Shown: in pieces, positions 1 through 64,000 of the stretch | Layout of the letters: each line of letters opens with the position of its first letter | How positions within the stretch are numbered: the first letter of the stretch is position 1 | Source: Sabellastarte sp. h YS-2021 | Taxonomy: Eukaryota; Annelida; Polychaeta; Sabellida; Sabellidae | Length of the DNA stretch: 64,000 nucleotides | Direction: 5' to 3' | Assembly: GCA_964017235.1 (NCBI GenBank) | Contig: OZ024936.1 | Span: forward strand, 37,284,040 to 37,348,039 | Notes under the pieces: generated by a model | Told to the model about the DNA's origin: nothing | Databases searched by the model: none | What the model saw: the letters and a program-made list of their open reading frames with translations, nothing else | Made by a program: the position numbers and the translations under genes

Positions 1-659
1 CTTTTTATTCCATTCCATTCAGAAACGCTTTGTAACTCAGGAAAGGGAAGTAAAACCTTTTACACAAAGTTGATTGATGTAAAAAAAGCCCAACAAAACC
101 ATCATGAAATAAAATGGAATTCAAATTTGTCAGGCACCAATCATTGGGAAGATATCTACAAAGCCTGTTTCAGATCTATTCCTGATAATAACTACATATG
201 GTTGCAGTATAGAATATTGTATAGAATTTTGGGAACAAATGAATATCTTTATAAATTGAAACTATCTGGCTCCAATCTTTGCAGACTCTGCAGCTTAGAA
301 CCTGAATCCATTGAACACTTATTTGCTCACTGTAAAGAAACTACTCTTTTGTGGAATAATATAAAAAACTGGTTCTTCTCAAAAATATCATATAACATTG
401 AATGGACTGTAAGAATAAAAATTCTTTGTTACACTAAGCAGGATGAACATTTTTGGCCAATTAATTTCATCCTTATAATAACCAGGCACTATATCTTTAG
501 TTGTGCACAAAAAAAAAAGGAAACTTAACATATTCCAGCTTCAGAATATAATAAAGGAAAGATACGAAGAGCACAAAACTCTTTCAAAAAATTAATTCAA
601 AAGACAAAATGTTTTCTAAAAGGTGGCAAATGTGGGAAGGTATTTTTCAAAACATATAA
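1..659 (+). pseudogene. LINE ORF2 C-terminal region (zinc-knuckle domain), frameshifted
   Basis: Frame 1 is open from the first base to a stop at 526-528. It holds SKTFYTKLI and then, near residues 98-112, the C-x2-C ... H-x4-H/C zinc-binding cluster (CRLC ... EHLFAHC) typical of the C-terminus of L1/Tx1-type LINE proteins. The frame breaks in a 10-A run at about 509-518. Homologous residues (KLNIFQLQNIIKERYEEH) continue in the next frame, and a further shift leads to the end at 657-659 (KRWQMWEGIFQNI). In intact elements this region follows the reverse transcriptase and binds nucleic acid. The N-terminal endonuclease and RT lie outside the window, so completeness cannot be judged. Two frame breaks suggest a dead copy, although one is in a homopolymer. 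Confidence 0.75.
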
Positions 660-1001
660 TTAGCAGTAATTGATATTTCGTAATAGTATATTTTATGTTA
701 AAGAAATTCTAGTAATCCAAAGACAAATTCTTATACCAGTAAGCCAAGGGTTGGATGTATGAAAAGAGATAGTTCTAAATATAAGTCATATCCTTGTTTG
801 TAAAGAAAAAGGTATTTTGATATATTTAGACTAGAGTTTTACAAAGTTTTTACAGTTAATTATCAGGAAAATGTCATGTTACACAAGTGTTTATTCCAAA
901 TGATGTTATTATGAAGTGTACATTTGTAATGTTTGAGAACCACCTCACTTCCTGTATTGTTATATGTATTTGATGTTTAAAAAGAGAAATAAAAAAAAAA
1001 A
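1..1001 (+). mobile_element. 3' end of an L1/Tx1-like non-LTR retrotransposon (LINE)
   Basis: The window opens inside the C-terminal part of a LINE ORF2. After its last stop (659) comes about 330 bp of AT-rich 3' UTR, then an AATAAA-type signal around 988-993 that merges into an A-tract ending at 1001. That is the expected 3' end of a plus-strand LINE copied from a polyadenylated RNA. The neighbouring DIRS-like sequence starts straight after the tail. No target-site duplication can be checked because the 5' end lies outside the window. Confidence 0.75.
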
Positions 1002-1002
1002 C

Positions 1003-1295
1003 TCTCGAAAAAAGAGTTCTAATGACCGTCGGAGTATTAGTACCCAGCTTCTGGTGACCCGATTGTATGTAGTTTAAAATATATATGCACAGTGAATGCT
1101 TCAGTACATTTTTGTGTACAGAACAACATTATTGAAGTTAAAAATTGGATATTGCTCTGTTATCGCCCTGGTATTATCCGACAATATATACGTTTATGCA
1201 CAGTAAATGCTTCATTACGTTCTGGTGTGCAGAACAACATTATTGAAGTTAAAGATCGGATATCACTCTGTCATCACCCTAGTATATCCTGCAAT
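1003..1295 (+). repeat. 5' leader of D with a ~112-bp tandem duplication
   Basis: Two adjacent diverged copies can be read at about 1080-1195 and 1193-1300. Both contain the motifs TGCACAGT-AATGCTTCA and CAGAACAACATTATTGAAGT. The second copy runs into the putative Gag start. Some DIRS-like elements have repeated leaders. No promoter motif is identifiable. Confidence 0.6.
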
Positions 1296-1480
1296 ATGTC
1301 TACCGCTAGTGCTGGTAATAGGTCCAGAGCCCTTAAATGTCGTCATTTTTGCAACCCTTGGGATTTGCACAACTACTGCCCTACCTGTAGGGAATCGTCT
1401 AAAGGAGACGACTATTGTATTACTGGCAAGGGACAATGTATGGTGTGTGCTTCGTTTACTGAAGAACAAAAGCAAAAAAT
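1296..1480 (+). pseudogene. D Gag N-terminus with Cys/His-rich segment
   Basis: The start chosen is the ATG at 1296, because a similar beginning (MSLHQANKDKPRAQKCHHFC) is found in copy A on the other strand at 30148. The peptide has a dense cluster, KCRHFC ... HNYCPTCRE ... QCMVC, that could bind zinc. It ends in EEQKQK, which is followed in copy B by the basic RKRYVKK stretch. In D that stretch resumes at 2917, beyond an inserted element. It is the first part of a structural Gag-like protein thought to package the retrotransposon RNA. No function beyond Gag is claimed. Confidence 0.65.
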
Positions 1481-2915
1481 AGCATCAGAGATGCCCGTAC
1501 CCCACAGCCTTGGGAAATATTTTCAACACCATGAGATATAGAAGTACTGTACCAGTACAAACTTCAGGATACTTTCAGAGCACTGTCAGTTATATAAAGG
1601 TCCAAACAATGTTTAAATGGAGAAATAATGTTTAAAAGAAAGATAATGCGTATAAAGATGAAGTATTAAAACAAGATAATTCAATGACAAGATGACAGCA
1701 TTAATCAGTAAACTAAAATTCAACACTCTTTATATACATCTGCATTTCCGAATTATGGTTTAGATGGTTTGAATATTACCATGCATACAGAAGTGGTAAT
1801 ACATTTAATGAATGCTTATGTGTGGTGTTGGAGTAAAATCTGCGGCTCACTTGATGAAATTCTATCTCTTACAATGGGAAGTTATGAAAGTAAAATTCTT
1901 AATAAATTCTAATATGACTTTTGCTTAATCTGCATCAAAAGACAGACCCAAAGGTGCAACAAGATTTTAAAGGTCAAGGTCACTACGGCAAGGTAAAAGG
2001 TCAAATTAAGGTCACACCATGATAATACACACTTATAGCCAATAACCAATGTCCCTACCAAGTATCAACTTTTTGCACCTTACGGTTTCCAAGATACAGC
2101 CCTGACGATTTTATAGGTCAAGGTCACTATGGCAAGGTCAAACGTCAAATCAAGGTCACACCATGATGCTGCACACCTACACCCCCTAGCCAATGTCTCT
2201 ACCAAATATCAACTTCCTGCACCTAACAGTTTCCGAGATATAGCCCAAACAACATTTTATAGGTCAAGGTCACTACGGCAAGGTCAAAGGTCAAATCAAG
2301 GTCAGACCATGACGCTGCACACCTACACCCCCTAAGCAATATCCCTACCAAGTATCAACTTCCTACACCTTACGGTTTCTGAGATACAGCCTGGACAACA
2401 TTTTATAGGTCAAGGCCACTACGGCAAGGTCAAAGGTCAAATCAAGGTCACACTATCACATTGCACATCTACACCCCCTAACCAATGTCCCTACCAAGTA
2501 TCAACTTCCTACACCTTACGGTTTTCGAGATATAGCCCGGACAAGATTTTATAGGTCAAGGTCACTACGGCAAGGTCAAATCAAGGTCACACCATGACGT
2601 TGCACACCTACACCCCCTAACCAATGTCCCTACCAAATATCAACTTCCCAAGCCTTACAGTTTCCGAGATATAGCCCGGACAACATTTTATAGGTCAAGG
2701 TCACTACGGCAAGGTCAAAGGTCAAATCAAGGTCAGACCATGACGTTGCACACCTACACCCCCTAAGCAATATCCCTACCAAGTATCGACTTCCTTTCTG
2801 AAATACAGCTCGGACAAACTATTTCCCGCCGCCTGCCCACCCGCCCGCCCGACCATCCGGACACCATGGGTGAAAACAATACCCCAACAGCCATTAAGGG
2901 CTGTGGGGTAAAAAT
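1481..2915. mobile_element. Satellite-cored, hairpin-ended element inserted in D gag (HINE/Helitron-like)
   Basis: The left end carries a hairpin with arms GCATC/GATGC at 1482-1494. The right end carries a long hairpin at 2880-2910 with arms TACCCCA(A)CAGCC / GGCTGTGGGGTA and a short loop. Removing the block rejoins Gag as QKQKI-ITRKRY in frame at an AT-rich site, with no evident target duplication. The centre is a tandem array. Terminal hairpins, insertion at an A/T or T/T dinucleotide, a satellite core and lack of coding capacity fit non-autonomous Helentron/Helitron-type elements. The family assignment is an inference. About 440 bp on the left flank (1495-1960) hold no recognisable feature. 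Confidence 0.6.
1968..2812. repeat. 146-bp satellite, about 6 copies, rich in AGGTCA half-sites
   Basis: The motif AGGTCAAGG recurs at about 1971, 2115, 2261, 2407, 2553 and 2692, a period close to 146 bp (last unit about 139). Each unit also contains CAAGGTCAAAGGTCAAATC, CACACCTACACCCCCTAA, a block like TATCAACTTCCTACACCTTA, and a GATATAGCC block. A related array lies at 37200-37745. Confidence 0.9.
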
Positions 2916-4917
2916 TATAACTAGAAAGCGGTATGTTAAAAAAGATAAGGCTGGGGTATCCGACGTCTCCAAAGATGAATCTGAGCTCCTGGGAGAGCCG
3001 GATCAGGATGATATTTTTGAAGGTTCCCAGCAAGAGCTCGAACAGGCAGCTCAAAGCATTTACCAATCTCCACCCAAACCCAGCAATGTTATACTGGGAG
3101 ATCCCAGAGCCCGAGTACTGGGACTAGATAACCTTTCTTTAAGAACTCCCCAGCATGTACCTGAGACCCCAAGTACTATGTTGCAGCGTAGGATAGAAAA
3201 ATCCCTGGGTGATCAGTTCCAAGAACAAATGGGTTCTTTTCAACATTCTATGATGGACGCTTTTAACAAACTTGCTGCCACAGTGACTGTATCTAAACAT
3301 CCCCAGGACCCCAGCTCCCCACAGCGGGGACCAGACTAAGTCAGATTCAAAACCGGGTCCGAGCTCAGCTCCCAGCCCTCCCAGACCTCCGTATCAGCAA
3401 GTTCCCAGCCATGAACCCATGGACCCACAACCCATGGACAACCCATGGACCCACAACCCAGGTAGGTGCAGAGTTGCCTCCCAGATTGCGGACGCAATAC
3501 TCAGATATTTCCTCAGACCCAGAAATGGAGCCTCCTAAAGCTAAATCAGTTGAAAAGGTCAAGAAACATAAAGACAAATCTAAATACAAGTCCTCCCGTT
3601 ATGTCAGCTCCTCATCTGAGGCATCCCCTCACCGTTCCAAATCCAAAAAAATCTGGCAGATCTTCCCCTAAGCAAGGGAATATCTCCAGTGATAGATATC
3701 AGGAAAAATCAAAACAAACGGCTTCCACTATTGTATATAGGGACGTGAGGGAGTTGGACAAAGAAAGAAGGAGGTCTCATGAAGTCAGGCGGGAGCTGCG
3801 CCCTGACCCAATTTATTCTCGGGAGGTGGACCTAAGTGACTTACCATCACAATACACTGAAGACACAGAAACCTTCAGACAGGTGCTGGGTATCCCTGAC
3901 CCAAAACATTCAATGCCAGTGTCAAATTTGATTATGGGTCTTAATGAGGAACAAGAAAAACAGGAAGCCAGACCAAAGGGTCCTTCTACCTTTTTACCTG
4001 CTGATCCAGCTTTAAAGGAGGAACTAACAAAGTGGGAACAAGATTTTCAGAACTTAAATCTCACAGAGGGAAAATTCCCTAAAGCTCCTCAAGCCACAGA
4101 AAAGTATTACAAAATGGTAGACCCATGTTTTGAGGAAAGAATGCAGGAACTTAACAGAAAGTTTGGAAATATTTGCATTTCCCCCAGACCTCAAGCGGTT
4201 CCCGGGGTAAGGGCACCCCTTCATGTGGCCAAAGAACTTGAACATCAAGCCAGACAAAACATCTGCACTCTCAATCTTTCGGCAGTGTTTAACCACACAA
4301 TTTCAGAGTGCAGTAGTGTTATGGATTGCTGTCGGGACAGCATCAAGTCCACTATTAAAAAGGCCAAACATCAGATCCTAAAGGGAGCCGACCCTGAGAG
4401 GGCCATCAAAAATGCCTATGAGACAACCAGAGACTATATGGATATCTGGGACAAGAGAATCCAGATCCAACAAAGGGCACTAGCATGCCAAAGCAAAGCC
4501 ATGACCCATATGTTACGCCGAAACTTACATGTCATGGTCTGTGCAAGTCTCATGAGGCGAGAAGCTGAAATGACCAATCTTCACCCAGATCTGGGGGAAA
4601 CCAGAAGACAAGAGCTACGCAATTCCCCTTTCCTCCCCTCTGCTTTATTTCACTCTCAGCTGGTTCAAGAGGGCGAGGAGTTCCTCCTAAAAAAGGGTTC
4701 TTCCAAGTCTCAAGGTCAGACTTTCAGACCCTACCAAAATTGGCCCTTTTGTGGCCCTCAGAGAGGCAGAGGACATTGCAGGAAATGCTCCTATGGACAA
4801 TCTACCCCTGGTAGTTCAGCCTCTTCAAACAGAGGTAGTTTCAGTAGCAGAGGTAGCAGGGGCCAGTTCAGCCCCCATGGCAGGGGCAGGGGTCATGGAA
4901 ACCCCTCCAAACAATGA
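2911..4917 (+). pseudogene. D Gag, main part, frameshifted
   Basis: Gag resumes with ITRKRYVKK and an acidic stretch. It stops at 3337-3339, continues in the neighbouring frame (3411-3660; DKSKYKSSRYVSSSSE, a Lys/Ser-rich linker also seen in A and B), then shifts back for the long segment to 4917. Conserved blocks shared with A are SREVDLSDLPSQYTEDTETF (about 3820-3880), LEHQARQNI, GETRRQELRNS and EGEEFLLKKG. The C-terminus is Gly/Arg/Ser-rich (GRGRGHG), a likely RNA-binding tail. The product would be the nucleocapsid-like protein of the element. At least two frameshifts and one stop make it nonfunctional as read. Confidence 0.8.
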
Positions 4918-6373
4918 CTCACACAGAGACCCACCAGTTGGAGGCCGTCTCATGCAGTTCAGGAGAGCCTGGGTAGAAGAAAATTGTTCAAGCTCCGTCT
5001 TAAACATTATTACGAATGGTTACGTGCTTCCTTTTCACCTCAAGCCCAAACTAACCAGACAACCACTGATCATATCAAAATACAAAAATCAACAAAAAGA
5101 CCAAGCTCTAGCCTCCTGTATCCAGTCTCTCCTGCACAAACAGTCTCTTGGCAGTCTCTTGGTTTTTACAGTCACCTGTTTCTAGTCCCAAAGCCACATC
5201 TAAAGTGGAGACCAGTCATAGACTTAAGCAGGCTAAATCAATTCCTGAGGATAGAAAGATTCAAGATGGAGACCCCAGAATCAATAAGAACATCCTTGAA
5301 TACAAGGGAATGGTTTCACATCAATAGACCTGCAAGACGCCTACCTCCATATTCCAATTCACCCAAGATCCCGAAAATACCTGCGATTTGTACACAGGTC
5401 TCAGATCTATCAATTCACCTCTCTTCCATTCGGGCTAGCCCCAGCTCCTAAAGTATTCACCATGATAGTAAAAGAGGTAAAGCTCATGGCCTTATCACGG
5501 GGTATAAGGATACACCAATATCTGGACGATTGGCTGATCAGGACTCAATCTCCGGAGGAGTCATCTCACAACACAAAAGTGGTGGTAGACCTAACCGAAT
5601 CTCTAGGTTGGATGATAAATCAGGTCAAATCGGAGTTGATTCCGACTCAAATATTCTTTTTTGTGGGATACGAATACCATCTAAACTCAGCCCTTGTAAA
5701 GCCCACTCAGGAGAGGTGGCAAAAACTACAGGCATTAATCCTCAGGATAACCAACCAGTCTGCCCTGACTGCAAGACATTTGATGTCACTCATTGGGTTG
5801 CTAGCATCAACCGAAAAAATGGTCCCAGAAGGCCGCCTTCACATGAGACCTTTTCAGTGGCATCTCAAGGAGAACTGGACATTTCCTCAGTCGTTGCACA
5901 AGCTCCTTCCCTGGTCAAACTCCATCATAGCTTATCTGGACTGGTGGCAGAATCCACAAAATATTCTCAAAGGTGCAGATCTCCACCCCCAAGAACACAA
6001 CGTTCAAGTGTTTACAGACGCCTCAAACGTAGGTTGGGGTGCTCACTTAAATCAAGATTCTATCAAAGGACTGTGGTCAGATCTAGAAAAATCATTGCAC
6101 ATAAACGTTTTAGAACTAAAGGCAGTGTTCTTGGCCCTAAAACACTTCAGGCTTCAATGCCAAAATCAAACAGTCCTGGTTGCCACAGACAACTCAACAG
6201 TAGTAGTAGTAGTAGCCTACATCAACAAACAGGGCGGGACTCACTCAGTAGAGATGTGCGCCCCTCTATGGAGAATCATGAACTGGTGCCATCGATTCGA
6301 AATATCTCTACGTGCCAGACACATTCCAGGGTGCCTAAATGTGATCGCGGACTCCCTGTCCAGATCAACTCAA
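4918..6373 (+). pseudogene. D reverse transcriptase - RNase H, frameshifted
   Basis: The N-terminal part (VLNIITNGYVLPF, KDQALASCIQSLL) and the RT palm (LGFYSHLFLVPKPHLKWRPV, IDLSRLN) sit at about 4990-5290. Frameshifts occur near 5150, 5310 and 5460. The active-site box QYLDDWLI lies at about 5517-5540. RNase H follows with VFTDASNVGWGAHL, NVLELKAV, ATDNSTV and ADSLSRS. A trinucleotide run at about 6200-6216 adds extra valines compared with copy A. The frame is cut at about 6373 by a HINE-like insertion and continues at 10100. The enzyme would make element cDNA. Gag and pol overlap or abut near 4918. Confidence 0.85.
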
Positions 6374-6529
6374 ACTAGAGGATCGCTCGCAAAAAAAAAA
6401 AAAAAGGTTTTTGCATAGCAAAAACAAAGCGTCCCGAAAAGGATATAAAGGTGAGTGCTAAAGTATTAAGAAAATGCTTCGTTTCTAGCCTTATACTGTT
6501 GTGGCAACCAAAGTCAGCGCAGTCTGCTC

Positions 6530-6800
6530 TATCTAGCACAGTTTTCAAGATATAAGCATTTTTGTGTTTTGCAAAAAATTAAAAATGTCCGCTATATTTG
6601 GCGAGACAAAAATATTTTGAGAATTGGCATGACTACTCTGCAGAGATACCCAGCAGGTCAAAAATTTTGTTGAGTTCGCTCCATATAGCACGGTTTTCGA
6701 GATATATGCATTTTTGTGTTTTGAAAAAACTTTGAAAATTCAAAATGGCCACCATTTTTGGGGAGACAAAATTTTTTGTCAAGACCACTGCCGCGGTGTG
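6530..6800. repeat. Left-arm copies of the ~168-bp satellite family
   Basis: Two degenerate units share TATCTAGCACAGTTTTCAAGAT, AAGCATTTTTGTGTTTTGC and AAAATGGCCACCATTTTTGG blocks with the array at 8600-9715. The same two units are present in the second copy of the element at about 43100-43370. Confidence 0.75.
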
Positions 6801-6879
6801 TATCTCCCGCCGAGCATTAAAGGAGAAGAAATAGCTTTTCCGAGATACTCACAATTTTTCATTTTCGTGTGTGAAAGCT

Positions 6880-8610
6880 CTTCCAAAAGTAGGTGAATGA
6901 GTTATTTGAGAAGAATTGGCTATCTGCAATACTATTAAGAGATAATTCACATTTACTCATTTTGAGTAGGTGAATAATTAGGTATGGGTCTGAAACTTCA
7001 CCAAGTGAAAGCTCTCCCAAAAGTAGGTGAATGAGTTATTTGAGAAAAATTGTCTATCTGCAATACTTTTAGAAATAATTCGCATTTACTCATTTTGAGT
7101 AGGTGAGTAATTAGCTATGGGTCCGAAACTTCACCATGTGAAAGCTCTCCCACAAGTAGATGAATGAGTATTTGATAAAAATTGGGTATCCGCAATACTT
7201 TTACAGATAATTAGCATTTACTCATTTTGAGTAGGTGAATAAATAGCTATGGGTCTGAAACTTCACAGAGTGAAAGCTCTCCCAAAAGTAGGTGAATGAG
7301 TTATTTGAGAAAAATTGACTATCTGAAATACTTTTAGAGATAATTCGCATTTACTCATTTTGAGTAGGTGAATAATTAGCTATGGGTCTGAAACTTCACC
7401 AAGTGAAAGCTCTCCCAAAAGTAGGTGAATGAGTTATTTGATAAAAATTGGCTATCTGCAATACTTTTAGAGATAATTCGCATTTACTCATTTTGAGTAG
7501 GTGAGTAATTAGCTATGGGTCTGAAACTTCACCATGTGAAAGCCCTCCCACAAGTAGATGAATGAGTATTTGATAAAAATTGGGTATCCGCAATACTTTT
7601 ACAGATAATTCGCATTTACTCATTTTGAGTAGGTGAATAAATAGCTATGGGTCTGAAACTTCACAGAGTGAAAGCTCTCCCAAAAGTAGGTGAATGAGTT
7701 ATTTGAGAAAAATTGGCTATCTGCAATACTTTTAGAGATAATTCGCATTTACTCATTTTGAGTAGGTGAGTAATTAGCTATGGGTCTGAAACTTCACCAT
7801 GTGAAAGCTCTCCCACAAGTAGATGAATGAGTATTTGATAAAAATTGGGTATCCGCAATACTTTTACACATAATTCGCATTTACTCATTTTGAGTAGGTG
7901 AGTAATTAGCTATGGGTCTGAAACTTCACTAAGTGAAAGCTCTCCCAAAAGTAGGTGAATGATTTATTTGAGAAAAATTGGCTATCTGCAATACTTTTAG
8001 AGATAATTCGCATTTACTCATTTTGAGTAGGTGAGTAATTAGCTATGGGTCTGAAACTTCACCATGTGAAAGCTCTCCCACAAGTAGATGAATGACTTAT
8101 TTGATAAAAATTGGGTATCCGCAATACTTTTACAGATAATTCGCATTTACTCATTTTGAGTAGGTGAATAAATAGCTATGGGTCTGAAACTTCAGAGTGA
8201 AAGCTCTCCCAAAAGTAGGTAAATGAGTTATTTGACAAAAATTGGCTATCTGCAATACTTTTAGAGATAATTCGCATTTACTCATTTTGAGTAGGTGAGT
8301 AATTAGCTATGGGTCTGAAACTTCACCATGTGAAAGCTCTCCCAAAAGTAGGTGAATGAGTTATTTGAGAAAACTTGGCTATCTGCAATACTTTTAAGAG
8401 ATAATTAGCATTTACTCATTTTGAGTAGGTGAGTAATTATCTACGGGTCTGAAACCTCACCATGTGAAAGCTCTCCCAAAAGTACATGAACGAGTTATTT
8501 GATAAAAATTGGGTATCCGCAATAGTTTTTGAGATAATTAGCATTTACTCATTTTGAGTAGGTGAGCAATTAGCTATGGGTCTGAAACTTCACCAAGTGA
8601 AAGCTCTTTG
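6880..8610. repeat. 133-bp satellite array, about 13 copies (HINE copy 1)
   Basis: GTGAAAGCTCTCCC recurs every 132-133 bp (for example 7138 and 7270). Other constant blocks are TTACTCATTTTGAGTAGGTG and GGGTCTGAAACTTCAC. Units alternate between forms reading GGTATCCGCAATAC and GCTATCTGCAATAC, suggesting dimeric substructure. No coding potential. Confidence 0.9.
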
Positions 8611-9715
8611 GGATAGCTGCTCTGCAGAGATACCCTGTGGGTCAAAAATTTCGTCAAAATCTCTCTATCTAGCAGGGTTTTCGAGATATAAGCATTTTTA
8701 TGTTTTGCAATTTTTGCGAAAAATTCGAAAATTCGAAATGGCCGCCATTTTTGCCGAGACAAAATGTTTTTGAAAATAGGCATGGCTACTCTGCAGAGAT
8801 ACCCTGTGGGTCAAAAATTTCGTCGAAATCGCTCTATCTAGCAGGGTTTTCGAGATATAAGCATTTTTATGTTTTGCAATTTTTGCGAAAAATTCAAAAA
8901 TTCAAAATGTCCGCCATTTTTTGCGAGAATTTTTTTTTTGAAAATTGGCATGGCTACTCTGCAGAGATACCCTGTGGGTCAAAAATTTCGTCGAAATCTC
9001 TCTATCTAGCAGGGTTTTCGAGATATAAGCATTTTTATGTTTTGCAATTTTTGTGAAAAATTCGAAAATTCAAAATGGCCGCCATTTTTGCCGAGACAAA
9101 ATTTTTTTGAAAATAGGCATGGCTACTCTGCAGAGATACCCTGTGGGTCAAAAATTTCGTCGAAATTGCTCTATCTAGCAGGGTTTTCGAGATATAAGCA
9201 TTTTTATGTTTTGCAATTTTTGCGAAAAATTCGAAAATTCAAAATGGCCGCCATTTTTGGCGAGATAAAATTTTTTTGAAAATTGGGATAACTACTCCGC
9301 AGAGATACCCTGTGGGTCAAAAATTTCGTCGAAATTGCTCTATCTAGTATGGTTTTCAAGATAAAAGCATTTTTATGTTTTGCAATTTTTGCGGAAAATT
9401 CAAAATGGCCGCCATTTTTGGCGAGACAAAATTTTTTCAAAAATGGGATAACTACTCCGCTGATATGCCCTGTGGGTCAAAAATTTCGTCGAAATCGCTC
9501 TATCTAGCACGGTTTTCGAGATATAAGCATTTTTGTGTTTTGCAATTTTGGCAAAAAATTCGAAAATTCAAAATGGCCGCCATTTTTGGCGAGACAAAAA
9601 TCTTTTTTAAAATCAGGATAACTACTCCGCCGAGATACCCTGTGGGTCAAAAATTTCATCGAAATCGCTCTATCTAGCACGGTTTTCGAGATATAAGCAT
9701 TTTTGTGTTTTCCTT
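8600..9715. repeat. ~168-bp satellite array, about 6-7 copies (HINE copy 1)
   Basis: Each unit contains CAAAATGGCCGCCATTTTTG, GATACCCTGTGGGTCAAAAA, TTTCGTCGAAATCGCTCTAT and TTCGAGATATAAGCATTTTT. The open frames that run through these units on both strands are a by-product of the stop-poor period, not genes. Confidence 0.9.
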
Positions 9716-10075
9716 ATTTGGAAAATTCATAATGATTAATTAATCATTAATTACTCGGCCATTTCTTAACCAATCAATGCCAAAATCTAATGATTTCTAG
9801 ATTTTAATAGAATGAATGTATTTGCCAAGTTTCAGGTGAATTGATAAAATTCCTTTCAAGTTATCATCCGGACAAGCTTCCCCATCGAAAAAAGACATTT
9901 TTGGTCATGTGACCTCTCTGATTGGTTGAAATGTCACTGCAGCATATTCAAAAAAATTCCCCAAGGCTACTGCCTAAACCTGCCGAATTTGAAAAGAATC
10001 CGCCTCTCGGTTAGAGAGTTATAAGGAAAACAAAATGCGGAGCCGGCGGAGCCTGAAGGTCTCCCATACACAAAC
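9716..10075. other. Unique right arm of the HINE-like element
   Basis: About 360 bp, nearly identical to 45376-45740 in copy 2. It contains ATTAATTAATCATTAATTA, TCATCCGGACAAGCTTCCCC and GGAGCCGGCGGAGCC. No open reading frame of note. The high identity between the two copies points to recent mobility. Confidence 0.7.
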
Positions 10076-10099
10076 AAGCGTCCCTTGCGGGACGCTTAA

Positions 10100-10677
10100 T
10101 TCAGTCAACGGAGTGGTCACTACACTCTCAGGTGTTCAAAAGAATTTGCACAAAGTGGTTCACACCTCAGGTGGATCTGTTTGCCACTCGGCTAAACCAC
10201 AAGTTGCCACTATACGTCTCTCCAGTTCCAGATCAAAACGCATGGAACATAAATGCTCTAAACATAAGCTGGTCAAGTCTTGTAGCCTATGCTTACCCTC
10301 CAACAACTACTTCCAAAAGTAATACAAAAGGTCGGCCAGTACAACTGCCTCCTAATCCCGATAGCCCCGGGCTGGCCGGGCATGCCCTGGTTCTGGGATC
10401 TGGTCCATCTATCAGTGGAAATTCCACTTCAGTTGCCTGCATCCCCAAATCTACTCAAGCAGTCAACCAGGTGTTTCACAACAATACGCAATACCTCAAC
10501 CTCCATGCTTGGTGTCTAGCAGTGAGCAACTCCAAGAACAAGGTTTCTCTTCTGAAGTGGCAGAGAGAATTGCTGCCCCTCAAAGGTCATCAACAAGATC
10601 TATTTACCAAGCAAAGTGGGCCCTTTTTGAAAAATGGTGCAGAGAAAATTCGGTGGATGTCTCCAAACCTTCTATAA
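10100..10677 (+). pseudogene. D pol C-terminus: Dam-like methyltransferase-like domain
   Basis: This resumes the RNase H C-terminus (VQSTEWSLH equivalent), then shows QVDLFATRLNHKLPLYVSP, DPxAW-like spacing, YAYPP and APGWPGMPWFWDL. DIRS-type elements carry a domain here related to phage DNA N6-adenine methyltransferases. The D-x-F-A ... N ... W ... YPP order agrees with that family, where an xPP(Y) motif is catalytic; the final Tyr is not seen here. Enzymatic activity is therefore uncertain. The frame ends at 10677 and overlaps the YR gene that starts near 10509 in another frame, as in copy A. Confidence 0.7.
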
Positions 10678-11090
10678 AACAAGTCTCAGACTTCTTTATG
10701 CACCTATTTCAAGACTTAAACAGACGCCCTTCTACCAATGACGGCTATAGAACGGCTATTTTGGATTACTTGGGCCCTACAGGCCTCCATATAGCTCAGA
10801 GTACAGATTTAAACAGGCTTCTTGCAAGTATTCACCAAGATAGGCCTAAGGCAACTAGAAACATTCCCAAATGGAACTTATCAGTTGTGCTGAATGAACT
10901 TACAAAGAAACCCTTTGAACCAATGAAAGAAACATTTGACACTCAAAACAGCATTTTTACTAGCTTTAGCTTCGGGCAAGTGCCGCAGCGAAATCCACGA
11001 ATGGGTTGCAAACAAAGTGTCAAACCTTGGTCAATGGGAAAAAGTGGCTTTGTTCCCCTCATCTGACTTCATTGCAAAGAATCAACTAGA
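10509..11090 (+). pseudogene. D tyrosine recombinase, N-terminal part and box I
   Basis: The core-binding half reads QLQEQGFSSEVAERIAAPQR, KWALFEKWCRENSVD and DLNRRPSTNDGYRTAI. A frameshift near 10930 moves the catalytic start into the next frame, where LALASGKCRSEIHEW carries the conserved first arginine. The segment stops at QLD (11090) because of an inserted element and resumes at 14891. The enzyme would integrate the circular cDNA by a site-specific recombinase mechanism, without the target duplication made by integrases. Confidence 0.85.
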
Positions 11091-11224
11091 CTAAGGACGC
11101 ATCTGTGGCCAGATGCTGGATGTATCCACCGACAAATGCCAACTAACATAGTTTAGAAGATAAACAGCATTTTTCGTTAATAAGCAAGCTGAAAGCACTT
11201 TTAAGTTTGGTTACCCTTATTTGA

Positions 11225-11405
11225 CCCTGTAGCAGGGGCCCAAGGTGAAGTCTGACCTGATCAAAAGATTCGCAGCCCATGATTTCCTATAAGTCGTTTT
11301 CACATTGCAAACCTCTAGGACCAATAATAAGCAGGAGGGGCCCAAGGTCAAATCTGACCACATGAAAAGATTTGCAGCCCATGACTTCCTATAAGTTGTT
11401 TTCAT
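11225..11405. repeat. ~110-bp direct duplication in the left arm
   Basis: Two copies contain GCCCAAGGTGAAGTCTGACC / GCCCAAGGTCAAATCTGACC followed by AAAAGATT-GCAGCCCATGA and TTCCTATAAGT-GTTTTCA. No coding potential. Confidence 0.75.
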
Positions 11406-13210
11406 ATTAATGAGTTATTTGAGAAATACTGGCTATCTGCAATACTTCTAGAGATAATTCGCATTTACTCATTTTGAGTAGGCGAATAATTAGCTACGGG
11501 TCTGAAACTTCACCAAGTGAAAGCTCTCTCAAAAGTAGGCGAATGAGTTATTTGAGAAAAATTGGCTACCTACAATACTTTTAGAGATAATTCGAATTTA
11601 CTCATTTTCAGTAGGTGAGTAATTACCTACGGGTCTGGAACTTCACCATGTGAAAGCTGTCCCAAAAGTAGATGAATGAGTTATTTGATAAAAATTGGAT
11701 ATCTGCAATACTTTTAGAGATAATTAGTATTTACTCATTTTGAGTAGGTGAATAATTAGCTACAGGTCTGAAACTTCACCAAGTGAAAGGTCTCCCAAAA
11801 GTATGTGAAGGAGTTATTTGACAAAAATTGGCTATCTGGAATACTTTTAGAGATAATTCGCATTTACTCATTTTGAGTAGGCGAATAATTAGCTACGGGT
11901 CTGAAACTTCACCAAGTGAAAGCTCTCTCAAAAGTAGGCGAATGAGTTATTTGAGAAAAATTGGCTACCTACAATACTTTTAGAGATAATTCGAATTTAC
12001 TCATTTTCAGTAGGTGAGTAATTACCTACGGGTCTGGAACTTCACCATGTGAAAGCTGTCCCAAAAGTAGATGAATGAGTTATTTGATAAAAATTGGATA
12101 TCTGCAATACTTTTAGAGATAATTAGTATTTACTCATTTTGAGTAGGTGAATAATTAGCTACAGGTCTGAAACTTCACCAAGTGAAAGGTCTCCCAAAAG
12201 TATGTGAAGGAGTTATTTGACAAAAATTGGCTATCTGGAATACTTTTAGAGATAATTTGCATTTACTCATTTTCAGTAGGTGAGTAATTACCTACGGGTC
12301 TGAAACTTCACCAAGTGAAAGCTCTCCCAAAAGTAGGTGAATGAGTTATTTGAGAAAAATTGGCTATCTGCAATACTTTTAGAGATAATTCACATTTACT
12401 CATTTTGAGTTGGTGAATAATTAGCTACAGGTCTGAAACTTCACCAAGTGAAAGGTCTCCCAAAAGTAGGTGAAGGAGTTATTTGACAAAAATTGGCTAT
12501 CCGGAATACTTTTAGAGATAATTTGCATTTACTCATTTTGAGTAGGTGAATAATTAGCTATGGGTCTGAAACTTCACCATGTGAAAGCTCTCCCAAAAGT
12601 AGATGAATGAGTTATTTGATAAAAATTGGATATCTGCAATACTTTTAGAGATAATTAGTATTTACTCATTTTGAGTAGGTGAATAATTAGCTACAGGTCT
12701 GAAACTTCACCAAGTGAAAGGTCTCCCAAAAGTAGGTGGAGTTATTTGACAAAAATTGGCTATCTGGAATACTTTTAGAGATAATTTGCATTTACTCATT
12801 TTCAGTAGGTGAGTAATTACCTACGGGTCTGAAACTTCACCAAGTGAAAGCTCTCCCAAAAGTAGGTGAATGAGTTATTTGAGAAAAATTGGCTATCTGC
12901 AATACTTTTAGAGATAATTCGCATTTACTCATTTTGAGTTGGTGAATAATTAGCTACAGGTCTGAAACTTCACCAAGTGAAAGGTCTCCCAAAAGTAGGT
13001 GGAGTTATTTGACAAAAATTGGCTATCCGGAATACTTTTAGAGATAATTCGCATTTACTCATTTTGAGTAGGTGAGTAATTACCTACAGGTCTGGAACTT
13101 CAGCATGTGAAAGCTCTCCCAAAAGTAGGTGAATGAGTTATTTAAGAAAAATTTGCTATCTGCAATACTTTTAGAGAAAATGCAGAATTACTCATTTTTA
13201 GTAGGCAAGT
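11405..13210. repeat. 133-bp satellite array, about 13 copies, in the second element type
   Basis: The same unit as at 6880-8610 (TTACTCATTTTGAGTAGGTG, GGGTCTGAAACTTCACCAAG, AGCTCTCCCAAAAGTAGGTG), here in a host element with different ends. A block of about four units is itself duplicated: the stretch near 11400-11830 and the one near 11830-12240 match almost base for base. Confidence 0.9.
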
Positions 13211-14500
13211 AATTTAGCCACAGGCCTAATTTAGACATAAAGCCTACCAATAGAATACTGTGGTGCACCCTCTAATATACCTTGCAAACTTGAGAAGGCT
13301 AGCTATATTTTTTTCGTTAGAGCGGTAATGGTGAAATCTCTCTACACACTGCGGCTATCCAGTGGATACAATGATTTACTCAACAGTGAGAACCTGAAAG
13401 TAGATATTGGTAAGCTATGCCATGACATAGAGGTCTGCAATTTCACTCTGTTATAGCTGACCAAAAATTATGTGAATAACATATTTAAACAAAATACTGT
13501 AAATGTAATAGTTTTCACGTTATAACTGATTTACTCAACAGTGATAACCTCAAAGTAGCTATTACTCAGCTATGCAATGAGCTACATGTCTGAATTTTTT
13601 CTATGTTATAGCTGACCCCAAATTAGGTGAACAACATATTTAAGCAAAATACTGTAAATGCAATAGTTTTCAAGTTACAACTGATTTACTCAATAGTGAG
13701 AACCTGAAAATAGCTATTGCTCAGCTATGCCATGAGCTATAAGTCTGTAATTTCACGACGTTATAGCTGACCCAAAAGTAGGTGAACAACATATTTTAAC
13801 AAAATACTCCAAATGCACTATTTTTCAAGTTACAAGTCATTTACTCAACAGTCAGTACCTGAAAATAGCTATTGCTCAGTTGTGCCATGAGCTACAGGTC
13901 TGTAATTTCACTATGTTATAGCTGACCCAAAAGTAGCTGAATAACATATTTACACAAATTTCTGTAAATGCAATAGTTTTCCAATTACAACTGATTTACT
14001 CAACAGTGTGAACTTCAAAGTAGCTATTACTCAGCTATGCAATGAGCCACAGGTCTGGAACTTCACTATGTTATAGCTGACTCCGAAATAGGTGAATAAC
14101 ACATTGAAACAAAATACTCTAAATGTAATACTTTTGAAGTTATAAGTAATTTACTCAACAGTGATAACCTAAAAGTAGCTATTACTCAGCTATGCCATGA
14201 GCTACAGGTCTGAAATTTTACTATGTTATAGCTGACCCAAAAATAGCTGAATAACATATTGAAACAAAATACTCTAAATGCAATAGTTTTCAAGTTACAA
14301 GTGATTTTACTGATGATGGAAGTTACTGAAAAGCCCAAAAGTAGCTATTACTCACTTAGCTATTGAGACAGACACCCAAGTTACTCACCATGTTGTAGCT
14401 ATGAAAAAAGTATCTGAATAACATATTTTAACAAAATGCTCTAAATGCAACACTTTTCAAGTTATAAGTGATTTAGTGCATGATTTCATGAATTTTAATG
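13211..14500. repeat. 154-bp satellite, about 7 copies, diverged relative of the 133-bp unit
   Basis: GATTTACTCAACAGTG-like starts occur at about 13371, 13528, 13682, 13836, 13991, 14147 and 14302, spaced 154-157 bp. Unit blocks such as GAGCTACAGGTCTG, TTTCACTATGTTATAGCTGA and CCCAAAAGTAGGTGAA align in order with the 133-bp unit. Confidence 0.85.
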
Positions 14501-14504
14501 CATT

Positions 14505-14815
14505 TTAGACATTTTTGTCTACCAGAGGCCTAATTAAGACATAAAGCCTACCAAAAAGATAGGGTGGCGAGTCCTCTAGCATACCAAGCCACCTGCCAAA
14601 TATGAAAGAAATCTGGAAAGAAATGTGGACTGTAGGTCGCTAACAAGCAATATTCCACATTTTAGACATTTTTGTCTACCACAGGCCTAATTTAGACATA
14701 AAGCCTACCAAAAAGATAGGGTGGCGAGTCCTCTACCATATCAAGCCACCTGCCAAATATGAAAGAAATCCGGAAAGAAACATGGACTGTAGGTCGCTAA
14801 CAAGAAATCTCTGCG
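14505..14815. repeat. ~155-bp direct duplication in the right arm
   Basis: Two copies share TTTAGACATTTTTGTCTACC, GACATAAAGCCTACCAAAAA, GATAGGGTGGCGAGTCCTCT and GGACTGTAGGTCGCTAACAA. A fragment of the same sequence also appears at about 13220-13280. A GC-rich GCGGACG repeat follows (14815-14840), then the terminal hairpin. Confidence 0.8.
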
Positions 14816-14890
14816 GACGCGGACTAGGGCGCGGACGACGACGATGATGAATCCATAGTATCCCCGCTTCGCGTCGGGGATACAATTAGA

Positions 14891-15073
14891 TCGCGAAGGA
14901 GCTCAAAGTGTATCACCAGTCGTTATCCCTGCCTTAACAACAATAGTAGATAGACAGTTCAAGCAAGACAGATCTCTGTGCCCAGTACATGCCCTGAGAT
15001 ACTATTTGGATAGAATCCTTCAAGAAAGGGCATTCAACAGACATCAGACCAGCTACCCTGTCTTTATGGCTTA
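14891..15073 (+). pseudogene. D tyrosine recombinase, middle part, with internal deletion
   Basis: This reads REGAQSVSPVVIPALTTIVD, then CPVHALRYYLDR, then (in another frame) FKKGHSTDIRPATLSLWL. Compared with copy A, about 14 residues (KDLRGSRSLLFISF region) are missing at about 15017, which causes the frame change. The segment is cut at the TTA at 15071-15073 by the Harbinger transposon and resumes at 22566. Confidence 0.8.
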
Positions 15074-15454
15074 TGCCCCTGTTCCACCAAAGGACTAAGG
15101 CCCGATCCTGTCGGCGACCCTTAATCATGGACAGTCGGTGAAGAAAATGGTGAAATGGGCGGGAATACTGAATCGGTATCAAAGCCTGGGATTAAGTACA
15201 GATCGGCCTCAGGAAGCCTGAGGAGGCCCCAGGCGGCCCCAGACAGTCCCCGACTGGTCTGGGACTAAGAACCGATTACGCCAGTTTTCTGGTCGGTTTC
15301 AACCACGATCCTGTCGTACACATACCGACTGGGTCCCAGGACGCCTCAGACCTCCTGGGACTAAGCCCCGACTAACCCCCGATTAAGTCCCGGCGTCCTC
15401 AGGCCTCCTCAGTCTTCCCCAGACCACCCAGATATTCCAGGATTCACCAACTAC
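15074..15454. promoter_or_regulatory. Harbinger left subterminal region with GGGACTAAG motifs
   Basis: A GC-rich region of about 380 bp holds repeated GGGACTAAG/CTTAGTCCC and GGCCTCCTC-type motifs, for example near 15091, 15257 and 15356. It precedes the transposase start. Similar motifs crowd the other end at 22005-22500. The symmetry suggests binding sites for the transposase or its MADF partner, which is an inference. Confidence 0.5.
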
Positions 15455-16275
15455 ATGAGGATGACCCCAGAATTCTTTGAAATGATAAAGACCAGACTGG
15501 AACCACGTCTAGCCAGGCAGGCCACCAACTACAGAGCTCCAATCAGTGTTGGGGAGAAGTTAGCCCTCACCATCAGATATCTGGCCACTGGAGAGTCATA
15601 CAGATCATTATCCTGTCAGTTCAGGGTTGGCAGATCCACCATTTCCAAGTTTCTACCAGAGGTCTGCAGGGCCATCCAGGATGAGTTCACCAGAGAGTAC
15701 CTCATATGTCCTACTACTCCAGATGAGTGGAAAGAACTGGAAAGGGAATTCAGGATCAGGTGGAATGTTCCACATGCCCCAGGAGCCCTTGATGGAAAGC
15801 ATGTGACCCTGAAGAAACCCAAGAACTCTGGAGCCCTGTACCACAACTACAAGGGGTTCTTTTCCATAGTAATGTTGGCCTTGGTAGATGGGCAGTACAA
15901 ATTTAGATGGGTGGATGTGGGTACAGCTGGATCTTGCTCAGATGCCCAGATATTTAATGCCTCTCAGCTGACGAGGATTGAGGATGGCAGGATAGGCTTC
16001 CCTGACCCAGCTCCTATAACACAGGGTGGTAGAGATCTCCCCTACTTCATTCTGGCAGATGATGCCTTTGCCCTGAAGACCTGGCTGATGAAACCCTATG
16101 GTAGAAGGATGTTAACCAGAGAGGAATTCCAATTCCAATCAACTTTTATAGCGCTTAATCTCTGTCGAAGTGACAGACTCTAAAGCGCAACATCATAAGC
16201 ATAGTTTCAAAAATCATTGTCCTTGTCCATAGCTATGGTCGACATCACGGAGAACGCCATATGAGGTGGAAAATA

Positions 16276-17850
16276 CTAAGGAGGATAAGCTTGGCAGAAT
16301 AGGTATGCCTTAAGTTTTTTTCTGAAGGAAGCAATGGAAGTGGCAGATCTTACATTATCAGGGAGTTCATTCCATATTTTGGGAGCATCATATGCAAAGC
16401 TTAGACCAAACTGCTTTGTGGATTTGTAAATAGATGGTTGGCAATGAGGAACATGTAGAATTATACCATCAGATTGACTCAACCGAGTATTATAGGCACA
16501 TTGTCTAACTTTGAGAAATGGGCTGAAATATTTTGGACAGTTCTGGCCAGACTGTTTTGAATGCATTGTAGCTTGCGTTGGTTAGCAACAGATAGACCCC
16601 TAAACAAGGAGTTACAGTAGTCAAGCCTACTGCCCACAAGTGCGTTTGCAGCCGTAAGAGCAGCATCACGAGTCAAGTACTGTCGAATTTGTCTAAGATC
16701 CCTCATCTGGATGAAACATAGTTTACATACATTTTTAACATGTTTGGTGAAGAAAAAGTCTGAGTCAAACCAGACACCCAAATTCTTAACGGCATCTGAA
16801 GGTATCAGTGATCCACCCAATATATTTACTGGAAAGAATGGGTTAAACTTTTCTTGTTGAGACTTGGCACCAAATAAAATAAAGTCAGTCTTATCAGCAT
16901 TCAGCTTTAGTTTGTTTGCACACAGCCATAGTTTGACATCTTCGAGGCACTTTCCTAGCCGATCGAAGGCAATTTTTGCATTTTTGTGTTTGAGGTGATT
17001 AAACAGCTGTGTGTCATCTGCATAAAAGTGAAATTTGACATCTGGATGTTTAGAGATTACTTTGCTCAAAGGTGTGGTATACAACGAAAAAAGAATAGGA
17101 CCAAGAACTGAACCTTGTGGTACCCCAAACTTAAGCTTTCTAGCCTCAGACAGAACAGAACCAATCTTGATGCATTGGGTACGATCAGAAAGGTATGATT
17201 TGAACCAGTCAAGGCATCTACCCCCGACACCGAACCATTTTCTTAAGCAATCAAGGAGTTTGTCGTGATCAATGGTGTCAAACGCTGCAGATTGATCAAG
17301 CAGCACCACAGCTGTGGCCTCTCCTCTGGCTAGAGATAGGTGAATCTGGTTCTTTATAGACAAAAGAGCTGTTTCAGTTGAATGGCCACATCTATAAGCA
17401 GATTGATACTCGTTTTCCAACCCATGGAGAGAGACATGTCTACTGAGTTGTGAGGCAACTACATGTTCCACGAGTTTTGAGATAAAGCTCAACCCAGACA
17501 CAGGGCGATAGTTTTTTAGTTCATCCTTTGATAAAGAAGATTTCTTTATCAGTGGAGTGACAACAGCACTCTTGAAGCCATCTGGGACAGCACCTTCCAA
17601 CAAAGAACAATTCACAAGTTTTGTGATAGAAGGAAGCAGTATATCAAGGCAATCCTTAACTAGGAAAGTGGGCCAAGGATCCAGGAGACAGGATTTTGTA
17701 GGTGAATTTTTGATTACCTTCGCAATATCGTCAGGTGAGGCATCATCAAATTTGAAAGTCCTGGCGGATTCACTGGAGATGGCAAGGAAAAAGATGAAAA
17801 ACTGGAAAAAGACTCTCGGATTTTAGCAATCTTATTGGTGAAAAAAGCGG
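16276..17850 (-). pseudogene. LINE reverse transcriptase and C-terminal domain
   Basis: The main open frame (17615-16479) contains TPLIKKSSLSKDELKNYRPV, SAFDTIDHDKLLDCL, FGVPQGSVLGPILFSLY, the catalytic HFYADDTQLF, and KLKLNADKTDFILFG, which are RT motifs in order. Similarity extends upstream to about 17850 in the same strand. A deletion and frame change at about 16480-16560 joins it to the C-terminal piece (FGLSFAYDAPKIWNELPDNV, SFRKKLKAYLF), a hallmark of CR1/L2-type ORF2 proteins. Lesions suggest an old, inactive copy. Confidence 0.85.
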
Positions 17851-19062
17851 CAAACTGTTCAGCCAATTTTTTTTGTGAACTATTTGATGGAAGAACGGTG
17901 AGAAAAATACGGTGAAAGGCAGAACGCAGAAGTTGCCATAGTTTTTTAGGTTTTTAGGGTCATCACCATTTTCATTAACAAGAGCTCTGTAATATGTGGC
18001 TTTGTCTTTGTTGGCAAGTGAATTACACCTGGCAATTTGTTTACGCAGCTTTGCATGGTTAAGAGGAGTTTTCTTTTTACGCCAGATGTCGTCGAATAGA
18101 TTTGGCATTTTTGTAGGTATCTGATATCCACTTTGCTGGCTCCTTGGCAAGACAGCAAGTAACCTCTGGAGCATGTTTGTCCAGAAGGTTGGAAAGATCA
18201 TTAGTGTATTGATCATACAGTTTTTTCGCAGTGTCACCCGGACAAGCAACAAAGGAGCAATTGCTCAAGTCATTGCATGTTTATTTTATAATATCTCCTG
18301 TAAGTCACTCTGTTAGCTTGTGATTTAGCAGTTGTTGGAGTTTCAACTTGACATTTGATCATTGCATGGTCGGAGATGTAGTCACTGACAACCACATTTG
18401 AAACCAGAGAACTATCAGAAGTAAGGATGAGATCTAGGGTATGGCCATGAAGATGGGTAGCAGAGTGAACATGTTGAGTAATATTGCAGGAGTCAAGAGT
18501 ATTAAGGAAATTAACACTGTCTCTTGAGGTTGAGGAACTCAACCAATGTGTGAAACTCATCATAAAAAGGATTTGAACATGAACCTGGAGGACGATAAAC
18601 ACAAGCAACCAGTGTAGAATGAGCATTCGATCCAATACTGACTATCAGACATTCAAAGTAGGTGAAAGCGGGATGATCGACAATTCTATGAGACAGGCTG
18701 CTATTTACGAGAAAGCCAACTCTGCCACCCGAGCCATGTGCACGAGGTCTTTGACACAATTTATAAGATGGTGGTGTGATGGATTGAAGCAGACAATCGG
18801 TATCAGTCGGGCGAATATGAGTTTCGACTAGTGATAATATGTCCAGTGAGTGATTGAACACAATGTCAGAAATCATAGGAGCCTTGTTTCTTACAGACTG
18901 ACAGTTAGCAACCCCCATCACAATAGGTCCAGGATTTAGGGATATATCCCCACATAAAAGCACGAGAACACAGAGGGATCGTGATTTCACTGATGAGGGA
19001 AAGCATCTTGCATTTGTAACAGAACTAGCCAGTCTGAAAGATCGAGGTAGTATGGAGCACAC
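17770..19062 (-). pseudogene. LINE N-terminal region: 2A-like peptide and AP endonuclease
   Basis: The reading frame from 19062 contains the 2A-like motif GDISLNPGP (18925-18960) after a hydrophobic run (LCVLVLLC). The APE-type endonuclease then starts (ANCQSVRNKAPMISDIV, LDILSLVETHI, GRVGFLVNS, VACVYRPPGS). Near 18530 the frame shifts and a short stretch that should hold the GDFN motif is missing. The remaining endonuclease reads NTLDSCNITQHVHSATHLHG, HTLDLILTS and SDYISDHAMIKC. Linker sequence (DDIWRKKKTPLNHAKLRKQI) continues to about 17950. The nuclease would nick target DNA for target-primed reverse transcription. It is inactive as read because of the missing motif and frameshifts. Confidence 0.8.
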
Positions 19063-19581
19063 AAAACAACCCTTGACCTGTACTTTATGGTCGGACGTAC
19101 TGATGAGGAAAAGACTGATGAATACCAGACAGCGAACAAGGTATATTTTTCATACTCCAGAGCCTTAACACACAAAAGGACTGTGGGGAGTCTAAAATAA
19201 AAATGACCTTATAGGAAAGGATTGCCAACTACAGAATATCAAGGGCCAGGAGAGTTGTTGAGAATGCTTTTGGCATCCTGGTCTCAAGATTCAGTGATGT
19301 TGACTACTATTGAATTACCCCCAGAAACAGCCAGGGATGTGGTCATGACCTGTGTGGTTCTGCACAACATACTGAGAAGCCAGTATCAAGGTCAACATGG
19401 TGGTCAAGAGCCTGGAGATGATGAAGATGATGATGTGCCTGGTGATTGTCGACTGATTGGTGGTGCTGCTGGTGGTGGTCCAGACAGAAACCCTGCTAGA
19501 GAAGCCAAAAGACAGAGGGATTACCTCAAGGACTACTTCAATAATGAGGGAGCAGTGGCCCGGCAAGATGGCAGAATATAA

Positions 19582-20567
19582 CTCCTGCTGCAGTAACCAG
19601 TCCTTTTCAGGACTAATAACCAGTCCTTTTCAAGACTACAAAATATTCTAAAAACAATTAATCAGCTATGCTTGTTCAAAATAACCCAAACATTACCAAA
19701 CATAATTCACCCACCCAACAAAAGACAGAAATAAATGCCAGTCATCCAACTAACAAACAGACAAACCCAGTGCTAAACATAATTCTCAAAAGAAACACAC
19801 GAAGCCAAACATAACTTCCTAAATGGAATAAATATGGCATATATTTTGAAAGATACATCCTAATTTTACTTACATTTGGGTTTTTGGGGAAAAATATTTG
19901 AAACAGAAATGTTTTCCTGGAAATCTTAAAATTAAAATCTTTTACTCCACTTCACAAATATTTAGGAAATATAACCACCAAACTGGTTTTCTTTACAATG
20001 ATGGGGGTTATGTTTGCAAAATGGTTTGTCAGTTATTTGGTTTGGGTTCTGTTTGCTATTGGGTTTGTCTGTTTCTTGGTTGGTGGTTATGTTTGGTATT
20101 TGGTTTGTGTGTTTGTGGGTTGGTGGTTAGGTTCGGTATTTGGTTTGTGTGTTGTTTAGTTGGGGGTTAGGTTTGGTATTGGGTTTGTGTGTTGGTAAGT
20201 ATGTGATAATGCCTTTTAACTCTAGGGATGATGTAAGTGTTGGACTTTTTTATTAAAGATTTTAAACAATTCCATGGATTTTAAGCTAAAATGGGCTGAT
20301 TATTGGCCATATTGGGAGTTTATTTTAATATTTTTTTCTATGTGGCCTTTTTTGGTTATGTGTGGTAGCATGGGTTATTTGTTTCATGTTTGGGGTGGTG
20401 TAGGTGTTGGACTTTTTCTTGGATTTTTTTTGTGATAAGTATTTGTACTGAACTGTTATGTTTTGGGAGGGGAATTGGAATAACTTGCAGCTAAATAATT
20501 GTTTTTGGAATATTTGGGTGGCCCTGAAAAGGGCCTGGCAGGTCAAAGACCCACCCTGACTGGATGG
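19582..20567. other. Intergenic region between convergent Harbinger genes
   Basis: AT-rich, then strongly T/G-rich on the plus strand (20030-20200, repeated GTTTGGTATTTGGTTTGTGT-like phrases). It contains AATAAA-like signals. There is no credible gene; the short open frames here are low-complexity. It probably serves as both 3' UTRs. Confidence 0.55.
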
Positions 20568-21791
20568 CTAATGAGGAGGCTGCTGCTGTTGAGGCGGTGC
20601 TGTAGTGGTGATAGTGAAGAGTTGCAGCTGCTGCTGCTGAGGCTGCTCAATGATCTGTGTAGATGTCAGATCTGGTAGCTGGCTTAGTATTCCACTTAAG
20701 TTGTGTCTACTTCCCTCGTCCTGTACAGTTAGAACTGATGGAGGGTTGCCAAAGCCAAGGGGGCTTGGTGTGTAGTAAACGTAACTGCTGCTAGCTGCTG
20801 CTTGGGTGGAAGTAGATGCCTGTTGAGTGGTTGTTGGCAGTATCCCGACCCTCTGGGACTCCGTGGTAATAGTGGCTGATCTTCTGGCTAGTGGTTGACG
20901 TCTACGGTTGGTCTTAATGGTTTCAATATCTCTAAAAATTCTGCCCTTAAGGTCCTCAAATTCCTCTTGGGTCATCTTTTCAGCCTCTGATGCCACATAG
21001 TCAAAGAAGGGCTGCCTGTCTGACTTCTGCTGCAGGAAACCTGAGATCAACGTCCTCATCTGGTCAAAGTGCTCGAGTATCTTGGAGTCTGTTGAAACTG
21101 GTGTAGATGTGAACATAGGTTGACTCCTACTCTCCCTGAGGACACTGGACTCAAGGTGTTCTGTATCAGTAGTAGATCCACGAGATTCGTCCTGCTTGCT
21201 GGTATTTGGACTGGCCTCGAACCCTGAACTTCTGCTGGCCCCCTTGCGTCTGATATGGGTCTTAAGGAAACCCATCTGCTGGTAGACCCAGGACTGTCTC
21301 TTGGTCATCTCCCTTGGGGCTTGGCCAGATTGTAGTTTTGACAGCTTGCCATAACACGTTCGCTGGGATTCGAACCATCTTCTGACATCAAAGGGCTGGA
21401 GCTTCAGTTCTGCAGAAATTTCTGCCCAGAGAGCCTCCTTCTTCTGTCTGTCGTGGAAACGTGCATGCTCCTTGTCATAGAGCTCTGGATGATCCTTCAC
21501 AAACTCCACAATTGCAGTTTCTTGGCTGTCAGTGAAAGTTGAACAGACCCTGGCTCTCTTGGCTGCCGAGTGACTCTCTAAATCCTCCTCACACCTCTCT
21601 TCTTCTTCGCAAGCTTCCTCAGTAAGTTCCAATCGCTCCTCAGTCTCTTGTGTACCCTCCTCCGTCCTTTCCTCCACCTCTCCACTTTCCTTCTCCCTCT
21701 CCTCTTGCCTCTCCTCCATCTTCTTCTTTCCTCTCTTCCCTCCTTTCTCTTTCCTCATAACTCCAGTCAATAGCAATAAAAAAAAGTACAA
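20568..21791 (-). CDS. Harbinger-associated MADF-domain DNA-binding protein
   Basis: A 407-residue open frame on the opposite strand to the transposase, ending 987 bp from it. The start is uncertain: the first Met gives a hydrophobic MYFFLLLLTG, and the Met at residue 12 (MRKEKGGKRG) is equally plausible. Residues about 15-75 are Glu/Lys-rich and probably coiled. Residues about 86-150 form a MADF/Myb-SANT-like domain (IVEFVKDHPELYDKEH, LWAEISAELK, VRRWFESQRTCYGKLSK). The middle is Ser/Thr-rich and the C-terminus Gln-rich (QQQQLQL, PPQQQQPP). In Harbinger elements such a protein binds DNA and helps the nuclease enter the nucleus and reach element ends. The frame is intact although the partner transposase is broken. 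Confidence 0.8.
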   Translation of the reverse strand: MYFFLLLLTGVMRKEKGGKRGKKKMEERQEEREKESGEVEERTEEGTQETEERLELTEEACEEEERCEEDLESHSAAKRARVCSTFTDSQETAIVEFVKDHPELYDKEHARFHDRQKKEALWAEISAELKLQPFDVRRWFESQRTCYGKLSKLQSGQAPREMTKRQSWVYQQMGFLKTHIRRKGASRSSGFEASPNTSKQDESRGSTTDTEHLESSVLRESRSQPMFTSTPVSTDSKILEHFDQMRTLISGFLQQKSDRQPFFDYVASEAEKMTQEEFEDLKGRIFRDIETIKTNRRRQPLARRSATITTESQRVGILPTTTQQASTSTQAAASSSYVYYTPSPLGFGNPPSVLTVQDEGSRHNLSGILSQLPDLTSTQIIEQPQQQQLQLFTITTTAPPQQQQPPH

Positions 21792-21959
21792 AAGTAAAAT
21801 GTGTCTCCTAACTGTAAAATTTGCCTTAAGCTCAAGTATTATATGATATTTAAAAAACTAAAAACCCTACAAAACAGTGACACACGTCTCTCAGTAGCCA
21901 AACAGTCAGTAACAACGAGAATGTGTGTGTGGTCGCTTATATAGTCCCAGACCCCCTCA

Positions 21960-22562
21960 TTGCCTCGTTTTAATTTCCGACGTGCGGAAAACAGTCGGCT
22001 CTTAATTGGTTCTTAGTCCCAGGCCTCCTGGGGCGTCCTCAGACTGTCGCGGACTAAATTTGTGTTGTCCCAGGCGGCCTGAGGACGCCGGCTTGGATCG
22101 GTCAGGGTCAGCTTCTCTTAGTCGGGGCTTAGTCCCAGACCCAGATTTCTTAGTTCCAGGACACCTGAGACGGTCTGAGGCTTCCCGCGACTAATGAAAC
22201 CAATTCCCTTTCACACGCATGAAACTTCAAAGATCTGTTATGAGCCGGGGACTGCCAAACAGGCCTCCTGGGACTAAGCTATGGAGGTCTGGGACTAAGG
22301 GTCGCAGGACGCCTGGGACAACATAGGACTGTGAAATTTGGGTCTGAGGAGGCCTGAGGAAGCCTGGGACTGGACATTTTGTTGTCGGCGGGAAATGAGA
22401 ATCGGTTTGGGTCGTGAAAAATATCAAACATGTTTGATTTCTCTCACGGCCACAACCGACAACTACCGACCCTTACAGGACGTCTGGGACTAAGCAAATA
22501 TTTGAAACCCACTCCCAAAAACCCTTAATCGGGAAGCTTAGTCATGTGGTGGAACACCCACC
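21960..22562. promoter_or_regulatory. Harbinger right subterminal region with repeated GGGACTAAG motifs
   Basis: About 600 GC-rich bases upstream of the MADF gene. CTTAGTCCC or its complement GGGACTAAG occurs near 22013, 22129, 22271, 22292 and 22489, with a related CTTAGTTCC near 22150. GCCTCCTGGG/CCTGAGGAGGCC motifs are interspersed. The repeats occur in both orientations. They may be binding sites and may also include the MADF promoter. No TATA box is evident. Confidence 0.5.
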
Positions 22563-22565
22563 TTA

Positions 22566-22861
22566 AACAGACAATTTTATTATGTTATAAACAAGCAGAT
22601 CAGCAAGCCTTGGACTTGGTTCAAGTCAAAGCTCACGATATCAGAGCCTTTGCAGCCTCTAAAGCCTTTTATGGCGGTGTTTCGGTAGACCAAATCATGC
22701 AGGCATGTCATTGGAAAGCACACAACACGTTTACAAATTTCTACCTAAAAGACTTGGCATGGGCAGATAACGATAACTTATACCTGGGCCCGGTGGTCGC
22801 AGCCCAACAGATCCTGGACCTTTCCCCTCAGTCGGTTGAAGCCATACCTTGTAGATACTAG
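22566..22861 (+). pseudogene. D tyrosine recombinase, C-terminal catalytic part
   Basis: This resumes with KQTILLCYKQADQQALDLVQ, then VKAHDIRAFAASKAFYGGVS (H-x-x-R catalytic box), QACHWKAHNTFTNFYLKDL (nucleophilic Tyr in NFY), ending LGPVVAAQQILDLSPQ. All three C-terminal catalytic residues are kept. The stop is at 22859-22861. The gene as a whole is broken by two insertions, one frameshift and a small deletion. Confidence 0.85.
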
Positions 22862-23881
22862 CTGTCTACCTGCCCCAGAATCAACACAGAGTTGAATGGA
22901 CTGGGTCGGATGACTCTGTAACAGGTTGGGTCGGGTAAGCTGTACAAGGCTGTGTAGCCGGTATCTAGTCGGTACACTCTGTAACCAGCTGCTGAAGCAA
23001 TTTTACAACTATCTTTTGTGTTGAATTCAGCTTACTGCAGGTTTCCTCCATTAATTAAAGTATTTCTTTTAGGCGCACGTCTTATTTGTAGATTTGACAG
23101 TTGCTGGGAAAGCCTTTGTGAGCTATTTTTAGAAGCAATTGCTGGTTGGAGTGTCACGTGACAAGCTTGCTGGTTGGAAGGACACGTGATTGGCTGACTG
23201 GAGATGACATCAGTGGTCGCATTCTTTGTGTGATACTTAACCGGCAACTTGACAGTATTCTGACTGTCAACAAAACCCCATTACCGACAACAAGGCCAGG
23301 TCTGCAAGGCAGAAACTGGAATCACAGTAGGCGTGAGTTCTGAAAAACGCACTTCCGACTTTCCTGGTCAGTGAATCACGTGACCAGCTTCGTGGAGAAG
23401 ATGACATCAGAGGCCGCATTCTTTTGAGCTGGCTGGTCGACTGATGCTTATAGCAGAGAAGTCTGTACCAGTGCGCTCTGAAGGTGAAATTCTGGTCGGT
23501 GCCGGTCTGAAATCGGTACCAGTGCACTCTGAAGAGGTAGGAAGCTCTGTAGATAAAACCAGGAAACTTGAACAGTGACCTGGCCATCCACAACCCCCAC
23601 TACCGACAACAAAGCCGGGTCCACAAGGGAGGGACTGATATCACAGTAGACGTGAGTTCAAAAGAACGCACTCCATGCTCTTCTGATGGAATTCTTTCTA
23701 TGTAGATACTTGAAGACTGACGTTTCATTTGTGAACTGTAGAGGTACATTCAAACAAAAGACATGGATAAAATTACCTTGTAAGTAGTATATCCAGTATT
23801 TTTTCTTATAGTGTCGATCTGCCCCTAACAACAAAAAAGTTGAATGGGAGGAAACTAGTAAAATTGTAATTACTTAAATTG
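22862..23881. repeat. Noncoding region with a ~290-bp imperfect tandem duplication
   Basis: Two diverged units lie at about 23145-23365 and 23375-23680. Each runs from a CACGTGAC/GATGACATCAG stretch through a CGCATTCTTT block to ACTACCGACAACAA-like, GG-CTGGAATCACAGTAG and GTGAGTTC-blocks. Phrases such as CTCTGTAACCAGCTGCTGAAG (22977 on) resemble the CTGTAACCGGT-rich region at 53300-54560. It may be D's 3' region or a separate repeat. No gene is seen. Confidence 0.5.
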
Positions 23882-23921
23882 AAAATTTTAATTACTTAAA
23901 TGTAGCTTTTATAAGCTACAA

Positions 23922-24070
23922 GCTTACCATGTGGGACTTAATGCTGTTCTCGGGTTGCCACACCCGGGGCCAACGTCTTAGAAAAAAAGATCGTTCTTGT
24001 TAGCCACCGGATATACTGGTAGTTGTCGTCACGTGATAACTTCTGACCAATCGCCCTACTTTTTCGTTGA
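23922..24070 (+). repeat. Left inverted terminal repeat of A
   Basis: It begins GCTTACCATGTGGGACTTAA, continues TGCTGTTCTCGGGTTGCCAC and GCCACCGGATATACTGGTAG, and ends near TTTTCGTTG. It pairs with 30376-30522. The 40 bp outside it contain the palindrome TGTAGCTTTTATAAGCTACA. Confidence 0.9.
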
Positions 24071-24130
24071 AATTTTTTATTAAACCTACCCCTCAGCTGT
24101 AAACAGCGGGGAGGCAGGGTGGGACTCTCC

Positions 24131-24235
24131 TAAGTCCCACATGGTAAGCTTGTAGCTTATAAAAGCTACATTTAAGTAATTAAAATTTTCAATTTTATTA
24201 CGCTACAATAGCTTACCATGTGGGACTTAATGCTG
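24131..24235. repeat. Internal complementary region (ICR) of A
   Basis: It contains TAAGTCCCACATGGTAAGC, then the left-end half-site in inverse orientation (TTGTAGCTTATAAAAGCTAC ...), then CAATTTTATTACGCTACAAT and GCTTACCATGTGGGACTTAA. It therefore joins copies of both element ends. That is how DIRS1 ICRs are thought to template the junction of the circular intermediate. The same arrangement recurs at 57367-57471. Confidence 0.85.
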
Positions 24236-24592
24236 AATTCAACCGCCCGGTGGCGGGATTACAGCTGAGACTGGAAGATATGTCATTTTTTCTAAGATTT
24301 GAATTAATATATACAGAATAGTGCCAGAAATGCCAGTCTGAGTCCCTTTTACAGAGCCCCGATCCCGAAGATCGGGCCTGTAACGAGCCAAAAAACCTAA
24401 GTAAAAAGGGACAGTGCTAAAACTGTCCAGATGTTTGGTAGTAGGACGGAAGTGCAGCGGTGCTCACTTCGAGGTCTAAGGGTCCCTAGTAGACCTTCAC
24501 GTGTGACTGACCAACCCAGTGGTTGGGCATCTCATAAAATTTTTAACCTGAAATAGGAGATTAACGACAACTGAATAAGTCCTTAATAGAAA
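24236..24592 (-). other. 3' untranslated region of A between YR stop and ICR
   Basis: About 360 bp with no gene. The same sequence is conserved beside C (57472-57860), B (30589-30966) and H (55742-56060). Shared blocks are GGCGGGATTACAGCTGAGAC and a GATCCCGAAGATCGGGCC inverted repeat. Confidence 0.7.
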
Positions 24593-25999
24593 TTACCTGA
24601 TAATTAAAAAATAAAATGACCTTACCCGTAACATCTTGAAGGTAAAGGAATACCTAGATCCTGGGAGAGACTCCTGAAGACTTGGTTGTAGCGGATGTGC
24701 CCCCCCCCCCCCCCCCTTTTTTTCTTTCCGAGGACAACTGGTCTGAGGGGAAGGATCTAGGACTTGTTGTGCCGCCACCACGGGTCCCAGATACATATTG
24801 TTGTCGGTGTCCGACCAAGTAAGGTCTTTTAGGTAAAAATTTGTGAATGAGTTGTGAGCTTTCCAGTGACAGGCTTGCATGATTTGGTCCACCGATACTC
24901 CACCGTAAAAGGCCTTAGAGGCCGCGAAGGCCCGGATGTCATGCGCTTTGACTTGGACCAAGTCCAAGGCTTGTTGATCTGCTTGTTTGTAACAAAGTAG
25001 GATGGTTTGTTTCAACCATGAGGAGAGTGTAGCGGGTCTGATGTCTGAGGTATGTCCTTTCTTAAAGGAGATGAAAAGGAGAGAACGAGACCCTCTCAGG
25101 TCTTTAGTTCGGTCCAAATAAAACCTCAGGGCCCGCACGGGACACAGGGTCCTGTCTTCCTTAAATTGTCTATCTACAATGGTAGTCAAAGCAGGGATAG
25201 TCACTGGTGACACACTTTGAGAACCTTCTCTTGCTAGTTGGTTTTTGGCTATGAAATCAGAAGAAGGGAACAAGGCGACCTTTTCCCATTGGCCTAAATT
25301 AGATACTTTGTTCGCGACCCAGGCATGGATTTCGCTGCGGCGCTTGCCGGAGGCCAAGGCTAGCAAGAAAGCAGTTTTGAGAGTAAGATGTTTGAGGTCT
25401 GAGTCTTTCATGGCCTCAAATGGTGCTTTGGTGAGCTCGTTAAGGACAACAGAAAGGTTCCACTTGGGTAAATTTCTGGAACTTTTAGGACGATCCCTGT
25501 GAAAACTGGAGAGTAACCTATGAAGGTCTGCATTGTGTGCAATGTGTTGGGCCGTTGGGCCCAAAGTGTCAACGATTGCAGTCCTGTAACCATCAATGGT
25601 CGAGGGGCGCCTGTTTAAGTCTTGGTACAGGTACATGAAAAAATCTGAGATTTGTTTCACAGATGGAGTGGAGAAATCCACCGAATTTTCTCTGCACCAT
25701 TTTTCAAATAGGGCCCACTTTGACCTGTAGATGGTCTTTGTTGATGACCGCTGAGGGGCAGCAATTCTCTCTGCCACCTCCACAGAGAAGCCTTGTTCTT
25801 GGAGTTGTCCGCTCCTAGACACCAGGCGTGGAGGTTCAGCTGTTGTGGATTGTTGTGGAACACATAGTTGTGGGACTGTTTGAGTAGGGTCGTTGACACT
25901 GGGAGTTGTAGTGGGATCTCTGTTGAGAGCTGCACTAGGTCCCAAAACCAGGGCATCCCTGGCCAGCCTGGGGCTATCACGATGATCAGGCAATGGCAT
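24593..25999 (-). CDS. Tyrosine recombinase of DIRS element A
   Basis: A 468-residue open frame. The N-terminal core-binding part (QLQEQGFSVEVAERIAAPQR, about residues 67-86; KWALFEKWCRENSVDFSTPS) precedes the catalytic domain. Box I is LASGKRRSEIHAW (Arg near residue 220), H-x-x-R is in KAHDIRAF (near 354), and the nucleophilic Tyr is in NFYLKDL (near 387). All expected catalytic residues are present. The gene overlaps the end of the pol frame by about 340 bp in another frame, so expression may need reinitiation or a separate RNA. A 17-base G-tract on the coding strand (24700-24716) is translated as poly-Gly just before the C-terminus, so length changes there alter the tail. The start Met is the first in frame but unproven. 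Confidence 0.9.
   Translation of the reverse strand: MPLPDHRDSPRLARDALVLGPSAALNRDPTTTPSVNDPTQTVPQLCVPQQSTTAEPPRLVSRSGQLQEQGFSVEVAERIAAPQRSSTKTIYRSKWALFEKWCRENSVDFSTPSVKQISDFFMYLYQDLNRRPSTIDGYRTAIVDTLGPTAQHIAHNADLHRLLSSFHRDRPKSSRNLPKWNLSVVLNELTKAPFEAMKDSDLKHLTLKTAFLLALASGKRRSEIHAWVANKVSNLGQWEKVALFPSSDFIAKNQLAREGSQSVSPVTIPALTTIVDRQFKEDRTLCPVRALRFYLDRTKDLRGSRSLLFISFKKGHTSDIRPATLSSWLKQTILLCYKQADQQALDLVQVKAHDIRAFAASKAFYGGVSVDQIMQACHWKAHNSFTNFYLKDLTWSDTDNNMYLGPVVAAQQVLDPSPQTSCPRKEKKGGGGGAHPLQPSLQESLPGSRYSFTFKMLRVRSFYFLIIR
24700..24716 (-). other. Coding-strand polypurine tract with G17 (A)
   Basis: On the element's sense strand GGAAAGAAAAAAA is followed by 17 G. Equivalent tracts sit at the same place in B (11 G), C (23 G) and, in another family, G (18 G). 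It could be a polypurine tract or a G-quadruplex former, or just unstable sequence. Confidence 0.6.
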
Positions 26000-28900
26000 T
26001 GCTTGATCTTTTGGATCACCTTGTGAAGGAGAGCCGTAGGAGGGTAGGCGTAGGCCGTGAGGTTAGTCCAGTTTATGTTCAGAGCATCTATGTTACAGGC
26101 CCTTGGGTCTGGGATAGGAGACACATATAGAGGGAGTTTGTGATTCAGGTGACTGGCGAATAAGTCTACATGAGGGGTGAACCACTTTCGGCAGATTTGC
26201 TTGAAGACCTGAGGGTGCAGAGACCATTCTGTTGACTGCACTTGGTTGGACCTGGATAGGAGGTCGGCCATCACATTCAGACACCCTGGAATGTGCCTGG
26301 CTTTCAATGTTATATGGTAGTGATGGCACCAGGTCATGATTTTCCACAGGAGAGCGCACATCTCTGCTGAGTGAGTTCCCCCCTGCTTGTTGATGTAGGC
26401 TACCACTGTTGAGTTGTCCGTCGCAACTAACACTGTTTGATTCTGGCACTGGTCCTTGAAGTCTCGAAGGGCCAGGGAGACCGCCTTCAATTCCAGGACA
26501 TTTATGTGTAGCCTTTTTTCCCGCTCTGACCACAGCCCTTTTGTAGAATTTTGATCTAAGTGAGCGCCCCAACCTTCGTTTGAGGCGTCGATAAAGAGTT
26601 GGATACTGTGGTCCTTGGGATGAAGGTCTGCGCCTTTCATCACATTTGAGGGGTTTTGCCACCAATCTAGGTGGGCTACAATGGCTTCTGTCCAAGGAAG
26701 GAGGTTGTCCAGCGACTGAGGATATCTCCAGTGCTCCTTGAGATGAAACTGAAAGGGCCTCATGTGAAGGCGTCCCTCCGGGACCATTTTCTCCGTTGAG
26801 GCTAGCAACCCAATTAGAGACATCAAACATCTTGCAGTCAAAACACGTTTTGACTTGAGTCGTAGGATCAAATCCTGAAGTTTGAGCCATCTCTCTTTAG
26901 TGGGTCTTACAAGGGCTGAATCTAGGTGGTATTCATAGCCCACGAACGAAAACACCTGAGTAGGTTTCAGTTCTGATTTTTCCTGGTTGATTATCCAACC
27001 CAAGGATTGGGTTATGTCTACCACTGCCTGTGTGTTCCTTTGAGATTCCTCCTGAGACTGGGACCTGATCAGCCAGTCGTCCAGGTATTGGTGAATTCTG
27101 AGTCCTCTTGAGAGGGCCATTAGTTTCACTTCCTTTACGATCATCGTAAAGACCTGGGGGGCTGTGGCCAGTCCGAAAGGTAGGGAGGTGAACTGGAACA
27201 CCTGGGCCTTGTAGCAAAACCTTAGGTACTTCCTTGAGTTTGGATGGATGGGGATGTGAAGGTATGCGTCCGACAGGTCTATCGACGATACCCACTCCCC
27301 TGGGACCAGGGAAGTCCTGACGGACTCCGGGGTTTCCATTTTGAACTTTTCTACATGTAGAAAAGTGTTGAGCCTGCTTAAGTCTATGACTGGCCTCCAC
27401 CTTTGGTGAGGCTTGGGTACTAGGAACAGGCGCCTGTAAAACCCGAGAGATTTTACGTTTTCCACCCTTTCGATGGCGTTCTTTGACAAGAGAGACTGGA
27501 TACAAGTGGCCAAGGCTTGGTCTTTTTGTTGGGCCTTGTACTCTGATAGAATCAGAGGAAATCTGATCAAGTTTGGCTTTGAACGGAATGGCAGAACGTA
27601 GCCATTGGTGATAATGTTTAACACGTTTTGAGAACATTTGTTTGTTAGCCAGTCTCTCTTGAAAGAACGGAGGCGACTTCCTACTGGTGGACTGAGTGAG
27701 GCTTTGGAGGAGTCATTGAGAAGGGGGGTTTCCACGCCCCCTTCCCCTATTGTGGGGTCGAAAACGACCCCTGGAGCCTCTGAAGTTGGATTTTCCTCTT
27801 CCCGAGGGAAAGGATTGGTTACTGTTTGAGAGGTATTGCCCCCATAGGGGCGTTTCCTGTAGGAGTCTCTTTTCTTGTGGGGGCCACGAAAGGGCTTATT
27901 CTGGTAGGGTGCGAAACCCTGAGAATCTTTTAAGGTGCCTTTTTTGAGAAGGAAGTCCTCACCTTCCTTTACAAGTTGAGACTCGAACAAGGAGGAGTCC
28001 CAGAAGGACGAGTTCCTAAGTTCTTGGCGTCTCGTTTCCCCTAGCTGGGGATGCAATAGAGTCATTTCGGCTTCGTGCCTAAGCAAGCCGGTATTAGCCA
28101 TGGAATATAATTCCCTCTGGAGAATATGGGCTAGCGATTTGCTGAGACAGGTAAGAGCTCTATGTTGAACAAGAACCGTCTTGTTCCAAAAATCCAAGTA
28201 CTCAGCAACTTCCTCATATCCACGCTTTGCTGCTTTCTCAGGATTGGCACCTTTCTGGATCTGAGACTTTATCTTCTTGACAGTTGACTTGATGCTATGT
28301 TGGCACTTTTCCAAGGAAGCATTGCAAGAAGAAGAGGTTTTGGCAAAGGCAGCGGTGAAATTGAGGGTTGAAATATTTTGTCTAGCCTGATGTTCCAGCT
28401 CCTTAAGAACTGGCAGAGGGACTTTGGCTACTGGTGCCCCAGGAGGTCTAGGAGTAATACAGATCTTAGCACAGTCCATATTCAACTCCTGGATTTTGTC
28501 TTGAAAAGTGGGCTGTCCAACCTTATACCACTTCGAAGTGGATGGAGGAGGCTTAACATATTTGCCCTCAGCTAAATTGGCAGCTTTGAAATCATGTTGA
28601 AATTTATCAAAGGCGTCCTTGATAACTGAGCTAAGTGGTAGGATAGAGGAAGGACCTCTAGGTCTGAGCTCTTGACGGCCTTTTTCGTCATCCAGACCCA
28701 ACACTGAAGTTGAAGACCTAGGCATAGAGTCCCTGGGGTCAGGGAGAGAAAGAATGCGCCTGAAGGTGTCTACCTCTTCAGAGTATTGGGAGGGAATGTC
28801 AGACAGGGCTACTTCCCTATAATAAGGGGGGTCTGGATCATGTTGTGGGAGGTCTTGATCAGAGGCTGCGCTTGAGGGCTGAGCCCTAGAGGGCTTAGAA

Positions 28901-29613
28901 GACCTGTGTCTGGCAACAGGGGAGTGATCTTCCTCTGAAGATGACACATATCTGGACCTAGATTTATGCTTGCTCTTGTCAGAGTGTTTCTTAGGTCTAG
29001 GATGGATCCGAGGTTCGTCGGAATCCTCATCCAGATGATCCGAGGCAGAGCTCGGTGCTACTGTTTGCCTGTGGCTTTGTTTTTTGTGCGAGTACGAGGA
29101 ATCGTTCGGTATAGCCTCAGAAGGGGCAACGTACTGATCCGAGGTAGATTGGTTAAGTACTAGTCGAGGAGGGGGTGCTGGACCAACGTCCACATCCATT
29201 GCCTCGGACTGAGCATTAGTACTAGACCTCGGAGGGGGTAGGTCCAAATGAGCAGCAATGTTGCTGGATGGACCAGCTTTTGAAGCATGAGGCGAGGGAT
29301 CAACCTCGGCTGGCTTTTTAATTGCCAACTCCTCTCGGAGTGATTGAAATGCTTCTAACATGGATGCCTGGAAGGAACCCATTTGCTGCTGAATATGTAT
29401 ATTTAAGGAATCACCCAGGGATTTCTCTAGATTTCTTTGAATTTTGTTTTGCAAAACAGTACCTGGGGTGGGTGGGACAGCTTTAGCTGGGGTTTTTAAT
29501 GATAAAGAACTGAAGGCGAGAGGTTGAGGACGGGGGGGGTGAGGTAAAGAGGTCATCGGCAGCACTCTCAAGGTCTGCATTAGAACCAGTAAAAGAGTCC
29601 CCATCGCCTTCAC
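25657..29613 (-). CDS. Gag-Pol of DIRS element A: Gag, RT, RNase H, methyltransferase-like
   Basis: A 1318-codon open frame. The first about 30 codons are out of register with family Gag; true Gag begins around PRPQPLAFSSLSLKTP. Gag then has a Lys/Ser-rich linker (DKSKHKSRSRYVSSSEE), VALSDIPSQYSEEVDTF, LEHQARQNIS and GETRRQELRNSSFW. RT follows with WRPVIDLSRLN (about residue 738), SSIDLSDAYLHIPIHP, FQFTSLPFGLATAPQVF and the catalytic QYLDDWLI (about 843). RNase H has LFIDASNEGWGAHL (about 1008), NVLELKAV, ATDNSTVVAY and ADLLSRS. The Dam-like domain has HVDLFASHLNHKLPLYVSP, YAYPP and APGWPGMPWFWDL. The frame ends inside the YR gene. It supplies cDNA synthesis for the element. The pol half appears fully intact. 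Confidence 0.9.
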   Translation of the reverse strand: MKAMGTLLLVLMQTLRVLPMTSLPHPPRPQPLAFSSLSLKTPAKAVPPTPGTVLQNKIQRNLEKSLGDSLNIHIQQQMGSFQASMLEAFQSLREELAIKKPAEVDPSPHASKAGPSSNIAAHLDLPPPRSSTNAQSEAMDVDVGPAPPPRLVLNQSTSDQYVAPSEAIPNDSSYSHKKQSHRQTVAPSSASDHLDEDSDEPRIHPRPKKHSDKSKHKSRSRYVSSSEEDHSPVARHRSSKPSRAQPSSAASDQDLPQHDPDPPYYREVALSDIPSQYSEEVDTFRRILSLPDPRDSMPRSSTSVLGLDDEKGRQELRPRGPSSILPLSSVIKDAFDKFQHDFKAANLAEGKYVKPPPSTSKWYKVGQPTFQDKIQELNMDCAKICITPRPPGAPVAKVPLPVLKELEHQARQNISTLNFTAAFAKTSSSCNASLEKCQHSIKSTVKKIKSQIQKGANPEKAAKRGYEEVAEYLDFWNKTVLVQHRALTCLSKSLAHILQRELYSMANTGLLRHEAEMTLLHPQLGETRRQELRNSSFWDSSLFESQLVKEGEDFLLKKGTLKDSQGFAPYQNKPFRGPHKKRDSYRKRPYGGNTSQTVTNPFPREEENPTSEAPGVVFDPTIGEGGVETPLLNDSSKASLSPPVGSRLRSFKRDWLTNKCSQNVLNIITNGYVLPFRSKPNLIRFPLILSEYKAQQKDQALATCIQSLLSKNAIERVENVKSLGFYRRLFLVPKPHQRWRPVIDLSRLNTFLHVEKFKMETPESVRTSLVPGEWVSSIDLSDAYLHIPIHPNSRKYLRFCYKAQVFQFTSLPFGLATAPQVFTMIVKEVKLMALSRGLRIHQYLDDWLIRSQSQEESQRNTQAVVDITQSLGWIINQEKSELKPTQVFSFVGYEYHLDSALVRPTKERWLKLQDLILRLKSKRVLTARCLMSLIGLLASTEKMVPEGRLHMRPFQFHLKEHWRYPQSLDNLLPWTEAIVAHLDWWQNPSNVMKGADLHPKDHSIQLFIDASNEGWGAHLDQNSTKGLWSEREKRLHINVLELKAVSLALRDFKDQCQNQTVLVATDNSTVVAYINKQGGTHSAEMCALLWKIMTWCHHYHITLKARHIPGCLNVMADLLSRSNQVQSTEWSLHPQVFKQICRKWFTPHVDLFASHLNHKLPLYVSPIPDPRACNIDALNINWTNLTAYAYPPTALLHKVIQKIKQCHCLIIVIAPGWPGMPWFWDLVQLSTEIPLQLPVSTTLLKQSHNYVFHNNPQQLNLHAWCLGADNSKNKASLWRWQRELLPLSGHQQRPSTGQSGPYLKNGAEKIRWISPLHL

Positions 29614-30148
29614 CCAAGAGATCTAGTTCATCTTTAGAACTAGTTTCCGCTTTTTGCTTTTTTAAGTACCGCTTCCTGTTTTGAATTTTTTTGCAATTGT
29701 TCATCAGTGAGAGACGTGCAAATATGGCAGGGTGCTTCAAAAGTGACACAGGGGTCATCTCCCTTGCCAGCCTCCCTACAGGTAGGGCAGTAGTTATGAT
29801 TATTGTTATATATACAAAGAACTCAGCTCTGTACTGCTTAAACTCTGGTCATTGCTGTATCATATCAGTCAACACCTTCACAGCTCACTGACATCCAGAT
29901 AAACTATAGGTCAAATGTATATCCTTTTATCCTGGGAAAGTATGTAGCATATGCACTGTCTCTGAACTGTTTTGTATGCAACTTCATTGTGCATTTGCCT
30001 TTTATATTGAATAGATGTGTTTTAGTAAGAACTGTGTTTCAATTGTGTGTGTTCCAAGTCCAAGTTTATGACAATTATCAAAACTGAAGCAAAAATGGTG
30101 GCATTTCTGAGCTCTCGGTTTGTCTTTGTTTGCTTGATGGAGAGACAT
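29483..30148 (-). pseudogene. A Gag N-terminal pieces, out of frame with Gag-Pol
   Basis: A start like that of D is at 30148 (MSLHQANKDKPRAQKCHHFC). About 245 bp of non-homologous sequence with stops follow, flanked by ATAAT-like repeats, and Gag resumes near 29815 with HNYCPTCREAGKGDDPC, APCHIC. A run of seven A near 29689 shifts the frame to KIQNRKRYLKK. A run of eight G near 29532 shifts again into the long Gag-Pol frame. Copies B and D show that these pieces belong together. The two shifts are single-base homopolymer differences, so they could be sequencing errors. The 245-bp gap could be a small insertion or an intron. Confidence 0.6.
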
Positions 30149-30375
30149 TTTAACGCAGTAAAAAGACGTACAATTGGAATTGCCTGAACCGAGAAAACTC
30201 AAAACACGCGGATTGTAAGGAAAATACTTAAGTTGTGAAATTAATAATTTTACAGGATAATCTATGAAATATATGAAAAGAAATATCCAAATATTAGCCT
30301 CCAACAATACGTAAAGACTGAGAAATAAATGAAAATGTCTGTATATTTACAAACTGCTACCAGTCAATCGTGGCC
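29816..30375 (-). other. 5' region of A
   Basis: Apart from the Gag N-terminal fragment (about 30060-30148), this stretch holds no recognised gene. It should contain the element's leader and promoter, but no motif can be named with confidence. Confidence 0.4.
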
Positions 30376-30522
30376 AACGAGAAAGTAGGACGATTGGTCA
30401 GAAGTTCTCACGTGACGACAACTACCAGTATATCCGGTGGCTAACAAGAACGATCTTTTTTTCTAAGACGTTGGCCCCGGGTGTGGCAACCCGAGAACAG
30501 CATTAAGTCCCACATGGTAAGC
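30376..30522 (-). repeat. Right inverted terminal repeat of A
   Basis: Inverse of 23922-24070, with only a few differences (for example GAGAACTTC against GATAACTTC). It ends AAGTCCCACATGGTAAGC, directly followed by the hybrid junction to B. Confidence 0.9.
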
Positions 30523-30588
30523 TTGTAGCTTATAAAAGCTACATTTAAGTAATTAAAATTTTCAATTTTATTACGCTACAATAGCTTA
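30523..30588. other. A/B junction: shared half-sites of the recombination region
   Basis: The 66 bp between the two GCTTACC arms are TTGTAGCTTATAAAAGCTAC ... CAATTTTATTACGCTACAAT, identical in layout to the ICR spacers of A (24150-24210) and C. Here the left arm is A's terminal repeat and the right arm starts B's 3' region. The two elements are therefore fused at an ICR-like site rather than separated by host DNA. Confidence 0.75.
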
Positions 30589-30966
30589 CCATGTGGGACT
30601 GAATGCTGAATGCAACCACCCTGTGGCGGGATTACAGCTGAGACTGGAAGATATGTCTGTTTTTTCTTAGATTTTGATAGAATAAGTAGAATGATGGTTG
30701 GAAAATACCAGTTTGAGTCCCATTTACACTGCCCCAAACCCGAGGGTTGGACCTGTAAGAAACCAAAAAACCGAAAAATGATTGACAGTGCTAATAAACT
30801 GTCTGGGTGTTTTGATAGGAGAAAGAGGTGTAGCCGAAGTACACTTAGGTGAGGTAAAGCCCCTAGGAGTCTGAGCCCAAGGCTCAGAGCTATCAAAATA
30901 TTGCCACCTAAAGGAGATTAATGACAACCTTAAGGTCCTTAATACATTATACAATTAAAGCTAAAG
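30589..30966 (-). other. 3' untranslated region of B
   Basis: Homologous to 24236-24592 in A (GGCGGGATTACAGCTGAGAC block). No gene. Confidence 0.65.
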
Positions 30967-32364
30967 CTAAAAGAAAATGAAGAATATAAAGACCTTACCC
31001 AAAACACCCTGATGAGGTAACCTATACCTAGACCCTGGGATTAGACTCCTGAAGACTTGGTTGTAGCGGATGTGCCCCCCCCCCCTCTTTTCTTTCCCAG
31101 GATGACAGTTCTGAGGGGAAGGGTGTAGGACCTGTTGTGCCGCTACTACTGGCCCCAGATACATATTGCTGTCGTTGTCTGACCAAGTAAAGTCTTTTAG
31201 ATAGAAATTTGTAAATGTGTTGTGAGCTTTCCAATGACAGGCTTGCATGATCTGGTCCACCGATACCCCACCGTAAAAAGCCTTAGAGGCTGCGAAGGCC
31301 CTAATGTCATGCGCTTTTACTTGGACCAAGTCCAAGGCTTGTTGGTCTGCTTGTTTATAACAAAGTAGAATACTTTGTTTCAACCAGGAAGAGAGAGTAG
31401 CGGGTCTGATGTCTGAGGTATGTCCTTTCTTAAAGGAGATGAAAAGGAGGGACCGAGACCCTCTCAGGTCTTTGGTCCGATCCAAATAGTACCTCAGGGC
31501 CCGCACCGGACACAGGGTCCTATCTTCTTTGAATTGTCTATCTACTATGGTAGTCAAAGCAGGAATAGTCACTGGAGACACACTTTGAGAACATTCTCTT
31601 GCTAGTTGGTTTTTGGCTATGAAGTCAGAAGGGAACAAGGCAACCTTTTACCATTGGCCTAGATTAGATACTTTGTTTGCAACCCAGGCATGGATTTCGC
31701 TGCGGCGCTTGCCGGAGGCCAAAGCTAGCAAGAAAGCAGTTTTAAGAGTAAGATGTTTGAGGTCTGTGTCTTTCATAGGCTCAAAGGGTGCTTTTGTGAG
31801 CTCATTGAGAACAACAGAAAGGTTCCACTTAGGAAGATTTCTGGAACTTTTGGGATGATCCCTGTGGAAACTGGAGAGTAACCTATGAAGGTCTGCATTG
31901 TGTGCAATATGGTGGGCCGTTGGGCCCAAAGTGTCAACGATGGCCATCCTGTAACCATCAATGGTCGAGGGGCGTCTGTTTAGGTCTTGGTACAGGTACA
32001 TGAAAAAATCTGAGATTTGTTTCACAGATGGAGTGGAGAAATCCACCGAATTTTCTCTGCACCATTTTTCAAATAGGGCCCACTTTGACCTGTAGATGGT
32101 CCTTGTTGATGACCGCTGAGGGGCAGCAATTCTCTCTGCCACCTCCACAGAGAAGCCTTGTTCTTGGAGTTGTCCGCTCCTAGACACCAGGCGTGGAGGT
32201 TGAGCTGTTGCGGATTGTTGTGGAACACATACTTGTGGGACTGTTTGAGTAGAGTCGTTGACACTGGGAGTTGTAGTGGGATCTCTGTTGAGAGCTTCAC
32301 TAGGTCCCAAAACCATGGCATCCCTGGCCAGCCTGGGGCTATTACGATGATCAGGCAATGGCAT
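30967..32364 (-). pseudogene. Tyrosine recombinase of B with one nonsense codon
   Basis: The start is placed at the Met at 32364 (MPLPDHRNSPRLARDAMVLG), as in A. The frame is open through ALASGKRRSEIHAWVANKVS and NLGQW. There a TAA replaces the Glu codon of A (TGGGAAAAG to TGGTAAAAG), about 31645. The same frame then continues to 30967 with FIAKNQLARECSQ, KAHDIRAF and NFYLKDF. All four catalytic positions remain in the sequence, but the stop separates box I from the H-x-x-R and Tyr boxes. The G-tract (31075-31085 on plus as C) is 11 long. The start is inside the pol frame, as in A. Confidence 0.85.
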
Positions 32365-35300
32365 TGCTTGATTTTTTGGATCACCCTGTGAAGGACAGCC
32401 GTCGGAGGGTAAGCATAAGCAGTGAGACCCGTCCAGTTTATGTTCAGAACATCTATGTCCCAGGCCTTTGGGGCTGGGATTGGAGACACGTAGAGAGGGA
32501 GTTTGTGGTTCAGATGAGTGGCAAATAGGTCCACATGAGGAGTGAACCACTTCTGGCAGATCTGTTTGAACACCTGTGGATGCAGTGACCATTCTGTTGA
32601 CTGCACTTGGTTGGACCTGGATAGGAGGTCGGCCATCACATTCAGACACCCTGGAATGTGTCTGGCCTTTAAAGTTATTTGTTAGTGGTGGCACCAAGTC
32701 ATGATCTTCCATAGGACAGTGCACATCTCTACTGAGTGAGTTCCTCCTTGTTTGTTGATGTAGGCTACCACTGTCGAGTTGTCCATTGCAACTAGAACCC
32801 CTTTGGTCCTGGCACTGGTCCTTAAAATTTCGAAGGGCCAGTGAGATCGCCTTCAACTCTAGGACGTGTATGTGTAGCCTTTTTTCCTGGTCTGACCACA
32901 GACCCTTGGTAGATCTTTGATCTAACTGAGCGCGCCAATCGTTTGAGGCGTCTGTAAAGAGTTGGATACTGTGGTCTATGGGATGAAGGTCTGCGCCTTT
33001 CATCACGTTTGTAGGATTCTGCCACCAATCTAGGTGTGCAGAAATGACATCTGTCCAAGGAAGGAGGTTGTGCAGTGACTGAGGATATCTCCAATGCTCC
33101 TTGAGATGAAACTGAAAGGGCCTCATGTGAAGGCGTCCCTCCGGGACCATCTTCTCCGTTGAGGCTAGCAACCCAATTAGTGACATCAAACATCTTGCAG
33201 TCAAAACATGTTTTGACTTGAGTCGTAGGATCAAATCCTGAAGTTTGAGCCATCTCTCTTTAGTGGGTCTTACAAGGGCTGAATCTAGATGGTATTCGTA
33301 GCCCACGAACAAAAACACCTGAGTAGGATTCAGTTCTGATTTTTCCTGGTTTATTATCCACCCCAAGGACTGGGTTAGGTCTACCACTGTGTTCACTTGG
33401 GCTTTCCTTGAGTTTGGGTGGATGGGGATGAAGCGTAAGCGTCCGATAAGTCTATCGACAATACCCATTCCCCTGGAACCAGGGAGGTCCTGATGGACTC
33501 TGGAGTTTCCATTTTGAACTTTTCTACATGTAGAAAAATGTTGAGCCTACTTAAGTCTATTACTGGCCTCCACCTTCGGTGATGCTTGGAGACTAGAAAC
33601 AGGCGACTGTAAAACCCAAGAGATTTTACATTTTCCACCCTTTCGATAGCGTTCTTTGACAGGAAAGACTGGATACAATCGGCCAGAGCTTGGTCTTTTT
33701 GAAGGGTCTTGTATTCTGACAGAATAAGAGGAAATCTGACCAAGTTTGGCTTTGAGAGGAATGGCAGTACGTAGCCATTGGTGATAATGTTTAACACGTT
33801 TGATAAACATTTGTTTGTTTTCCAGTCTCTCCTGAAAGAATGGAGACGACCTCCTACTGGTGGACTGAGTGAGGCTTTGAAGGAGTCATTGGGGGGAGGG
33901 GTTTCCACGCCCTCTTCCCCTATTATGGGGTTGAAAACGACCCCTGGAGCCTCTGAAGTTTGGTTTCCCCTGCCAGAGGAAAACGATTGTTTACTGTTTT
34001 GAGAGGAATTGCCCCCATAGGGACGTTTCCTGTAGGAGCCTCTTTTCTTGTGGGGACCATGAAAGGGTTTATTCTGATAGGGTCCGAAACCCTGAGAGTC
34101 TTTTGAGGTGCCTTTTTTAAGAAGGAAGTCTTCACCTTCCTTGACTAATTGAGACTTGAACAGGGAAGGCGGCCAAAAGGATGCATTCCTGAGTTCCTGA
34201 CACCTCGTCTCCACCTAAATGTGGTTGTAACAGGGTCATTACGGCTTCGCACCTAAGCAAGCCGGTGTTGCCCATGGAATATAACTCCCTCTGGAGTATA
34301 CGCGCAAGGGATTTGCTGAGACAAGTCAAGGCCCTGTGCTGGATAATGAGTGTCTTCTTCCAGAGATCCAGGTACTCACAGGCTTCCTCGTATCCACGCT
34401 TTGCTACCTTTTCAGGGTCGGCACCTTTCCTGATCTGAGACTTACCTTCTTACTATGTCGACTTCAAACTATGTTGGCACTTTTCCAGAGTGGAATTGCA
34501 GGAAGAAGTCTTGGCAAAGATGGTAGTAAAGTTAAGCGTGGAGATATTCTGTCTCGCCTGGTGTTTCAATTCCTTGAGAATTGGTAGGGGAACCTTGCCC
34601 ATAGGGGCCCCAGAGGGCTTAGGAGAAATACAGATCTTAGCGAAGTCTGTATTAAGTTCTTACATCTTGTCCTCGTAACAAGGTTGTCCCACCATGTACC
34701 ACTTGGCAGTGGAGGGAGGAGCTCTGATGTATTTACCGTCAGGTCAATTTGCTGCTTGAAAGTCTTGATCAAACTTATCAAAGGCGTCTTTGATAATGGA
34801 GTTCAGAGGCAGCATAGATGAAGGGCCTCTTGGCCTGAGCTCCTGCCTGCCTTTCTCATTGTCAAGGCCCATGACCGCAGTTGAAGACCTGGGTAGGGAG
34901 TCCCTAGGATCTGGAAGTTTGAGGATATGCCTGAAGGTATCCACCTCCTCTGCATACTGAGAGGGGATGTCAAACAGAGCTACTTCCCTGTAGTAAGGAG
35001 GGTCTGGGTCATGTTGAGGATGGTCTTGATCAGAGTAGGTCTTCCTAGAAGGTTTTGGAGACCTATGTCTGGCCTCAGGGGACTGATCCTCCTCTGAGGA
35101 AGAAGGTAAATATCTGGACCTAGATTTGTGTTTAGATTTATCAGTATGTTTCTTGGCTCTGCTAGGTGCAGGCCGAGGTTCATCAGAATGATCAGACTAG
35201 TGGTCCGAGGCAGAGCTCGGGGCCACAACATACTGTTTGAAAGAGTGAGAAGATTTCTTTGGTTGAGCCGAGGGCAACCTCGAGGGTTCCTCGACAGAAC

Positions 35301-35990
35301 TAACATTGATACCCGAGGCGTCATCGACGCGACTATGAGAGTCGAGACGAGGAGGTAAGGCTGGGCAATAATCAGTGTCCATCGACTCGACTGTATTAGT
35401 ACTCGGGCGGTCCAGACGAGTATTAGATGGGCCAGGTTTTGAGGCCGAAGCGGAGGTCTGATCTACCTCCACTTGAGAAGAAGTTTTACTGAGAGATTTC
35501 TGAAAATCTTCTCGAAGGGACTTCATTGCCTCTAAAATATTTGCATGGAAAGCACCCATCTTTTGATCTAGTTGAATGTCTAGCCGAGATCCCAAGGACT
35601 TCTCGAGCTTTGTTTCTAATTTCTGCTGTAAAGCAGTACCTGGAGTTGGTGGGACAGTTTTAGCTGGAGTTTTCAATGATAAAGCCTCGAAGGCAAGAGG
35701 TTGAGGGTGAGGCGGGGAAGTAAAAAGATGGTCAGCAGCACTCTCGAGGTCTGCTTGTGAGCCCGCAAAGGATTCAACAGAATTATTGCCCAATAAATCT
35801 AGTTCTTGATCATTTTTGTCAGCTTTCTTATCACAGGTTTCTTTACATATCTCTTCCTATGTGTGATCTTAGTTAACTGTTCTTCCATAAAGGAAGCACA
35901 AATATCACAAGGTGAGATGAAAGTGACACAGGGATCATCTCCCTTGCCTGCCTCTCTGCGTCTCTGACTGGACGGAAAGTTATGCAAAAC
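32022..35990 (-). pseudogene. Gag-Pol of B, frameshifted, RT active site deleted
   Basis: Read from the right: a Gag N-terminal Cys motif (REAGKGDDPC, SPCDICASF) at about 35870-35950, KITHRKRYVKK, then FTSPPHPQPLAFEALSLKTP and further Gag blocks with several frame changes. RT reads GFYSRLFLVSKHHRRWRPV and VLSIDLSDAY. At about 33395 sequence jumps from the IHPNSRK equivalent straight to NTVVDLTQSLGWIINQ, losing the PFGL and YLDD boxes. RNase H (DASND, LSRSNQVQS) and the methyltransferase-like end (HVDLFATHLNHKLPLYVSP) follow in two frames. It cannot encode an active RT. Confidence 0.85.
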
Positions 35991-36104
35991 GTGCTTTGAT
36001 AATTAATAAACAAAGTGGCTGAAAATAGACATCCAACAATATAAATGAACGGAGATATAAGTAGAAAACGGCAGAAAAACTTCACAAAATATTCCAATAT
36101 GGCG

Positions 36105-36268
36105 GTGGCCAACGACAAAGGAAAGGACAAATGGGGTAGGTCACGTGACAACAACCTGAGGCTTCGGCCAACAATAAATGTCTTTTTTTCTTAGATGTTG
36201 GCCGGGCCTGGCGGCCATCCGAGAACAGCATTCAGTCCCACATGGTAAGCTATTGTAGCGTAATAAAA
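36105..36268 (-). repeat. Right inverted terminal repeat and half-site of B
   Basis: Diverged from A's repeat (GGCCGGGCCTGGCGGCCATCC where A has GGCCCCGGGTGTGGCAACCC) but with the same frame, TTTTTTTCTTAGA ... GAGAACAGCATTCAGTCCCA. The outer half-site is TATTGTAGCGTAATAAAA, unlike the fused A end. Confidence 0.8.
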
Positions 36269-36489
36269 TGGCTGCCTTCATATTTCTCGTCGATTACTGC
36301 CCTAATCATCAACACTAAATTGAGTCAGCTAGGGAGCGTTTCCAGCAGATTTCTTAAGGTATATCCGAGCTTGATATGAAGATAACACTTCTACACTAAA
36401 ATATTTGCAAATAAGGTTGAAAATCTGTCATAATTCACACTTTTTCTTAAAATATCTGGAGATTGTTGAAAACACATGTGCACAGTACA
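36269..36489 (-). other. Sequence inside a family-2 terminal fragment
   Basis: About 220 bp with no gene. By position it corresponds to the 5' leader of a family-2 element whose terminal repeat follows at 36490. Only weak similarity to 55150-55290 is visible. Confidence 0.4.
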
Positions 36490-36688
36490 CGCGCCAAACG
36501 AAAAAGATGCTATGACGTCAGGTTATCTAGACAGGAAGGAAGTATGAGGCGCCATCTGGGGAGTGCACAGTACTGGGACCGGCCAGCCGATAGAAATACA
36601 GGACGTCTTTTTCTGGCGTTTGGTGGGCCGGTCTACGCCGACCGGATTAGCAACTGTCCATTGGATAGGATGTATTAAAGCAATAAAA
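36490..36688 (-). repeat. Solo family-2 inverted terminal repeat
   Basis: CGCGCCAAACGAAAAAGATG ... CTAGACAGGAAGGAAGTATG ... CAGGACGTCTTTTTCTGGCG ... TCCATTGGATAGGATGTATT ... GCAATAAAA matches the right end of G (55286-55485). No matching partner or coding sequence is attached, so this is an isolated or truncated end. Confidence 0.85.
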
Positions 36689-37199
36689 AAGAGAGGCATA
36701 ATTTTAGCAAATTTTTTATCAACCGAAAATCAATCGCCTGTCAATCAGTCAATTATGGCCCTATTGACCCCAAAATCAACTGGCGCCTAGTTTCTTATGT
36801 CAGGAATATGCATACCAAATTTGGTTGACCCACACCCAGTACTTTCTGCGAAAATCTGGTGAAAAGGAAGTAAATTTTTTTAAAAATCAAAGGTCAAATT
36901 TATGCCTCTCAAAATATTTTCCAGGCCTATAGAAGATAACTGCCAAATGTCATTTAGATAGGCCCAATATCAAGGGGGATATTCAATCTCGATAATGTGA
37001 GAGAGACGATAATGCAGCGGCTGACTGAAAATTGGGGGTGAAAACAATATGAAGCTGTACAATTCATTAAATGAAGTATAGCTGTCCATGGAAATAGCAA
37101 AATTACGTGAAAATATATATATAATAAGTTACAGCAATCCATATGTCTTTGTGATAAGAAAAATATGTCACAAATATGGCAGTGAATACACTTTGACAG
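36689..37199. other. AT-rich sequence, nothing recognised
   Basis: No gene, terminal repeat or tandem structure is visible. The phrase ATACCAAATTTGGTTGACCC resembles sequence that often flanks the GGTCA satellite in invertebrates, so this may be the arm of a satellite-cored element. Confidence 0.35.
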
Positions 37200-37745
37200 A
37201 GCCAAGGTTAAAGGTCACACCATAATTTAGCTTACCTACAATCCCCAAACCAATGACCCATCCAAAAATCAACTTCCTACACCTTACAGTGTCTCAGAAG
37301 GCCCAGCAGAATTTTAAAGGTCAAGATCACTACCGCATGGTCAAAGATCAAGTCAAGGTCACACCATAACTTTGCACAGCTACACCCCCTAACCAAAGTG
37401 CCTACCAAGTATCAACTTCGTACACCTTAAAGTTTCTGAGATATAGGCCGAAACAAGATTTTCAAACTCAAGGTCACCATGGCAAGGTCAAAGGTCAAAT
37501 CAAGGTCACATTATGATATTGCACCCTTACATCCATAAACCAATGTCTCTTTCAAGTATCAACTTCCTACACTTTATGGTTTCCGAGATATAGCCCGGAA
37601 AAATTTTAAACGTCAAAGTCACCACAAGTTCAAAGGTGAAATCAAGGTCACATCATGATCTTGCACACTTACATCCCCAACCAATTTTGCTACTCAGTAT
37701 CAATTTTCTACATCTTACAGTTTCTGAAATATAGACCAGACAAAT
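37200..37745. repeat. Second 146-bp GGTCA satellite array, about 4 diverged copies
   Basis: Units contain AAATCAAGGTCACA, TATCAACTTCCTACACTTTA and GAGATATAGCCCGG, as in 1968-2812, but are more diverged (for example CCATGGCAAGGTCAAAGGTC once only). Confidence 0.85.
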
Positions 37746-39348
37746 TTATATCATCAATTAACTTAAAATATTGCCAAAATGTATGTTACATGCTTTTGAG
37801 TTTGTTTTAAATACTCCTATATCAACACATCACAGATATCTAGACGATATTGATCGAGTAAAGTTTTCTCACTTTTTTGAGGAATTATCATCATTATGCC
37901 GTCCACACCAGGTAAGCCCAAAACAAACCTGTTTGGAAGACTTTAACAGCAAGTAGAAATGATATGTTTTCAATCAAATACTTTTCTGAAAATAAGTTCT
38001 CCTTTATTGATATTTACAAAACGAAGGATAGTTTAATTTTTACCTTACAAAAATTTATAATACAATGAATGTTTCATAACCTGTGCTTAAATTTATTACA
38101 AAATTTGCACTTGAAGTTTTAAAATTTAAGCATAATTTATGACGAAAAGTTCAACAATTCAAAGACATCTTATTTAAACAGAGATGTAGTAAACTCCAGC
38201 AAAATGCTGTGTATACCGAGTGAAACATGCAAAATACTCAGCACCAAGTGGAGATCTGACAGTAGCACCCCACTTTCTCCTCAGACACAGCATCAACTAC
38301 ATATACATGACCATTCCACTCCGACAAAATCTAACAATAAAATATCCTTGACAAAGAGTAATCTGTGGCATAACTGAAACAGAAATGTTACTAAATATAA
38401 GTTACACACAAATTGCTAGCAATTAAAGGAGGGATATATATTCAGACCACTGATGCCTTTGATCATTCAAAAATGCAAACATTGTTGTATAACAGGTGTT
38501 TGGGTGATAAGAGCTATCCCTTCACTTCTCTCCAATAGACTGTCAATATAAGGTCAGTACTGTTACCAGTAGGCCCAGTGTGCTGGTCTCACATAAACAT
38601 GTCATCCTCAAAGCTTGGTGGCCTCATGTGGTCAGGGTCTGGCCTGAAAGCAATCACCAACAGGCCAAATTTGAACCAGTAAAATTCAAACAAAATACAA
38701 TCAAGCTTTCTTTGCATTTGACTTGGTTATCATTAATAGTACAGCACAACAGCACTCTATTTTCCAATATTCTTGAAGAGTAAAATTCTGTTCAGTTCAT
38801 ACAAGTTTCACAAAAATAAGGGAAATTTTACCATAAAGCAATACACAATGTTGTGGTACAGGAATAGAAGTTCATAAAATCAAATGTTCTGTCAACAGAA
38901 GATTGAATAACAGACCTGCTACTGTAACATCTTGCTCAAATCTCCAACTGGTTCACATCACTGGTGTGTAAACTATTGAGTTTATACTTTTCAACATGCT
39001 TTTTTCTATTCAATATTTAAAACAATCACAATTTACATTAAGATTTGAAAGATTAATAAATCCTGTGATCAGAAAAGTACTTCTAATAAAGAGATTATAC
39101 TGCTGGACATTACGGCTTATGACTGCACACTATCATGCTGGTAAAGATGCTGAGGTGCACTACTCACCCTGCTCTGTGACCCCCTCTGCCCAAGTCTGGT
39201 GGACCGATAGGATCAAACCGGGCTCCAGGTGGCACAGAGCCCCTGTTAAAGACAGACATGCCTGATTTTAGTAAGCATTCAACACACCCAGTCCATTCCC
39301 ATACATTACCACAAACTTGGATAGACTATAAGAGTTTATACACAATTT
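37746..39348. other. 1.6 kb AT-rich region, nothing recognised
   Basis: Short open frames only, none resembling a known protein. A GGTTTGATCC complement near 39215 recalls a tRNA B box but lacks a matching A box. It may be the right arm of the element carrying the satellite at 37200-37745. Confidence 0.35.
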
Positions 39349-39456
39349 GAAAATTTTAATTACTTAAATGTAGCTTTTATAAGCTACAAGCTTAGCATGT
39401 GAAACTGAATGCTATCTCGGGAGGCCGCAGGCATCCGGCCAACTTCCAAGAAAATT
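39349..39456 (+). repeat. Outer left end of family-1 copy 'H', cut by G
   Basis: AAAATTTTAATTACTTAAAT, the palindrome TGTAGCTTTTATAAGCTACA, then GCTTAGCATGTGAAACTGAA and CATCCGGCCAACTTCCAAGA reproduce the family-1 left end with changes. It stops after GAAAATT, where the left half-site of G begins. The rest of this ITR continues at 55486. Confidence 0.75.
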
Positions 39457-39497
39457 GCAAATTTAATAAGTAAATTAAATTTTTATAAGTTAATACT

Positions 39498-39670
39498 CTA
39501 TCCAATGGACAATTGCTTTAACGGTCGGCGCGACCGGTCCCGCCAAATGCCAGAAAAAGACGTCCTGTATATAATACCGGCAGGACCGGTCAGTAGTGTG
39601 CATTCGCTAGGTGGCGCATCATACTTGCTTCCTGTCTAGACAGAGTGACGTCAGTTCATCTTTTTCGTTG
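39498..39670 (+). repeat. Left inverted terminal repeat of G
   Basis: CTATCCAATGGACAATTGCT, GCGCGACCGGTCCCGCCAAA, GACGTCCTGTATATAATACC, GTCAGTAGTGTGCATTC and CTTCCTGTCTAGACAGAGTG all recur inverted at 55293-55464. The few mismatches imply modest age. Confidence 0.9.
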
Positions 39671-39739
39671 TTTAAACAGATTTAGACCCCTAATAAGCTG
39701 GTAGCAGGGTCGGTTGGGAGGGCCTTGCCTGTCCATTGG

Positions 39740-39826
39740 TTAGGGTATTATAAAAATTTAATTTACTTATTAAATTTGCAATTTTATTGCGTTAATAATC
39801 CTATCCAATGGACAATTGCTGAATAA
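39740..39826. repeat. Internal complementary region of G
   Basis: GTCCATTGGTTAGGGTATTA, the inverted left half-site (ATTTAATTTACTTATTAAAT), then CAATTTTATTGCGTTAATAA and CCTATCCAATGGACAATTGC. The layout is as in family 1, and the core CAATTTTATT(A/G)CG is shared between families. Confidence 0.8.
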
Positions 39827-40139
39827 CTACCGCTTGGTCGGCGGGTAAGTTACTAGGGACTTGGTGTGAACCCAAAATGGTAACAAAATTTTCAACCTAC
39901 GGTCTAGGCTGACTTAGACAGGAGACCTATAGGTCCATGGTGGTTACCAGAGCCTGGTTGCTGGGGCTATACCAGTGTTTCCCTCCCCCCCCCCCCCCCC
40001 CCTTCTTACAGACCTGCTCTGAGGTAGTGGAAGAGAGGAATGAGTTCAGTCCCAGAAGGCAAATAAAACCTCCTGAAGGAAAAATGTCAATTAGTCTCAT
40101 GAACTATTTACAAATCTCCTCAATATAAGGGCTATTTGT
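39827..40139 (-). other. 3' region of G with a C18 (sense G18) tract
   Basis: No gene. The tract of 18 C at 39985-40002, read as G on the element strand, lies beyond the YR end, matching the G-tracts of family 1. Confidence 0.55.
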
Positions 40140-40991
40140 GGATCGGCTGAGGAGCCACTACTGGGCCCAAGTAAAGAGGCTCTAACTCAGCCCTAGCCAC
40201 ATCCTTCAGAAGAACTGTGTGAAGGTGATATGTGACTTACAGTGGCAGGCTGAGAGGACTGTTCTAAGGAGACTCCCGACTGGAATACCTTAGAAGCAGC
40301 AAAGGCCCTAACATCATGGGCTTGACCTGATGTAAGGTGAGGGGTTGTTGGTCAGAGAGCTCATAGCATAGGATCACAGTAGTTTCATCCATGAGGAGAT
40401 GGTGCCAGGAGAGATGTCCTTGTCGAAACCTTTCTTGGAAGGAGACAAAGACCAGCTCCTTGTTATGCCTAAGATCTGAGGTCCTACCCAGATGGTAACA
40501 CAGGGCTCTGACTGGACATATGGACCTGTCACCCTTCAGTGCCTTATCCAGAGTGGAGGCCAGGGCTGCATTAACCACAGGGGCCACACTGTCTGGACTC
40601 TCTTTGGCCAGCTGATTCTTGGAAAGAAGGCTGGCTGATGGGAAGAGAGACACCATAATCCAGTCTGATTGGTGTCTGAAGTTGTTATGCAGCCATGCAT
40701 GGATCTCACCCTTCGCTTGCCTGAACCCAAGGCCAACAGGAAGACAGTCTAGAAAGTCAAGTGCTTCGGGGAGGCCTCCTTAAGGGGTTCAAAGGGAGCC
40801 TTTATCAGCTGGTGCAGAACCAGGGAGAGGTTCCAAGAGGGGATGCCCCTCTGCCCTTGGATCTGTCTCTATGGAAACTACCTGGGAGATGAGTGAGATT
40901 TTTCTTGGCTGACATTCATGGGCGAATTTCCCAATTGTCAGAAATGGCTGGTCTATAGCCATCAATGGTGCCCGGCTGTAACTTTGCTTCA
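40140..40991 (-). pseudogene. G tyrosine recombinase, C-terminal half, degenerate
   Basis: Pieces in several frames match family 1: GTIDGYR (about 40965), SFHRDRS, KAPFEP, then SLFPSASLLSKNQLAKESPD, CPVRALCYHLGRTSDL and LVFVSFQE. CYELSDQQPLTLHQVK and an H-D-V-R box follow near 40310. At the place of the nucleophilic Tyr the sequence reads FTQFF followed by a frame loss, so the catalytic Tyr is gone. It joins the N-terminal half at 51259 across the Ngaro-like insertion. Confidence 0.75.
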
Positions 40992-41456
40992 CTGCACCCA
41001 AAGTGCTGTGGGGTTCAGTCCCCTGAGCCATATCCTGGCTACATCTGGTCTAAGTTTGGAGCCTTGATTCTGGCTAGCTAGCATTTATTGGGTTGAAGTG
41101 CATTCCCGGTTGCTATGTTTCCCCTCTTGCTATTGGTTGAGGATTCAAATGACTTGCATTGAGAGGGAAGCCATTCAGTGTAAATTTTGACTTGGAAGGA
41201 GAAACTTGTTTTAGAACTGTTCATGCTATTTTACTACTTATGGATTTTAATTATGCCTTTTAACCAGACTTTGGATGGATCCTGTTACTCAACTCTATGA
41301 CTTAGACAGACAACTTTATGCTTGTGCTTGTAACCTTGAAGAGATGGTCTAACCTATGTTCCTTGTGCTTTATAGCCTTTTTGTGTCGAGATTATAAGCC
41401 CCAGCATATCCTTGTCTGTCAAAGTCTAAGCACAATGTGCTTCTTGTTGTTTCAGA
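40992..41456 (+). other. 5' region of E
   Basis: About 465 bp without a gene. It presumably contains the terminal repeat and promoter of E. A TATATATATACATGTATATA run lies at about 41500, just after it. Confidence 0.35.
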
Positions 41457-42580
41457 GTGCTGAACTTTATTTACTGTAAACACCATTTAGAGAGTACATA
41501 TATATATACATGTATATATATTACACTGTTGAAAAAATGGGAAAGCAGAAGAACTTTCAGTGCTCCAGTTGTAATACCAAGCACCAGAGACCTGCTAGTG
41601 GCTGCTGCTGATGTTAGTGACAATGACATTGACCTATCTTTTTCTGACACTAGTGGTCCATTTGAAGCTGCAGTAGCTCACCCTGTCAATTCTGATATTA
41701 ATGGACTTTTATTGTCAGAACTGAAACATCTCAGTTCGAAGATGGATTCCATGGAAAAGCGTCTGGCAACTACTGAACAGAAGCTGAAATCTCCCAGTAA
41801 GTCCAAGGACTAACAGAGACAGAAAGTGATCAAGGAAAAAATTCAGACAACTTCCACAACTACAGACAGCAGTGATGGTGACTCATCAGATCAGACCTTG
41901 TCCTGCCTTCAACCAGGTTTATCAAGAGAGATGCCAAGATACAGGAGCAAGTGCGAGCCAGATTAGAGGAGTTGAAACAATTAAATGAGTGGGACAATCA
42001 AGGTAAATTAAAAAGTCAGAGATCTGTAAATGATGATGTGACTGTTAAAGTAAAAATTCCATGGCCTCAAAATCAGGTGTTATCTGGATCCACTAGGTCC
42101 AGGCCATCATATGATCAGTTAAAATATTTTTCAGTGGGTCACAGGCTTTGCTCGTATCGCTCAAGATGAAACAAATGTTGACACTAAAAACAAAATGCTT
42201 GAGTATTTAGGTGACATGATGGAGGACGCGCAGGAAAAATCCTGGGCGTCAGCCAAAGCTGCACATGCAGTTATTTTGTGTAGAATGGAGGAGGGCAAAT
42301 TGACTTGGAGTGACACACAAGGGTTGGACAGGTTAAGAAGGGCACATGCCCAAAAAATTCTCACCACCTCCAGCTATGGCAATGGATCTGGCAAAAAATT
42401 TGAAAAGTCCAAAGAAGGGTTTGATATGCAAATTTTTTCAAATTGGGTCGTGTAATCACTCCAGAGATCATATAAGTGGGGGGGGGGGGGAATATAGACA
42501 TGTGTGCATTCATTGTCAAGGCTCTCATCCAGCAAAAGATTGTAAAAACAGTAAAGAAAAGCAATCAAAAAACGAGTAAG
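41457..42580 (+). pseudogene. E Gag with coiled coil and Cys/His knuckle, frameshifted
   Basis: The first part (to 41813) ends in a heptad-like helix (LSSKMDSMEKRLATTEQKLK). After a stop the protein continues in other frames: KIQEQVRARLEELKQLNEWD (about 41940), FQWVTGFARIAQDETNV-like sequence, then MLEYLGDMMEDAQEKSW and SDTQGLDRLRRAHAQK (42195-42340). The end reads CKFFQIGSCNHSRDH and EYRHVCIHCQGSHPAKDC, a CCCH/CCHC-like knuckle seen in Ngaro-type Gag proteins. A run of 12 G (42479-42490) interrupts the knuckle. The protein would bind element RNA. Three or more frame breaks make it nonfunctional as read. Confidence 0.75.
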
Positions 42581-42799
42581 GCACTGCAGTGATGCAGTGC
42601 CAAAGGACCTGAAACAAAACCAAAGGAATAAAATTTTTCCTACAAGAATTATTTACAATAGTGTGTTTAAAAAATTTCATGGCAAAAAGGTGAATATTCC
42701 ACAGGGCAGAAAAGTCTGTCAGGTTGGTAATGATTCAAGGTGTAAAAGACATATTGTCACTTCTAATACACACAAATCTCCTCTGGTGATTTAATAGCA

Positions 42800-42947
42800 A
42801 GCCATGTGAACACAATATGACAGGTATGTACTTCAGTGTGCCAATTCAAAATAAATTCAGTCTTCTCAGTACTAAAGAGCATTGCACACCACTGGATAAG
42901 TACACAAATGATAAACAAATGCAGTATGTGCAGGAATTAAATTACAA
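42800..42947 (+). pseudogene. E Pol N-terminal segment before the HINE insertion
   Basis: An open stretch (MTGMYFSVPIQNKFSLLSTK, LDKYTNDKQMQYVQELNYN) runs to the left border of the inserted element and continues after it with ETAQKTRKYMAKKQ at 45765. It is unassigned by domain. The position suggests the N-terminus of E's polyprotein. Confidence 0.5.
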
Positions 42948-43440
42948 CTAGAGGATCGCTCGCAAAAAAAAAAAAAATAAGGTTTTTGCATAGCAAAAAC
43001 AAAGCGTCCCGAAAAGGATATAAAGGTGAGTGCTAAAGTATTAAGAAAATGCTTCGTTTCTAGCCTTATACTGTTGTGCCAACCAAAGTCAGCGCAGTCT
43101 GCTCTATCTAGCACGGTTTTCAAGATATAAGCATTTTTGTGTTTTGCAAAAAATTAAAAATGTCCGCTATATTTGGCGAGACAAAAATATTTTGAAAATT
43201 GGCATGGGTACTCTGCAGAGATACCCAGCAGGTCAAAAATTTTGTTGAGTTCGCTCCATATAGCACGGTTTCGAGATATAAGCATTTTTGTGTTTTGCAA
43301 AAACTTTGAAAATTCAAAATGGCCACCATTTTTGGGGAGACAAAAATTTTTGTCAAGACCACTGCCGCGGTGTGTATCTCCCGCCGAGCATTAAAGGAGA
43401 AGAAATAGCTTTTCCGAGATATTCACAATTTTTCATTTTC

Positions 43441-44920
43441 GTGTGTGAAAGCTCTTCGAAAAGTAGGTGAATGAGTTATCTGAGAAAAATTGGCTATCTG
43501 CAATACTATTAAGAGATAATTCACATTTACTCATTTTGAGTAGTTGAATAATTAACTATGGGTCTGAAACTTCACCAAGTGAAAGCTCTCCCAAAAGTAG
43601 GTGAATGAGTTATTTGAGAAGAATTGGCTATCTGCAATACTTTTAGAGATAATTCGCATTTACTCATTTTGAGTAGGTGAATAAATAGCTATGGGTCTGA
43701 AACTTCACAGAGTGAAAGCTCTCCCCAAAAGTAGATGAATGAGTATTTGATAAAAATTGGGTATCCGCAATACTTTTACAGATAATTAGCATTTACTCAT
43801 TTTGAGTAGGTGAATAAATAGCTATGGGTCTGAAACTTCACAGAGTGAAAGCTCTCCCAAAAGTAGGTGAATGAGTTATTTGAGAAAAATTGGCTATCTG
43901 CAATACTTTTAGAGATAATTTGCATTTACTCATTTTGAGTAGGTGAGTAATTAGCTATGGGTCTGAAACTTCAGAGTGAAAGCTCTCCCAAAAGTAGGTG
44001 AATGAGTTATTTGAGAAAAATTGGCTATCTGCAATACTTTTAGAGATAATTTGCATTTACTCATTTTGAGTAGGTGAGTAATTAGCTATGGGTCTGAAAC
44101 TTCAGAGTGAAAGCTCTCCCAAAAGTAGGTGAATGAGTTATTTGAGAAAATTGGCTATCTGCAATACTTTTACAGATAATTCGCATTTACTCATTTTGAG
44201 TAGGTGAGTAATTAGCTATGGGTCTGAAACTTCACCAAGTGAAAGCTCTCCCAAAAGTAGGTGAATGATTTATTTGAGAAAAATTGGCTATCTGCAATAC
44301 TTTTAGAGATAATTCGCATTTACTCATTTTGAGTAGGTGAGTAATTAGCTATGGGTCTGAAACTTCACCATGTGAAAGCTCTCCCAAAAGTAGGTGAATG
44401 AGTTATTTGAGAAAAATTGGCTACCTGCAATACTTTTAAGAGATAATTCGCATTTACTCATTTTGAGTAGGTGAGTAATTATCTATGGGTCTGAAACTTC
44501 ACCATGTGAAAGCTCTCCCAAAGGTACATGAATGAGTTATTTGATAAAAATTGGGTATCCACAATAGTTTTTGAGATAATTAGTATTTACTCATTTTGAG
44601 TAGGTGAGTAATTAGCTATGGGTCTGAAACTTCACAGAGTGAAAGCTCTCCCAAAAGTAGGTGAATGAGTTATTTGAGAAAAATTGGCTATCTGCAATAC
44701 TTTTAGAGATAATTCGCATTTACTCATTTTGAGTAGGTGAGTAATTAGCTATGGGTCTGAAACTTCACAGAGTGAAAGCTCTCCCAAAAGTAGGTGAATG
44801 AGTTATTTGAGAAAAATTGGCTATCTGCAATACTTTTAGAGATAATTCGCATTTACTCATTTTGAGTAGGTGAGTAATTAGCTATGGGTCTGAAACTTCA
44901 CCAAGTGAAAGCTCTCACAA
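43441..44920. repeat. 133-bp satellite array, about 11 copies (HINE copy 2)
   Basis: The same unit as 6880-8610. Two neighbouring units near 43970-44110 share a GAAACTTCAGAGTG deletion, a sign of local unit duplication. Confidence 0.9.
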
Positions 44921-45375
44921 GACAAAATTTTTTTGAAAATTGGCATGGCTACTCTGCAGAGATACCCTGTGGGTAAAAAATTTCGTCGAAATCGCTCTAT
45001 CTAGCATGGTTTTCGAGATATAAGCATTTTTATGTTTTGCAATTTTTGCGAAAAATTCGAAAATTCAAAATGGCCGCCATTTTTGGCGAGACAAAATTTT
45101 TTTCAAAATTGGGATAACTACTCTGCAGAGATACCCTGTGGGTCAAAAATTTCGTCGAAATCGCTCTATCTAGCATGGTTTTCGAGATATAAGCATTTTT
45201 ATGTTTTGCAATTTTTGCGAAAAATTCGAAAATTCAAAATGGCCGCCATTTTTGGCGAGATAAAAATTTTTTTTAAATTGGGATAACTACTCTGCAGAGA
45301 TACCCTATGGGTCAAAAATTTCGTCGAAATCGCTCTATCTAGTACGGTTTTCGAGATATAAGCATTTTTGTGTTT
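44921..45375. repeat. ~168-bp satellite, about 2.5 copies (HINE copy 2)
   Basis: Same unit as 8600-9715 but fewer copies. The junction from the 133-bp array is abrupt (AGCTCTCACAAGACAAAATT). Confidence 0.85.
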
Positions 45376-45764
45376 TCTTTATTTGGAAAATTCATAATGA
45401 TTAAGTAATCATTAATTACTCGGCCATTTCTTAACCAATCAATGCCAAAATCTAATGATTTCCATATTTTAATAGAATGAATGTATTTGCCAAGTTTCAG
45501 GTGAATTGATAAAATTCCTTTCAAGTTATCATCCGGACAAGCTTCCCCATCGAAAAAAGACATTTTTGGTCATGTGACCTCTCTGATTGGTTGAAATGTC
45601 ACTGCAGCATATTCAAAAAAATTTCCCAAGGCTACTGCCTAAACCTGCCAAATTTGAAAAGAATCCGCCTAACGGTTACAGAGTTATAAGGAAAACAAAA
45701 TGCGGAGCCGGCGGAGCCTGAAGGTCTCCCATACACAAACAAGCGTCCCTTGCGGGACGCTTAA

Positions 45765-47700
45765 TGAAACAGCACAAAAAACCAGGAAGTATATGGCTAA
45801 AAAACAGGTAAACATGATAGCAGATAAGGTGAACCAGGATAAGTCTGCATCTGGAAAAAATAAGGTGGGTACTATTAAATATTTTGGTACTGAAAAAGTT
45901 GTTGACACAAAAGAAAAGTCTGATAGTTTATGTGTTGATAGAAACACCACTTTTGGCGTGGAAAGTTGTGCTAAAAATCATACTGTTTCAGGTTACACTA
46001 GTGGTCACACCGATACGATTTTGACAACCACAGAAAAAGTTGTTGCTGAGACAGGAAAATCTGATAGTTTATGTTTTAATAAAAACACCACTGCTGATTT
46101 AGAATGTTGTACTGAGAATCATATTGGGTCAGGTTACACTGGTGGTCACACTGATACAATTTTGACAGGCACAGATAAAGTTGTCAACAAAATAAGAAAA
46201 TCTGATAGTTTATGTGTTGGTAAAAACACTACTGTTGATGTGGAAAATCTTGCTGAAAATTATATTGTTTCAGGTTATACTGGTGGTCACACTGATACGA
46301 TTTTGACAAGCACAGAAAATTCTCTTGATAAACCAGGAAAATCTGATAGTTTATGTGTCAATAAAAGCAGCACTGTTGATGTGGAAAGTTGTACTGAAAA
46401 TCATATTGATTCAGGTTATACTGGTGGTCACACTGATATGATTTTGACAAGCACAGAAAAAGCTGTTGATAAAACAGGAAAATGTGATAGTTTATGTGTC
46501 AATAAAAGCAACACTGTTGATGTGGAAAGTTGTACTGAAAATCATATTGTTTCAGGTTACACTGGTGGTCACACTGATACAATTTTGACAGGCACAGATA
46601 AAGTTGTCAACAAAATAAGAAAATGTGATAGTTTATGTGTTGGTAAAAACACTACTGTTGATGTGGAAAATCTTGCTGAAAATCATATTGTTTCAGGTTA
46701 TACTGGTGGTCACACTGAAATGATTTTGACAAGCACAGAAAAAGCTCTTGATAAACCAGGAAAATCTGATAGTTTATGTGTCAATAAAAGCACCACTTTT
46801 GATGTGGAAAGTTGTACTGAAAATCATATTGATTCAGGTTATACTGGTGGTCACACTGATACGATTTTGACAAGCACAGAAAAAGCTGTTGATAAAACAG
46901 GAAAATGTGATAGTTTATGTGTCAATAAAAGCAACACTTTTGATGTGGAAAGTTGTACTGAAAATCATATTGTTTCAGGTTATACTGGTGGTCACACTGA
47001 TACGATTTTGACAAGCACAGAAAAAGCTGTTGATAAAACAGGAAAATGTGATAGTTTATGTGTCAATAAAAGCAACACTTTTGATGTGGAAAGTTGTACT
47101 GAAAATCATATTGTTTCAGGTTATACTGGTGGTCACACTGATACAATTTTGACAGGCACTGATAAAGTTGTCAATAAAATAAGAAAATCTGATAGTTTAT
47201 GTGTTGATAAAAATACTACTGTTAACATGGGAAGTTGTAATGGAAAGCATATTGTTTGTTATACTGGTGGTCACACTGATATGATTTTGACAAGCACAGA
47301 AAAAGTTGTTGACAAAAAAGGAAAATCTGATTGTTTATGTTTTAATAAAAACACCACTGTTGATGTAGAAAGTTGTACTGGAAATCATATTGCTTCAGGT
47401 TATACTGGTGGTCACACTGATATGATTTTGACAGGCACAGAAAAAGTTGTTGACAAAACAGGAAAAGCTGATAGTTTATGTGTTAATAAAAACACTACTA
47501 TGTTGATGTAGAAAGTTGTACTGAAAGTCATATTGGTTCAGGTTATACTGGTGGTCACACTGATACGATTTTGATCAGCACAATGCCTGTCTGGGAGTCT
47601 AAAAATTTAAAATATTTGAAATTTCAGGAGGCGTCTCAAGTCCATGATTTTCAACAATGGAAAAAACAACCGATTTCAATTTGGATTCATACCCTTGAGT
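45765..47700 (+). pseudogene. E tandem-repeat coding region: 12 units of 47 residues
   Basis: The frame is open across the HINE border, but the genuine E sequence starts at ETAQKTRKYM. Twelve units follow, mostly 47 residues (141 bp), each close to KSDSLCVNKNTTVDVESC, TENHIVSGYTGGHTDTIL. Most units have C-x11-C-x3-H-x8-H. Two units replace the second Cys with Leu. A two-base insertion at about 47500 breaks the frame. The last unit continues in the next frame and leads into VWESKNLKYLKFQEASQVHD and a stop near 47714. No known family is recognised. It lies between Gag and RT and is probably part of the element's polyprotein. No signal peptide is seen. Confidence 0.65.
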
Positions 47701-47749
47701 CCCCTGTTAGGTGAAAATAATTGTAAAGAAAATGGCACCATAGATTGCC

Positions 47750-49628
47750 CTTTAGATGCTCACAAAATTATAAAAAATCAGGTCTTTACAAATTTCAACA
47801 ACAGAGGTTGCTTTTGAAAACACAACTTAATCCTGCTGTATGGGAAGAAACTTTAAGTGACTACTGGGATTGGCAGTTAATCCAATTCATCAAATTTGGA
47901 TTTCCCTTAGTTTATTTATTTATTTGGGGTTTTACGTCGCTTTCAACACTGTACAGGTCATATCATGACGGGTAGTTGGAAGGGCAGAGGAAACCAGTAC
48001 ATATAGTTCGCTAGGGTTCTGTACTGTAAACTGCCGACCAACGGCAAGCAACTACCAGCTTTCCCACTTACGGCCATGACGGGGATCGAACCCCGGCCGC
48101 AGAGGTGGGAGGCGAGAGTGTTACCACTCTGCCACCGTGGCCCCGTGGATTTCCCTTAGATATGCGACCAGATTCATCACTCAAATGTGATTATTCAAAT
48201 CATAAATCTGCTACTCTCTTCCCTTCTCATGTCAAATCATACTTACATGAAGAAAAGCAGTTTAATACCATATTTGGCCCGTATGAAAAGGAACCTTTCC
48301 CTGGGATGCAGTGTAGTCCCTTTATAACTCAGGAAAAACCTGACTCTGAAAATCGTAGGGTCATAGTAGACATTAGTTGGCCAAGAGGGGCTTCGATGAA
48401 TGATGGGGTTGAATCTGATCAGTACCTTGGCACAAAATTTTTATTAACGTTTCCTTCCATAGATGATATTACTGCTCAGGTCACACGACTTGATCGTGGT
48501 TGTCTTTTGTACAAAGTGGACACTAGCCGTGCCTTTAGCCACATAAAAATGGATCCTTTTCATTACAATAAATTGGGTTTAAAATGGGATGGCTTCTACT
48601 TTGATTCTTGCCTGCCTTTTGGCTTCAAACATGGCAGTAAAATTTTTCAGAGGATAAGTGATGCCATTAGATACATTTAAGCAAAACAGAACCATCAGAT
48701 TATAAATTATATTGATGATTTAATAGGATTTGGCCTCCCCAGTACTGTTTACAAAAGTTTCAACCATCTATGTACGTTACTCAAAAAATTAGGCCTCACC
48801 ATAAGTGCTAAAAAACTAGTCCCACCAAGTACAGTTGTAACATGCCTTGGAGTCCAAATTAACACCATTGAGGGTACTATATCTGTTCCACCAGAGAAAT
48901 TGCAAAAAATCAGAGAAATGTGCTTACAATGGGAGAATAAGACCCACACTAGTATGAGGCACTTACAGTCCTTATTAGGTTCCCTGTTGCACATTACAAA
49001 ATGTGTAAAGAGTTCAAGAGCCTTCTTGAATAGGATGCTGCAAAACTTGAGAGATGCAAAGCAGTCGGATCAAGTGGTCTTTGACCAAACTTTTTACCAA
49101 GATTTATCCTGGTTTCAAACATTTCTACCCCATTTTAATGGTATCTGTTTATATAGTCACCCTAGCCTGCAAGGTACAATACAGATTGATGCTTCATTAC
49201 AAGGTTTGGGTGGTAGATGGGGCAACCAGGTATATAAACTAAGCATCCCCTTTGGTATGGACAACCTAGGCATAGTGCAGCTTGAAATGCTGAACCTTTA
49301 TTTGGCCTTTAGGGTATGGGCCCCCTTATGGAAGGAAAAACATGTTAAATTTGAATGCGACAATGAGGCTGTGGTCTCTGTAGTCAGGTCTGGGAAGACC
49401 AGAGATAAAGTCCTGGCTGCTTATGCTAGAAATATTAACATGTTAGCTGCCCTATTTGACATTAAAATAACCATTGTTCATCTTCCAGGTCAGGCCAATG
49501 CGATTGCTGACTTGCTGTCCAGATGGGATACTATTCCCAATAACTTACAACAGCTATACTTACATATTGCTGAACCCCAGTGGATTCCAGTAAATCTAGA
49601 GATGTTACATATTGATTGGACCATCTAA
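47750..49628 (+). pseudogene. E reverse transcriptase - RNase H, cut by a SINE, one stop
   Basis: The N-terminal RT region (LNPAVWEETLSDYWDWQLIQ, FIKFGFPL) precedes the SINE at 47911. RT resumes at 48160 (DMRPDSSLKCDY), then EKPDSENRRVIVDISWPRG, YKVDTSRAFSHIKMDPFHYN and DSCLPFGFKHGSKIFQRISD. A TAA at 48678-48680 interrupts an otherwise continuous frame, which goes on to the catalytic NYIDDLIGFG, then a connection domain. RNase H follows: IQIDASLQGLGGRW (first Asp), LEML (Glu), ECDNEAVV (Asp), AIADLLSRW (Asp). It ends at 49628. The SINE and the stop codon inactivate it. The domain order and motifs match Ngaro-type YR retrotransposons. Confidence 0.85.
47897..48159 (-). mobile_element. tRNA-derived SINE with 14-bp target duplication
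   Basis: The body at 47911-48145 is flanked by TGGATTTCCCTTAG at 47897-47910 and 48146-48159. On minus the head reads GTGGCAGAGTGGTAAC (A box) and GGTTCGATCCCC (B box, 48081-48094 region), an internal RNA polymerase III promoter. It ends in AAATAAATAAATAAAC, a short-repeat tail. It is about 235 bp long. It inserted in antisense into the RT gene and, when removed, restores FIKFGFPL-DMRPDSS. Confidence 0.9.
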
Positions 49629-49646
49629 TATTTTATTTTTGTAGGT

Positions 49647-50627
49647 ATGTCACCAGTTGCAGCTTCCTTAAGCTCCAGAGCTTTCGCCAGGGCAAAATCT
49701 GGCTTTAGACCCAACACTCAACGTAATTATGAGTCAATGTTTTCACTTTTTCTAGGTTTCTGTGTGTTCATCAACATTTCCATTCAAAATCTCTCCCCAA
49801 AAATTCCATCTTGGCTTTCATGGAATTTTTAGTTAGCAATGGGGCTTCATTTTCCTCTGTTGCCAATCATATCTCAGCAGTAAAGGCAATGCTAGGCCTT
49901 CATGGCTTCCTTGTCCATTTTTCAATCCCCTAAAATCAAATTATTCTTAAGATCATTGCAGTTAAATCGCCCCCTTGCAATCTCACTTCCAGCTGTCATT
50001 GATGTGCACATGCTACAAAGAATAGTTCAGGTTTATGATACCATGTACATGGGTCAAATTTATAAGGCATTTTATTTGTTAGCTTTTTTCAGCTTCCTTA
50101 GGTTATCAAATCTTGTGCGTCATTCTATTCTTCAGTTTGACCCTTCTAGGCACCTGGCCCGAGGTGATGTGATTATGGGTAGGTCTTCCTGTAAACTGTT
50201 AATAAAAAGGTCAAAAACAATTCAATGTAGGGACAGAGTACAAATCATAGCTTTACCTTATTTGGGCCTTTCTCCCCTTTGTCCAGTTAATGCTCTAAAA
50301 GTTTTACTTTCAGTCATTCCCTTGGCAACAATGCCCCCTTATTTCAGGTAAAAAATGCTCAAAGGTGGCAAGTACTTACCGATTCTAAGGTGAGATACCA
50401 TTTTCATCTAGTATTGAAAAGACTTTCATTACTCAAGAAAGGTTTTTCTTTTCATAGCCTCCTATCTCTTTAATCACCAGGTAAGCCTCCAAGATATCAA
50501 ATCACATGGTACCTGGACCTCCGATGCGGTCTGGAGATACCTCATTCAGGACTCTTCCTCCCCCTCTACTATATCCTTGGCTTTTCAGCGCCAACTTGCC
50601 TCTTTCCCTCTTCCTTCTACTCCCTAG
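49647..50627 (+). pseudogene. E tyrosine recombinase (Ngaro type), with lesions
   Basis: It begins MSPVAASLSSRAFARAKSGF and NTQRNYESMFSLFLGFC. A frameshift in a CCCCAAAAA run (about 49797) separates it from FMEFLVSNGASFSSVANHIS and LRSLQLNRP. Box I is LLAFFSFLRLSNLVRHS, followed by KLLIKRSKTIQ, CPVNALKVLL. After FHLVLKRLSLLKKGFSFHS a short deletion removes the expected F-R-R-S-G-A, so the Arg of H-x-x-R is lost. The C-terminus resumes in another frame, VSLQDIKSHGTWTSDAVWRY (nucleophilic Tyr), stop at 50625-50627. It would integrate E. It is inactive through the lost catalytic Arg and frame breaks. Confidence 0.8.
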
Positions 50628-51258
50628 TTGGGGTTTTGGGTTTTAGTCTGATGTAAAGTGTAATCCATTCTCTCATGATGATTCTGTAATTTATGTACAG
50701 TTTATTTATCTATATGCATTAATTAGCCATTTATGTATTAATCTCACATTTAAATTGTATTCGAAAATGACTAATTGTAACATAGCACTTGCTCATTCTA
50801 ACCTTCCCCCTTTTAGTAAATTGTATTGGGTTGTAATATATTGGTGATCTGTAATTTGTTGATTTCATCTTATCTGTGATGTTGATTTGTTGTTGATGGA
50901 GATATAATAGGCTAGTATATTGTTTTGCAGAATGTGTAATGGAACATTATGGTTAATTTATTTATTTGACCCCTTTTACATCTGGGGTCCCATAATGCTG
51001 TAATTGTTGTGTTATTAATAAGTAATGCATAATCTAGGTAATTGCATAATGCATAAATTTTCATTCACCTTAATTGTCTTGGGGTGTCCTGACCAGTGCT
51101 TGTGTGGACTTTGGACTGTAATTAGTTTGGGTCACCCCTTCACTCTCTTCTATACTGTTCATATATAGTGTGCATATTACATGATAATTGTGGTAGTAAA
51201 TAAAGTAGAAATAAACATAAATTTCCCTCAACTGGTAGTTTGCCTCTTGGGTACTGCC
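50628..51258 (+). other. 3' region of E
   Basis: 630 bp, AT-rich, no gene. It should include the 3' split repeats of a Ngaro element. AATAAAGTAGAAATAAAC near 51200 could hold a polyadenylation signal. Confidence 0.4.
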
Positions 51259-52720
51259 TGTCTTGAAACAAGTACAGAGGGAAGTCAGCTTTTTTTTTGA
51301 GATGGTGTGCTGAAGTCCACCTGATTACTGAGGTACCACTTGTAAAACATATGGTCCACTTGCCTCATATACTGATCTGGTTGATCCTCTTGAGGAGCCT
51401 CAATTCGAGCTGCCACTGCCTCAGGGAAGCCCTGCTTCCTTGGAAGTTGGGGCTCTAGGGACCAGGCATGTAGACTCAGATTTACCAGGTTCCTGTGATT
51501 TACCAGGGTCTGGTTGAATGGCTGAGCCAAAGGTCAGCCAGAAAGTGCAGACACAGTGGGATCTGACTTGACATGGTCACCAGGTCCCAGAACCAAGGCA
51601 TGTTGGACCACCCTGGCGCAATCAGTAGGAGTCTGTTGCACGGGTGGTCCTGCAACTTCTCCACCACTTGCCAAAGGCTGCTGGTGGGAAGGCATGTGGG
51701 TCCAGATCCTCCCAAGGTAGACTGAGGGCCTCTACTGCCCGGGCTTGTGGATCTGGAACTGGTGAGACAGAGATGTAGTTGTTGTTGAACCTGGTGGCAA
51801 ACAGGTCCACTTGAGGCTGGTGCCACCTTCAGCATATTGCTTGAAGACCTTGGAAGGAGGGACTATTCTGTTTGAATGGTCTGTCCTAGCCTGGATAGCT
51901 TGTCTGCTATCACATTCGGCCAGCCGTGGATGTGTCCGGCTCTGAGTCACCTGTTTCTGGTACACCAGGTCAGGATTCTCCACAAGAAGATTCTCCCCCC
52001 TTTATACTGACCGCCACCATAGGGTTGTCTGTAGCTACGACAGCAATATAGTTCAAGTAGAGGTTTTGAAACTCTTTTAGGGCCAAAAGACCGCATTTAA
52101 TTCCTGAACTGGGATCACCATTTCTAGTGATTCAGGTAGTCTCCAGCTGTTCATCAACTGTCACTGTATCTGCCTGATGAGAAGGCCACCTATGTGGACA
52201 TGCCTTGCTATGGCTGTCAGTAATGTTATTAGGGGGATCAGCCGCCGGACCGGGCACATCGGTCCAGAGAGAAGTTCCTGGATTGCAGATAACGTCTGCA
52301 AATGCTCTAGGGCTGATCTCACCAGGCCTTCTTCCAGGCTGGACTGGTAGCCTACCAAGTTGAAGGCTCGCTCGAGGCCCAGTTCTAACTTCCCATGATA
52401 CCATTCAAACTTACTCCTGACTCAGAGCTACTAGAGATTGTGTATGTTGGAGACAGGTTTGGTGGGAACCGGACTTGACCAACCAGTCATGCTGGTGGAT
52501 TGTGGTACTTAGTAATGTCATAGTTAGACCTCCTTCGCCACCACCATGAGGACACCCCCTGTGTACTGTGAAAACAGACCAGACGGGAGTGCATGAATTG
52601 GCAGGGAAGGCCCTGGATGAGCAAACTCTGGCACTTCCTTGTTGGCTGAATGCGGTGAGGGAGTAGGGAACCTTGAGGTTAGCCACTCCTCTGGCTGAAA
52701 AGAGGTTCATATGGTTCCTG
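51259..52720 (-). pseudogene. G RT/RNase H/methyltransferase-like end and YR N-terminus, degenerate
   Basis: Read from the right: a decayed RT palm (LPIHALPSGLF; HQHDWLV at the YLDDWLI position, about 52480), then GYQSSLEEGLVRSALEHLQ, LIPLITLLTA (52160-52380). RNase H is decayed (about 51880-52100). MDLFATRFNNNYISVSPVPD, FPPAA and APGWSNMPWFWDL mark the methyltransferase-like domain (51540-51810). The YR start reads LQPRKQGFPEAVAARIEAPQ-like and NQVDFSTPS in the other frame. A run of nine T (A on the element strand) near 51290 breaks the frame before ADFPLYLFQD. It is interrupted by E at 51258. No active enzyme can be encoded. Confidence 0.75.
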
Positions 52721-55292
52721 GGAAACCATCTGACTCATTTAGGGTACTGAGCCATTATGAGAACTGTGAACCCCTGGTCTGATTAACAGATAAAAGGGTT
52801 GTAATCTTGAGGGAAAGCTCGAGTTTGCAAATTCAGGCCCCTGGTGTCAGCTGATACTGGTCATGAGCTGGGAAAATGGCATGCTGGGTGGCCAGTCTAG
52901 GAGGCTGGGTCACTGGTGTCTCACTGGAACCAGTAAGAAAAAAAACATAAAAAATGATGAACCTCCAGAATAACTGATACAGCAGACTTCTTGTTGGCAG
53001 TAGCGTAACCAGTCCGGTTGAGTTAGACATCTCACCGGCAAGAGTAACTGGCTGGTGTGGGTCTGATAAGATAATGCTGATAGGTAGTTGGATAATTTTA
53101 GTCACTTTCAACCATCTAGGAGATCCTGACAGTAGGCTGGCTGACTGGCCAGGTAGGTTGAGACTGTCATCTCACCAGGACTAGTGACTGGTATAAGAAT
53201 TTCTCTGCAACCAGCTTCCTCGGGCAGCAGCTGGTTGGTCTAAGATGGCCATTTGGACCCTTAAAGGGCCTCGGCTGGTCTGTTAGCCAGTCCTGTGGAC
53301 CTGCCCAGTACCAGGGCCTAACCGGTTATAGGTTAAGCAATGCTCAGTAACTGGTTCCTGGTGGGTCCATAGTTCTGCGAAAAACTCATTTGAGCTGGCA
53401 GAACTGGGCGACTACGTCTCAGCAGGGGTAGGCTTATCTGAAAGAACTGCCTTCTTCTGGTCTGTAATGGTGGAATCAGAAGGTTTTCTCTGCAACCAAC
53501 ACTTCTCAGTAACCAGTAAGCCACTTAACTGGTAAAGAACCAGTAAACTGGTGCTTCTCTGTAACTAAGAAATCAGACAGCCACAGGTCTGTATCATTAT
53601 TTGATCACTTGGTAGATCTGTCAATCCGGTAAGCTGGTGTTCCAGTTTCAATCAGGTTTCTTCACCGGAATTTCTCTGCCTATAAGCCAGACCAGCAGAC
53701 TCTGTAACTGGTATGAAGCTACTGGTCCATGGAGGTTGTGTAAGCCGGAACCCAGTCGGTAGGTTCTGTAACCGCTTGGTTGAGGCAATTTACTGAAGAA
53801 CTTCCTGTCTATCCGACTGTCACCGGCAAATCTCTGTAACTGGTGACCCTGTTGTCCTCACTGAACTTGTTAACTTAAGTTGCCTTCTGCCCATGGGAAC
53901 AACTGATTTCTCTGTAACCGGAAAATTCTGTAACCGGTGAGCCTGCTGTCAGCACTGGAATGGTGGGAGCAGCAGATCTCCCTGTAACCGGTAAATTCTG
54001 CCTGTAACCGGTGAGCCTGCTGTCAGCACTGGGATGGTGGAAGCAGCAGATCTCTCTGTAACCTGTAAATTCTCTCTGTAACCGGTGAGCCTGCTGTCAG
54101 CACTGGGATGGTGGGAGCAGCAGATCTCTCTGTAACCTGTAAATTCTCTCTGTGGCTGGTAAATTCTCCCTGTAACCAGATTATTGAAGAGGCCAGGGTC
54201 AGTCTGGCTAATTCGCCTGTATTTTCTGCCTGTAAACTGGTCTGGTGGGCTCTGTAACCGGCCAATGGGAAGCACACTGGTCAAAGAAGGCTGTGTAGCC
54301 GGCACCCAGTGGGTAGGCTCTGTAACCGGTATGGTAGGCAGCATAAACCCAGTGGCCTGGACAGCTAGCTGGAGCAACATCTATAACCGGTTCCCGGTAG
54401 GTTCATACTCTGTAACCGGTTTGGTAGATCTTCTTTCTCTCAACCTGCCCCAGCACCCGTACCAAGGTAGAATCAAAGGGGGGGGGGGGGCTAGCTGGAG
54501 ACCCCACTGGTAGTCTGAGCAGAGCTGGTACCGGTAAAATTCAGCACAAGGGGTCTAGACCTGGTCATTTTCCTCTTGCTAGCTGAACCGGTCACACTTG
54601 GGGGTCTGTGTAGCCACAAATTTCTTCAGGTCAGTAGACGAGATACTGGATTTCCTCTGCTAGCCTTGCTGGTCATGTATGCAGATCTCATCTGTGAAGT
54701 CACATGACCGGCACTTCAAAAACTCCCAGATTTCTGTGGCCACTTGTCATCTAATTTCTTCAGACCAACAGACGAATTTCCTCTATTTCTTCTGGCTAAA
54801 TGGGTGAAATAATGGACGTCACATCTTCTCGTTTAATTGTTCAAAACAGCATACAACCACGATTCCTCCATTGCGTGTCACGTGACCAGTCAGTGTCACG
54901 TGATCAGCTTTAAGGTGGACGTGATGACGTCAGACGATGCATTCCTTATGTCTTCTAATTTCTTTTTGTCGACCTGCCCTAAGATATACACAGTGTTGGT
55001 CCATTAGGGAGGGACTTTGGATTATAAAATTGCTTCTGAGAGAAGGAACGCTGCACAGAAGACACATGGCAACTCACCCACAACTTCATCTCGACAACAA
55101 GTACAAGGAAACTCTTCAAAACTAGCCATAAAGTGCTGGATAATGCCTCGTTTTAACCCTGGAGAGGCCATGATATGTAAGAAACACAATATATATATTT
55201 TCAGATGAAAACAAGCTTTAAATTCATAGAATAATCCATATTTTCTTCAAAATTCGAGATCACTTCAAAAACACTACACACTACACGCGCCA
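52721..55292 (-). repeat. G 5' part replaced by CTGTAACCGGT-rich noncoding DNA
   Basis: About 2.5 kb where Gag would be expected, without recognisable Gag. TCTGTAACCGGT and variants recur more than ten times between 53300 and 54560. At 53930-54140 three adjacent units of about 73-80 bp can be read (GAGCCTGCTGTCAGCACTGG, GTGGGAGCAGCAGATCTC). A G11 run lies at 54479-54490. From 54850 on, CACGTGAC and GATGACGTCAGAC phrases resemble 23150-23400. Short open frames here are not genes. Confidence 0.55.
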
Positions 55293-55485
55293 AACGAAAA
55301 AGATGAACTGACGTCACTCTGTCTAGACAGGAAGCAAGTATGATGCGCCATCTAGTGAATGCACACTACTGACCGGTCCTGCTGGTATTATATACAGGAC
55401 GTCTTTTTCTGGCGTTTGGCGGGACCGGTCGCGTCAACCGGTAAAGCAATTGTCCATTGGATAGGATGTATTAACACAATAAAAA
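55293..55485 (-). repeat. Right inverted terminal repeat and half-site of G
   Basis: Inverse of 39498-39670, then GATGTATTAACACAATAAAA. H sequence resumes directly after. Confidence 0.9.
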
Positions 55486-56060
55486 TAGATTTTTTGTGTT
55501 GACCAAATCCCCCCGTCCTGAGAGCGTACCATACTACCATAGCAGTGTAATCATGTGCCTCATCCTTCTTCTCTCATTGTAAATTTAGACCATACCCCCT
55601 CAGCTGTAATACAGCGGGGAGGCAGGGTGGGACTCTTATCAGTTCCAGATAGTAAGCTTGTAGCTTATAAAAGCTACATTTAAGTAATTTAAAATTTTCA
55701 ATTTTATTGTGCTACAATAGCTTACCATGTGGAACTGAATGCTGAATCCAACTGTCTGGTGGAGGGATTACATATGAGACTCGAAGTATAGTCAATTTTT
55801 CACACCTTACAGAGCCCCAATTCTGAAAATCGGACCTGTAAGAAGCCAAAAACCAGAAGATTAATGAATGACTGTACCGATACTGTCTGGATGTTCTGAT
55901 AGAAATATTAAGTTCAGCCGTGCTCACTTTTGCGGGTAGAGCCCCAAGGGCTTCATTGCAATGAATACAAGCCCTGGGCTTGAAATCTCATTAACTTGTA
56001 ACTCTAAATATGAGATTATGGTACACTGAGTAAAACTTAATACATTATACAGTTAAATAC
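55486..56060 (-). mobile_element. Family-1 copy 'H': inner ITR, ICR and 3' region
   Basis: CCCTCAGCTGTAATACAGCG, GGGGAGGCAGGGTGGGACTC, the spacer TTGTAGCTTATAAAAGCTAC (55659 on) and GCTTACCATGTGGAACTGAA match 24090-24240. The 3' region matches 24236-24550 and B's 30900-30960 (CTTAATACATTATACA). Similarity ends near 56060 where LINE sequence starts. The outer part of this ITR is at 39349-39456. No coding part of H is left. Confidence 0.8.
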
Positions 56061-57120
56061 AGTAATGATAGATATATCTTCCCTGAAAAACTCATTATTA
56101 TTATTAGAAAAGTTCTCAGTGTGTTCTGGACTTTGTATTAATAAAGACAAAACAGAAGTTATTCCTCTGAATATACAAAATGTTGATAAGCATAAGTTAG
56201 GTATATCCTGGCAAAAAGGAAGTTTTAAAATGCTTGGCATATGGTTTAGCAGTAACGAAGATGAAATGATTCGGCTAAATCTGAATGATAAAGTCGAAAG
56301 AATTAAAAATACAATCACAACATGGTCAAACATGCATCTAACAATGTTTGGAAAAATTACAGTACTTAAAACAATGGTGCTTAGTCAAATTTTAAATGTA
56401 TGTAGCACTGTGTATGTACCAGAATACTTCATAAAAGAAGTTGATAAACTATTTTTTCAATTTTTGTGGGGGCAAGGAAAGAGGGCAAAAGTGAAAAGAG
56501 AAGTGATGATTAATTCTAAAACCCTAGGTGGAGATAAGATGATTGATTTTCAAAACATGATTTATTCTATGAAAGCATTATGGATAAAAAGGTTTCTGGG
56601 CTCTACCTCAAAATCAACTAACCTTGCCCTGCATTGTGCTGGTATTAAAGACAAAAGTATTCTGTTGCATAAGCTTCCTGTTACAAATTTTCCTTCCAGT
56701 TTGTCAAAATTTGATAGTCAAATCATAGAATCATGGTATAATTTTTATGCCGTTAACCCTTATGGTATACAGGAAATTTTAAATGAAAAACTAGTTTATA
56801 CCAAGTTTATTTTAATTGGTGGAAAAACCATTAGCCCCAATCACGTCTTTATAAAAAAAACGAACATTTCACAAGTTGGGCAACTAGTTAAACATGGCAA
56901 TTTTACAAGTATACAAGAAATTGAAATAGAGTTCAACTGTGACCTAGAAGACCTAAGATATCATTCTGTTCTGTCAGCTATTCCAATGGCATGGAAAACC
57001 AAAATAAAAAGTAATACAACTTTAGATTTTACACCCTCAAGCTGGGAAATTGTGCGCCTAAAATTAAATGTTGAAAAACTGAGCAATAAAGATATTTATA
57101 ATAGTTTAACATGTAATTGT
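56061..57120 (+). mobile_element. L1/Tx1-like LINE fragment, truncated at both ends
   Basis: The coding frame begins abruptly in the RT thumb and is cut at 57120 by the left end of copy C. No poly-A tail or endonuclease is present. It covers the portion of ORF2 that ends about where the fragment at window position 1 begins, so both may belong to related families. Confidence 0.7.
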
Positions 57121-57129
57121 AAATTTTAA
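56065..57129 (+). pseudogene. LINE ORF2 fragment: RT thumb and connector
   Basis: A 354-residue uninterrupted frame. SLLLLEKFSVCSGLCINKDK and TEVIPLN follow the RT active site in L1/Tx1-type proteins. LGIWFSSNE, MHLTMFGKITVLKTMVLSQI, YFIKEVDKLFFQFLWGQGKR, GGDKMIDFQNMIYSMKALWI and KRFLG are typical of the next segment. KLNVEKLSNKDIYNSL is near the junction to the zinc-knuckle domain. The catalytic part and the C-terminus are missing. The last few codons are contributed by copy C. An open frame of this length suggests a fairly recent fragment, but it cannot be functional. Confidence 0.8.
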
Positions 57130-57159
57130 TTACTTAAATGTAGCTTTTATAAGCTACAA

Positions 57160-57305
57160 GCTTACCATGTGGGACTTAATGCTGTTCTCGGGTTGCCACA
57201 CCCGGGGCCAACGTCTTAGAAAAAAAGACAGTTCTTGTTAGCCACCGGATACACTGCTAGTTGTCGTCACGTGATAACCTCTGACCTCTCGCCCTACTTT
57301 CTTGT
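57160..57305 (+). repeat. Left inverted terminal repeat of C
   Basis: Nearly the same as A's left ITR (GCTTACCATGTGGGACTTAA, GCCACCGGATACACTGCTAG). It has no partner on the right. Confidence 0.85.
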
Positions 57306-57366
57306 TGAAATTTTCTAAAACCTACCCCTCAGCTGTAAACAGCGGGGAGGCAGGGTGGGACTCTTC

Positions 57367-57471
57367 TAAGTCCCACATGGTAAGATTGTAGCTTATAAAA
57401 GCTGCATTTAAGTAATTAAAATTTACAATTTTATTATGCTACAATAGCTTACCATGTGGGACTTAATGCTG
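57367..57471. repeat. Internal complementary region of C
   Basis: TAAGTCCCACATGGTAAGA, TTGTAGCTTATAAAAGCTGC, AATTTTATTATGCTACAATA, GCTTACCATGTGGGACTTAA, the same layout as 24131-24235 with four or so changes. Confidence 0.85.
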
Positions 57472-57860
57472 AATTCAACCGCCCGGTGGCGGGATTACAG
57501 CTGAGACTGGAAGGTATGTCATTTTTTCTAAGATTTTGAATTAATATGTATAGAATAGTGCCAGAAATACCAGTCTGAGTCCCATTTACAGTGCCCCGAT
57601 CCCGAAGACCGGGCCTGTAATGAGCCAAAAACCTAAATAAAATGAGAGACAGTGCTGAAACTGTCTAGATGTTTGATTGTAGGACGGAAGTGCAGCAGTG
57701 CTCACTTCGAGGTCTAAGGGTCCCTGAGGGCCCTTCACTAGTGACTGACCAACCCATGGTTGGACATCTCATAAATTTTTTACAACCTGAATATGAGATT
57801 AATGACAACTAAATAAGTCCTTAATAGAAGTTACTTGATAACTGAAAAACAAAAATGACC
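57472..57860 (-). other. 3' untranslated region of C
   Basis: Homologous to 24236-24592. No gene. Confidence 0.65.
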
Positions 57861-59160
57861 TTACCCGTAACATCTTGAAGGTAAAGGAATACCTAGATCC
57901 TGGGAGAGACTCCTGAAGACTTGGTTGTAGCGGATGTGCCCCCCCCCCCCCCCCCCCCCCCTTTTTTTTCTTTCCGAGGACAACTGGTCTGAGGGGAAGG
58001 ATCTAGGACTTGTTGTGCCGCCACTACGGGTCCCAGATATATATTGTTGTCGGTGTCCGACCAAGTAAGGTCTTTTAGGTAAAAATTTGTAAATGTGTTG
58101 TGAGCTTTCCAGTGACAGGCTTGCATGATTGGTCCACCGATACCCCACCGTAAAAGGCCTTAGAGGCCGCGAAGGCCCGGATGTCATGCGCTTTGACTTG
58201 GACCAAGTCCAAGGCTTGTTGATCTGCTTGTTTGTAACAAAGTAGGATGGTTTGTTTCAACCATGAAGAGAGAGTAGGGGGTCTGATGTCTGAGGTATGT
58301 CCTTTGGTAAAGGAGATGAAAAGGAGAGAACGAGACCCTCTCAGGTCTTTGTTCGGTCCAAATAAAACCTCAGGGCCCGCACGGGACACAGGGTCCTGTC
58401 TTCCTTAAATTGTCTATCTACAATGGTAGTCAAAGCAGGAATAGTCACCGGAGATACACTTTGAGAACCTTCTCTTGCTAGTTGGTTTTTGGCTATGAAA
58501 TCAGAAGAGGGGAACAAGGCAACCTTTTCCCATTGGCCTAGATTAGATACTTGTTTGTGACCCAGGCATGGATTTCGCTGCAGCGATTGCCGGAGGCCAA
58601 AGCTAGCAAGAAAGCAGTTTTAGAGTAAGATGTTTGAGGTCTGTGTCTTTCATGGGCTCAAATGGTGCTTTAGTGAGCTCATTAAGGACAACAGAAAGGT
58701 TCCACTTGGGTAAATTTCTGGAACTCTTAGGACGATCCCTGTGAAAACTGGAGAGTAACCTATGAAGGTCTGCATTGTGTGCAATGTGTTGGGCCGTTGG
58801 GCCCAAAGTGTCAACGATTGCAGTCCTGTAACCATCAATGGTCGAGGGGCGCCTGTTTAAGTCTTGGTACAGGTACATGAAAAAATCTGAGATTTGTTTC
58901 ACAGATGGAGTGGAGAAAACCACCGAATTTTCTCTGCACCATTTTTCAAATAGGGCCCACTTTGACCTGTAGATGGTCCTTGTTGATGACCGCTGAGGGG
59001 CAGCAATTCTCTCTGCCACCTCCACAGAGAAGCCTTGTTCTTGGAGTTGTAGTGGGATCTCTGTTGAGAGCTGCACTAGGTCCCAAAACCAGGGCATCCC
59101 TGGCCAGCCTGGGGCTATCACGATGATCAGACAATAACATTGCCTGATCTTTTGGATCAC
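57861..59160 (-). pseudogene. Tyrosine recombinase of C, frameshifted and deleted
   Basis: Family-1 YR pieces occur in three frames: QEQGFSVEVAERIAAPQRSS to LTKAPFEPMKDTDLKHLTLK (59050-58610), a damaged box I around 58570-58600, then KDLRGSRSLLFISFTKGHTS, VKAHDIRAFAASKAFYGGVS, and NTFTNFYLKDLTWSDTDNN. Single-base losses near 58350 and 58130 shift the frame. The segment between MPWFWDLVQLSTEIPLQL and QEQGF has lost about 105 bp compared with A, joined at a shared GGAGTTGT. The G-tract is 23 long (57939-57961). Confidence 0.85.
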
Positions 59161-60775
59161 CTTGTGAAGGAGCCGTAGGAGGGTACGCCTAGGCCGTGAG
59201 GTTGGTCTAGTTTATGTTTAGAGCATCTATGTCCCAGGCCCTTGGGTCTGGGATAGGAGACACGTACAGTGGGAGCTTGTGGTTCAGGTGAGTGGCAAAT
59301 AAGTCTACATGAGGTGTGAACCACTTCTGGCAGATCTGTTTGAACACCTGGGGGTGAAGAGACCATTCTGTTGACTGCACTTGGTTGGACCTGGACAGTA
59401 GGTCGGCCATCACATTCAGGCACCCTAGACGGAGAACTCCTACTGGTGGACTGAGTGAGGCTGGAGGAGTCATTGGGGGGGAAGGGTTTTTATGCCCTCG
59501 TCCCCTGGAGTGGGTCAAAAGACCTTGGAGCCTCGGCTACTAGATTTCCCCCTACCTGGGGAAAACGATGGATACTGCTAGGGATGGAATGACCCCCATT
59601 GGGGTGGTTCCTGTAGGAGCCTCTAGATGTGGGGAATTGGAAAGGGTTGATTAACAGGGCCTAAACCCTAAGTGTTATTACAGGTGCCTTGATGAGGGAC
59701 TCCTGTCCCTCCTAAAGTAGTTGTGAATGGGGAACTTTAAGATCTAAAGATCCAGTATCTCACCTGAATTCACCATACCCCTTCTGACTACTTATATGCA
59801 CCATGGAATTGAGTTTGACCTGTCTGGTAGTAGCCTTGCTACTGTCTTAACATATATATATATAACCAGGTTGTATTCAGAAAAAAACCTAGTGAAGAGC
59901 AGCCTGAAGCTCAACTCTTGCTGACCAGAAGGGGAGGAGGGGCTTACCCAAGGAGGCCCCTAAGGAGATACAAATTTGAAAACTTGTTCCATTTTAAGGG
60001 AAATTAAACTGCCCAAGTTCCTGTTGGCCTAGTAAATCATTCAGAGTCCAGACTGTGGAGGATCTAGGCATAAATTCCCTGGGGGCAGGGAGGTTAAAAA
60101 AACTGCCTAAGTTTCAATGTCCTCAAAAATTGGTTAGGGTGAAGTCAGGCAACCTACTTCCCTAAAATATAGAGCCAGGACTGAATGAAGGACCTTGTTT
60201 AGAAGGCCTCTTGGGCTTGAGGACTTGGACTTTTTGAACTTGGACCCAAGCCTCCAATAGGTGATATCTACTGCCAGGCTGGTGAACTATTACTCCAAGT
60301 TTTTTTTTTTTTTTGTGTGTGTGTGTGTGTGTGTGTGTGAGGATTGTTAGTGTTCTGATCTGGAATCAACATCCGAACATCAGAGTAGATGATCCGATCA
60401 TCCGAGGATCAGATCTACATACAATCCACCAAGTATTAGATTTCAGATGATCCGAGAGATGCAATGAAAACCGAGTATCAAATCATACTGGGTTGAATAG
60501 AAGTTGAGAATACTGCATCCGATTCTCGGATGCATTAAAAATCTCGGATGAACTAAGATCTTATCTGAATTTAAGCAGGGATCTGATCCACCCTGGAGAA
60601 AGAAGTTGGATATTATAATTTCTATGTAAGCTTTCCTTAAGGTAAGCTTCCAAGGAAGCTTTGCCTTTCCTTCTTCGAAGGAACTACACAACTAGATTTA
60701 CGTAAGTAAATCAACTGTGACACAAGGTCACCTGCCCCACCCGCCTCACTGCAGGTAGGGCTAGTTGTGAGATAA
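59157..60775 (-). pseudogene. Pol and Gag remnants of C
   Basis: MADLLSRSNQVQSTEWSLHP and HVDLFATHLNHKLPLYVSPI (59200-59423) are from the RNase H end and methyltransferase-like domain. At about 59425 sequence jumps to the Gag C-terminus (SPPVG-like, matching A near 27667), so about 1.4 kb of RT/RNase H is deleted. Beyond that, Gag blocks decay into AT-rich sequence up to the Cys-rich N-terminus equivalent near 60720-60770. A T15 run and a (GT)13 microsatellite at 60300-60339 interrupt it. It is non-coding as it stands. Confidence 0.7.
60300..60339 (+). repeat. T-run and (GT)n microsatellite
   Basis: About 15 T are followed by about 13 GT units, then GAGGATTG. It sits within the decayed Gag of C. 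Confidence 0.95.
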
Positions 60776-61064
60776 TGAAAGCAGAAATTACACAGAATTT
60801 TATTAAATAACATAGAATCTAAAAAACAAGTAATTATAATTTAAAACTGGATGAATTAAAATATAATTAAAACTAGAAATAGGCCGCCCTGTTGATAGTA
60901 GATGCGAATAGAAACAGGATAGCATAGAAGAACACACATTATCATGTGTAATGTCCACCCATGAACCTTTTGCCCAAATTGTACAGTAGTCTTACAAGAC
61001 CCTGTTTCATTTGTAAAATATATCAATGATGCTTAAATATTTGATAGTGTAGATGTAATTTATT
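60776..61064. other. AT-rich spacer, nothing recognised
   Basis: About 290 bp between the C remnant and the satellite array. No open frame or repeat is identified. Confidence 0.4.
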
Positions 61065-64000
61065 TCAGCTTCATGCCTTTTTGCATTGGTTGGGTTGAAA
61101 ATTTTGACGAAATCACTCTATCTTGCACGGTTAAGAAGATAGAAGCCAATTCCTGTTTTTCTATTTTTGGCAAAAATTTGAAAATTCAAAATGGCCGCCA
61201 TTATTGGGAAAAGGAAATTTTTTTGAAAATTGCCAAGAGTACATTTCTTAGATACCCTATGGGTCGAAAATTTCAACAAAATAACTCTATTTTGCACGGT
61301 TAAGGCCAGTTTGTGTTTTTCCATTTTGGGCAAAAATTCGAAAATTCAAAATGGCTGCCATTTTTGGGGAGGGGAAAATTTTTTGAAAATTGCAAAGATT
61401 ACATTCCTTAGATACCCTGTGGGTTGAAAATTTCGACGAAATCGCTCTATCTCGCATGGTTAAGGAGATAGAAGCAAATTTGTGTTTTGCCATTTTTGGC
61501 AAAAATTTGAAAATTCAAAATGGCCGCCATTTTAGGGGAGGGGAAAATTTTTTAGAAATTACCAAGAGTACAATGCTCAGATACCCTGTGGGTCGAAAAT
61601 TTTGACGAAATCACTCTATCTGGCACGGTTAAGGAGATAGAAGCAAATTTGTGTTTTGCCATTTTGGGCAAAAATTCGAAAATTCAAAATGGCCGCCATT
61701 TTTGGGGAGGGGAAAATTTTTGGAAAATTGCAAAGATTGCATTCTTTAGATACCCTGTGGGTCGAAAATTTCGACGAAATCGCTCTATCTCGCACGGTTA
61801 AGGAGATAGAAGCAAATTTGTGTTTTGCCATTTTTGGCAAAAATTCGAAAATTCAAAATGGCCGCCATTTTTGGGGAGGGGAAAATTTTTTGAAAATTGC
61901 AAATATTACATTCCTTAGATACCCTGTGGGTCGAAAATTTCGATGAAATCGCTCTATCTCGCACGGTTAAGGAGATAGAAGCAAATTTGTGTTTTGCCAT
62001 TTTTGGCAAAAATTCGAAAATTCAAAATGGCCGCCATTTTTGGGGAGGGGAAAATTTTTGGAAAATTGCAAAGATTGCATTGGTTAGATACCCTGTGGGT
62101 CGAAAATTTCGACGAAATCGCTCTATCTCGCACGGTTAAGGAGATAGAAGCAAATTTGTGTTTTGCAATTTTTGGCAAAAATTCGAAAATTCAAAATGGC
62201 CGCCATTTTTGGGGAGGGGAAAATTTTTTGAAAATTGCAAAGATTACATTCCTTAGATACCCTGTGGGTCGAAAATTTCGACGAAATCGCTCTATCTCGC
62301 ACGGTTAAGGAGATAGAAGCAAATTTGTGTTTTGCCATTTTTGGCAAAAATTCGAAAATTCAAAATGGCCGCCATTTTTGGGGAGGGGAAAATATTTTGA
62401 AAATTGCGAAGATTGCATTGCTTAGATACCCTGTGCGTCGAAAATTTTGCCGAAATCGCTCTATCTCGCACGGTTAAGGAGATAGAAGCAAATTAGTGTT
62501 TTGCCATTTTTGGCAAAAATTCGAAAATTCAAAATGGCCGCCATTTTTGGGGAGGGGAAAATTTTTGGAAAATTGCAAAGATTGCATTCCTTAGATCCCC
62601 TGTGGATCGAAAATTTTGCCGAAATCGCTCTATCTCGCACGGTTAAGGAGATAGAAGCAAATTTGTGTTTTGCCATTTTTGGCAAAAATTCGAAAATTCA
62701 AAATGGCCGCCATTTTTGGGGAGGGGAAATTTTTTTGAAAATTGCAAATATTACATTCCTTAGATACCCTGTGGGTCGAAAATTTCGACGAAATCGCTCT
62801 ATCTCGCACGGTTAAGGAGATAGAAGCAAATTTGTGTTTTGCCATTTTTGGCAAAAATTCGAAAATTCAAAATGGCCGCCATTTTTGGGGAGGGGAAAAT
62901 TTTTGGAAAATTGCAAAGATTGCATTCCTTAGATACCCTGTGGGTCGAAAATTTCGACGAAATCGCTCTATCTCGCACGGTTAAGGAGATAGAAGCAAAT
63001 TTGTGTTTTGCCATTTTTGGCAAAAATTCGAAAATTCAAAATGGCCGCCATTTTTGGGGAGGGGAAAATTTTTTGAAAATTGCAAATATTACATTCCTTA
63101 GATACCCTGTGGGTCGAAAATTTCGACGAAATCGCTCTATCTCGCACGGTTAAGGAGATAGAAGCAAATTTGTGTTTTGCCATTTTTGGCAAAAATTCAA
63201 AAATTCAAAATGGCCGCCATTTTTGGGGAGGGGAAAATATTTTGAAAATTGCAAAGATTGCATTGGTTAGATACCCTGTGTGTCGAAAATTTTGCCGAAA
63301 TCGCTCTATCTCGCACGGTTAAGGAGATAGAAGCAAATTTGTGTTTTGCCATTTTTGGCAAAAATTCGAAAATTCAAAATGGCCGCCATTTTTGGGGAGG
63401 GGAAATTTTTTTGAAAATTGCAAATATTACATTCCTTAGATACCCTGTGGGTCGAAAATTTCGATGAAATCGCTCTATCTCGCACGGTTAAGGAGATAGA
63501 AGCAAATTTGTGTTTTGCCATTTTTGGCAAAAATTCGAAAATTCAAAATGGCCGCCATTTTTGGGGAGGGGAAAATTTTTGGAAAATTGCAAAGATTGCA
63601 TTCCTTAGATACCCTGTGGGTCGAAAATTTCGACGAAATCGCTCTATCTCGCACGGTTAAGGAGATAGAAGCAAATTTGTGTTTTGCCATTTTTGGCAAA
63701 AATTCGAAAATTCAAAATGGCCGCCATTTTTGGGGAGGGGAAAATATTTTGAAAATTGCAAAGATTGCATTGCTTAGATACCCTGTGCGTCTAAAATTTT
63801 GCCGAAATCGCTCTATCTCGCACGGTTAAGGAGATAGAAGCAAATTAGTGTTTTGCCATTTTTGGCAAAAATTCGAAAATTCAAAATGGCCGCCATTTTT
63901 GGGGAGGGGAAAATTTTTGGAAAATTGCAAAGATTGCATTCCTTAGATCCCCTGTGGGTCGAAAATTTTGCCGAAATCGCTCTATCTCGCACGGTTAAGG
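61065..64000. repeat. 169-bp satellite array, about 17 copies, continuing past the window
   Basis: AAATCGCTCTATCTCGCACG recurs every 169 bp (for example near 61778, 61947, 62116, 62962, 63131 and 63976). Each unit contains CAAAATGGCCGCCATTTTTG, GGGGAGGGGAAAATTTTT, GATACCCTGTGGGTCGAAAA and GGTTAAGGAGATAGAAGCAA. The first three units are the most diverged, as expected at an array edge. Later units are highly alike. Open frames on both strands repeat with the period and are not genes. The unit is homologous to the ~168-bp repeat inside the HINE-like elements. Confidence 0.95.

Follow-up and report, generated by a model that had tools for sequence, protein, structure and literature searches.

The stretch of DNA analysed here (64,000 nucleotides, hereafter the window) carries a tandem array of 47-residue units in a retrotransposon-like element, which we call E, and raises the question of whether the cysteines and histidines that recur in these units reflect a module kept by selection or simply the repetition itself. 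The initial annotation favoured the former, proposing selection for metal binding or structure. Our analyses recast this candidate zinc module as repeat growth in a linker: with a probability of roughly 0.78, the array is a coding minisatellite, i.e. a tandem amplification of a probably disordered, weakly constrained segment of the Pol linker between Gag and the reverse transcriptase (RT) in a Ngaro-like retrotransposon.

The array was delimited by Tandem Repeats Finder (TRF) to 45892-47582 (period 141 bp, 12.0 copies, 86% matches), and in the linker protein its repetition is far above chance (z 98.9 for the self-alignment, relative to 40 shuffled sequences). It lies in a stop-to-stop frame of 612 aa (45673-47511) that holds eleven units on the forward strand (45892-47439), ten of which measure 141 bp (units 1-9 and 11) and one 138 bp (unit 10). 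Unit 12 (47440-47582, forward strand) has a length of 143 bp, so that the frame is lost there, its GYTGGHT falls in a different frame and the ORF closes at 47511; the twelve in-frame units described initially are therefore real as units, but only eleven of them are in frame. No stop occurs in the 516 codons of units 1-11, whereas the other five frames contain 16 to 87 stops over the same interval. Under random, transition-weighted substitution (stop fraction 0.021), the chance of such an open stretch is 0.10-0.26, and it is smaller without transition weighting (stop fraction 0.041); the open state of these units is thus weak evidence for constraint. Units 4, 5, 7, 8 and 9 are mutually 91-98% alike, and the pairs 3/6, 4/7 and 5/8 are 97%, 96% and 97% alike, respectively, i.e. 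the array contains a duplicated three-unit block.

Element E runs along the forward strand and was mapped by comparison with a second copy on C6 (locus L007) and with relatives. Its 5' part with a Gag-like ORF region (40983-42945) aligns to the C6 copy at 85-95% in three main pieces. It is followed by a 2.8-kb later insertion in the gap between Gag and the linker (42946-45765, forward strand), which is not present in L007 and has a second copy within the window (6373-10100, 94-95% alike at both ends). The Pol linker upstream of the array (45766-45891) lies within an 89.6% alignment of 45768-46737 to L007. Downstream of the array, the linker end with a PVWESKNLK block and the start of the RT-proximal region (47583-47910) appear in the same order in related elements. 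The RT/RNase H region (48146-49628) is split into two open pieces by a stop (48678-48680) and is identified by its ORFs, by Pfam RVT_3 and by 127 matches in an RT search of the genome for relatives; the remnant of a tyrosine recombinase ORF with frameshifts (49640-50640) was recognized by eye in comparison with locus L048. Between the linker end and the RT/RNase H region lies a short interspersed-repeat-like insertion (47911-48145, no strand assigned), which has 94-97% copies in L041 and L054 and is missing from L007, where the flanking alignments overlap by 14 bases; it gave no Rfam match at the gathering score (40900-51500 scanned) and no ARAGORN match (window scanned). In L007, the Gag frame lies directly upstream of the linker and ends in a CCHC-like stretch, as judged by eye. 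The placement of the array between Gag and RT consequently holds for the element map, but in the window copy the 2.8-kb insertion cuts Gag off, and its end coincides with the start that the initial annotation had given to the feature (45765).

The Ngaro-like assignment made initially is borne out by these relatives. Ngaro elements are described in PMC9210276 and PMC3783388 as being marked by the repeat order A1-B1-A2-B2 and by the lack of a methyltransferase, which marks DIRS elements. Locus L032, which was read in three pieces and whose RT/RNase H piece is 73% identical to that of the window element at the amino acid level, shows split direct repeats arranged as A1-ORFs-B1-A2-B2, in which A1 (76906392-76906616) matches A2 (76912127-76912351) at 99.1% and B1 (from 76911476) matches B2 (from 76912737) at 99.6-100%; no such repeats were found in the window copy or in the C6 copy. 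Pfam places both RVT_1 and RVT_3 above their cut-offs in L032, while in the window copy RVT_3 is just above and RVT_1 below. The recombinase ORF of L048 matches Phage_int_SAM_5 above its cut-off and Phage_integrase below its cut-off (E 5.8e-5), and a Pfam scan of two ORFs (L032 Pol and L048 recombinase) listed no methyltransferase at E ≤ 1. On these sequence features, E is a defunct Ngaro-like tyrosine-recombinase retrotransposon. Both copies are dead, each carrying frameshifts, and the window copy has in addition the RT stop and two insertions.

The position of the array corresponds, in relatives found by their RT, to the stretch between the end of Gag and the conserved block before RT, and where its start is readable this linker measures 201-249 aa, broken frames aside. 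Of 31 linkers of at least 100 aa, 16 distinct ones remained after near-copies had been dropped (L060, nearly identical to L059, was one of those removed, and the broken L056 received no score). Strong internal repeats were present in three of these, namely the window element (z 98.9), L059 (z 36.6) and L048 (z 23.5), while the other 13 ranged from z -1.5 to 3.9, the top value being the weak one of L049. The repeats differ in kind. L059 and L060 share an 81-bp unit in 9.9 copies (27 residues, about ten times) with a three-unit higher order, which in L060 lies within an open frame of 820 aa, closed prematurely within Pol; in L127, which is related to both, about two units of this type were counted by eye. 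In L048, 116 residues occur twice, with GGHT spaced 116 residues apart, and several units of this type were seen by eye in the broken L056/L057; TRF found no DNA-level array in L053, the piece that holds the L048 units. Unit number differs between copies, with 12 units in the window against six in the C6 copy and about ten against about two in the 27-residue lineage.

For a tree based on 176 aa of RT, 22 rows were used, after 17 of 39 had been dropped as near-copies; 11 more rows were left out as short, including L007, L056, L059 and L065. The tree groups L060 with L066, L070 and L072 (100/99), whose linkers show no repeat in the repeat test, and groups 15 rows without a known array (97/99), only part of whose linkers could be tested. 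This topology implies at least two origins of linker arrays, unless arrays were lost several times; the placement of the window element and L048 is left open by the tree, and these two could share one origin. The linker also changes fast. In eight of ten unsaturated pairs of relatives its dN/dS is 0.56-0.97 (the remaining two give 0.13 and 1.59), compared with 0.08-0.26 for RT in the same ten pairs; six further pairs, saturated or nearly so, were excluded. For L059/L060, the ratios are about 1.4 in the array and about 1.0 in the adjoining RT start, with few changes in each, so that this pair looks unconstrained. The array sits in a fast-evolving Gag-RT linker, at a position where most of the tested relatives have a repeat-free linker and other lineages have made arrays of other lengths.

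These observations speak for a coding minisatellite. With a period divisible by three, every unit gained left the reading frame intact and did no more than make the spacer longer. Growth may have proceeded by unequal exchange or template switching, and the array would have been kept by tolerance rather than benefit, possibly serving as a spacer without metal. A repetitive spacer was among the options considered initially, and it fits the in-frame position of the array in Pol, with Gag on one side and RT on the other. To judge from the linkers compared, the same kind of growth probably took place in at least one other lineage, which suggests that the Gag-RT stretch of Ngaro-like elements is a site of repeated in-frame repeat origin. 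Several observations count against the minisatellite reading: the dN/dS point estimates of the array lie below 1, eleven units stayed open, L049 has its weak self-repeat score, TRF saw no DNA array for the L048 units, the GGHT core recurs in all arrays although slippage alone would not lead one to expect it, and the conservation of silent sites in this core lacks an explanation.

GGHT or a near form is present in every array found, irrespective of whether the units measure 47, 27 or 116 aa. At its silent sites, the window element, L029, L034, L048 and L060 share the third base of five out of six core codons, whereas none of 276 six-codon control windows in RT/RNase H exceeds three shared third bases, a value that nine of them reach. 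In RT, the third bases of four-fold sites are 27-58% identical over the ten pairs formed by these five elements, and NCG, the type of the last core codon, makes up 8% of NCN codons. The comparison has to be read with the provisos that the site was chosen after being seen, that each array is represented by a single chosen unit, and that ACG stands at the last core codon in only five of the 12 window units. No DNA core was present in seven more distant linker ends (370-391 bases each), one of which has GHT. A cis signal, short-tract exchange or luck are possible causes of the silent conservation. If it holds up, it would point to a new cis-acting signal in retrotransposons of a class that is poorly understood. 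The GGHT core could be read as a signal that Ngaro-like elements carry at the nucleotide level (in RNA or DNA) and that the arrays amplified, with the protein repeat as a by-product; we consider this unlikely.

The core pattern GGTCACACTGANNCG occurs at 78 sites in the genome, compared with seven for the reversed control. The 52 sites that were read, at 50 loci, fall into flank-sharing clusters of ten, eight, four and four, four clusters of two, and 18 single sites; with several such clusters, the pattern is not a linker-specific string, and the same 15 bases are also found in other repeats. The suggestion that the units are a captured sequence found no support: the searches turned up relatives of the unit in no other place than the linkers of related elements, although the core string of 15 bases is also present at other sites in the genome. 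Two groups of loci with the core were observed besides. L075-L078, L082, L084, L102, L106, L112 and L123 belong to a repeated gene-like family with a protein of the ...AGGHTDPNIVYQNF... type, which in L075 and L076 is accompanied by a second core about 320 bp off on the opposite strand; the L082 piece of this family gave no Pfam match at E ≤ 1. L087, L088, L090, L094, L103, L116, L118 and L122 form a repeat family with common flanks around GGTCACACTGA(G/C)TCG, followed by a CTCTC stretch.

The ubiquity of GGHT could also be due to selection on the protein, in which case the array would be a multivalent disordered region of Pol, with repeated GGHT-type motifs as binding sites for RNA, Gag or a host factor and with avidity tuned by unit number. 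Consistent with this, several repeat-less linkers have a single GHTE, SHTE, SRTE or GCTE instead, and L060 keeps its 27-residue array in the 820-aa open frame. However, that frame closes early within Pol, L127 has only about two units, the L059/L060 ratios given above exceed or equal 1 in array and RT alike, the core histidine is replaced by arginine or cysteine in some relatives, and no GHT motif is found near the linker end in L024, L037, L040, L066, L070 and L072. We therefore regard a multivalent binding region as improbable, and prefer the reading as a coding minisatellite.

A minisatellite might also have grown only after the death of the element and be open by accident, which would agree with the dead state of both copies and with the unit count of the window, which is double that of C6. 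The comparison of the two loci argues otherwise. A search of the whole genome (1.79 Gb) found the unit at two loci, the window and C6 (six of six DNA matches and 15 of 15 protein matches, both lower bounds), and the array on C6 comprises six units and is frameshifted. Several of its units correspond to those of the window: window units 1, 2 and 12 match C6 units 1, 2 and 6 at 97%, 96% and 95%, window unit 10 matches C6 unit 3 at 91%, and window unit 11 is 93% alike to C6 unit 4 and 92% to C6 unit 5. Because the outer units match, an array must already have been present when the two copies diverged, before either of them was inserted at its locus. Together with the L060 array, which also lies within a long open frame, this makes growth confined to the time after death quite improbable, although the middle block of the window array (units 3-9) may have grown then.

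This leaves the Cys/His pattern. The initial statement that most units keep two cysteines and two histidines at fixed spacing is correct for eight of the 12 units, in which C-x11-C-x3-H-x8-H is exact in the real frame (units 1, 2, 4, 5, 7, 8, 9 and 11); the remaining four deviate, with the second cysteine missing from units 3 and 6, the first histidine missing from unit 3 as well, the His-His spacing one residue short in unit 10, and unit 12 shifted. Mean conservation in the window units is 0.94 for the four Cys/His columns and 0.83 for the remaining columns, and random sets of four columns equal the former in 11% of draws for these 12 units and in 8% when the C6 units are included (18 units; p 0.11 and 0.08). 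Among the 18 units, the Cys/His codons have been replaced by codons for Gly, Leu (twice), Tyr and Arg and show no silent change, while nearby codons for Tyr, Gly, Thr and Ile do vary silently. The dN/dS ratio is 0.82 in the window array (limits 0.49-1.50), 0.64 in the C6 array (0.36-1.22) and 0.66 for five matched window-C6 unit pairs (0.37-1.39). With these wide limits the array ratios are indistinguishable from 1; as all point estimates are below 1 (0.61-0.91), mild purifying selection is possible. The Cys/His set is missing from the related linkers that were read. A lack of Cys/His conservation in other copies, or a dN/dS near 1, had been named initially as the mark of an ordinary minisatellite; this applies in part, as the ratios cannot be told from 1 within their wide limits, and the C6 copy keeps most of its Cys/His residues, but other elements do not.

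The profile and structure searches proposed initially gave no sign of a folded domain. Neither Pfam nor NCBIfam yielded a match of the array above cut-off, and a search of the PDB returned none at E ≤ 1. VirE1, BamHI, HslV and other matches of the array to Pfam and NCBIfam families were rejected, lying below cut-off without a single passing stretch, and are thus probably sums over repeats; likewise, none of 35 pattern matches in IMG/VR viral contigs was confirmed as a relative. A structure prediction for three units (nine overlapping window rows, no zinc) gave no confident fold, with a mean pLDDT of 28 and a pTM of 0.17, which is weak evidence because shallow alignments such as this one often yield poor models; the low predicted confidence would agree with the composition of the array (66% polar or small residues, 3.5% aromatic). 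The Cys/His pattern is no evidence beyond the repetition itself, and a zinc-binding or otherwise folded Cys2-His2 module, in spite of its exact spacing in two thirds of the units, was rejected as very improbable on column conservation and codon changes, with which the low pLDDT and the absent PDB match agree; as far as the sequences tell, it is not supported.

Gag-Pol type proteins do contain cysteines and histidines in the form of the CCHC zinc knuckles of Gag. The array differs from these in spacing, in the lack of a confident fold and of conservation in relatives, and the Gag of E has the separate CCHC-like stretch mentioned above. Coding minisatellites of disordered proteins have units that are multiples of three, higher-order blocks and low constraint; all three features are found in E, where the protein concerned is the polymerase of a mobile element. 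With the Ngaro superfamily, E and its relatives share the Gag-like ORF, RT/RNase H and tyrosine recombinase as well as, in L032, the split direct repeats, whereas the in-frame tandem amplification inside the Pol linker is a feature of E. The word 'tandem' does not occur in the main text of PMC9210276 or of PMC3783388, and among the titles and abstract openings listed we found no description of an in-frame linker repeat in a tyrosine-recombinase element. Retand and similar LTR retrotransposons have family-specific internal tandem arrays, as outlined in PMC11963269, and are comparable to E in this respect; their arrays are located between pol and the 3' LTR, while that of E is inside the Pol frame.

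Further repeats were observed elsewhere in the window. The insertion element (42946-45765 and 6373-10100) contains two arrays in succession, the first with a 133-bp and the second with a 169-bp unit, and ends close to a hairpin (AAGCGTCCC...GGGACGCTT). A long 169-bp satellite array (61091-64000, 17.3 copies, 93%), which reaches the end of the window, is 74-76% alike to part of this element. On the minus strand, 25657-29622 holds a stop-to-stop frame of 1321 aa.
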